A stretch of 32,151 nt of DNA. Origin: an uncultured Anaerolineales bacterium (GTDB taxonomy: Bacteria > Chloroflexota > Anaerolineae > UBA4142). The stretch is from NCBI GenBank assembly GCA_903825565.1, contig CAIKBD010000268.1:1-32151 (forward strand). The letters are read 5' to 3'. Every line of letters starts with the position of its first letter. Position 1 is the stretch's first letter. The notes under the pieces were generated by a model. It did no database searches and was not told the origin of the DNA. It saw only the letters and a list, made by a program, of their open reading frames with translations. The translations under genes were made by a program, and so were the position numbers. Of the stretch, positions 1 through 32,151 are shown piece after piece.

Positions 1-153
1 ACACATTTACAAATTTGTCCTACGCATCTTGTTTTGCCGCGCGCGCACGGTGGGACACATTTACAAATTTGTCCTACGTATCTTGTTTTGCCGCGCGCGC
101 ACGGTGGGACACATTTACAAATTTGTCCTACGTATCTTGTTTTGCCGCGCGCG
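1..153. repeat. 54-bp tandem repeat, about 2.8 copies
   Basis: Units lie at 1-54, 55-108 and 109-153; the last is partial. They differ at one base (cgcatc versus cgtatc near the middle). Each unit junction holds a 22-bp near-palindrome (53-74 and 107-128, GGACACATTT-AC-AAATTTGTCC, arms matching at 9 of 10 positions). The third unit contains the last codons and stop of the minus-strand MFS gene, so the duplication appears to have copied the gene end plus the dyad just beyond it. The array runs off the window start, so its true copy number is unknown. It is not a CRISPR because no unique spacers separate the units. Confidence 0.9.
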
Positions 154-1336
154 TGAACAAGGCAAGCGCGGGCGTCAGAATTGTCGCGCTCGTGAACAGC
201 GCGGCGCGCAAAGACCCATTGCCAATCGCGCCGACGACGGGTCCCCCGATGATTTGTCCGAGCGCGTCCACCTGACCGCTCAACGAAATCACCGTGGCGC
301 GCACGTTGGAATCGAGCCGCTGATTGACCCAGGTGGTATGCAACGGTTCGTGCGTGCGGCGCAACAGTGACACGATCCAAAACGCGATGACCGCCAGCGC
401 GAAATTTGGCGCGCCGGCAAACGCGAACAGCGCGAGCACGATTCCCACATTCATGCCGAACAGCGCGCGGCGGATGGATGCTTCGTCGTCCAGCCGCACG
501 CGGCGGCGCGCGACTTCGTTGCCGATGATGCCGAGCAACGCCGCGACGCCGCGAATGATTCCGAACCAGGTTATGGTCGTCAGTCCGTCAAAAACTGGAA
601 ATGCGAACGTGAGCAGGAACGGCGTCCACAACCGATCCACGCCCTCGCTGAACAACCCGTGAAACCAGCCGATGCCGAGAATCGTTTTGAGCGCAGGACG
701 CTTTTGCGCCATTGCAATTCCGGCGCGCAACGTGCGCCACATTGCCGCGAACGAATCACGCTCGCCTTGCGTTTTCGGCGTGAACGCGGTTTCCGGCATC
801 ACGAGTGCGAGCCAGAGCGCCACCCCGATCAAACTCACCCCGCCGAAAAGAATCGGCAAGTTGACTTGGAGATTGCCGATCCAAACGCTCGCGGCGATGC
901 CGGCGAACGTGGCGACTTGGGCGACCTGGGACGCGCGCAAGAATGCGTGTCCGGCACGCGCCTCGCCGATTTCATCGGTGAGCCACGCTTCGAGCGCGCC
1001 GCTCGTGAACGTATAGCCGACGCCCCACAGGATTTGGGCGATCAGCACCGGCGCGAAAAATGGAAACGCGCCCTCGACGATAAAGCCGACGCCGATCAGC
1101 GCATAGCCGATGATGACCGACAAACGCCGGCTGTAGACGTCGGCGACGACGCCGGTCGGCACCTCGCAAAAAATGATCGCGAGTTCGAGCGTTGTGCCCA
1201 CGAGCACGAGTTGGAGCGGCTCAAGCCCGACGACGGTGGCTTGATAGATCATGTTGACCGTAAAGATCAGCGACATGATCAAACCGTCCGCGCCGGTCAA
1301 GATCAGAAACGTGGAATAGGCGTCGAGTTTTTTCAT
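128..1336 (-). CDS. MFS transporter, probable drug/metabolite exporter
   Basis: This 402-aa integral membrane protein has the pattern of about 12 hydrophobic spans of the major facilitator superfamily. The conserved loop 2-3 motif is visible at residues 62-71 (G-V-V-A-D-V-Y-S-R-R), and SGALEAWLTDE follows near residues 112-122, as in drug-efflux-like members. I chose the start at 1336 because its ATG overlaps the stop of the upstream acetyltransferase as ATGA; an in-frame ATG at 1354 would overlap by 22 bp. It is the last gene of a GNAT-GNAT-MFS operon driven from the attenuated leader at 2490-2734, which suggests a role in resistance to a toxic compound. Substrate and direction of transport are inference. 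The final codons lie in a 54-bp tandem repeat, so the C-terminus may vary between strains. Confidence 0.85.
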   Translation of the reverse strand: MKKLDAYSTFLILTGADGLIMSLIFTVNMIYQATVVGLEPLQLVLVGTTLELAIIFCEVPTGVVADVYSRRLSVIIGYALIGVGFIVEGAFPFFAPVLIAQILWGVGYTFTSGALEAWLTDEIGEARAGHAFLRASQVAQVATFAGIAASVWIGNLQVNLPILFGGVSLIGVALWLALVMPETAFTPKTQGERDSFAAMWRTLRAGIAMAQKRPALKTILGIGWFHGLFSEGVDRLWTPFLLTFAFPVFDGLTTITWFGIIRGVAALLGIIGNEVARRRVRLDDEASIRRALFGMNVGIVLALFAFAGAPNFALAVIAFWIVSLLRRTHEPLHTTWVNQRLDSNVRATVISLSGQVDALGQIIGGPVVGAIGNGSLRAALFTSATILTPALALFTRAAKQDT

Positions 1337-1893
1337 CTGGCAGAGTTTGCCCATTCCGCGCGGAGGATGCCCATATAGATCACATCCCAGCGCTTGCCGT
1401 TACGGTTTAGCGCGCGTCGTTGTCGCCCTTCGATCTGAAATCCGCATTTGAGATACGCGCGGATCGCGCGCGGGTTGTACTCAAAGGTGTTGAGCGAGAC
1501 GCGGTGCAGGTTCAGTTCGTCGAACGCAAAGCGCAGGATGACGCGTAGCGCATCCGAGCCATAGCCCTGGCTCCACAGCGCGCGTTCGCCGATGCTGATG
1601 CCGACGAACGCGTCGCCGTGCGTCCACCGAATCCCGTCGAGTTCAATGTCGCCGATCACGCGCTCTTCGGCGAGCGTGCGGATCGCAAAAAAGAAGGCGT
1701 GCGGATTTTCCGCCGCAGATTCTTTTTCGAGATATTCCTGAATTTGGGCGAGCGAATATAGCCGCGCGGGACCGGCGTCGGACAAGCGCAGGTATTCCGA
1801 ATCGTAACTCCATTGCGCCAAAAGCGGCGCATCCGTTGCGGCGTTGCGTGCCGTCAGGCGTACGCGTTCGCCGCGCAAAAGATCGCAGTTCAT
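1333..1893 (-). CDS. GNAT family N-acetyltransferase (RimJ/RimL-like)
   Basis: A 186-aa protein of the Acetyltransf_3 type, which transfers acetyl from acetyl-CoA to an amino group. The acetyl-CoA pyrophosphate-binding loop is at residues 108-113 (S-Q-G-Y-G-S), and the typical C-terminal NPRAIRAYLKCGF follows at 140-152. The start at 1893 forms an ATGA overlap with the upstream acetyltransferase gene (stop 1890-1892), and its own stop overlaps the MFS start the same way, so the three genes are translationally coupled. It is clearly paralogous to its upstream neighbour, sharing the same layout and the C-terminal pattern NGKRWD..GILR.EW. The substrate is unknown. Candidates are a ribosomal protein N-terminus or an aminated antibiotic; the exporter next door favours a detoxification role, as inference. 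Confidence 0.85.
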   Translation of the reverse strand: MNCDLLRGERVRLTARNAATDAPLLAQWSYDSEYLRLSDAGPARLYSLAQIQEYLEKESAAENPHAFFFAIRTLAEERVIGDIELDGIRWTHGDAFVGISIGERALWSQGYGSDALRVILRFAFDELNLHRVSLNTFEYNPRAIRAYLKCGFQIEGRQRRALNRNGKRWDVIYMGILRAEWANSAR

Positions 1894-2444
1894 CCGGCGC
1901 TCCATTCTTCGCGCAAAATTCCCAGCATCACCGCGTCCCAGCGTTTGCCGTCGCGGTGGATCGCTTGCCGGCGCCGCACTTCGCTCACAAAGCCGGCGCG
2001 CTCGAAAAACCGGATCGCGCGCGGGTTATCGTCGGCGGTGACGGCGACGAGGCGTTGCAGGTTCAACTCGGCAAAGGCATAGTTCACCAGCAGGCGCAAT
2101 GCTTCGCCGCCGTACCCTTTGCCGCGCTCGCACGCGTCGGCGATGCCGAGCGTGAGCCAGGCGCTGCCATTCGTCCAATCGAGGCGCGCGAGCTGTGCCA
2201 CGCCGAGCAGACGCTCCTCCGCGCGCGGGCGGATCGCAAACTGCAAGTGCTGGGGTTTCAGGTCTTTTTGTGCCGTCTCGCGTTTTTGCCGGACGATATT
2301 CGGTGCGAGCGGGCGGAGTGGTTCGGCGGATAGTGCGCGCATGAATTCGGCGTCGTGCGTCCAGCGCGATTCGGTTTCCGCGTCGCGTGCGGCGTCCAGC
2401 GCGGTGAGACGGATCAGGTTGCCTTGAAAAAGTTGCGTGTGCAT
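1890..2444 (-). CDS. GNAT family N-acetyltransferase (RimJ/RimL-like), tandem paralogue
   Basis: A 184-aa acetyltransferase with the acetyl-CoA loop at residues 106-113 (E-R-G-K-G-Y-G-G) and the NPRAIRFFERAGF segment at 140-152. It is the first gene of the GNAT-GNAT-MFS operon and lies directly behind two intrinsic terminators and a leader-peptide ORF, so its expression should depend on read-through. The sequence before its ATG is A-rich with only a weak Shine-Dalgarno match (GCGAG). The charged stretch RQKRETAQKDLK at 52-63 is absent from the paralogue. Substrate unknown. Confidence 0.85.
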   Translation of the reverse strand: MHTQLFQGNLIRLTALDAARDAETESRWTHDAEFMRALSAEPLRPLAPNIVRQKRETAQKDLKPQHLQFAIRPRAEERLLGVAQLARLDWTNGSAWLTLGIADACERGKGYGGEALRLLVNYAFAELNLQRLVAVTADDNPRAIRFFERAGFVSEVRRRQAIHRDGKRWDAVMLGILREEWSAG

Positions 2445-2488
2445 TTGGATTTTTCTCGCTTTTCGCTATGCATCTTGTATTTTTCCCG

Positions 2489-2525
2489 AAAATAAAAATG
2501 CCGTGAGTTTGCGAAAACCCACGGC
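2489..2525 (-). terminator. Attenuator terminator T2 ahead of the GNAT operon
   Basis: Read on the minus strand, bases 2525-2500 form an 11-bp hairpin (GCCGTGGGTTT / AAACTCACGGC, one G-U pair) with a four-base loop. It is followed by ATTTTTATTTT (2499-2489). It lies 45 nt before the first structural gene and repeats the GCCGTGGGT 5' arm of terminator T1, suggesting that the attenuator module was duplicated. Confidence 0.75.
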
Positions 2526-2564
2526 GAACGTCACCGATTACAAACCGGCTCCGGCGATAGCAAC

Positions 2565-2594
2565 AAAAAACCGTGGGCGCAAGTGCACCCACGG
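2565..2594 (-). terminator. Attenuator terminator T1 behind the leader peptide
   Basis: On the minus strand 2594-2571 forms a 10-bp stem (CCGTGGG paired with CCCACGG, extended by U-G, G-C and C-G) with a four-base loop, followed at once by six T (2570-2565). This is a textbook rho-independent terminator lying between a promoter and the genes it serves. Its 5' arm GGGTGCAC (2590-2583) can alternatively pair with GTGTGCCC (2626-2619) just behind the leader ORF, giving an antiterminator. Confidence 0.85.
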
Positions 2595-2615
2595 CAGGAA
2601 GGTTAATTCTCTGGC

Positions 2616-2683
2616 AACGGGCACACTATGGCAAGGTCACAATTACGAACCCACCGACAACTTGGAAGAACAACATGCCCGTT
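2616..2683 (-). promoter_or_regulatory. Competing RNA pairings around the leader ORF
   Basis: Minus-strand AACGGGCA (2683-2676, between Shine-Dalgarno and start codon) is perfectly complementary to TGCCCGTT (2623-2616) just downstream of the leader stop; the pairing extends outward with a G-U and a G-C pair. This is segment 1:2. Segment 2 (GTGTGCCC, 2626-2619) can instead pair over 8 positions with segment 3, the 5' arm of terminator T1. A ribosome finishing at the stop codon would cover segment 2 and let the terminator form; a ribosome stalled inside the ORF would leave segment 2 free to disarm it. Confidence 0.6.
2626..2676 (-). CDS. Leader peptide of the GNAT-GNAT-MFS operon
   Basis: A 16-codon ORF, MLFFQVVGGFVIVTLP, with stop TAG at 2628-2626. 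It has an excellent Shine-Dalgarno AAAGGAGT (2691-2684) seven bases before the ATG, far better than most genes in the window. It follows a near-consensus promoter by about 30 nt and precedes a terminator hairpin by about 30 nt, the arrangement of ribosome-controlled attenuators. There is no run of a single amino acid that would point to a biosynthetic operon. Residues 10-12 (F-V-I) resemble the I-F-V-I stalling core of ErmCL, so a drug-stalled leader is the favoured inference. The match is short and could be chance. Confidence 0.7.
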   Translation of the reverse strand: MLFFQVVGGFVIVTLP

Positions 2684-2706
2684 ACTCCTTTCTGTAAGAT
2701 GGTTTG

Positions 2707-2734
2707 ATTATACGCGATTTTAGTTGGGCGTCAA
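2707..2734 (-). promoter_or_regulatory. Sigma-70 promoter of the GNAT-GNAT-MFS operon
   Basis: On the minus strand TTGACG (2734-2729), a 16-bp spacer and a perfect TATAAT (2712-2707). Predicted transcription start is near 2700, just ahead of the leader peptide's ribosome binding site. Confidence 0.8.
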
Positions 2735-2743
2735 GTGCCGCGA

Positions 2744-2895
2744 ATTTGAATGGCACGGCTTTTCAAAAGTCAGCCAACCCTCATCCCAACCTTCTCCCTT
2801 CAAGGGCGAAGGCGCAAATTCCCTCGCCCCATCGGGGAGAGGGCTAGGGTGAGGGGCAATGTCAAGCGACTTTTGAGAAGCCCCGATTTGAATGG
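2744..2895. repeat. MITE-like inverted-repeat element
   Basis: A 126-bp segment (2757-2882) begins with GGCTTTTCAAAAGTC and ends with its near-perfect inverse GACTTTTGAGAAGCC (14 of 15). It contains a second inverted pair (2778-2800 and 2834-2855) of the CCCTCACCCTAGCCCTCTCCC type common in environmental bacterial genomes. The same 10-mer, ATTTGAATGG, flanks it at 2744-2753 and 2886-2895, three bases outside each terminus, resembling a target-site duplication. It encodes nothing convincing. It lies between the attenuator promoter and the 3' end of mutL. Confidence 0.6.
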
Positions 2896-2909
2896 TCGCC
2901 CGGGCGGAC

Positions 2910-4577
2910 TCACCGCCGCAAAAAGCGGCGTTCGAGTTCGGTGAGCGAGAGCGCGACAAAGGCGGGCCGCCCGTGTGGGCAAGTCGCCGGCGAATAGATG
3001 CGGACGAGTTCATCGAGCAACGTTTGTTGTTGCTCGAGTGAGAGCGCATCGCCGGCTTTGAGCGCGCACACGCACGCGCATTTCGCCGCGAGTTTGGCGC
3101 GCAACGCGTCGCCGGCGAGCGCACGGTGCCGTTCGTGTTCGGCGAGCAACGCGGTCAGCAATTCATTTGCCGGGATGCGCGCAAATTCCGGCAACGCGTT
3201 CACGCGAAACGTGTTCGCGCCGAACGGCTCCAGCGCGATGCCGAGCGCGGCATACGTGTCGAGGTGGGCGCTGAGCAGTTCGGCTTCGCGGGGCATTACT
3301 TGGATTGGATTGCTGATTACCGACCGCTGATCGCCGTCGGTGGTCGGTGGTCGGCGGTCGGCGCTGGTGAGTCGTTCGAAAAAGACTTGCTCCTGCGCCG
3401 CGTGCTGATCCACGATCACCATTCCGTCCGGCGTTTGCGCGAGCAGGTAGGTATTGTGCACTTGGCTGAGCGCGCGCCAGTTGCCGGTCAAGTACTCGGC
3501 GCGCGCTTCCGCCGCGCTTGCAAATTGCGAATTGCCGACTGCCAATTGGTCAAAGGCCCAGTCTGTTTCACTCGTGCCGAAATACGTGGGCGGAAATTCG
3601 CGGAGGGCTTGCGCGACTGCTTGTTGCGCCGCGCCGTAGATCGCGCGCTCTTGATAAAAGCGCACTTCGGCTTTGCGCGGGTGGACGTTCACATCCACGA
3701 GTTGCGGATCGAGTTCGATGTGGAGCGCGGCGAGCGGATGCCGCCCGGGCGGCAAGCGACCGGCATACGGGCGTTCGATCATCACGGCGAGCAAGCCGGC
3801 ACGGATCGGGCGACCGTTCACGAAAAAGATTTGCCACTCGCGGCTGGCGCGCGCGAGCGACGGGCGCGTCACGAATCCGCGCACGATCAAATCCACGCTC
3901 GCGTACTCCACCGCGATCAATTCGCCGGCAACCTCGCGCCCCCACACCGCGCCGATTCGTTCGAGCGGGGTCGCGGCGGGCAAGACCAAATTTTCGCGCC
4001 CGTCCACGATGAGTCGAAACGCGATGGGCGGATACGCGAGCGCGTACTGTGCGATGGTTTTTTGAATCAACTCGGTTTCGCGGAACGGCGATTTGAGAAA
4101 TTTGCGCCGCGCCGGCGCGTTGTAAAAAAGGTTGCGCGCAATGACGTGCGTGCCCAGCGGCGCACCCGCCGTCTCAAGTCGCTTTTCTCCGTTCTCAATG
4201 CGTAGGCGCGTGCCCTCAATGTCTTGTTTCGCGCGCGTGAGAATTTCAATTTGCGCCATCGCCGCAATCGAGGGCAACGCCTCGCCGCGAAAGCCGAGCG
4301 TTTTGATCGCACGCAAGTCGGCGTCGGTTGAAATTTTGCTCGTCGCAAAACGTTCGACCGCGAGCGTTGCGTCGGCGCGCGTCATGCCGTCGCCATTGTC
4401 GCCGACGCGGATCAGCGCGTTGCCGCCATCGCGGATTTCGACGGAGATCGCCGTGGCGTGTGCGTCAATCGCGTTTTCGAGCAGCTCTTTGACGACGGAC
4501 GCCGGGCGCTCGATGACTTCGCCCGCGGCGATACGCTCGGCGATGGGTTTGGCGAGGAGGTGGACTAGGTTGTCCAT
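2910..4577 (-). CDS. mutL: DNA mismatch repair protein MutL, endonuclease type
   Basis: A 555-aa GHKL-ATPase that links MutS mismatch recognition to strand incision. N-terminal ATPase motifs are intact: ELLENAIDA (31-39, general base E34), DNGDGM (60-65), FATSKI (77-82) and GFRGEAL (95-101), then NVHPRK at 297-302. The C-terminal domain has the metal-binding endonuclease motif DQHA-x2-E-x4-E (390-401), a divergent ACxCALKAGD (501-510) and CPHGRP (533-538), so it should nick DNA itself as in organisms without MutH. I chose the ATG at 4577, homologous to the usual start; the frame is open a further 38 codons upstream. It overlaps the end of the channel gene by 13 bp. Two simple-sequence stretches lie in frame at about residues 342-356 and 404-424. 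Confidence 0.95.
   Translation of the reverse strand: MDNLVHLLAKPIAERIAAGEVIERPASVVKELLENAIDAHATAISVEIRDGGNALIRVGDNGDGMTRADATLAVERFATSKISTDADLRAIKTLGFRGEALPSIAAMAQIEILTRAKQDIEGTRLRIENGEKRLETAGAPLGTHVIARNLFYNAPARRKFLKSPFRETELIQKTIAQYALAYPPIAFRLIVDGRENLVLPAATPLERIGAVWGREVAGELIAVEYASVDLIVRGFVTRPSLARASREWQIFFVNGRPIRAGLLAVMIERPYAGRLPPGRHPLAALHIELDPQLVDVNVHPRKAEVRFYQERAIYGAAQQAVAQALREFPPTYFGTSETDWAFDQLAVGNSQFASAAEARAEYLTGNWRALSQVHNTYLLAQTPDGMVIVDQHAAQEQVFFERLTSADRRPPTTDGDQRSVISNPIQVMPREAELLSAHLDTYAALGIALEPFGANTFRVNALPEFARIPANELLTALLAEHERHRALAGDALRAKLAAKCACVCALKAGDALSLEQQQTLLDELVRIYSPATCPHGRPAFVALSLTELERRFLRR
3321..3365. repeat. GGTCGGTGGTCGG-type low-complexity repeat inside mutL
   Basis: Repeated words around GGTCGGC/GGTCGGTG are read in frame in mutL as a segment rich in Asp, Arg, Pro and Thr (about residues 404-420), just behind the endonuclease motif. 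It has no counterpart in the conserved MutL core as I know it. A related AATTGCGAATTGCC-type stretch lies at 3518-3552. Confidence 0.6.
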
Positions 4578-5578
4578 TTCAACAATTCCTGCAATTGTTC
4601 CGGCGAGCCGAGCGCGAGGATTTGCATCTGCGCGAGTAAAACCGTTTCGGCGTTCGGCGTGATGCGTGCGGCGGCATTCGGCATTTTGCACGCGAGCAAT
4701 GTGACGCCCACGCGTTCGGTCAGTTGCGCTTGCGCGAGCGTTTTGCCGACGAGCGGCGAACTCGGGGCGAGCGTGACTTGCTCGATCAACAATTCCTCGT
4801 TGCCGACGTGCGCGACCTCGTCGAGGAAATCGGCGACGGCGGGGCGCACGAGCGTCGTCACCATCCGGCGGCCGGCGATGCGGTACGGCGAGATGACCTG
4901 GTTCGCGCCAGCGCGCAGCAATTTCGGTTCCGATGCTTCGTAATTTGCGCGCGCGATGATTTGCAGATCAGCGCGCATCCCGCGGGCGGTCAGCACGATG
5001 AATACATTTTCCGCGTCCGAGTTGACCGCGACGATGAGCGCGCGCGCGTGTTCGATGCCGGCTTGTTTCAAGACCGTTTCGTCCGCCGCGTTGCCTTGAA
5101 GCGCAATGTGACCCAGATCGCGCAAGTGCGCGATGGCTTGCGCGTCCGGGTCAATCACGACGAACGGCATTTTTTCCGCGAGCAGGGTGTGGACGATGTG
5201 ACGTCCGACGCGCCCGTAACCGCAAACGATGGTGTGATTTTTCAATTGCTCCAACATGCGTTGCTCCCGTTGTCGTTCCAAGCGTTCACGCCATTCGCCG
5301 GACACGATCAAGTTCGTGACCATGCTCGCGGTGTAAAAGGTAATCGTCGCCGCCGACGCGATCAAGCCAATCGTAAACACGCGCCCCGCGGGCGAAAGTG
5401 TTTTGATTTCGCCAAAGCCGACCGTGCTGATCGTGATGACGGTCATGTACAGCGCATTGAGCATGTCCATCTCTTCGAGGATGGCAAAGCCGAGCGTGCC
5501 GGCACAGATAACGAGCGTCAGCGCGCCGAACGCGAGCCAGAAGCGATATGTGATTGAGGGGCGCGAATTGCTTTTCAT
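4565..5578 (-). CDS. Two-helix potassium channel with RCK (TrkA-N/TrkA-C) domain
   Basis: A 337-aa MthK-like channel subunit. A first membrane helix (about 13-34), a pore loop with selectivity filter TVGFGE (52-57) and a second helix (about 65-92) are followed by a cytoplasmic Rossmann RCK domain with the nucleotide loop GYGRVG (120-125) and a TrkA-C domain near the C-terminus. Such channels are tetrameric and gated by ligands on the RCK ring, mediating K+ flux across the cytoplasmic membrane. The filter reads GFGE instead of the classic GYGD, a known variant. I chose ATG 5578, 17 bp after the mutS stop, because the upstream extension lies inside mutS and lacks similarity to the family. It sits between mutS and mutL and overlaps mutL by 13 bp, so the three are probably co-transcribed. 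Confidence 0.88.
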   Translation of the reverse strand: MKSNSRPSITYRFWLAFGALTLVICAGTLGFAILEEMDMLNALYMTVITISTVGFGEIKTLSPAGRVFTIGLIASAATITFYTASMVTNLIVSGEWRERLERQREQRMLEQLKNHTIVCGYGRVGRHIVHTLLAEKMPFVVIDPDAQAIAHLRDLGHIALQGNAADETVLKQAGIEHARALIVAVNSDAENVFIVLTARGMRADLQIIARANYEASEPKLLRAGANQVISPYRIAGRRMVTTLVRPAVADFLDEVAHVGNEELLIEQVTLAPSSPLVGKTLAQAQLTERVGVTLLACKMPNAAARITPNAETVLLAQMQILALGSPEQLQELLKWTT

Positions 5579-5595
5579 AGGGTAATGATCCACGG

Positions 5596-8397
5596 CTACT
5601 CGACTACCTGACCCTCCGCCTTGATTTTGATCTGCAACACGTTCAACACATTCAACGCTTGCACCGGCGTCATGTTTGCAATGTCCGCGTCCGCAATTTG
5701 CCGCAACACCGCGCGCCACATTTCCGCGCGCGTGTCGTAAATCGCGCGGTCTTCGTGAACAACTGTGTTTGCGCTCTGAACACTGGACACTGAATACTGA
5801 TTACTGCCGACTGTTGACTGTTGACTGTCTACTGACGACTCTCGACTTTTCTCCAGCCCGCGCAACACTGCCTCCGCGCGCTCCACCACCCGCGCCGGCA
5901 AACCAGCGAGTTGCGCGACGTGAATCCCAAAACTTTTTTCCGCGCCGCCCGCAATCACCTGCCGCAAGAAAATCACCTCGTTCCCTTGCTCTTTGACCGC
6001 CATCGTAAAATTCTTGATCGCGTCGCTCTGCGCCTCAAGTTGCGTCAACTCGTGATAGTGTGTCGCAAACAACGTTTTCGCGCCGACGAGATTGTGAATC
6101 TCTTCCGCGATTGCCCACGCGAGCGAAATGCCATCATACGTCGAAGTGCCGCGCCCCACTTCATCGAGCACGATGAGCGAACGCGCCGTCGCGTGCCGCA
6201 AAATGTGACTCGTCTCGCTCATCTCCACGAGAAACGTCGAGCGACCTTGCGCAATGTCATCGCTTGCGCCGACGCGCGTGAAGATGCGATCCGTCAGCGC
6301 GATGCGCGCGGAACGTGCTGGCACGAAACTGCCGATTTGCGCCATCAACACGATGAGCGCGACCTGGCGCACGAACACACTTTTGCCCGACATGTTTGGG
6401 CCGGTGAGAATGATCACGCGTTGCGATTCGTTGTCGAGCCGCGCGTCGTTCGGCACGAATGGTTCGGCGGCGGGGTGCTGAAACCGCTCGACGACTGGAT
6501 GCCGCCCCTCGCAAATTTCGATCACCTCGCCGTCGTCCACCACCGGCTTGACGTAGCCGTGCCGCGCGGCGGCTTCGGCAAGCGCACCCAACGCGTCGAG
6601 TTGCGCGAGGATGCGCGCGGCGCGGTGCAAGCGCGCGGCGTGTTGCGCGACGGCGCGGCGCACTTGCGCGAACAACTCGTACTCCAAATCCTTGACCCGA
6701 TCCTGGGTCGCCAACAGGTGCGTCGCTTGCGCTTTGAGCTCGGGCGTGACGTACCGTTCGGCGTGCGAGATCGTCGCGCGGCGTTCGTAATTTTTCGGAA
6801 CGAGATGGGCGTCGCGGCGCGGCAGTTCGATGAAATAACCGAACACTTCATTGTAGCGTACGCGCAATGTTTTGATGCCGGTGCGTTGGCGTTCCTGCGT
6901 TTCGAGTTCGGCGAGCCAATCCTTGCCGTGCGTCGCGCTCGCGCGCAGTTCGTCGAGCGGCGCGGCGTAGCCGGGTTTGATCAGCCCGCCGTCTTTGATC
7001 AGAATGGGGGGATCATCTACGATTGCGCGATCAATCAACTCGTGCACGTCTTGCAACTCGTCGAGGTCGTCGTGTAATTTTTGCAACAGCAGAGACGCAA
7101 GATTTTGCGTCTCTGCAAGACGCGATTTTATTTTCGGCAACCGCATCAATGTGCGTTTCAATCCGATCAGATCGCGCGCGTTGGCGTTGCCAAAGCCGAT
7201 GCGTCCGACGAGTCGCTCGACATCGAACAACCCGTCGAGCAAGGCGCGCAGGTCGCCGCGCAAGAATGCGTCGCGATACAATTCGTCCACCGCATCAAGG
7301 CGCGCGCGAATGGCATCCAGATCGAGGAGCGGTTGCTGAATCCACCGTTTGAGCAACCGCGCGCCCATCGCTGTCAAGGTGTGATCGAGCACGCCGAACA
7401 ATGAGCGTGGAGAGCCGCCGCGCCGGGACGTTTCGCCGTAATCCTGCAACGCGGCGGTCAATTCCAAATTCCGCCGGGTCGCCGGGTCGAGTAGCATATA
7501 ATCCGCGAGTGAGTACGTCCACAAATGGTTGAGGTGGGCAAGCGCATGGGGCGGTTCGTGCGTGGGTTGGTTCGCGCGGAGATAGTGGAGCGCGAGGTGC
7601 GCGGCGATGATCGCGAGCGGCAACGTGTCGCACCCGAACGGGGCGAGTGTGGCGACGCCGAACTGCTCGCACAAGGCGCGCCGCGCTTCGAGTTCGTCGC
7701 ACGTGCGGTCTTCGACCGGTGAAATGCGCGCGGGGTGTAACGCGGTGAGCCGCGCGACAAATTCCGCATCGGCAGCAAGCGCGCGCGGCAAAACGATCTC
7801 GCTCGCCTGCACGCGTTGCAATTCGTCGCACAATTTTTGCGTCGCGTCCGCGTCTTCGATCTGTGTCGTTGCAAATTCGCCGGTCGAAATGTCAACGAGG
7901 GCGAGACCGAAGGCGAGAGGGCGAGTGGGGGAATGCGTGAGTGGGTGATTGTCTCTCCCCCTCTCCCTTTCTCCCATTCTCCCGCCCGCATCTCGAAAAA
8001 TCGCCGCCAAATAATTATCGCTCTTGGCGCGCAACAGCGCATCTTCGACGACCGTGCCGGGGGTGATGACGCGCACGACATCGCGCTGGACGAGGCGTTT
8101 CACCTTTTTCGGGTCTTCGAGTTGCTCGACGAGCGCGACCTTGTAACCCTTGTCAATCAGTTTGGCGATGTACGCTTGAACGTGATGGTGCGGCACGCCC
8201 GCCATCGGCAGGCGCGTGCCTTTGGCGAACGCGCGCGCGGTGAGCACAAGTTCGAGTTCGCGCGCGGCGATCTTGGCGTCGGCATCGAAGGTCTCGTAAA
8301 AATCGCCGAGCCGAAACAGTACGAGCGCGTCGGGAAAGCGCGCTTTGATGTGCCGATACTGGGCGAGCATCGGCGTCAGTTTTTTCTCGTCAGGCAT
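5596..8397 (-). CDS. mutS: DNA mismatch repair protein MutS
   Basis: A 933-aa mismatch-recognition ATPase. The mismatch-wedging motif is visible as GDFYETF (F33, E35). The C-terminal ATPase has Walker A GPNMSGKS (about 666-673), DDIAQGRSTFLVEM, Walker B DEVGRGTSTYDG (about 745) and ATHYHEL (about 782). It is longer than the usual 850-880 aa because low-complexity stretches are inserted in frame at about residues 136-160, 427-436 and 849-876, each matching a repeat family seen elsewhere in the window. I chose ATG 8397 because a TATAAT ends eight bases upstream, implying a leaderless mRNA; ATG 8406 is an alternative. It is followed by the K+ channel and mutL on the same strand. Confidence 0.95.
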   Translation of the reverse strand: MPDEKKLTPMLAQYRHIKARFPDALVLFRLGDFYETFDADAKIAARELELVLTARAFAKGTRLPMAGVPHHHVQAYIAKLIDKGYKVALVEQLEDPKKVKRLVQRDVVRVITPGTVVEDALLRAKSDNYLAAIFRDAGGRMGERERGRDNHPLTHSPTRPLAFGLALVDISTGEFATTQIEDADATQKLCDELQRVQASEIVLPRALAADAEFVARLTALHPARISPVEDRTCDELEARRALCEQFGVATLAPFGCDTLPLAIIAAHLALHYLRANQPTHEPPHALAHLNHLWTYSLADYMLLDPATRRNLELTAALQDYGETSRRGGSPRSLFGVLDHTLTAMGARLLKRWIQQPLLDLDAIRARLDAVDELYRDAFLRGDLRALLDGLFDVERLVGRIGFGNANARDLIGLKRTLMRLPKIKSRLAETQNLASLLLQKLHDDLDELQDVHELIDRAIVDDPPILIKDGGLIKPGYAAPLDELRASATHGKDWLAELETQERQRTGIKTLRVRYNEVFGYFIELPRRDAHLVPKNYERRATISHAERYVTPELKAQATHLLATQDRVKDLEYELFAQVRRAVAQHAARLHRAARILAQLDALGALAEAAARHGYVKPVVDDGEVIEICEGRHPVVERFQHPAAEPFVPNDARLDNESQRVIILTGPNMSGKSVFVRQVALIVLMAQIGSFVPARSARIALTDRIFTRVGASDDIAQGRSTFLVEMSETSHILRHATARSLIVLDEVGRGTSTYDGISLAWAIAEEIHNLVGAKTLFATHYHELTQLEAQSDAIKNFTMAVKEQGNEVIFLRQVIAGGAEKSFGIHVAQLAGLPARVVERAEAVLRGLEKSRESSVDSQQSTVGSNQYSVSSVQSANTVVHEDRAIYDTRAEMWRAVLRQIADADIANMTPVQALNVLNVLQIKIKAEGQVVE
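5765..5850. repeat. ACTGTTGACTG-type word repeat inside mutS
   Basis: Variations on (ACTG)TTGACTGTCGACT are repeated across this segment and read in frame in mutS as a Ser/Gln/Val-rich stretch. The same words flank the four-helix-bundle gene at 26771-26792 and 27191-27212. It falls in the poorly conserved region behind the ATPase domain. Confidence 0.7.
7089..7116. repeat. Perfect 12-bp inverted repeat in frame inside mutS
   Basis: GCAGAGACGCAA and TTGCGTCTCTGC flank a four-base spacer. This AGAGACGC...GCGTCTCT palindrome resembles a class of interspersed repeats familiar from other bacterial genomes. It is read in frame (about residues 427-436 of MutS). Confidence 0.75.
7912..7986. repeat. 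Purine/pyrimidine-rich word repeat inside mutS
   Basis: GAGAGGGCGAGTGGGGG on the left and CTCTCCCCCTCTCCC on the right form an imperfect inverted pair, read in frame as a Gly/Arg/Pro/Thr-rich insert (about residues 137-161) in MutS. It belongs to the same family as the hairpin at 22441-22510. Confidence 0.7.
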
Positions 8398-8404
8398 TGC
8401 GCGC

Positions 8405-8433
8405 ATTATAGCGAGATTGCGCGCACGCGGCAA
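8405..8433 (-). promoter_or_regulatory. Promoter of mutS, predicted leaderless
   Basis: On the minus strand TTGCCG (8433-8428), a 17-bp spacer and a perfect TATAAT (8410-8405). Initiation seven or so bases downstream falls at the mutS ATG (8397), leaving no room for a Shine-Dalgarno sequence. Confidence 0.6.
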
Positions 8434-8460
8434 GGGGAAGGGGCAGGGCGTTCGCCGTGG

Positions 8461-9714
8461 TTACGGACATTGGATCACGCCTTGCGCCCACAAGCAACCG
8501 CCACAAACCGGAAATTGATTGCCTAGGCAATCTTCCCGGTTCGAGTCGAGCAGTTCACAGCCGCCGCAAAAAGTGCACGGCGCAAACCCGAAACTGTGGA
8601 CGCGTTCGCGGTACGTCACATAATCGGGGTCGAGCCACAAGTCGCCGAGCGCGCGTTCGTTCACGTTGCCGATGACGTGCCGATGCAACTGGCGTTCCCT
8701 GCCGCGCAGATGCGTGGTGTAATTGTGGAGGAGCGGCGGACATGGGCTGAGACTGCCATCCCAGCCAATCGTGGTTGCGCCGGACTCGACGAACACGCAC
8801 ACATCGTTCGCGCCGCTCAACCGATTGCCGGCAAAAGTCACGCTGTACCCGCTGTCGAGCGCGGCGAAAAACGCGTCGCGCGTCGTCTCGTTAATGTCCA
8901 GCTTGGGCATGCTCAGACGCGGCAACCAGTCCGACGAAAAATAAGTGATGTTTTTGAGCGTGCGCTCGTACAAAATATCGTGACGCATCTCGTCCGTGTA
9001 CGGCAGTACGTTGCTGACCGAAAATTTCGACGCGCCCAAACTGCGCCCCAGTTTGATCACGGCGGGCAGATCGTTGATGTTGCGCTTCATTGCCACGAAC
9101 GCAATCCCGATTTCCGGTTTGGGCTTGTGCGATCCTTTGCGGAGTTTGCGAAACGTCGAAACATTTTCGAGCACTTGGGGCAACAGCGCGCCCAGCCGCA
9201 CGTCCTCGTAACTGTCCGGCGTCGCGCCGTCGAGCGAGACCCACAGCACGTCGAGACCCGCTTCGATCAGTTGGCGCGACCGGTGCGGATTCAGAATCGT
9301 TCCATTCGTCGTGATTTCCGCCGTACACCCCAGTTCCTTGACGCGCCGGATCATTTCGATGATGCGCGGGTGCGACGTAGGTTCGCCGATGCCGGCGAAC
9401 ATGATAGCGGGTTTCGGCGTGAGCGGGCGCAACCCGGCGAGAATGTGTTCGAACGTTTCCTCGCTCATGCGCCCCATCGGTTCGTCCCAGGTATTGCGCA
9501 TGCACGTGCGACAGACGATATTGCACAAACTGGTCGGCTCGATGTACACTTTGGCAAGATGCGTGAGCGCGCGATGCAAGCGGAGCGTGTTCGTTTCGCG
9601 ATCAATGCGAAGCCGCGCCCCGGGCGTCAGCCCGTACTGCGCGGCGAATTCGGGCGGAAGCGTCAGGCGGCCCTGCTCGTCTACTTCTGCCCAGGGAGTC
9701 GGATCATAACCCAT
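8461..9714 (-). CDS. Radical SAM/SPASM protein with N-terminal AbrB-like domain
   Basis: A 417-aa protein. Residues about 8-48 have the swapped-hairpin AbrB/SpoVT pattern (V-D-E-Q-G-R-L-T-L-P..., then GLTPGARLRI), normally a DNA-binding or oligomerisation fold. A radical SAM core follows with C64-x3-C68-x2-C71 (CNIVCRTC), and the C-terminal SPASM-like region holds C380, C383, C386, C396, C404, C407 and C416 for additional Fe-S clusters. Enzymes of this type modify peptides or proteins or mature cofactors. The VYIEPTSLCNIVCRTC style recalls radical SAM maturases linked to tungsten oxidoreductases, but no such oxidoreductase is in the window, so the substrate is open. The start at 9714 has AAAGG 8-12 bases upstream. 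It is divergent from the peptide transporter operon. Confidence 0.85.
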   Translation of the reverse strand: MGYDPTPWAEVDEQGRLTLPPEFAAQYGLTPGARLRIDRETNTLRLHRALTHLAKVYIEPTSLCNIVCRTCMRNTWDEPMGRMSEETFEHILAGLRPLTPKPAIMFAGIGEPTSHPRIIEMIRRVKELGCTAEITTNGTILNPHRSRQLIEAGLDVLWVSLDGATPDSYEDVRLGALLPQVLENVSTFRKLRKGSHKPKPEIGIAFVAMKRNINDLPAVIKLGRSLGASKFSVSNVLPYTDEMRHDILYERTLKNITYFSSDWLPRLSMPKLDINETTRDAFFAALDSGYSVTFAGNRLSGANDVCVFVESGATTIGWDGSLSPCPPLLHNYTTHLRGRERQLHRHVIGNVNERALGDLWLDPDYVTYRERVHSFGFAPCTFCGGCELLDSNREDCLGNQFPVCGGCLWAQGVIQCP

Positions 9715-9741
9715 TCGGTTGCCTTTCTAATGCAAGTGCGG

Positions 9742-9816
9742 GAATCGCGGGTCGGCGTGGCATACGCGATTCGTGCCAAAAAATTGATGGTGTTGTGGTG
9801 ACAACGCATGCCGACG
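9742..9816 (-). promoter_or_regulatory. Structured 5' leader of the radical SAM gene
   Basis: The predicted 5' UTR is about 110 nt. Minus-strand GAATCGCG (9772-9765) pairs perfectly with CGCGATTC (9749-9742) just upstream of the ribosome binding site. The 15-base loop and adjacent bases can pair with an upstream segment (9816-9805) in two registers: GTCGGC with GCCGAC (9756-9751), and GGCATGCG with CGTATGCC (9766-9759). This could be a pseudoknot or a switch. I do not recognise a known riboswitch. Confidence 0.35.
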
Positions 9817-9830
9817 GTCACACTGTTAAA

Positions 9831-9859
9831 AGTATAGCACGCGTACCAAGCCGTGTCAA
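9831..9859 (-). promoter_or_regulatory. Promoter of the radical SAM gene
   Basis: On the minus strand a perfect TTGACA (9859-9854), a 17-bp spacer and TATACT (9836-9831). The predicted transcription start near 9824 leaves a long leader before the ATG at 9714. Confidence 0.75.
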
Positions 9860-9916
9860 AGAGCTCGCTGATTGCTGATTCGGCAGGAGCCGAGATGGAG
9901 AAACTTGTTTTCCCGT

Positions 9917-9945
9917 TTGTAAATATCGGTTCAATCGTATATAAT
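9917..9945 (+). promoter_or_regulatory. Promoter of the peptide transporter operon
   Basis: TTGTAA (9917-9922), a 17-bp spacer and a perfect TATAAT (9940-9945), followed by AAAAGGAGGAG just before the ATG at 9984. The promoter diverges from that of the radical SAM gene. Confidence 0.7.
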
Positions 9946-9983
9946 CCGCCCGCGAATGATTCGCGCAATTCAAAAGGAGGAGT

Positions 9984-11762
9984 ATGTCTCGTTTCAATCG
10001 TCTCGTTCTTTTTCTAGTTCTGGCAAGCGTGTTGATGTTGATCGCCGTGGCGTGCGCGCCTGCGCCGACGCCCGCGCCGACTGCCGCGCCGCCGACTGCC
10101 GCACCGAAACCTACCGATGCGCCCAAGCCAACCACCGCGCCCGTCGCAACCGCCGCACCCAAGCCCACTGACGCGCCCAAGCCGACGGAAGCGCCAAAAC
10201 CAACCGTCGCGCCGACCGCCGCACCCAAGCCCACTGATGCGCCCAAAGCCGCCGAACCGACGCGCGGTGGCATCGCCGTGATTGCAATTGACTCGGACCC
10301 TGAAACGCTGAACCTGGGTCTCACGACCGGCTATTCGTCCGGGGATGTTGCCTCGAAAATTTTTAACGGCTTGGTTTGGCTCGACGGCAACTATCAACCG
10401 CAACCGCAACTCGCCGAATCGTGGACGGTTTCCGCCGATGGCAAAGTCTACACGTTCAAACTTCGCAGTGGCGTGACATGGCACGACGGCAAGCCGTTTA
10501 CCAGCGCAGATGTCAAGTACTCGTACGACGAAATTTTGCTGAAACTGCACCCGCGCACGCGCACGCTCGCGCCGCGCCTCGACTCTGTCGCTGCGCCCGA
10601 CGCGCAAACCGTTGTGTTCACGCTCAAAGACGCGTACGCGCCGTTCATGATCCAGCAAACTGTGTTCGATGCGCCGATCCTGCCCAAGCATGTGTACGAC
10701 GGGCAAGGCGATGTGACGAAAAACCCGGCGAACGTCAAACCGATTGGCACAGGTCCCTTCAAGTTTGTCGAATGGAACAAGGGCGCGACGATCAAGCTCG
10801 CGCGCTATGACAACTATTTCGAAAAAGGCAAGCCGTACCTTGATGGCATTGTCTTCCAAATTATTCCGCAAGGCGCGAATCGTTCGACCGCGCTCGAAAC
10901 CGGCGAAGTGGATTTCGTCGTTGACTTTTATCTGCCCAAGACTGATGTCAAACGCCTCGAAGCCAACGCCAAGCTAACCGCCAAGCGCGGACAAGGCGCG
11001 CCGGCGATTGACTTTATGATGATGAACACGCGTACCAAGGCGCTCTCCACTGCCGAAGCGCGCCAAGCCGTGGCGCAGGCGATTGATCGCAAACGCGTCG
11101 TAGATCAATCCATGAACGGCATCGCGCGCGCGGCGCGCGGTCCATTCGGCGATGGCTTCAAATGGTTGCTCACGCCCGACGTGGATTACGCCAAAATGTA
11201 CCCGCTCGATGTCGCCAAAGCCAAAGCGGCGCTCGACAAAGCCGGCGTCACCGCGGGCACGGACGGGATGCGCGGCAAGTTGCGCCTCGTTTACGATTCG
11301 GCACGCCCGCAATTTGTCGCGGCGGCGCAAATCATCAAGGAAAATTTGAAAGACCTTGGCTTTGACGTGGACTTGCAAGCGCTCGAACGCTCCGTGTTGA
11401 TCCAAAAAGTTTTCCTCGATTGGGAATATGATCTCACCCTCCAATCGTTCGTATCGTCCGGCGATCCGTCCATCGGCTATCATCGCCTCTACATCACGAC
11501 GCCGACCAAGGCGCAGTTCACGAACCAGACCGGTTACACCAATCCCAAGGTGGACGAACTGCTCGCCAAAGCCGCGACCGCGCCCGATGTGAAAGCGCGC
11601 GCAGCGGCGTATGCCGAAGCGCAAGTGATTCTTGCCAAAGACTTGCCCAGTCTCGTGCTGTTCGACGAGGAAGGCGTGGATTTTGCGAGTAAGAAATTAA
11701 GCGGCGTGTGGGCGGGGATTGACTCACGCGACCGCTGGGATCTCGTCTGGATGCCCAAGTAG
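9984..11762 (+). CDS. ABC transporter substrate-binding lipoprotein (peptide/nickel family 5)
   Basis: A 592-aa solute receptor of the DppA/OppA family. It starts with a lipoprotein signal peptide; the lipobox ends in A-V-A-C with lipidated Cys24, anchoring it outside the cytoplasmic membrane. Residues about 25-92 are a flexible linker of repeated PTDAPKPT/PTAAPKPT units, typical of Chloroflexota binding proteins. The binding domain follows, with GLVWLDGNYQPQPQLAESW and GVTWHDGKPFTSADVKYSYDE-like motifs of family 5. It is the first gene of a transporter operon and has a strong Shine-Dalgarno. It probably delivers short peptides to the permeases next door; the exact ligand is not predictable. 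A 16-bp perfect hairpin sits directly behind its stop. Confidence 0.93.
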   Translation: MSRFNRLVLFLVLASVLMLIAVACAPAPTPAPTAAPPTAAPKPTDAPKPTTAPVATAAPKPTDAPKPTEAPKPTVAPTAAPKPTDAPKAAEPTRGGIAVIAIDSDPETLNLGLTTGYSSGDVASKIFNGLVWLDGNYQPQPQLAESWTVSADGKVYTFKLRSGVTWHDGKPFTSADVKYSYDEILLKLHPRTRTLAPRLDSVAAPDAQTVVFTLKDAYAPFMIQQTVFDAPILPKHVYDGQGDVTKNPANVKPIGTGPFKFVEWNKGATIKLARYDNYFEKGKPYLDGIVFQIIPQGANRSTALETGEVDFVVDFYLPKTDVKRLEANAKLTAKRGQGAPAIDFMMMNTRTKALSTAEARQAVAQAIDRKRVVDQSMNGIARAARGPFGDGFKWLLTPDVDYAKMYPLDVAKAKAALDKAGVTAGTDGMRGKLRLVYDSARPQFVAAAQIIKENLKDLGFDVDLQALERSVLIQKVFLDWEYDLTLQSFVSSGDPSIGYHRLYITTPTKAQFTNQTGYTNPKVDELLAKAATAPDVKARAAAYAEAQVILAKDLPSLVLFDEEGVDFASKKLSGVWAGIDSRDRWDLVWMPK

Positions 11763-11763
11763 A

Positions 11764-11834
11764 GATTGGAGATTGGAAATTGGAAGTTGGAGCGCGAGTT
11801 CCAACTTCCAATTTCTAACTTCCAACTTCCAATC
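11764..11834 (+). repeat. Intercistronic hairpin of TTGGAAGTTGGA words
   Basis: Bases 11776-11791 (GAAATTGGAAGTTGGA) are perfectly complementary to 11800-11815 with an 8-base loop, and further TTGGA/TCCAA words flank them. It starts right behind the binding-protein stop and reaches the permease start, leaving that gene without a visible Shine-Dalgarno. In other transporter operons such stem-loops protect the binding-protein mRNA; that role here is inference. Confidence 0.8.
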
Positions 11835-11836
11835 CA

Positions 11837-12805
11837 ATGTGGTTCTACATTCTTAAACGCGTCGCGCAAGCCCTGCCGCTGTTGCTCGCCGTCGTCGTCG
11901 TCAACTTTGTGCTGATCCAGCTCGCGCCCGGCGATCCGGTCACGCTCCTCGTCGGCGATTTCCCCGCGCCCGAAGAGTACGTCAAGCAGGTGCGCGCCGA
12001 GTACGGGTTGGATCGCCCGGTCGCCGAGCGGCTCGTGCTGTACCTGGGACAACTGGCGCGCGGTAACCTGGGCTACTCATTCGCCAACCGGATGTCCGTC
12101 GCCGAATTGATCGGCAAGCGCATCGGTCCAACCTTGCAATTGATGTTCACTGCGCTCGTCATCGCGATCGTAATCGGCGTAACGCTCGGCGTCGTTGCCG
12201 CGCGCGGTCGCGGCAAACTCGCGGACTGGATCGCGCAGATTGGCGCGCTCGTCGGCTATTCCGTGCCGGACTTTTGGCTGGGGCAGGTGCTGATTATTTT
12301 GTTCGCCGTCACGCTCGCTCTGCTCCCGTCGCAAGGGATGCGCTCGGCGCGCTCCGTTGCCACCGGGTTGGACGCGTTCCTCGAAACTTTGCCGTACCTC
12401 ATTTTGCCGGCGACCGCGCTGTCGGTGCGGTTCATCGCGCTATTCTCGCGCATCACGCGCTCCGCCATGCTCGAAGTGCTCAACGCCGATTTCGTGCTCG
12501 CCGCGCGCGCCAAAGGGTTGAGCGAGGGGCGAGTTTTGCTCGCGCACGTTTTACGTAACGCCTCCCTGCCGATTGTCACCGTCATCGGCTACAACCTGGG
12601 TCTGCTGATCGCCGGCTCCGCGCTGATCGAAACTGTGTTTAGTTGGCCCGGCGTCGGGCGGTTGATGTTTGATTCGATCACCAAGCGCGATTACCCGGTC
12701 ATGACCGGTATTTTGCTGTTCGTGTCGCTCACCGTCGTCATTGCCAACCTGCTCACCGATCTGGCGTATGCCGCGCTCGATCCGCGCGTGCGGTACACGA
12801 GGTAA
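11837..12805 (+). CDS. Peptide ABC transporter permease, DppB type
   Basis: A 322-aa inner-membrane permease of the BPD_transp_1 family. The N-terminus MWFYILKRVAQALPLLL and the segment QLAPGDPV are characteristic of DppB/OppB. The cytoplasmic EAA loop that contacts the ATPases is at about residues 223-245 (ARAKGLSEG...). About six hydrophobic spans are visible. It forms the translocation pore with the downstream permease, whose ATG follows two bases after this stop. No ribosome binding site is apparent because a repeat hairpin abuts the start codon. Confidence 0.93.
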   Translation: MWFYILKRVAQALPLLLAVVVVNFVLIQLAPGDPVTLLVGDFPAPEEYVKQVRAEYGLDRPVAERLVLYLGQLARGNLGYSFANRMSVAELIGKRIGPTLQLMFTALVIAIVIGVTLGVVAARGRGKLADWIAQIGALVGYSVPDFWLGQVLIILFAVTLALLPSQGMRSARSVATGLDAFLETLPYLILPATALSVRFIALFSRITRSAMLEVLNADFVLAARAKGLSEGRVLLAHVLRNASLPIVTVIGYNLGLLIAGSALIETVFSWPGVGRLMFDSITKRDYPVMTGILLFVSLTVVIANLLTDLAYAALDPRVRYTR

Positions 12806-12807
12806 CG

Positions 12808-13617
12808 ATGGCGAATCTCCGCACCGGAATCGCGTTCAGTCTCATCGCGCTTTGCGTCGTCGCCGCCGTATTTGCGCCGTTCCTCGCGCCGTTCGATCCA
12901 TTTCGCGGCGGCGCGGACGCGTTGCTTCCGCCGGGCAGCAAGAGTTTCATCCTGGGATCGGATCACCTGGGCCGCGACGTTTTGTCCGAGCTGATTTTCG
13001 GCGCGCGTGTGTCGCTCGCGGTCGGCATCTCCGCCGCGCTCAGCGCGAGCGTGCTCGGTCTCGTCGTCGGCTCACTCGCCGGCTTTTTCGGCGGCTGGGT
13101 GGATGGCGTGTTGATGCGGACGAGCGAATTTTTTCAAACGTTGCCGCGTTTCGTCCTCGCGCTCGTCATCGTCGCATTTTTCGGGAGCGGCATTTTCAAA
13201 TTGATCATCGTCCTCGCCGTTCTCTCCTGGCCCCCCATCGCGCGCCTCGTCCGCGCGCAAATTTTGAGTCTGCGCGAAGCCACGTTCGTCGAAGCCGCGC
13301 GCCTCAGCGGGATGGGCTCGCTTCGCATCATCGCGCGCGAAATTTTGCCGAACGCGCTCGCGCCCGTCATCGTCACCGGCTCGCTCGACATCGCGTCCGC
13401 GATTTTGCTCGAAGCGTCGCTGTCGTTTTTTGGCTTGGGCGATGCAAACCTGATTTCGTGGGGCGGCATGTTGAACGTCGCGCAACCGTACTTGCGCCAG
13501 GCGTGGTGGATGGCGGTCTTTCCTGGGATTGCGATTTCGCTCGTCGTCCTCTCATTCAACGTGCTGGGCGATGCGCTCAACGACGCGCTCAATCCGCGTT
13601 TGCAGGAGACTGCGTGA
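12808..13617 (+). CDS. Peptide ABC transporter permease, DppC type
   Basis: A 269-aa second permease, with a first span after a very short N-terminus and then the typical LGSDHLGRDVLSELIFGARVSL motif of the DppC family. The EAA loop is near residues 157-180 (EAARLSGMGSLRIIAREILPN). It pairs with the preceding permease. A GAGG ribosome binding site lies six bases before the ATG, inside the end of the upstream gene. Its stop overlaps the GTG start of the next gene (GTGA), so translation is coupled to the ATPase. Confidence 0.93.
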   Translation: MANLRTGIAFSLIALCVVAAVFAPFLAPFDPFRGGADALLPPGSKSFILGSDHLGRDVLSELIFGARVSLAVGISAALSASVLGLVVGSLAGFFGGWVDGVLMRTSEFFQTLPRFVLALVIVAFFGSGIFKLIIVLAVLSWPPIARLVRAQILSLREATFVEAARLSGMGSLRIIAREILPNALAPVIVTGSLDIASAILLEASLSFFGLGDANLISWGGMLNVAQPYLRQAWWMAVFPGIAISLVVLSFNVLGDALNDALNPRLQETA

Positions 13618-14612
13618 ACGAAATTATTTTGGAGGTGCGCCAGCTCGTCACCGAAATTCATCAGCGGCGCGGTTGGTTGCGCGTCGTAGACGATGTGTCG
13701 TTCAATGTGCGGCGCGGCGAAATTGTCGGACTCGTCGGCGAATCGGGATGCGGCAAAAGCATGACCGCGTTTTCGTTGATGCAATTGTTTCCGACGCCGG
13801 CGGCGCGCGTCACCAGCGGACAAATTCAGTTTGAGGATCGCGATCTCGCCAAACTCACGGCGGACGAAATGCGGCGCGTGCGCGGCGCGCAAATCGCAAT
13901 GATCTTTCAAGACCCCGCGACGTTTCTCGATCCGTTGATGACGCTGGGCAATCAAATCGCCGAGCCACTGCGCGCGCACAATTTTGCGGGCAACGCAACC
14001 GCGCGCACGCGCGAACTCGTCGCGCAGATGGGCTTGCCCGATCCGGAATTGATGGTGCGCCGCTATCCGCATCAAGTTAGCGGCGGACAAAAGCAACGCG
14101 CGCTCATCGCGAGTGCGATGGCGTGCGCGCCGAAATTGTTGATTGCGGACGAGCCGACGACTGCGCTCGATGTGACCGTGCAAGCGCAGATTCTCGATTT
14201 GATGCGCGATCTGCGCGACCAAACCGGCGCGGCGATTTTGCTCATCACGCACGACCTGGGAGTGATCGCCGAAATGTGCGACCGCGTTTACGTGATGTAC
14301 GCCGGCAAAATCGTCGAGCACAACACGACGCGCGAATTGTTCCGTGCGCCGCGTCATCCGTACACGCAAGGTCTGCTTCGCAGTACGGTCTCGCTCGAAT
14401 CCGCGAGCGCGGAACTGTTTGCGATTCCTGGGACGGTTCCGAATTTGAACGAACTGCCAACGGGTTGTCGTTTCGCGCCGCGCTGTCCGATTGCGAACGC
14501 GCAATGCAAACAAGAACCGCCATTCGTTGCGAACGATGCGAGCGCAGTCGCGTGTTGGAATGTCGAACGCGCGGCGGCGAGTGATATTTGGAAATTGGAA
14601 ATTGGAAGTTAG
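13614..14612 (+). CDS. Peptide ABC transporter ATP-binding protein, DppD type
   Basis: A 332-aa ATPase that powers peptide uptake. Walker A is GESGCGKS, the ABC signature VSGGQKQR, Walker B LLIADEPTTALD, and the H-loop LLITHDLG. The C-terminal oligopeptide/dipeptide domain has LPTGCRFAPRCPIA..C, where cysteines of this family bind an Fe-S cluster in some members. I chose the GTG at 13614 because it overlaps the DppC stop as GTGA; the longer open frame upstream runs through dppC and is not coding. The last residues (IWKLEIGS) and the stop are supplied by a TTGGAAATTGGAAG repeat, so the repeat appears to have altered the C-terminus. Confidence 0.93.
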   Translation: MNEIILEVRQLVTEIHQRRGWLRVVDDVSFNVRRGEIVGLVGESGCGKSMTAFSLMQLFPTPAARVTSGQIQFEDRDLAKLTADEMRRVRGAQIAMIFQDPATFLDPLMTLGNQIAEPLRAHNFAGNATARTRELVAQMGLPDPELMVRRYPHQVSGGQKQRALIASAMACAPKLLIADEPTTALDVTVQAQILDLMRDLRDQTGAAILLITHDLGVIAEMCDRVYVMYAGKIVEHNTTRELFRAPRHPYTQGLLRSTVSLESASAELFAIPGTVPNLNELPTGCRFAPRCPIANAQCKQEPPFVANDASAVACWNVERAAASDIWKLEIGS

Positions 14613-14665
14613 AGGTTGGAAGTTGGACGACTATTTCCAACATCTAACCTCCAACTTCCAACTTC
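14588..14665 (+). repeat. Second TTGGAAGTTGGA-word inverted repeat
   Basis: Bases 14602-14627 and 14636-14661 are inverted copies matching at 23 of 26 positions, in the same word family as 11764-11834. It overlaps the end of the DppD gene and reaches to about 20 bp before the DppF start. It gives a strong RNA stem between the two ATPase genes. Confidence 0.8.
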
Positions 14666-14686
14666 TATTCTCTGTAACGAGATACA

Positions 14687-15658
14687 ATGCTTCAAGGCAC
14701 AAACCTCATCAAAGATTTTCGCGTGCGGCTGGGATTGTTTCGCGGCAATGCGAACTTGCGCGCGGTGGATAATGTTTCGATTGCAATTCAACCGGGCGAA
14801 ACCGTCGCGCTCGTCGGCGAATCCGGCTCCGGCAAGTCCACCCTGGGTCGCATGTTGCTCGGCTTGATTCCGCAAACGTCCGGCGCATTGAGTTATCGCG
14901 GCACCGATTTTTCGCAATTGCAAGGTGACGCACAACGCCAATTTCGCGCGGACGTGCAAGCCGTGTTCCAGGACACGAGCGCATCGCTCAATCCGCGCCG
15001 ACGCATCGGCGACAATGTCGAGTCACCGCTGATTTTCAATCGGCGCTTGAGCGCACAACAAGCGCGCAGTGAATCGGCGCAATTGCTCGAACGCGTCGGA
15101 CTCGACCCGAAAACATTTGCGTCGCGCTTTCCGCATCAACTTTCCGGTGGACAACGTCAACGCGTGGGCTTGGCGCGTGCGCTCGCCTCGCAACCGAAAT
15201 TCATCGTCGCCGACGAACCCGTGTCCGCGCTCGATGTGTCGGTGCGCGCGCAAATTTTGAAATTGATGCAAGAGTTGCAGGCGCAAGATCAACTCGCTTA
15301 TTTGTTCATCACGCATGATCTCGGCGTCGCGCGTTTGATCGCCAAGCGCGTGATGGTGATGTACCTGGGCGCGGTTGTCGAAGAGGGCAATGCGGCAGAT
15401 GTGTTTGCGCGCCCAGCGCATCCGTACACGCATGCGCTCACACTTGCCGCGCCCGTGCCCGACCCAGCGCGCGCGCGTCCGGCGCGTCATCTGATGGGCG
15501 ACATTCCTTCGCCGCTTGCGCCGCCGACCGGTTGTCGCTTTCATCCGCGTTGCCCGTACGCGCAAGCGATTTGCAAAACCGAGGTGCCGCCGGTGCGCGA
15601 ATTTGAAAACGGTCATCGCTCGGCGTGTCATTTTGCGGAGCAGGTGCGCGCAGGATAA
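14687..15658 (+). CDS. Peptide ABC transporter ATP-binding protein, DppF type
   Basis: A 323-aa second ATPase of the heterodimeric motor. Walker A is GESGSGKS, signature LSGGQRQR, Walker B FIVADEPVSALD, H-loop FITHDLG, and the C-terminal PPTGCRFHPRCPYA..C domain is intact. The first residues, LIKDFRVRLGLFRG, match the DppF N-terminus. The Shine-Dalgarno is poor, since a repeat occupies the region before the start. The response regulator gene begins eight bases after its stop, so transporter and two-component system are probably on one mRNA. Confidence 0.93.
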   Translation: MLQGTNLIKDFRVRLGLFRGNANLRAVDNVSIAIQPGETVALVGESGSGKSTLGRMLLGLIPQTSGALSYRGTDFSQLQGDAQRQFRADVQAVFQDTSASLNPRRRIGDNVESPLIFNRRLSAQQARSESAQLLERVGLDPKTFASRFPHQLSGGQRQRVGLARALASQPKFIVADEPVSALDVSVRAQILKLMQELQAQDQLAYLFITHDLGVARLIAKRVMVMYLGAVVEEGNAADVFARPAHPYTHALTLAAPVPDPARARPARHLMGDIPSPLAPPTGCRFHPRCPYAQAICKTEVPPVREFENGHRSACHFAEQVRAG

Positions 15659-15666
15659 TTTTTTGG

Positions 15667-16359
15667 ATGAGCAACACAAAAATCCTGATCGTTGATGACG
15701 AACCCACCATCGTGAATACCGTGCGTGCATACCTAGAGCCGGAAGGATTCACGGTGCAAACGGCGATGGATGGCAATGCCGGATTATCTGCCGCGCGCAC
15801 GTTCGCGCCCGATCTCATCATCCTCGATGTGATGCTCCCAGGTCTCGATGGCATTCAAGTGTTGCGGCGCGTGCGTCAATCCTCAAACGTGTACGTGTTG
15901 ATGCTCACCGCCAAAGCCGACGAGACCGACAAGGTCGTGGGCTTGAGTGTTGGCGCGGATGATTATTTGACCAAGCCGTTCAGTCCGCGCGAACTCGTTG
16001 CGCGCGTCAAAGCCATCCTGCGCCGCGACCGTGCCACGACCGATGAACATCCTCCGCTCGCCTTTCAGCGTTTGCGAATTGACCCCGATGCGCGCCAGGT
16101 TTGGAAAGACGACGCGCCCATCGAATTAACGCACATCGAATTTGATTTGTTGCACACGCTCGCACATCATCGCGGACGCGTGTTGAGCCGCGAGCAACTC
16201 ATCGAGCACGTGTGGGGCAATGATTATTACGGCGATGACCGTGTTGCCGATGTGCACATCGGTCGCCTCCGCAAAAAAATCGAGGACGACCCGGCGAACC
16301 CGACGCTCGTCGTCACCGTGCGCGGCGCGGGCTATCGCTTTGAGGATGAGCCGCGATGA
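15667..16359 (+). CDS. Two-component response regulator, OmpR/PhoB family
   Basis: A 230-aa transcription factor. The receiver domain (about 5-118) has the acidic pocket D10-D11, phospho-acceptor D54, T81 and K103, all in place. A winged-helix DNA-binding domain follows (about 130-228), ending in VVTVRGAGYRFE, the typical PhoB-type wing. I chose the ATG at 15667 rather than an in-frame upstream ATG at 15625 because the MSNTKILIVDDE start fits the family. Its stop overlaps the kinase start as ATGA. The cognate kinase is the next gene; target genes probably include the transporter operon it sits in, as inference. Confidence 0.93.
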   Translation: MSNTKILIVDDEPTIVNTVRAYLEPEGFTVQTAMDGNAGLSAARTFAPDLIILDVMLPGLDGIQVLRRVRQSSNVYVLMLTAKADETDKVVGLSVGADDYLTKPFSPRELVARVKAILRRDRATTDEHPPLAFQRLRIDPDARQVWKDDAPIELTHIEFDLLHTLAHHRGRVLSREQLIEHVWGNDYYGDDRVADVHIGRLRKKIEDDPANPTLVVTVRGAGYRFEDEPR

Positions 16360-17483
16360 AATTGTTTGCGACGATTCGCCAACACCTGGGTTGGAAATTA
16401 TTTTTTTCGTACTTGCTTATCGTGCTCATTGCGATTGTCGTGCTGGATGTGATCGCCGAATTGCAAACGCCGAACGCGCTCACACGCAACATTGCCCAGT
16501 GGCAATCGCTCCCCGAAACCAACCCCGCCTTGCTCGCCATGCTCGAAGCCAATTTCCAAACGGTCATTCATCAGCTTTTGATTCCTGCGACGCTGGCTGG
16601 CATTCTTGCCGCGCTTGCCGCGAGCATTTTTACCACGCGCCGCATCGTGCAACCAATTCAAGCAATGATGCACGCGAGTCAGCACATTGTCGCCGGCGAT
16701 TATCACGAACGTCTTGCGCCACCGACCCAGGATGAACTCGGCGCGCTCGCGCAATCGTTCAACCAAATGGCAGAAGCACTCGACCAGACGGAGCATCGCC
16801 GGATGGATTTGATTGGCAACGTAGCGCACGAACTCCGCACGCCGCTGGCAAGCATTCAGAGTACGCTCGAAGGTTTGCAGGACGGCATCGTGCCGAGTGA
16901 GCCGGAAACATTTTTGCGTTTGGAACGCGAAGTGAGCCGGATGCAACGCCTCGTGCGCGATCTCGAAGAACTTTCGCGCGTCGAAGCACGTCAGTTTCGC
17001 CTCGATCTGCGCGCGATGGATATCACCGAAGTGATTGGACTCGTCGCGGAACGTTTGCGCTGGCAATTCGAGGACAAGCATGTCGCGTTGCGTTTCGATG
17101 TGCCGCCCACTTTGCCGAACGTGAACGCGGATGCGAATCGGCTGACCCAGGTCTTGACGAATTTGTTGGGCAACGCATTGCAGTACACGCAGGAAAATGG
17201 AACCGTGACCGTGCGCGTGCGGTGCGAACAAAACGAATTGCGCGTCGCGATCCAAGACACCGGCATCGGTATCGCGCCGGAACACGTGCCGCATTTGTTC
17301 GAGCGATTTTACCGCGTGGACAAGTCGCGTTCGCGCGCGGGCGGCGGGAGCGGCATCGGCTTGACGATTGCCCAGCATCTCATCGAGGCGCACGGCGGGC
17401 GCATCTGGGTCGAAAGTGGCGGGCTGGGGCAAGGCAGTACATTCACCTTCGCACTGCCCATCAGCGAAACGCGTTTCCCTTGA
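16356..17483 (+). CDS. Membrane sensor histidine kinase
   Basis: A 375-aa kinase. The first membrane helix (about 13-35) and the second (about 70-93) enclose a short extracytoplasmic loop of about 40 residues with no recognisable sensor domain. HAMP follows (about 93-146), then the HisKA domain with phospho-acceptor H158 in HELRTPL, and the HATPase domain with an N-box (NLLGNALQYT), DTGIGIAPE and GGGSGIGLTI. It is coupled to the response regulator by a 4-bp overlap. The stop codon lies in the loop of the terminator hairpin that closes the operon. Confidence 0.93.
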   Translation: MKLFATIRQHLGWKLFFSYLLIVLIAIVVLDVIAELQTPNALTRNIAQWQSLPETNPALLAMLEANFQTVIHQLLIPATLAGILAALAASIFTTRRIVQPIQAMMHASQHIVAGDYHERLAPPTQDELGALAQSFNQMAEALDQTEHRRMDLIGNVAHELRTPLASIQSTLEGLQDGIVPSEPETFLRLEREVSRMQRLVRDLEELSRVEARQFRLDLRAMDITEVIGLVAERLRWQFEDKHVALRFDVPPTLPNVNADANRLTQVLTNLLGNALQYTQENGTVTVRVRCEQNELRVAIQDTGIGIAPEHVPHLFERFYRVDKSRSRAGGGSGIGLTIAQHLIEAHGGRIWVESGGLGQGSTFTFALPISETRFP

Positions 17484-17503
17484 GGAAACGCGTTTATTTT
17501 TTT
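17467..17503 (+). terminator. Terminator of the transporter/two-component operon
   Basis: A perfect 12-bp stem (AAACGCGTTTCC, 17467-17478, with GGAAACGCGTTT, 17484-17495) has a five-base loop and is followed by A and seven T. The left arm lies within the last codons of the kinase gene. Confidence 0.9.
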
Positions 17504-17591
17504 CTTCATCAAATTGTCACAATCCCGTCAAGCGTTCGTTACATCGCCGCGCTAGAATGATGGTGAGTAGAAAACTGGATTGGCTCAAAGG

Positions 17592-18455
17592 ATGGTGGCT
17601 GTGCTTCAAGTGATTTCTCTGATTGAAAACACCGGGCGAGTGAATAGAAAAGACCTGCACACCGAGCATGGTCTTGCGCTGTTCATTCGCGCAGATAACC
17701 AACAGATTCTGTTTGACACCGGCAGTTCGGGGCGCTTTCAGCAGAACGCGCAAAAATTAAATGTCAACATCGCGCAAGTGAACCTGACCGTTTTATCGCA
17801 TCATCATTCGGATCATGGCGGCGGATTAGCGGCTTTATTGCAAGCCAATCGCGAGACCCAGGTATATCTGAAACATAGTGGCACCGAAAAATTCTCGCTC
17901 GATATTTTTGGCTTGCTTCGCCGGCAAGTGGGCTTGGATGAATCGTTGCTTCAAGCGCATCCCGACCGATTTATCTTGGTCAACCAGTTTTCTGAAATTG
18001 CGCCCAACGTATTTATCATCACCAAGATTAACCGGCGGCACACAATGCCCAAGGGCAACCGCTATCTGTTCATGGATACGGGGTCTCGCAAACGGCTCGA
18101 TGATTTTGAACACGAGTTGATTCTGGTCATCAAGCAAAGCGCGGGATTGGTCGTTTTCACCGGCTGTTCGCATCAAGGCATCCTGAATATGTTGGATGCC
18201 GTGCTTGAACATTTCCCAGGTCAGCCCATTCAAGCCGTCTTTGGCGGCTTGCACCTCATTGATTTGCCACTCATCAACAACCTAGCCGGGAGCCGCGACG
18301 ATATCGAAAAACTGGGTCAAGCGCTTTTGAAATATCCCATCGAAAAAATGTACACGGGGCATTGCACCGGCACCCAGGCATATCGGATTCTCAAACAAGT
18401 GATGGGGGCAAAACTCGATTATTTTGCTACGGGCGACCAAGCACAAGTGGACTAA
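17592..18455 (+). CDS. Metallo-beta-lactamase-fold hydrolase
   Basis: A 287-aa protein with the metal-binding motif HHHSDH (70-75, counting from this ATG), preceded by ILFDTGSS, and later FTGCSHQGILN and a C-terminal YTGHCTG. This arrangement matches the MBL subgroup often annotated as dihydropterin ribofuranosyl-aminobenzene phosphate synthase-like; the true reaction is not certain. No signal peptide is visible, so it acts in the cytoplasm. The start is uncertain: ATG 17592 has its Shine-Dalgarno almost touching, while GTG 17601 would have AAAGGA at ideal distance. It is the first gene of a four-gene set ending in a P-type ATPase. A TAGAAT at 17553-17558 could be a -10 box, without a clear -35. 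Confidence 0.8.
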   Translation: MVAVLQVISLIENTGRVNRKDLHTEHGLALFIRADNQQILFDTGSSGRFQQNAQKLNVNIAQVNLTVLSHHHSDHGGGLAALLQANRETQVYLKHSGTEKFSLDIFGLLRRQVGLDESLLQAHPDRFILVNQFSEIAPNVFIITKINRRHTMPKGNRYLFMDTGSRKRLDDFEHELILVIKQSAGLVVFTGCSHQGILNMLDAVLEHFPGQPIQAVFGGLHLIDLPLINNLAGSRDDIEKLGQALLKYPIEKMYTGHCTGTQAYRILKQVMGAKLDYFATGDQAQVD

Positions 18456-18468
18456 CTGGGAGGCGCGT

Positions 18469-18657
18469 ATGTGGCTCGATGCTGGCTGGAGCGAGTTTGG
18501 TTTTCCCGCGCTCTTGCTTGGCGCGGTGATGGTGATTGCCCTGGCAACACTTGCCTTGCATTTACTTTTCCCGCCCGCCACCGGCAAGTGTCCCGTCAAA
18601 AAAATTATTCCCGATGAAAAAGCCGAATCGAAAGAAAGGATGAATCATCATGTCTAA
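18469..18657 (+). CDS. Small single-span membrane protein
   Basis: A 62-aa protein of no recognised family. An N-terminal WLDAGWSEFG segment is followed by one hydrophobic helix (about residues 12-33) and a charged tail with one cysteine (K-C-P-V-K-K near 38-43). The ribosome binding site GGGAGG lies six bases before the ATG, which supports it as a real gene. It overlaps the zinc-ribbon gene by 8 bp and is 13 bp behind the MBL gene. It may be a small regulatory subunit of the P-type ATPase, as inference from operon position only. Confidence 0.7.
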   Translation: MWLDAGWSEFGFPALLLGAVMVIALATLALHLLFPPATGKCPVKKIIPDEKAESKERMNHHV

Positions 18658-18949
18658 AATGTGTCCCCAATGTCAACAACCGCTGCACCAGGTCGAACGA
18701 TGGGGTGTGCAACTCGACGTGTGTAAAAATTGCCAGGGCGTTTGGCTCGAAGCCGGCGAACTCGAACAAATCGTCGGGTTTGTGCGCGCGTCGCTGGCAC
18801 AAGGCGATGCGACAATGCCGGTGCCACATTCCAAGCGCCATCACGATGACGATGATGACGACGAACATCGCGTCGAGTATGATCAAAACGGCGGACCACG
18901 TCGCAAACGCCGCTTTGAATTCGGCGACCTCTTTGACATCTTTGGGTAA
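18650..18949 (+). CDS. Zinc-ribbon protein of the zf-TFIIB type
   Basis: A 99-aa protein. Two CxxC pairs (C5/C8 and C25/C28) followed by GVWLEAGEL form the zf-TFIIB zinc ribbon. The middle has a histidine- and aspartate-rich stretch (HHDDDDDDEH, about 64-73) that could bind divalent cations, and the C-terminus ends in FEFGDLFDIFG, a tail often seen in these small proteins. An AAAGGA site lies nine bases before the ATG. It lies 15 bp before the P-type ATPase gene. A role as metal sensor or chaperone for the pump is inference. Confidence 0.8.
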   Translation: MSKMCPQCQQPLHQVERWGVQLDVCKNCQGVWLEAGELEQIVGFVRASLAQGDATMPVPHSKRHHDDDDDDEHRVEYDQNGGPRRKRRFEFGDLFDIFG

Positions 18950-18964
18950 TCCTGGGAGGAAACC

Positions 18965-21550
18965 TTGATCAACGATCTTGACATCAAACACATTCAGGGG
19001 CTGACGGAACAACAAGCCGCCGAACGTTTGCAAACCGAGGGCTATAACGAATTACCCTCGTCAAAAAAACGGAGCATCCTCGCCATCGCGTGGGGCGTGG
19101 TGCGCGAGCCGATGTTTCTTTTGCTCGTTGCGTGCGGCACGATTTATCTTTTGCTCGGCGATGTGCAAGAAGCGATCCTCTTGCTCAGTTTTGTGTTTGT
19201 GATTATGGGCATCGAGTTATACCAGGAACGCAAGACCGAACGCGCGCTCGAAGCATTGCGCGATTTGTCCAGCCCGCGCGCGCTCGTCATTCGCGACGGC
19301 GTCGAAAAACGCATCCCAGGTCGCGAGGTTGTGCGTGGCGATGTGCTCATCATCAAGGAAGGCGACCGCGTGCCGGCGGATGCCATCGTCCTGTCCGCGG
19401 TGAACTTGTCCGCGGACGAATCGTTGCTCACCGGCGAATCGGTTCCCGTTCGCAAAATCGCCGCCGAAGAAATTTCGCCGATGAGCAAACCAGGCGGCGA
19501 TGATTTGCCGTTCATTTATTCGAGCACGCTCGTTGTGCAAGGTCACGGCATCGCGCAAGCGCAAGCCACCGGCATTCACACCGAGATTGGAAAAATCGGC
19601 AAGGCATTGCAAACCGTCGAAGAAGCCGAAACACTTTTGCAACGCGAGACCGGGCGACTGGTGCGCAACCTGGCAATCGTCGGCGCATCGTTGTGCATCT
19701 TGGTCATTGTGTTGTACGGCGTCACGCGCGGCGATTGGTTGCACGGCTTTCTTGCCGGCATCACCCTCGCGATGGCGACCTTGCCGGAAGAGTTGCCGGT
19801 CGTGATGACGATTTTTCTCGCGCTCGGCGCGTGGCGCATTTCGCAAAAGCGCGTACTCACGCGGCGTGTGCCCGCCATCGAAACACTCGGCTCGGCAACG
19901 GTGTTGTGCGTGGACAAGACTGGCACGTTGACGCTGAACAAAATGGCGGTCAGCAAAATTTTCGCGCACGATAAATATTTTGACGTGAGTCACATCGAGC
20001 GCAAAATGCCGGACGCGTTTCACGAACTCGTCGAGTTTAGCATTTTAGCGAGTCAACAAGACCCGTTCGACCCGATGGAAAAAGCGATTCACCAACTCGG
20101 CGAAACACAACTCGCGCAGACCGAGCACTTGCACGGCGATTGGATTTTGGTGCGCGAATATCCCTTGTCGAAAAAATTGCTTGCGTTATCGCACGTGTGG
20201 AAATCGCCGGATGGCGCCGAGTTCATCATCGCCGCGAAAGGCGCGCCCGAAGCGATTGCCGATCTGTGTCATCTGAGCGAAACGAATCGCCAGATACTTG
20301 CCGCGCGCATCAACACGCTCGCGAACGAGGGCTTGCGCGTCCTGGGTGTTGCGCGCGCGCGTTTCGCGCAAACCGATTTACCGGGCGAACAACACGATTT
20401 CGATTTTGAATTCCTGGGTCTCGTCGCGCTCGCCGACCCGGTGCGCCCGACCGTGCCGAACGCGATCAAGGAATGTTACAATGCCGGCATTCGCGTCGTG
20501 ATGATTACCGGCGATTATCCGGGCACGGCGCAAAACATTGCGCGGCAAATCGGCTTGACGCCGAACGATCAATTCATCACGGGACCCGAACTCGATGCGC
20601 TGGACGACGTGGAATTGCGGCGCCGTATCGCGCACGCGAACATTTTTGCGCGCGTGGTGCCGGAGCAAAAACTCCGCATCGTGAACGCGTTCAAGGACAA
20701 TGGCGAAATCGTCGCAATGACCGGCGACGGCGTGAACGATGCACCCGCGCTCAAATCGGCGCACATTGGGATTGCGATGGGCGGACGCGGCACGGATGTC
20801 GCGCGCGAATCTGCCGCGCTCGTTTTGCTCGATGATGATTTTTCGTCCATCGAGCAAGCCGTGCGCCTGGGTCGGCGCATTTTCGACAACATCAAAAAAG
20901 CGATTGCGTATATCTTTGCGATTCACGTGCCGATTGCCGGCATGTCGCTGTTGCCGGTGATGTTCAAGATGCCGCTCGTGTTGATGCCGGTGCATATTGT
21001 CTTTCTCGAACTCATCATTGACCCGGCGTGCTCGACCGTGTTTGAAGCCGAGCCGGAAGAGGCGAACGTGATGAATCGTCCGCCGCGCAATTCACACGAA
21101 CCGCTATTCGGTCGCCGCACGTTGGCGATGAGTGTTTTGCAGGGCGCGAGTGTGTTGGCGATTGTGTTCGCTGTGTTTGCGATGGCGTTGTATCGCGGCT
21201 TGAGCGAGAACGAATCGCGCGCGTTGAGTTTCACGACCTTGATTGTCGCGAACCTGGGATTGATTCTGACGAATCGTTCGTGGACGCGGACGATTGTGGC
21301 AACACTGAAAACGCCGAACACCGCATTGTGGTGGGTGCTCGGCGGCGCGACGGTGTTTATGACCTTGGCGCTCACCGTGCCGTTCTTGCGCGACCTGTTC
21401 CAGTTTGGCGCGCTCGATGCGATTGACGTGACAATCTGTCTCGTCGCCGGGTTGGTGAGCATCGCTTGGTTCGAAGCGTTGAAATGGTTTAATGGACGCC
21501 ACGGCACAATATCTGTTCCGATTGCGGTCGAGCAAAAACAAAGAGGGTGA
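18965..21550 (+). CDS. P-type cation-transporting ATPase (P2-like)
   Basis: An 861-aa membrane pump with an N-terminal cation ATPase domain (about 1-70), the actuator motif TGES (156-159), phosphorylation motif DKTGTLT (D317) and the hinge TGDGVNDAP. The ion-binding segments are unusual: M4 reads PEELP (274-278) rather than the PEGLP common in calcium pumps, and M6 reads FLELIIDPACS instead of NLVTDGLPA. It therefore belongs to a divergent P2-like group whose ion I cannot assign; Ca2+, Mn2+ or Mg2+ are possible. It starts at TTG 18965, with GGGAGG about six bases upstream. It ends the MBL/small-membrane/zinc-ribbon set and is followed by a strong terminator. Confidence 0.9.
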   Translation: MINDLDIKHIQGLTEQQAAERLQTEGYNELPSSKKRSILAIAWGVVREPMFLLLVACGTIYLLLGDVQEAILLLSFVFVIMGIELYQERKTERALEALRDLSSPRALVIRDGVEKRIPGREVVRGDVLIIKEGDRVPADAIVLSAVNLSADESLLTGESVPVRKIAAEEISPMSKPGGDDLPFIYSSTLVVQGHGIAQAQATGIHTEIGKIGKALQTVEEAETLLQRETGRLVRNLAIVGASLCILVIVLYGVTRGDWLHGFLAGITLAMATLPEELPVVMTIFLALGAWRISQKRVLTRRVPAIETLGSATVLCVDKTGTLTLNKMAVSKIFAHDKYFDVSHIERKMPDAFHELVEFSILASQQDPFDPMEKAIHQLGETQLAQTEHLHGDWILVREYPLSKKLLALSHVWKSPDGAEFIIAAKGAPEAIADLCHLSETNRQILAARINTLANEGLRVLGVARARFAQTDLPGEQHDFDFEFLGLVALADPVRPTVPNAIKECYNAGIRVVMITGDYPGTAQNIARQIGLTPNDQFITGPELDALDDVELRRRIAHANIFARVVPEQKLRIVNAFKDNGEIVAMTGDGVNDAPALKSAHIGIAMGGRGTDVARESAALVLLDDDFSSIEQAVRLGRRIFDNIKKAIAYIFAIHVPIAGMSLLPVMFKMPLVLMPVHIVFLELIIDPACSTVFEAEPEEANVMNRPPRNSHEPLFGRRTLAMSVLQGASVLAIVFAVFAMALYRGLSENESRALSFTTLIVANLGLILTNRSWTRTIVATLKTPNTALWWVLGGATVFMTLALTVPFLRDLFQFGALDAIDVTICLVAGLVSIAWFEALKWFNGRHGTISVPIAVEQKQRG

Positions 21551-21582
21551 GTGCGCGCTAGATAAGAACGTGCAGGGCGCGA

Positions 21583-21616
21583 ACCGTCTGCCGATTTTTT
21601 CGGCAGACGGTTTTTT
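21583..21616 (+). terminator. Terminator behind the P-type ATPase
   Basis: CCGTCTGCCG (21585-21594) pairs perfectly with CGGCAGACGG (21601-21610) around a six-base loop, followed by six T. It closes the MBL to ATPase gene set. Confidence 0.92.
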
Positions 21617-21628
21617 CTAACCAGTGTG

Positions 21629-21657
21629 TTGACGCATCTGCGAGTTTAAACTATACT
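21629..21657 (+). promoter_or_regulatory. Promoter of the nucleoside phosphorylase gene
   Basis: TTGACG (21629-21634), a 17-bp spacer and TATACT (21652-21657). Transcription should begin near 21664, followed by a GAGGAG site at 21684-21689. Confidence 0.75.
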
Positions 21658-21700
21658 CTCGCGCGTTAGTCCAATGTCTTTATGAGGAGTGTTTAGTAGA

Positions 21701-22435
21701 ATGTCCGAAATTCAAAAACACATTCGCTGTAAACCCGGTGATGTTGCCAAGTACGTGCTCGTGCCCGGCGACCCCGGGCGCGTCAAGCGCATCGCCGAGC
21801 AGATGGACGAGGCGCATCTCATCGCCGAGAATCGCGAGTACGTCGTGTACACCGGCACGACAAACGGCGTGCCCGTCAGCGTGTGCTCGTCCGGCATCGG
21901 TGGACCGGCGGCGTCCATTGCCATTGAAGAGTTGGTCAAGGTCGGCGCGCAAGTTTTCATTCGCGTTGGCTCGGCGGGCGGACGCCAAGACGATATTCCG
22001 ATTGGCACGCCGGTCATCATCACCGCGGCGCATCGTGGCGAGGGCACGTCGAAAGTGTACTTGCCGGTCGAATTTCCGGCGGTCGCCGATCTCGATGTGA
22101 CGAACGCACTCGTCGCGGCGGCGGGCGAAGCCGGCGAGGATTATCGCGTCGGCATTGGTTTTACGCGCGACGCGTATTACGTGCAAGACAAGCAATTGAA
22201 CGAACTGCTGAAAAGTGTTGGCGTCGTGGCGGCGGAGCAAGAAGCGTCACTCCTGTTCATCGTCGGTAGCGTCAAGCGCGTGCGCGTCGGCGCGATTGTT
22301 TCGACCGACTCGAACATTTGGTTGCCGGCGCAACCAACGCTCGAAGAAAAAGAAAAACTGTTTCGTGTTGGCGAAAAGAAGGCGATTGCGATTGCGTTGC
22401 GCGCAGTGCAGTTGTTGGCGGCTCGCGGAATATAA
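21701..22435 (+). CDS. Nucleoside phosphorylase (uridine/purine, PNP_UDP_1 family)
   Basis: A 244-aa enzyme that would cleave nucleosides with phosphate to base and ribose-1-phosphate. The phosphate loop is VPGDPGR (21-27), and RVGSAGG (88-94) is the second phosphate/ribose motif. The usual ribose-binding EME triplet near the C-terminus reads E179-Q180-E181, so the methionine is replaced by glutamine, which may alter ribose or base preference. I cannot decide between uridine and purine nucleosides from sequence. I chose ATG 21701 although GTG 21689 is in frame, since GAGGAG ends at 21689 and cannot serve a start there. Adenine deaminase follows, suggesting a nucleoside salvage unit. Confidence 0.88.
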   Translation: MSEIQKHIRCKPGDVAKYVLVPGDPGRVKRIAEQMDEAHLIAENREYVVYTGTTNGVPVSVCSSGIGGPAASIAIEELVKVGAQVFIRVGSAGGRQDDIPIGTPVIITAAHRGEGTSKVYLPVEFPAVADLDVTNALVAAAGEAGEDYRVGIGFTRDAYYVQDKQLNELLKSVGVVAAEQEASLLFIVGSVKRVRVGAIVSTDSNIWLPAQPTLEEKEKLFRVGEKKAIAIALRAVQLLAARGI

Positions 22436-22440
22436 TGCGA

Positions 22441-22510
22441 AGGGGAGAAGGGGAGAAAGGGAGAGGGGGAGACAAAATCTCCTATTCCCCCCTTCTCCCT
22501 CTCTCCCCCT
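22441..22510 (+). repeat. Purine/pyrimidine hairpin between phosphorylase and adenine deaminase
   Basis: GGGGAGAAGGGGAGAAAGGGAGAGGGGGAG-type words (22442-22471) face CCCCCTTCTCCCTCTCTCCCCCTC-type words (22487-22510) as an imperfect inverted repeat. It fills the gap between the two genes and ends just before the GAGGAG ribosome binding site of adenine deaminase. Confidence 0.75.
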
Positions 22511-22528
22511 CATTCTTGAGGAGACAAA

Positions 22529-24235
22529 TTGATTTCACTCGACTTGTTACTGTACAACGCCCGCATCGCCGACGTGTTTCGCCTGCGCGTGTTTGAGGGC
22601 TGGGTTGGCGTGCGCGATGGACGATTCGTTTACGTCGAAGAGGGCACACCGCCGGCGAACCTCGTCGCCAAAGAATCACGCGACCTGGGCGGACGCGTGA
22701 TCGTCCCAGGGTTGATTGACGCGCATATGCACATCGAGTCGTCGCACGTCACGCCGCGCGGATTCGCGCAAGCTGTTTTGCCGTACGGCACGACGGCAGT
22801 GCTTGCCGACGCGCACGAAGTGGCGAACGTCGCCGGCGAAGAAGGTGTGCGTTGGATGATTCGCGCGGCGCAAAATTTGCCGCTCCGCATTTTTCACGCG
22901 ATTCCCAGTTGCGTCCCCGCGACTTCGCCCGACCTGGAATGGACGAGCGCGGTGTTCGATGCTGGCGTGGTCGCGCGGCTCGCGCACGAACCCGGCGTGA
23001 TCGCGCTCGGCGAAGTGATGGATTACGGCGCAGTCCTCGCAGACAGTCCGCGCCTGCGTGGATTGGTAGACGCGGCGCATACTGCCGGTCTGGTGGTCGA
23101 GGGGCACATTCCCACGTTGCGCGGCACGGACTTGTCGCAATATCTCGCGTGGCGCGTCACGTCCGATCACACACTCACTTCGCCGGAAAAAATCCGCGAG
23201 CAAATCTCCAAAGGGCTCGTGGTGATGTTGCAAACAAAATCGTGCACGCGCGAAAACATCGCCGCCGTGAACGACCTTGCGGATCGCTCGCGGATCATTC
23301 TCGTGACCGACGACATCGAGCCGTCGCTGTTGGTGCGCGGGCACTTGTCGCTCATCGTTGCGCTGGCGATTGACGCGGGCATGTTGCCCATCGAAGCGCT
23401 CGCCAGCGCGACGATTCGCCCGGCGCGGTACCTGGGTCTCCGCGATCTGGGCGGGATCGCGCCGGGACACTACGCCGATTTCGCGGTGATGGATGATCTT
23501 GCCGCATTTCCGCCGCGCGAGGTTTTTGTCGGCGGCGCGCGTGTGGCGAGCGCAGGAAAATTTGGTGCGCGGGCGTTACCGGCGTCGCCGCCGATGCCGG
23601 CAAATGTGCAATTGCCGGGTCCGTTCACGGCGCGCGATTTTGTGCTGAGGAGCGAGGGGCGAGAGGCGAGAGGCGAAATTATTGCCAACGCGGTCACGCT
23701 GTTGAGCGCGACGGCAAGCACAACTGATTTGGCGCGCGTGCCGGTGCGCGTCGCTAACGGGTTCGCGCAGTTCGAGGCGGGCGATGCGCTTGCGCTTGTC
23801 GCCGTGATCGCGCGCGACAATTCGTCGCGGTCGGTCGGCGTGCTCAAGGATTTCGGTTTGCGCGCGGGTGCAGTTGCGTCGTCGTTCGCGCATGACAGCC
23901 ACAATTTGCTCGTCGTCGGGCGCGATGCGAACGATATGGCAGTTGCCGCGAACACCGTGCGCGAAATCAACGGCGGCGTCGCCGTCGTGCGGGAGGGCAA
24001 ACCTGTGGCGACGTTGCGCTTGCCGGTGTTTGGGCTTGTCAGCGACGCGCCGCTCGCCGAGCTCGTCCACGATTTTGACGCGCTCGAAAATGTGATGCGC
24101 GATCTCGGCGTTGCGCATCAGCGTCCCTTTTTGATCTTGTCGCTTCTGGCGTTAAGTGTGAGTCCCAAATTCAAATTTACCGACAAGGGCGTGATTGACA
24201 CCGAGCGGCGGCAGTTGTTGCCACCGTGGGCATAG
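22529..24235 (+). CDS. ade: Adenine deaminase
   Basis: A 568-aa metal-dependent amidohydrolase converting adenine to hypoxanthine in purine salvage. The metal site is at LIDAHMHIESSH (62-73; H66, H68), followed by YGTTAVLADAHEVANV (86-101), both typical of the adenine deaminase family. A conserved metal-ligand region lies around EGHIPTLRG (near 191), and TDDIEP near 260-265 is the catalytic segment. The length is normal for the family. It starts at TTG 22529 with GAGGAG six bases upstream. A low-complexity GAGGCGAGAGGCGA stretch is read in frame at about residues 373-383, in the joint between the catalytic part and the C-terminal domain. It is the last gene before the complex I promoter. Confidence 0.93.
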   Translation: MISLDLLLYNARIADVFRLRVFEGWVGVRDGRFVYVEEGTPPANLVAKESRDLGGRVIVPGLIDAHMHIESSHVTPRGFAQAVLPYGTTAVLADAHEVANVAGEEGVRWMIRAAQNLPLRIFHAIPSCVPATSPDLEWTSAVFDAGVVARLAHEPGVIALGEVMDYGAVLADSPRLRGLVDAAHTAGLVVEGHIPTLRGTDLSQYLAWRVTSDHTLTSPEKIREQISKGLVVMLQTKSCTRENIAAVNDLADRSRIILVTDDIEPSLLVRGHLSLIVALAIDAGMLPIEALASATIRPARYLGLRDLGGIAPGHYADFAVMDDLAAFPPREVFVGGARVASAGKFGARALPASPPMPANVQLPGPFTARDFVLRSEGREARGEIIANAVTLLSATASTTDLARVPVRVANGFAQFEAGDALALVAVIARDNSSRSVGVLKDFGLRAGAVASSFAHDSHNLLVVGRDANDMAVAANTVREINGGVAVVREGKPVATLRLPVFGLVSDAPLAELVHDFDALENVMRDLGVAHQRPFLILSLLALSVSPKFKFTDKGVIDTERRQLLPPWA

Positions 24236-24313
24236 CGCGTTGGAAGGGGGATGGGGGCTTGGAACCGTCCCGCTTTTTTCCGGCGTGCGGATGGGGTGCG
24301 TGCCGGGATGATT

Positions 24314-24342
24314 TTGTGATATGCGGAACGATGTGCTATAAT
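24314..24342 (+). promoter_or_regulatory. Promoter of the nuo operon
   Basis: TTGTGA (24314-24319), a 17-bp spacer and a perfect TATAAT (24337-24342). Start near 24349, followed by AAGGAG (24358-24363) ten bases before the nuoB ATG. Because the promoter abuts nuoB, no nuoA precedes it in this operon. Confidence 0.75.
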
Positions 24343-24373
24343 GCGCGCCAAGTTGATAAGGAGCGAAATTGAA

Positions 24374-24925
24374 ATGGATGCTCAAACGATCAAGCCAAAT
24401 GAAATTTCGACGCCGGCGGATGCGGGCGCGAAAACCGGGCAACCTGGGATCGTGTTTGCCAAGATAGACGATGTGGTGCGCTGGGCGCGCACCGGCTCAA
24501 TGTGGCCCCTGTTGTTTGGGTTGGCGTGTTGTGCGATTGAAATGATGGCTGTGTATATGCCGCGTTTCGATCTCTCGCGCTTTGGTATGGAAGTGTATCG
24601 TGCGTCGCCGCGCCAAGCCGATTTGATGTTCGTCGCTGGACGCGTCTCGCGCAAGATGGCGCCGGTTGTGCGCCAACTGTATGATCAAATGATGGAGCCC
24701 AAGTGGGTGATCGCGATGGGGGATTGCGCGGCGTGCGGCGGCATCTACAACAATTACGCGATTCTGCAAGGGGTGGACGAGATCATCCCGGTGGATGTCT
24801 ATGTCGCCGGGTGCCCGCCGCGCCCCGAAGCGTTGATGGATGGCATTCTGCGCCTGCACGAAAAGATCAAGAACAGCGAGCCGAAGGGCCAAGTTCGGAT
24901 CACGGATTGGGGCTTGCGCGGATAA
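24374..24925 (+). CDS. nuoB: NADH-quinone oxidoreductase subunit B
   Basis: A 183-aa subunit of the complex I peripheral arm that carries cluster N2, the last Fe-S centre before quinone. The four ligands are visible as C52 and C53 (GLACCAIEM), C118 (MGDCAACGG) and C147 ([11 protein letters not shown]). One extra cysteine, C121, sits next to C118. An N-terminal tail of about 25 residues precedes the conserved core. I chose ATG 24374 because AAGGAG is ten bases upstream; a start at 24341 would overlap the -10 box. It is the first gene of this nuo operon. Confidence 0.95.
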
Positions 24926-24971
24926 CCGCGCCGTGATTTGCCATTAGGAATCAGGAACACAGGACGATGCG

Positions 24972-26768
24972 ATGACGCCAATTGAAACAACCATCACCAA
25001 ACTGCGCGAACGCTTCGCCGGCGCAATCGGCGACATTTACGAGTTTCGCGGCGAGACGACGGTGACGATCCCGCGCGCCGCCTTGCTTGACCTTGCGCGT
25101 TTTTTACGAACCGATCCCGCGCTCCGTTTTGACATGCTGACGGATGTGACCGCCCTCGATTGGTTGCCGCGCGAACCGCGCTTTGACGTTTTGTACGCCT
25201 TCCTCTCGCTGTCGCACAAGACGCGCGTGCGCGTGCGCGTGCAACTGGCGAGCGGCGACTTGCACGTGCCCTCTCTGACTGCCGTTTACCCGGGCGCGAA
25301 TTTTTACGAGCGCGAAGTGTACGATCTCTTTGGCATCACCTTTTCCGGGCATCCGTTTTTGCATCGGCTCTTGTCGCCCGATTACGAAACGAGTCACCCA
25401 CTCCGCAAAGATCACCCGCTGGGCTATGAGCCAGTCGAGTTCACGCACACGTACGATGAAATTCAGCCGGATAAACCGGGTGCGGTGCCGCCGCCCAAGC
25501 CGCGCCGGTTGATCGGCAGTATTGGCGGAACGCCGCAAGAAATTCCGCTCACGCTGTCCGATCCCGCCACACCCTGGTCGGGCACGCAAGCCGAAACGTT
25601 GCTGATCAATATGGGCCCGCATCATCCCTCGACGCACGGCGTGTTGCGCGTCGCGCTCGAAGTGGACGGCGAAAAGATTGTCAACGCGATGCCGGACATT
25701 GGCTATCTGCACACCGGCATCGAAAAAACGGCGGAGTACAAAACGTACCTCAAAGCCGTGCCGTTATTTGATCGGATGGATTATCTGGGCACGTTCTTCA
25801 ACAACCTTGCGTACGTCATGGCGGTTGAAAAGTTGATGGATGTGGACGTGCCGGAGCGGGCGCAACTTGTTCGCGTAATCCTGTCCGAACTTCAGCGCAT
25901 CACCTCGCATCTGATTGCCGTCGGCTCACAAGCGATGGACATTGGCGCAGTGACGGTGATGACATACGCGTTCCGCGAACGCGAAACGGCGCTCGATATT
26001 TTTGAAGCGGTCGCCGGCGCGCGGATGATGACTTCGTATTTTCGCTTTGGCGGACTCGCACTCGATTTGCCGGCGGGCTTTTCCGATTCGGTGCGCGCGT
26101 TCCTCAAAATGTTGCCGCCACGTCTCAAAGAGTACGAAGACCTGCTCAACAAAAATCCGATCTGGCTCGAACGGACGCGCGGCATTGCCGAGTACACCGC
26201 CGAGGACGCCCTCGCCTACAGCGTGACGGGCCCGATGTTACGCGCGGCGGGCGTGAATTGGGATTTGCGGAAAGCGTTTCCGTACCTGGGTTACGAGCAG
26301 TACGATTTCGAGGTGCCGGTCAGCACGCGCAGTAAAGCGGATGTCTTGGAATGTTATTACATCCGCATGGAAGAAATGCGGCAGAGCATTCGGATCATCG
26401 AGCAGGCATTGCCCAAGCTGGAAAAAACCAACGGGCAGCCATACGTCACGCGCAATCGCAAGGTCGCGCCGCCGCCCAAAGCGGAACTTGCCACCTCGAT
26501 GGAGAGTTTGATTCACCATTTCAAACTGTGGACGGAAGGGATCAAGCCCCCAGTCGGTTTGGTGTATGCGCCGATTGAGTCGCCGCGCGGCGAGTTGGGT
26601 TTTCTGATTTCGAGCGATGGCTCGCGCAATCCGCATCGCGTGCGCGTGCGCACACCATCGTTCGCCAACTTGCAAACCTTGCCGCTCCTTTCCAAGAATT
26701 ATTACATCGCCGATCTCGTTGGGATCATTGCGATGACGGATATTATCCTGGGAGACGTGGACAGATAA
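24972..26768 (+). CDS. nuoCD: NADH-quinone oxidoreductase subunit C/D fusion
   Basis: A 598-aa fused subunit. Residues about 1-165 are NuoC (30-kDa type, with YPGANFYEREVYDLFGI and LRKDHPLGYEPVEF-like signature). A proline-rich joint (about 170-200) leads into NuoD from about residue 208 (NMGPHHPSTHGVLR), which forms the quinone pocket with NuoB. NuoD ends normally in DIILGDVDR. NuoCD fusions occur in several bacterial groups. The start at 24972 follows nuoB by 46 bp. nuoE would normally follow; here a four-helix-bundle gene does. Confidence 0.95.
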   Translation: MTPIETTITKLRERFAGAIGDIYEFRGETTVTIPRAALLDLARFLRTDPALRFDMLTDVTALDWLPREPRFDVLYAFLSLSHKTRVRVRVQLASGDLHVPSLTAVYPGANFYEREVYDLFGITFSGHPFLHRLLSPDYETSHPLRKDHPLGYEPVEFTHTYDEIQPDKPGAVPPPKPRRLIGSIGGTPQEIPLTLSDPATPWSGTQAETLLINMGPHHPSTHGVLRVALEVDGEKIVNAMPDIGYLHTGIEKTAEYKTYLKAVPLFDRMDYLGTFFNNLAYVMAVEKLMDVDVPERAQLVRVILSELQRITSHLIAVGSQAMDIGAVTVMTYAFRERETALDIFEAVAGARMMTSYFRFGGLALDLPAGFSDSVRAFLKMLPPRLKEYEDLLNKNPIWLERTRGIAEYTAEDALAYSVTGPMLRAAGVNWDLRKAFPYLGYEQYDFEVPVSTRSKADVLECYYIRMEEMRQSIRIIEQALPKLEKTNGQPYVTRNRKVAPPPKAELATSMESLIHHFKLWTEGIKPPVGLVYAPIESPRGELGFLISSDGSRNPHRVRVRTPSFANLQTLPLLSKNYYIADLVGIIAMTDIILGDVDR

Positions 26769-26770
26769 AA

Positions 26771-26792
26771 GTCGACAGTAGACAGACGACAG
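26771..26792 (+). repeat. Left inverted repeat of the four-helix cassette
   Basis: GTCGACAGTAG-ACAGACGACAG is an inverted copy, at 19 of 22 positions, of the sequence at 27191-27212. As RNA, 20 of 22 positions pair when one G-U is counted. It begins two bases after the nuoCD stop. Confidence 0.8.
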
Positions 26793-26813
26793 ACAAAACC
26801 ATCGGAGTTGACA

Positions 26814-27188
26814 ATGCACAATTACAAGGAACTCAAGGTTTGGCAAAAGGCGATGGATTTAGTTGTCGAAATTTATTCGTTGACGCGCACGTTTCCGAAA
26901 GACGAATTGTTTGGGCTGACGAATCAGTTGCGGCGCGCGGCAGTTTCAATTGCGCTGAACATTGCCGAGGGCGCTGGGTGTGAGAGTGATGTCGAGTTTG
27001 CGCGATTCTTGGACATTGCGTTGCGTTCGACGTACGAAACGGTAACTGCGTTGCAAATCGCGACGCGATTGAAATATAGCAAACAAGAAATCACCGACCC
27101 ACTTATTGCTAACGCGGAAGAAGTTGCGCGCATGACAACGGGGCTGATTCGCAAGTTTGCTCCGAGTCGCAAATATTTGCAAAAGTAA
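26814..27188 (+). CDS. Four-helix-bundle protein, 23S rRNA intervening-sequence type
   Basis: A 124-aa helical protein. The start NYKELKVWQKAMDLVVEIY and the centre QLRRAAVSIALNIAEGAG are diagnostic of the S23/IVP family, first seen in intervening sequences of 23S rRNA and also as accessory proteins of diversity-generating retroelements. The biochemical function is not known; pentameric nucleic-acid-binding forms have been described for relatives. It sits where nuoE is expected and is bounded by inverted repeats, so it looks like a mobile or passenger cassette rather than a complex I part. ATG 26814 is preferred to TTG 26808. No reverse transcriptase or rRNA is nearby. Confidence 0.88.
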   Translation: MHNYKELKVWQKAMDLVVEIYSLTRTFPKDELFGLTNQLRRAAVSIALNIAEGAGCESDVEFARFLDIALRSTYETVTALQIATRLKYSKQEITDPLIANAEEVARMTTGLIRKFAPSRKYLQK

Positions 27189-27190
27189 AT

Positions 27191-27212
27191 CTGTCGACTG
27201 TTGACTGTCGAC
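27191..27212 (+). repeat. Right inverted repeat of the four-helix cassette
   Basis: CTGTCGACTGT-TGACTGTCGAC is the inverse partner of 26771-26792. It starts two bases after the stop of the four-helix gene and lies 17 bp before the nuoF start. The same words occur inside mutS at 5800-5850. Confidence 0.8.
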
Positions 27213-27229
27213 TCTAAATCTGGTGTTGC

Positions 27230-28507
27230 ATGGAACATCTAATCCTTCGAGACCTTGACATTCAGAATATCAAAAACATCGCTGTGTATGAAGAACACGG
27301 CGGCTATCAGGCGTTCCGCAAAGCGGTGAAAGAGATGACGCCCGATCAGGTGACTGACGCGGTCAAGCAATCGGGTTTGCGCGGACGCGGCGGCGCAGGT
27401 TTTCCCGCGGGCGTCAAATGGAGTTTCCTGCCCAAGGGCGTGTTCCCGCGTTACCTCGTTGTGAATGCGGACGAATCGGAACCTGGGACGTTCAAAGACC
27501 GCCAAATGATGGAACGCAATCCGCATCAACTCATCGAGGGCATTGCGATTGCTTCGTACGCGATTCAGTGCAACCAAGCGTTCATCTACATTCGCGGCGA
27601 ATTTCCGTACGCGGCGGAATGTTTGGAGCAAGCGATTGCCGATGCCGAGTCGCGGGGTTACGTCGGCAAAAATATTTTCGGCACCGATTATCATTTGCAG
27701 ATCGTCGTGCATCGCGGCGCAGGCGCGTATATCTGCGGCGAAGAAACTGCCCTGCTCGAATCCATCGAAGGCAAACTGGGACAGCCGCGCGTCAAACCGC
27801 CGTTCCCTGCGGCGGTCGGACTTTACAACAAGCCGACTGTCATCAACAACGTCGAAACGCTCATCAACGTGCCACTCATCATCGAGCGCGGCGCACAGTG
27901 GTACGCGAGTTTGGGCACGCCGAAATCCACGGGCCCCAAAGTGTTTTGCCTGAGCGGTCACGTCAATCGTCCTGGGAATTACGAAGGCGAGTTTGGCAAG
28001 ATGACGTTCCGCGAATTGATTTACGATTTGGGCGGCGGCATTCGCAACGGCAAAAAGTTGAAAGGCATCTTGCCCGCCGGCGCGAGTGGTCCGATGGTCA
28101 GCCCGCTCGTCAACGAAGCAGTGCTCGACGTGAAACTCGATTTCGAATCGCTTGCGCCGTTCGGCTCGCTCCTGGGTTCGGCGTCGGTGATTGTGCTCGA
28201 CGAAGACACGTGCGTCGTGTGGGCGGCGAAAAAAATGTTGCACTTTTTCAAGAACGAATCGTGCGGCAAATGCACGCCGTGTCGCGAGGGGACGTACTGG
28301 CTCTGGCGTCTGCTCGAACGCATTGACGCGGGCGAGGGCACAATGGCGGATATTGATCTACTGACGAGCGTCGCGACGCAAATGCAAGGGCGCACGCTGT
28401 GTCCGCTCGGCGAGTTCGCCACGTCGCCCGTCCTCGGCACGGTGAAATTGTTCCGCGAAGAGTACGAACGGCATGTGAAAGAGCGCGGGTGCTGGGCGAA
28501 GAAATAA
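27230..28507 (+). CDS. nuoF: NADH-quinone oxidoreductase subunit F
   Basis: A 425-aa NADH dehydrogenase subunit that oxidises NADH and carries FMN and cluster N3. The FMN/NADH glycine-rich motif GRGGAGFP is at 52-59, GAGAYICGEETAL near 163-175 is the second nucleotide motif, and N3 ligands are C345, C348, C351 and about C391. Length and ends are normal. The partner NuoE, needed for cluster N1a in standard complex I, is not encoded beside it. No strong Shine-Dalgarno is visible because the inverted repeat of the upstream cassette lies just before the start. Confidence 0.95.
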   Translation: MEHLILRDLDIQNIKNIAVYEEHGGYQAFRKAVKEMTPDQVTDAVKQSGLRGRGGAGFPAGVKWSFLPKGVFPRYLVVNADESEPGTFKDRQMMERNPHQLIEGIAIASYAIQCNQAFIYIRGEFPYAAECLEQAIADAESRGYVGKNIFGTDYHLQIVVHRGAGAYICGEETALLESIEGKLGQPRVKPPFPAAVGLYNKPTVINNVETLINVPLIIERGAQWYASLGTPKSTGPKVFCLSGHVNRPGNYEGEFGKMTFRELIYDLGGGIRNGKKLKGILPAGASGPMVSPLVNEAVLDVKLDFESLAPFGSLLGSASVIVLDEDTCVVWAAKKMLHFFKNESCGKCTPCREGTYWLWRLLERIDAGEGTMADIDLLTSVATQMQGRTLCPLGEFATSPVLGTVKLFREEYERHVKERGCWAKK

Positions 28508-28556
28508 GTGGTGCGTGGTTAGTGGATAGTGGGTCCACGACAAATAGAAAGAGAGT

Positions 28557-28772
28557 ATGCCAATGACTACTACAACTCTCGATGAAGGTCACCTTAAGGA
28601 ATTGTTCAAGCAGGCGATGCTCGAACTGCTCGTCGAACGCAAAGATATTTTCTACGATTTGTTTGCCGAGGTCATCGAAGATGCGGCGCTGGTGAACGCG
28701 ATTCGTGAAGGCGAAGCCGACGAGTCGGTGAGTCGCTCGGAGATTTTCGAGATTCTCGGGAGCGTGGCGTGA
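28557..28772 (+). CDS. Antitoxin-like small protein of a RelE-type pair
   Basis: A 71-aa acidic protein with a helical N-terminus (ELFKQAMLELLVERKDIFYDLFAEVIED) and a C-terminal segment SVSRSEIFEIL that resembles the toxin-binding tail of small antitoxins. I do not recognise a named DNA-binding fold. Its stop overlaps the GTG start of the toxin gene (GTGA), the typical arrangement of type II toxin-antitoxin pairs. The start is either 28557 or the second ATG at 28563; GAAAGAGAG lies just upstream. It lies between nuoF and nuoG. Confidence 0.75.
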   Translation: MPMTTTTLDEGHLKELFKQAMLELLVERKDIFYDLFAEVIEDAALVNAIREGEADESVSRSEIFEILGSVA

Positions 28773-29035
28773 AAATCGAGTTCAAGCGTAGTTTCGCCAA
28801 AGACTTGCGGAAAATCCGTGACGCTCATTTGCACAGGCAAGTCAAAGAAACGCTTGAACTGATAGAGCGCGTTCAGTCGCTTCAAGAAGTTAGCGACATC
28901 AAGAAACTCAAAGGCGGTGACCGTTACTATCGCATTCGCATCGGTGATTACCGCCTCGGTCTGATTCTCGACACCGATACAGTTATCCTGGTTCGCTTTT
29001 TACACCGCAAAGACCTCTACCGATATTTTCCGTAG
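28769..29035 (+). CDS. RelE/ParE-family toxin
   Basis: An 88-aa basic protein with the RelE-type layout: an N-terminal EFKRSFAKDLRKI helix, a central KKLKGGDRYYRIRIGDYRLGLI core and a C-terminal FLHRKDLYRYFP. The basic residues and tyrosines of this core and tail (RIRIGDYR, HRKDLYR) are where RelE mRNA interferases have their active site, so it may cleave mRNA on the ribosome; ParE-like gyrase inhibition is less likely. It starts at GTG 28769, overlapping the antitoxin stop. It is embedded in the nuo operon, 43 bp before nuoG. Confidence 0.85.
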   Translation: MKIEFKRSFAKDLRKIRDAHLHRQVKETLELIERVQSLQEVSDIKKLKGGDRYYRIRIGDYRLGLILDTDTVILVRFLHRKDLYRYFP

Positions 29036-29078
29036 AAAAACTATTCGCAAATCATAAATCATAATTCGGAAATCGAAA

Positions 29079-31730
29079 ATGCCAAATGTAATTATTGATA
29101 ACAAACCAGTGTCCGTGCCGAATGGCACACTCGTCGTCGAAGCCGCCAAGCAAGCGGGCGTTGACATCCCCGTTTTTTGCTATCATCCGAAATTGCAACC
29201 GGTCGGCATGTGCCGCATGTGCCTCGTCGAAGTGGGTACGCCGAAACGCGGCAAGGACGGACAAATTGAAACGGACGCGAACGGCAAGCCGGTGATCGCG
29301 TGGATGCCCAAACCGCAAGCGGCATGCACGACGGTCGTCTCGGAAGGGATGGCGGTGCGGACGGATACCGCGCAAGTTGCGGATGCGCGCCGCGCGATTG
29401 TCGAATTTTTGCTGACGAGTCATCCGCTTGATTGCCCGATTTGCGACAAGGGCGGCGAGTGTCCTCTGCAAAACTTGACGATGGCGTACGGGCCCGGCAC
29501 GTCGCGTTTTCCGGTCGAATCGAAATTTCACAACGAGAAACGCGTGCCGCTCGGCGATTTGATTATGCTCGACCGCGAACGCTGTATCCAATGCTCGCGG
29601 TGCGTGCGTTTTCAAAGCGAAATCGCGGACGATCCGGTGCTGGGTTTTCAGGCGCGCGGGCGCGGCTTGGAAATCACCACGCTGTCCGATCCGCCGTTCG
29701 ATTCCAAGTTCAGCGGCAACACGATTGATATTTGTCCGGTCGGCGCGCTCACCTCGCGCGACTTTCGCCTGAGCGCGCGCACCTGGGAACTGCGCGATTA
29801 TCCCAGCGTCTGCGCGCACTGCTCCGTCGGGTGCAATTTGTTGATCGGCGAACGCGATCACGCGATCAAGCGCATCGTTCCGCGCGAGAACGAAGCGGTC
29901 AACGAAATTTGGCTGTGCGACAAGGGGCGTTTCGCGCATCACTTTGCGACAGCGCCGGGGCGTTTGACCCAGCCGCTCATTCGGCGCAACGGCAAACTCG
30001 AAACGGCAAGTTGGAACGAGGCGCTCGATCTCGTCGCGTCGAAATTCGCCGAGATCAAAAAACAAAACGGCGCGCACGCGCTTGGCGGGTTTGGCGGCGA
30101 CCGCGCGGCGAACGAAGATTTATATCTGTTCCAAAAATTATTCCGTCACGTAATCGAATCGCCGAACTTGGAACATCGCGTCGGCTGGAGCGCGACGAAC
30201 GTCGGCGCGGATTTGGTGCGGCTGTACGGCGCGGGCGTTGGTACGAACCTGGGTTCGCTCGACAAAAACGTAACCGTGCTGGTGATTGGCGCAGACCCGG
30301 AAGAAGAGCAACCGGTCTTGCGCTTGCGGCTCACGCGGAGCGCGAAAAATTTCGGCGCGCAGTTGATCGTGGCGAACGGGCGCGTGACGAAACTGGCAAA
30401 GCACGCGAAGCAAGCGGTGATTTATCGGCACGGGGGCGAGGCGGCGTTCCTCCTGGGAATGACGCGCGCGATTTTGGACGAGCATCTCGAAAACCAGGAG
30501 TTTGCGGCGACGCGGATTACGAACTTGAGCGCGTTCGCCAAATCGCTTGAAGCGTACTCGGTCGAAAAATGCGCCGAATTATCCGGCGTGAGCGTCGAGG
30601 CGATCCGCGGCGCGGCGCGTGCGTTCGCGCAAGCGCCGAACGGGTTGATCGTGTACGGTCGCGAGGCAATGTTCGCGCAACAAAGCGATCTTGCCGTGGC
30701 GTCCGGCATCGCCACCTTGTTGCTGATCACCGGGCATGTGGGCCGCGCGAACAATGGTCTCGTCGCGCTGTATCCGCACAATAATTCGACCGGCGCGCTG
30801 GATTTCGGTTTGATGCCGGATCACGGCTTGGGGCGGGCGCAACTCGGCGTCAAGGGTTTGGCGGCGCGCGAGCTGGCAACGGGCAAGGTGCGCGCGCTCT
30901 ACGTGATGGCGTGCGATCCGGCGGCGGATGGCGCGTTCGTCAAGCCGGAATTTCTCGTCGCGCAAGATTTGTTCCTGACCGATACGGCACAACTGGCGGA
31001 TGTGGTTTTGCCGGCGCAAGCGTTCGCGGAGCGTGAAGGCACGTTCACGAACACGGAACGGCGCGTGCAACTATTCCGCGCGGCGCTAAAACCGATGGGC
31101 GAAACAAAACCCGATTGGTGGATCATCGCGGAAATTTCGAAACGGCTGGGGAGCGGTTGGAATTATGGATCCGCGCGCGAGATTATGGATGAGATCGCCG
31201 CAAAGGTTCCGCTGTACGCCGGGATGAATTACGCGACGCTCGCGGAAAATGTCCAACTGCCGCGTCCGCGCGCGGGGCAAGGCAATGCGAGTCATGCGCC
31301 GACCGAGATCGCAATGGGTGATCTCGAAAATATTTCGAGCGGCAAAACGTGGGCGAGTGTGGCGGAGAGCGATGCGAGCGTCAAGTTCGAGTTGATGTGG
31401 AACGAGCCGAAGGGTCAGGGGGCAGGGGCCAGGGGTCAGTATACGCTTGCTGTGGCGCGTGTGATTTATGATCGCGGCACGCTCGTGAGCCAAACGCCGA
31501 TTGTGCAACCGCGCGTGCCGGCGCTGTACCTCGAAATCAATTCCCAGGATGCGCAAGCGCTTGGCATCGTGCGCGGCGCGCGCGTGCGTGTAACATTCGA
31601 GGCGCGCGTGATCGAAGCGCCGGCGAACGTGGATGGGCGGGTGCCGCCGGGCGTTGTGTTGATGCCGCAAAATCTCGGTGGCGCGTTGGCGTTGCCGCTG
31701 GGCGCGCGCGTGGAAATCGAAAAGGTGTAA
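29079..31730 (+). CDS. nuoG: NADH-quinone oxidoreductase subunit G
   Basis: An 883-aa subunit passing electrons from NuoF towards NuoI. All N-terminal cluster ligands are present: N1b C34, C45, C48, C83; N5 H115, C119, C122, C128; N4 C169, C172, C175, C219; and the off-path N7 C245, C248, C252, C280, which only some bacteria keep. A molybdopterin-oxidoreductase-like domain follows from about residue 300, ending with a molydopterin-binding-like C-terminal domain after about 790. A GGGTCAGGGGGCAGGGG-type repeat is read in frame at about 777-788 in the joint between these. nuoI follows directly; nuoH is not between them. Confidence 0.95.
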   Translation: MPNVIIDNKPVSVPNGTLVVEAAKQAGVDIPVFCYHPKLQPVGMCRMCLVEVGTPKRGKDGQIETDANGKPVIAWMPKPQAACTTVVSEGMAVRTDTAQVADARRAIVEFLLTSHPLDCPICDKGGECPLQNLTMAYGPGTSRFPVESKFHNEKRVPLGDLIMLDRERCIQCSRCVRFQSEIADDPVLGFQARGRGLEITTLSDPPFDSKFSGNTIDICPVGALTSRDFRLSARTWELRDYPSVCAHCSVGCNLLIGERDHAIKRIVPRENEAVNEIWLCDKGRFAHHFATAPGRLTQPLIRRNGKLETASWNEALDLVASKFAEIKKQNGAHALGGFGGDRAANEDLYLFQKLFRHVIESPNLEHRVGWSATNVGADLVRLYGAGVGTNLGSLDKNVTVLVIGADPEEEQPVLRLRLTRSAKNFGAQLIVANGRVTKLAKHAKQAVIYRHGGEAAFLLGMTRAILDEHLENQEFAATRITNLSAFAKSLEAYSVEKCAELSGVSVEAIRGAARAFAQAPNGLIVYGREAMFAQQSDLAVASGIATLLLITGHVGRANNGLVALYPHNNSTGALDFGLMPDHGLGRAQLGVKGLAARELATGKVRALYVMACDPAADGAFVKPEFLVAQDLFLTDTAQLADVVLPAQAFAEREGTFTNTERRVQLFRAALKPMGETKPDWWIIAEISKRLGSGWNYGSAREIMDEIAAKVPLYAGMNYATLAENVQLPRPRAGQGNASHAPTEIAMGDLENISSGKTWASVAESDASVKFELMWNEPKGQGAGARGQYTLAVARVIYDRGTLVSQTPIVQPRVPALYLEINSQDAQALGIVRGARVRVTFEARVIEAPANVDGRVPPGVVLMPQNLGGALALPLGARVEIEKV
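31411..31441. repeat. GGGGCCAGGGGTCAG-type repeat inside nuoG
   Basis: Short words of the type GGGTCAG/GGGGCAG are repeated here and read in frame in NuoG as a Gly/Gln/Ala/Arg-rich joint (about residues 778-788). It is like the other in-frame repeat inserts of this window. Confidence 0.6.
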
Positions 31731-31762
31731 GATTCTTTGCCGTTGGGCTCTGAGGTTTGAAT

Positions 31763-32151
31763 ATGGCTTTTCCCGACATTGGCGCGATTTTCAAAGGTAT
31801 GTCCGTGACCCTGCGTGAAATGCTCACGCCGCCGGTCACGATCCAATATCCCAAGGTGAAACGTCCGGTCGCCGCGCGGTTTCGTGGGCGGCACGAGTTG
31901 AAACGTCACACGAACGGACTGGAAAAGTGTATCGGCTGTTCGTTGTGCGCCGCGGCGTGTCCCGCCGATGCGATCTATGTCGAGCCGGCGGAACAGACGG
32001 ACGCCGCGCGGTTTTCGCCCGGCGAGCGGTTTGCCCAACGCTACGAGATCAACCTGCTACGCTGTATCTACTGCGGCTTTTGCGAAGAGGCGTGCCCCAC
32101 GGGCGCAATCGTGCTGGAGCACGAATACGAATTAGCGTACTATGATCGGCG
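31763..32151 (+). CDS. nuoI: NADH-quinone oxidoreductase subunit I (partial, cut by window end)
   Basis: The first 129 codons of the complex I ferredoxin-like subunit. Two 4Fe-4S motifs are complete: C56, C59, C62, C66 ([12 protein letters not shown]) and C101, C104, C107, C111 ([12 protein letters not shown]), binding clusters N6a and N6b that hand electrons to NuoB. ATG 31763 has TGAGGT eight bases upstream. The start is 32 bp after the nuoG stop. The 3' part lies outside the window. Confidence 0.92.

Follow-up and report, generated by a model that had tools for sequence, protein, structure and literature searches.

Organization of the leader and the operon

The window (the whole stretch of 32,151 nucleotides that was analyzed) harbors an operon of three genes on its minus strand, preceded by a leader. 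Two GNAT acetyltransferase genes (GNAT 1 at 1890-2444 and GNAT 2 at 1333-1905, both Acetyltransf_3) are followed by an MFS exporter gene (128-1354, MFS_1, supported also by orthologues), and this GNAT-GNAT-MFS order was confirmed by Pfam. Homology suggests that the exporter may start at MKKLDAY, position 1336. Orthologues of GNAT 1 with 54-58% identity are present in five genomes (G001, G006, G008, G010 and G040).

Between mutL and GNAT 1, all the parts named by an initial annotation made without database searches were found on the minus strand. There is a sigma-70-type promoter, TTGACG-16-TATAAT (2707-2734), which matches 11 of the 12 consensus bases. A Shine-Dalgarno (SD) site, AAAGGAGT (2684-2691), was read from the sequence; the leader ORF that it serves, MLFFQVVGGFVIVTLP (2626-2676), has 16 codons plus a stop and is supported by homologous leader ORFs. 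Segment 1, GTAACGGGCAT (2675-2685), lies between the SD site and the start codon. Segment 2, AGTGTGCCCGTTGC (2614-2627, consensus UCGNAGUGCGCCUGUUG), can have either segment 1 or segment 3 as partner, and the stop codon of the ORF overlaps its 5' end. A CCTTG element (2632-2636) is located a few bases 5' of the segment-2 core. Segment 3, GGGTGCACT (2582-2590), forms the 5' arm and loop of an intrinsic terminator with a U-run, T1 (2564-2595), whose stem (2595-2570, segments 3:4) has 11 pairs. A second intrinsic terminator with a U-run, T2 (2492-2525), also has a stem of 11 pairs (2525-2500).

Other features of the window were recorded. Behind the MFS gene there is a tandem repeat, GGCAAAACAAGATACGTAGGACAAATTTGTAAATGTGTCCCACCGTGCGCGC (1-180), whose unit starts within the 3' end of the gene itself. 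An imperfect inverted repeat on the minus strand (2757-2884), GGCTTCTCAAAAGTC ... GACTTTTGAAAAGCC around CCCTCACCCTAGCCCTCTCC, lies between mutL and the promoter of the leader. This repeat is dispersed and MITE-like, with about 55 matching pieces in its own genome. A gene for a 23S rRNA-intervening-sequence (S23 four-helix) protein lies on the plus strand between nuoCD-like and nuoF-like genes (26808-27188).

The initial annotation had proposed a leader-ORF transcription attenuator with three competing pairings, and this proposal is supported. In segment 1, AACGGGCA (2683-2676) is complementary to TGCCCGTT (2623-2616), and the full 1:2 duplex, the putative anti-antiterminator, has 11 pairs (-18.7 kcal/mol). 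The 2:3 duplex, the putative antiterminator, is AGTGTGCCC:GGGTGCACT, with 9 pairs (-15.1 kcal/mol). Stem energies of T1 and T2 are -23.9 and -18.5 kcal/mol. In the RNA folding check suggested by that annotation, run on 2700-2490, the folding z was -4.4 and none of 200 shuffles was equally stable. The count of terminator-like sites in the first 4 kb is not above chance expectation, and the convincing evidence is therefore comparative. The conserved core, the covariation, the frame constraint on the ORF and the gene context show that the leader is not a chance arrangement.

Distribution of the RNA element

A search with GNAT 1 in 60 related genomes showed that all 12 of the best orthologous GNAT loci carry homologous leaders. 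The parts are in the same order at each locus: promoter, SD site, a short ORF whose end carries a GTGCGCC-like segment 2, then T1 and usually T2. In five relatives, four from the same family and G040 from another family of the class, the leader precedes an ABC ATPase gene. This gene is the first of an operon that also contains GNAT genes and an ABC permease gene, with an MFS gene after them in most of the family members; by contrast, the operon in the window is only GNAT-GNAT-MFS. In one genus of a sister family the leader is directly 5' of a row of GNAT genes.

Model R1, a covariance model built from 13 sequences that covers segment 2 and T1, had matches in 19 of 20 genomes at the level of the order; in the class it matched 155 of 396 genomes, in 110 of 222 genera. 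With a second model built from 61 diverse members (R2) and E <= 1e-4, the class had matches in 210 of its 392 searched genomes, belonging to 146 of 222 genera. Elsewhere in the phylum copies are rarer, and of 400 genomes sampled across Chloroflexota R2 matched 57. The class that bears the element in about half of its sampled genomes is, by inference, very probably Anaerolineae. The 6.4-Mb genome to which the window belongs has exactly one significant match (2e-13), the next best being 0.007. We do not regard the element as restricted to this class, as weaker matches in other Chloroflexota mostly precede ABC or ABC-F genes too.

A plasmid search with one homologous leader gave no match and there is thus no sign of plasmid spread. 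At the gathering score, no Rfam family matched the window or 16 homologous loci, and permissive thresholds gave only chance-level matches in 2440-2760. No leader attenuator or RNA motif of Chloroflexota was found described in the open-access literature searched, most subscription journals being outside that scope.

Covariation and conserved parts

The three pairings are supported across the homologues. The T1 stem has compensatory changes in all 8 model pairs, and 95.3% of cells are paired. When the pairing of each segment with its own partner was compared with that to the partners of other members, z was -6.7 for 1:2 (-4.9 in 46 non-redundant elements). For 2:3, where segment 2 was tested against the 5' arm and loop of its own T1, z was -10.5 (-7.4 in the non-redundant set); control windows gave z of 0.5 to 1.1. 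The covariance model knew the T1 stem only, and neither the 1:2 nor the 2:3 pairs were imposed. Shared ancestry among members of the set is reduced by the non-redundant test, not removed. In many members the uninterrupted 1:2 helix has few pairs (median of 6). By comparison, both the alternative antiterminator and the anti-antiterminator that define this class of attenuators are present, with 1:2 weaker than 2:3 at equilibrium.

The remaining parts of the leader are also conserved. A promoter with at least 9 of 12 consensus bases is found at this place in 68 of 84 homologous leaders, versus 5.5% of shuffles, and SD-like sites of 5 or more bases occur in 75 of 96 homologues. A second terminator is present in 48 of 86 homologues (1.9 expected). 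CCTTG is nearly invariant before the segment-2 core in both of the reading frames described below; partners for it (the SD site, or CAAGG in the ORF) were sought by eye and no general one was seen. The initial annotation had made conservation in relatives its own test. This test was passed, since the ORF, the SD site and the alternative pairings are kept far beyond GNAT-MFS operons.

The leader ORF

The homologous leader ORFs mostly have 16-34 codons. For the frame test, leader starts were chosen blind, by SD site and spacing only. Of 75 leaders, 74 are open in frame with a stop between -3 and +26 relative to segment 2; the other two frames gave 8 and 29, and shuffled interiors a mean of 35.6 and a maximum of 47. 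There are two frame solutions. In most members the reading is ...C-R-S-A-P-V-D-R-stop, and the stop lies 14-26 bases beyond the point where segment 2 begins. The family of the window and several unrelated families use the same bases in another frame, where the ORF usually terminates at -2 with the UAG of GUAGUG. Under both solutions segment 2 would be covered by a terminating ribosome, an inference from sequence alone.

The RNA core is preserved whichever of the two frames is used, and thus it is the RNA and not the peptide that is conserved. Segment-2 codons are nearly devoid of synonyms: serine is AGT in 64 cases and AGC in 2, and alanine is GCG in 68, without any GCA, GCC or GCT. Yet amino-acid changes that preserve or compensate pairing do occur, such as GTATTGCGCC with GCAAT in T1 (e.g. 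L113). These observations indicate that the RNA, the open frame and the stop position are under selection, and not the peptide. F, V, I, M and N are frequent in the bodies of the leaders, and the peptide body is not conserved across the class. An ErmCL-type, drug-specific arrest is therefore unlikely as the general mechanism.

The peptides of most members end in R-S-A-P plus a few residues (e.g. L119 and L153). Such ends resemble the RAGP/RAPP ends of arrest peptides (PMC12992588), and it is possible that they are a mere by-product of RNA pairing. Conservation of the RSAP ending at the peptide level was considered and judged secondary, as the bases are kept in another frame and synonyms are avoided.

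Genes behind the element

The first downstream gene was classified at 100 loci from the whole class, picked by RNA match alone; the queries for downstream genes were derived partly from the loci themselves. ABC exporters (28), GNAT (24), DrrA-type ATPases (21) and ABC-F (8) were the most frequent, followed by HAD hydrolases (6), MFS (3), RIO-like kinases (2), RsgA (1) and an ABC-2 permease (1). No family was called at the remaining loci, two of which were unmatched (GNAT-like by eye) and four were at contig ends. The HAD hydrolase genes are often followed by GNAT or an exporter. Nearly all loci with readable downstream sequence have an ABC exporter, DrrA-type ABC, GNAT, ABC-F or MFS gene.

Representatives were checked against NCBIfam and Pfam. 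Three ABC-F proteins are above the cutoff of NF000355 (ribosomal protection-like ABC-F), and an RsgA representative is above that of TIGR00157. The exporters resemble the MsbA, SmdAB and Tet(46) models, and drrA (TIGR01188) and Mef-like MFS resemblances were also seen, all below model cutoffs. A simple motif scan of the exporter pairs found that in most of them one protein has the signature motif and the other does not, as would be expected of heterodimeric exporters with one degenerate site.

Twenty further loci were taken from weaker matches, 17 elsewhere in the phylum and 3 in the class. Such genes follow the element at 15 of them. The other 5 do not have such a first gene and, together with L210, could be ordinary terminators. 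In the first set from outside the class, most loci precede such genes, and two more loci associated with RsgA were found.

Some less frequent genes were also observed in these operons. Genes for RsgA-like ribosome-assembly GTPases lie directly after the attenuator or later in the operon at L173, L206 and L208, which belong to three genomes, two of them outside the class. A RIO1-like kinase is encoded by the first gene after the attenuator in L091 and L099, from two genomes, and further downstream in L087 and L088, from two others. At L115, L120, L132, L140 and L147, a small gene of one homologous cluster lies between the two ABC exporter genes; in L147 it encodes a 23S rRNA-intervening-sequence protein according to Pfam.

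Proposed mechanism

Very likely, the region is a ribosome-mediated transcription attenuator that holds a resistance/efflux operon off until translation is impaired, although there are no expression, Term-seq or ribosome-profiling data. RNA polymerase would start near 2700, and a ribosome would load on the SD site of the leader. During normal translation the ribosome would reach the stop on segment 2 and mask it, so that 3:4 (T1) forms and transcription ends. If no ribosome is loaded, 1:2 would pair and T1 would again be free to form. A ribosome halted on the start of the ORF or within its body would cover segment 1 and leave segment 2 free. The free segment 2 would then pair with segment 3, blocking T1, and GNAT-GNAT-MFS would be transcribed. 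T2 would be a second stop, and its release is not accounted for by the 1:2, 2:3 and T1 pairings.

Ensemble predictions were made for these states. With a ribosome at the start codon, 2:3 has a predicted probability of 0.86, versus 0.22 when segment 2 is shuffled, and with a ribosome at the stop T1 reaches 0.96. For the complete leader without a ribosome, the predicted values are 0.79 for T1 and 0.51 for 1:2. In nascent RNA that ends before the 3' arm of T1, also without a ribosome, the mean at equilibrium is 0.58 for 2:3 versus 0.22 for 1:2, and the window behaves alike. Since 2:3 is favored at equilibrium, the off state needs either a ribosome at the stop, the order of folding, or displacement of 2:3 by the greater stability of T1. 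This account of the off state is the weakest step of the proposed mechanism.

Comparison has established the conservation of the element, the covariation of 1:2, 2:3 and T1, the constraint on frame and stop of the ORF, and the association with resistance genes. Actual termination, translation of the leader and ribosome-targeting antibiotics as the natural signal are all inferred. The initial annotation had linked the leader to a drug that stalls the ribosome. This link is strengthened by the neighbors (ABC-F, BmrCD-like exporters, DrrA-type ABC, Mef-like MFS and GNAT) and remains an inference. Antibiotics are suggested as signal by the downstream genes, and general failure of translation is the more economical wording. 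Given that conservation lies in the RNA and not in the peptide, what is sensed is probably ribosome stalling in general rather than any single drug.

A bolder reading goes further, and we lean towards it by a narrow margin when all its parts are taken jointly. One homologous attenuator RNA would unite genes for translation stress and drug resistance in a cis-regulon that extends across Chloroflexota. It would be a portable, drug-nonspecific stall sensor placed before at least six unrelated families (ABC exporters, DrrA-type ABC, ABC-F, GNAT, MFS and RsgA), sometimes in 2-5 copies per genome. The RNA and the stop position would be selected rather than the peptide, the frame having been switched repeatedly, and pausing at the R-S-A-P end of most members might additionally keep the ribosome on segment 2 when the operon is off.

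Alternative explanations

One alternative is drug-specific stalling at an ErmCL-like F-V-I of the window's own peptide, which would then sense mainly macrolides or a similar drug; the resemblance to ErmCL had been pointed out by the initial annotation. The peptide does have F-V-I, and these residues, together with M and N, are common in leader bodies. However, the motif is unique to the window; its family relatives have LKG, DVR or LRK there, and among the members the RNA core is fixed and retained in two frames, whereas the peptide bodies differ. The proposed likeness to ErmCL is thus not supported, and this explanation is very improbable. The detail of the ErmCL peptide used in the comparison is general background. 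Attenuation that responds to the supply of amino acids or to charged tRNA, like that of the trp and his leaders, would share the same four-segment topology and a translated leader. Against it, the leader has no run of a single codon, as the initial annotation had correctly stated for the peptide, and the downstream genes are exporters, acetyltransferases and ABC-F, without biosynthetic genes; we regard this possibility too as very unlikely.

A riboswitch or protein-binding attenuator with an incidental ORF would be compatible with a conserved RNA core that has alternative pairings. It can hardly be reconciled, however, with the constraint on frame and stop position obtained under blind choice of starts, and no conserved fold was seen besides the pairings, nor any Rfam family. 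There is equally little room for a constitutive 5' terminator pair or a small RNA gene, with chance pairings and an untranslated ORF. In its favor, the first 4 kb have no excess of terminator-like sites and expression data are lacking, but the covariation, the frame constraint and the gene association across the class speak against it. A ribosome-mediated attenuator with a translated leader remains the preferred explanation.

Significance and comparison with known systems

In the literature searched, antibiotic-responsive attenuators are described for single operons, in Bacillus and Streptomyces. In the present case, one RNA core marks what is apparently the response to translation inhibitors in an entire class of bacteria, most of them uncultured. 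The element provides a sequence handle for intrinsic resistance genes without prior annotation and illustrates how one sensor may serve many unrelated genes in cis. It is also an example of an RNA constraint, and not a nascent peptide, being kept by evolution.

In the bmrB-bmrCD system of Bacillus subtilis, induction requires translation of the leader and antibiotic bound to the ribosome (PMC4191407). As in that system, a small ORF, here putatively translated, precedes a multidrug ABC exporter; the largest downstream class here is likewise an ABC exporter gene pair. The bmrB terminator lies within the leader coding region, whereas here the leader stops on segment 2 and the terminator lies beyond, often with a second one after it. 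In addition, bmrB-bmrCD is one operon, while here one RNA core stands before several unrelated gene families. The vmlR leader of Bacillus subtilis (PMC9226507) is similar in having an upstream ORF (uORF) in an anti-antiterminator hairpin, where stalling frees the antiterminator of an ABC-F gene, and sequence variants of its uORF stay functional. It differs in that the uORF has three codons, in contrast to the longer ORFs found here, and a hairpin that sequesters the SD site is described for that leader in addition. The lmrC leader of Streptomyces lincolnensis (PMC8546547) likewise has two predicted premature terminators, an alternative antiterminator and uORFs before an ABC-F gene. Unlike the element described here, its uORF2 overlaps the terminator and uORF2 translation is needed for termination. 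With ErmCL-ermC (PMC4191407) the proposed mechanism shares a leader peptide that senses ribosome-bound drug, but control of ErmC hides the ribosome-binding site of the gene, and here there are transcription terminators.

The function of the element probably resembles that of bmrB-bmrCD and vmlR, by analogy and without implying shared descent. Within the limits of Rfam and the open-access literature searched, and leaving aside any relation to the bmrB and vmlR leaders, the class of mechanism is known, and the RNA family, its wide spread before unrelated resistance genes and its frame-independent conservation appear to be new.

Follow-up and report, generated by a model that had tools for sequence, protein, structure and literature searches.

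How does a gene of the protein family known from 23S rRNA intervening sequences (IVSs) come to lie in the middle of a nuo operon, between two inverted repeats? We address this question for a stretch of 32,151 nucleotides from an uncultured Anaerolineales bacterium, hereafter the window. An initial annotation, made from the letters alone, had placed a four-helix-bundle gene inside the operon, framed by 22-bp inverted repeats two bases after each neighbouring stop codon. It had proposed that these form a long RNA stem with the gene in the loop, in the manner of the rRNA elements that carry this family. Our analyses indicate that the feature is very probably an IVS-type element with heptamer arms, here lodged in an mRNA.

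Anatomy of the cassette

The four-helix-bundle gene does lie within the nuo operon, between nuoCD and nuoF, both of which are identified by domain and profile matches (Table 1). The repeats are present as 24-nt arms, each beginning one base past a stop codon, i.e. the TAA of nuoCD (26766-26768) and the TAA of the four-helix-bundle gene (27186-27188), so that the earlier description agrees with ours to within a base. Of the 24 positions in the two arms, AGTCGACAGTAGACAGACGACAGA and TCTGTCGACTGTTGACTGTCGACT, 21 are complementary (22 with one G-U pair included), and both arms are tandem arrays of a 7-nt unit, a feature absent from the initial annotation. The local complementarity score of the cassette flanks is 15, a value that none of 2000 flank shuffles reached. 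With up to three mismatches allowed, the arm pattern is matched seven times in the window, whereas 100 shuffled sequences averaged 0.00 matches. When 26740-27245 is folded as RNA, the minimum-energy structure pairs both arms around the ORF (z -2.65; 1 of 100 shuffles folded as well), which bears out the suggestion that the gene occupies the loop of a stem. The element has no transposase of its own, and the only family to which it has a match is PF05635 (E 6.2e-38; 129.7 bits, cut-off 33.8).

Two further observations concern the same window. Within the nuo operon, a ParE/RelE-like toxin ORF, accompanied by a short ORF, separates nuoF from nuoG (28540-29035), and heptamer-like short stretches lie by this pair at 28507-28534 and 29041-29088. 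At the contig end (1-153) a 54-bp unit is repeated 2.8 times, with 98% identity.

Table 1. Positions of the cassette, its host genes and gene-less heptamer arrays in the window
Feature	Position	Strand	Description
Whole element	26770-27213	+	444 nt; stem with ORF in loop (arm alignment, RNA fold)
5' arm	26770-26793	+	Tandem heptamers AGTCGAC AGTAGAC AGACGAC AGA; sequence AGTCGACAGTAGACAGACGACAGA
3' arm	27190-27213	+	TCTGTCG ACTGTTG ACTGTCG ACT, inverted copy of the 5' arm; sequence TCTGTCGACTGTTGACTGTCGACT
Four-helix-bundle / S23 / 23S_rRNA_IVP ORF	26814-27188	+	124 aa, PF05635
nuoCD	24972-26768	+	Upstream host-operon gene; domain/profile matches
nuoF	27230-28507	+	Downstream host-operon gene; domain/profile matches
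Gene-less heptamer hairpin	11757-11835		Unit TTGGAAA, between two genes
Gene-less heptamer hairpin	14581-14669		Unit TTGGAAA, between two genes
Gene-less array	5770-5847	-	5803-5847: unit GTCAACA, the cassette-arm unit

Inverted heptamer arms across the PF05635 family

Arms were scored with a strict scheme, which replaced an earlier score with cheap gaps that had yielded long meaningless alignments in coding flanks. In this genome and 19 relatives, 65 of 85 PF05635 genes reach a strict score of 14, a score that is also reached by 5 of 195 control ORFs of this genome and by 1.65% of mismatched flank pairs. The five passing controls are the window gene itself, an IS200-like gene, an integrase-type transposase (by eye), a cobT-like gene (DBI_PRT) and one unnamed ORF. 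Together, the shuffles and the control ORFs exclude chance as the origin of the nuo-cassette arms.

The arms are not confined to this lineage. A GTDB-wide scan yielded 80 loci, 54 of which score at least 11 and 47 at least 14 (mismatched pairs, 3.1% and 1.0%). These loci, with phylum labels assigned from record titles, span at least Bacteroidota, Cyanobacteria, Acidobacteriota, Alpha- and Betaproteobacteria, Planctomycetota and Spirochaetota, and are also found in Omnitrophota, Gemmatimonadota, Nitrospirota, one CPR genome and one archaeal Methanophagales genome. Isolate genomes and complete plasmids are among them, e.g. Nostoc edaphicum pNe_5 and Anabaena sp. 90 pANA02, complete cyanobacterial plasmids on which the gene lies between cas6 and cas4. 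In a further set, 64 of 97 loci score at least 11 (19/29, 25/29, 5/11 and 15/28 in its subsets). The period of the repeat is sharply defined in these 64 armed loci, with an identity of 0.72 at lag 7 versus 0.23-0.29 at lags 4-6 and 8-11.

The 97-locus set overlaps the GTDB-wide set, and the family total was therefore taken from the de-duplicated collection only, from which four ORFs at contig ends were dropped and loci fetched for other purposes were left out. It holds 262 distinct PF05635 genes. Matched inverted arms are found around 191 of them at a score of at least 11 (1.9% of mismatched flank pairs and 1.9% of shuffled flanks) and around 149 at a score of at least 14 (0.6% and 0%). Among the 149 loci that pass the stricter cut the best-fitting unit is 7 nt long in 118, 8 in 28 and of another length in three, and the median arm is 28 nt. 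The expectation that the repeats should be conserved around homologous genes thus holds for their kind, as matched inverted heptamer arms, and fails for their letters.

The stem is usual rather than universal, given that 71 of the 262 genes are without arms at the lower cut and that one locus has arms in direct orientation. The latter (L473, Pseudanabaena galeata pPg_01) carries long AAAGCTA/AAAGCCA arrays on both sides of a gene that again lies between cas6 and cas4. Phage records gave no match to the gene. Matches were found on 13 IMG/VR contigs, and 11 of these 13 score at least 11, with longer flanks than in the other sets and no mismatch control of their own. At an unarmed locus from Candidatus Kuenenia (L262) a CRISPR array (Rfam DR7, 4145-5350) lies downstream of the four-helix-bundle gene.

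Other copies and gene-less arrays in the host genome

A profile search of the assembly returned 17 PF05635 matches, 16 of them above the cut-off, and by a lenient score matched inverted arms surround 15 of the 17. The heptamer differs from pair to pair, e.g. GTTTCAG, AAAAGCT, ATTGCGT and GATTTAG. The two unarmed exceptions (L012 and L017) have ORFs that apparently overrun the true end or are broken, and L012 also scores once the flank is taken from the end of the domain. Other copies of the repeat, which the initial annotation had suggested looking for, do exist: the cassette-arm unit recurs elsewhere in the genome, e.g. without a gene at 5803-5847. The array that includes this stretch overlaps the 3' part of a long minus-strand ORF (5596-8433).

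Within 633 kb of this genome we counted 142 arrays with a period of 7 or 8, some of them background. These include 27 inverted pairs. The loop is 0-60 nt long in 15 of the pairs, and the window cassette is alone in having a loop of 251-600 nt. The gene-less arrays of this genome resemble its own cassettes: 42.9% of 112, a set that includes some background arrays, match the arms of the genome's own 16 cassettes, compared with a mean of 14.9% and a maximum of 24.1% for the arms of 16 cassettes from other genomes (30 draws). Period-7/8 arrays are also denser in genomes that bear PF05635, with 20.6 per 100 kb in ten such genomes and 3.7 in ten without (Mann-Whitney p 3.6e-4), a comparison confounded by kinship, as all ten bearers belong to one class and three of the ten non-bearers belong to it too. 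Lags 5, 10 and 11 do not rise in the bearers.

Concerted arms, selection and orientation

Comparing elements that occupy the same site in different genomes reveals how the arms evolve. In 73 of 81 same-site pairs, which are mutually dependent, and at 12 of 15 sites, the arms within a locus are more alike than are arms compared between orthologous loci. In the largest same-site group (10 genomes) the units are as unlike as TAGTCGGA, GTGCGATA and GTAGCAG. Arms that are alike within a locus and diverged between orthologues imply that pairing or exchange between the arms is kept while the letters turn over. Either selection on the stem or template switching within the hairpin would produce this concert. 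The protein is under purifying selection, with a dN/dS of 0.05-0.115 in 9 of 12 pairs of relatives, the other three being saturated in dS.

The orientation of the elements was read with a codon-usage test. The upstream neighbour is co-directional at 82 of 82 resolved loci, or 49 of 49 resolved sites. Around control genes the upstream neighbour is co-directional in 269 of 309 resolved cases, so that this result taken alone is modest evidence (P about 0.001 for 49/49). The stronger point is that 44 sites are (+,+), 4 are (+,-) and none is (-,-), since blind insertion would yield (+,+) and (-,-) sites in equal numbers. A test based on the longest ORF, which had called 15 of 85 upstream neighbours antisense, was rejected; long antisense ORFs abound, and at L001, L002 and L012 a reading by eye disagrees with it. 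At L002 (gene 1489-1851) the cassette lies inside a methyltransferase-like ORF, the frame of which is open through the entire element.

The nuoD-nuoF junction and empty sites

Relatives that lack the cassette, another thing the initial annotation had proposed to seek, exist both at the nuo junction and at two other sites. We surveyed 21 NuoD loci. The cassette is present at six, with AGTNNAC units in this genome (G000), G007 and G010 and with ACAGANN units in G016, G017 and G018, the four-helix-bundle gene thus being kept between nuoD and nuoF in five relatives. A third unit builds hairpins without a gene at this junction in G006 and G001; the spacer of G013 is hairpin-like, and the junctions of G012, G011 and G014 are short or empty. 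In G004 a short stretch resembles the outcome of a deletion through a palindromic GTCGAC, and G009 (L107) has a different palindromic repeat that begins CGTCATTGCGAGC. In G003 (L100) a DNA methyltransferase-like ORF (by eye) takes the position after nuoD, and in G005 the junction breaks off in a repeat following a start that resembles the 5' arm. Five of the 21 loci have no junction reading as such: no end was found at L114, a false end was taken at L101 and L113, and another gene lies at the junction of L115 and L116.

The best case for mobility comes from a different type of copy. Two elements at unrelated sites of one genome, G015 (L141 and L143), are 88% identical over 551 nt, with 91% protein identity; the shared stretch includes both arms and stops at their outer edges. 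A third copy of this type is found in G013 (L136). The L143 site, a peptidase-MogA junction, is empty in G013, where nine bases separate stop from start, and is without the cassette in G014, G016, G017 and G018; in the window genome it holds a gene-less hairpin of a different heptamer. For L141, the same five relatives (G013, G014, G016, G017 and G018) have an empty site, and its arm provides the stop codon of an altered upstream gene in G015. No target duplication was seen at the two sites, compared with diverged empty sites. Most of the orthologues at the nuo site may share one old insertion, which is why mobility is shown best for this type and not for the nuo copy.

Arms and proteins also travel together on a wider scale. 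Across different sites arm similarity tracks protein similarity (rho 0.217; 73 elements, 2547 pairs), and none of 2000 permutations was as high, the highest being 0.143. Arms align at a score of at least 12 in 38% of pairs with a protein similarity above 0.7 and in less than 1% of those below 0.35. From these comparisons arm, gene and arm can be seen to move as a unit, one that occurs at many unrelated, mostly intergenic sites. Five near-identical gene copies in Calothrix 7103 (L371-L375) lie in a unit of about 1.84 kb with a CTGCCCT heptamer array near one end. We rejected them as young armed elements; they are passengers of this 1.84-kb unit, behind a transposase-like gene (by eye).

Copies in rRNA

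The initial annotation had raised the possibility of an rRNA element that moved into an mRNA. This direction finds no support, as no rRNA was present in the flanks of the 99 sources scanned, and there was no Rfam match in the window. A search for a true 23S rRNA IVS in Spirochaetota gave only a copy in a 23S-5S spacer, with an early in-frame stop. This degenerate copy (L416) is armed with AAGTNAC units and lies between a 23S rRNA at 1-631 and a 5S rRNA at 1169-1276. With no rRNA in the flanks of the 99 sources and one spacer copy, the rRNA members look like a minority of a family that mostly resides elsewhere, and most of the PF05635 elements sampled here are, judging from their flanks, outside rRNA.

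Discussion

Taken as a whole, the cassette is likely to be a small mobile IVS-type element in which inverted arms of tandem heptamers surround a single PF05635 gene. We envisage that the arms pair in the nuo transcript, as they do in rRNA IVSs. RNase III would probably then cut the paired arms, going by the rRNA precedent, and cutting would free a short mRNA and sever the nuo transcript at the nuoD-nuoF boundary. By this analogy we regard processing of the RNA stem as an evenly balanced proposition. We hold recognition of the arms by the protein to be equally finely poised: the Avd-homologous protein may bind the heptamers of the element that encodes it, either paired or single-stranded, and may thereby aid their spread or persistence. 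Given that the element has no recombinase, the strand chemistry would fall to an enzyme acting in trans, or to replication slippage or template switching.

We tentatively extend this idea, with somewhat less than even confidence, to the heptameric intergenic repeats of prokaryotes in general. PF05635 proteins may create, spread or maintain such repeats (TAACTGA, the Xanthomonas GGGAATC and similar units) by way of structure and a seven-nucleotide spacing and not of fixed letters; every subfamily would have a unit of its own, and the relationship would resemble that of RAYTs to REPINs. The IVSs of 23S rRNA would then be copies that landed in rRNA.

Several other explanations deserve to be weighed. 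That this is an ordinary operon gene with repeats around it by chance can hardly be entertained: the five relatives retain the gene at the nuoD-nuoF junction, but chance is excluded by the control ORFs, the 262-gene count and the flank shuffles, and empty sites occur at the nuo junction as well as at the L141 and L143 sites. It is also unlikely, though considerably less so, that heptamer hairpins are an independent, general intergenic repeat and that PF05635 genes insert into their loops or become trapped there. Short-looped hairpins that lack a gene abound (15 of the 27 pairs above), they occur with another unit at the nuoD-nuoF junction of G006 and G001, and this genome has one at the peptidase-MogA junction where G015 has a cassette; as arrays without a gene occur, arms could predate the gene at some sites. 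Against this, the arms travel with the gene, both in the L141/L143 pair and in the arm-protein correlation, array density is near background in genomes without PF05635, and the arrays of this genome fit its own cassettes far better than those of others.

The element may instead be moved by the machinery of others. Hairpin ends and a lack of target duplication are features that fit HUH transposition. The element has such ends and no duplication was seen at the two sites above; the arms could be terminal repeats for a Y1/HUH transposase (IS200/RAYT-type) acting in trans, with the gene as a passenger or accessory in a REPIN-RAYT-like system. Y1_Tnp matches number 2-7 per genome in all ten bearers and 0-1 in the ten genomes without PF05635, but kinship explains these counts equally well, the ten bearers being of one class and seven of the ten others outside it. 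REP hairpins are sequence-specific, whereas the arm sequence here differs at every locus, and we find this account rather doubtful. It seems to us decidedly improbable that a reverse transcriptase, with the Avd-like protein as its partner, copies the element by way of RNA. The strict co-orientation with transcription would suit such copying, as would the homology between PF05635 and Avd (a weak NF033474 match; excerpts of PMC10053308) and the presence in this genome of one reverse transcriptase gene plus a second, fragmentary one. However, RVT_1 is absent from three of the ten bearing genomes, each at least 98% complete, so that a reverse transcriptase is not required in general, and the reverse transcriptase of this genome best matches group II-type models, below the cut-off.

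If a small mobile element with its own heptamer arms is the correct reading, rRNA IVSs, heptamer repeats and genes annotated as 'four helix bundle protein' are apparently one element, studied in lines of work that, in the excerpts of the literature used here, do not refer to one another. A large protein family thereby gains a testable function, the heptamer repeats gain a candidate maker, and the long-open origin of 23S rRNA intervening sequences becomes testable. A period fixed at seven, with letters that are specific to the locus and arms that stay alike, would furthermore be an unusual form of sequence evolution.

Comparison with known systems

In REPIN-RAYT systems a gene is flanked by inverted short repeats, and many gene-less hairpins share its repeat vocabulary. 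The present elements are similar in that gene-less repeats share sequence with those that flank the gene (42.9% vs 14.9%). They differ in that PF05635, the only domain of the cassette gene, is not a Y1/HUH transposase, and in that the repeat letters change between loci. Unlike insertion sequences, the element is without a transposase of its own.

The protein family is homologous to the Avd four-helix bundle of diversity-generating retroelements (DGRs), according to excerpts of PMC10053308. The cassette protein scores 20.6 bits with the Avd model NF033474 (cut-off 80). It thus differs from the Avd of DGRs in falling below the equivalog cut-off and in having no reverse transcriptase as a neighbour; RVT_1 has no match on the window contig (contig 268), and the genome's RVT_1 matches lie on contigs 228 and 232. 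The best solved relative of the protein is XCC0516 (PDB 2GSC, E 1.2e-21), an entry with five chains. Elsewhere in the genome of the cassette (L230, 1294-2716) a reverse transcriptase lies by a formylglycine-type gene and an Avd-like ORF (by eye), a possible DGR; the best NCBIfam model for this reverse transcriptase is a group II RT, below its cut-off.

Published heptamer repeats are, like the cassette arms, intergenic, tandem and often imperfect (excerpts of PMC4679880 and PMC4692102). No carrier gene is named in these excerpts for the TAACTGA heptamers of Beggiatoaceae (PMC4679880) or for GGGAATC in Xanthomonas and GGGGA(C/T)T in Nostoc (PMC4692102). For Xanthomonas the latter source, as excerpted, gives 70 and 75 cases of two convergent (inverted) arrays and finds no general association of the heptamers with mobile elements. 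One of our loci (L251) has TCAGTTA arms, the reverse complement of the Beggiatoaceae unit, and GGG-type units, which may be compared with the Xanthomonas and Nostoc heptamers, form the arms of L318, L322 and L291. In the titles, abstracts and excerpts of openly licensed PMC papers that our searches covered, no paper joins PF05635 genes outside rRNA with heptamer arms.

The closest known counterpart is the IVS of Coxiella burnetii, whose published anatomy equals that of the nuo cassette, in keeping with the likeness to 23S rRNA intervening sequences that had been proposed at the outset. As described in excerpts of PMC4990558, it lies in helix 45 of 23S rRNA and measures 428-444 nt; RNase III cleaves its stem of 28 bp, the loop holds an S23 ORF, and the 5' region contains tandem GACAGAT heptamers that vary in number among strains. 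Insertions in the rRNA of CPR bacteria carry the PF05635 family too (PMC11270868, in excerpt). The Coxiella S23p is thought to be unmade and decaying in the same account (PMC4990558), which contrasts with the dN/dS of 0.05-0.115 among relatives here, and the host differs as well, being the nuo mRNA and not a 23S rRNA gene. As far as that description goes, the two nevertheless share a single PF05635/S23 ORF, looped out by a stem of 24-28 bp, their size (428-444 vs 444 nt), tandem heptamers in an arm and an ORF in the sense of the host transcript, and the ACAGANN units at the nuo junctions of G016-G018 come close to the Coxiella GACAGAT itself.
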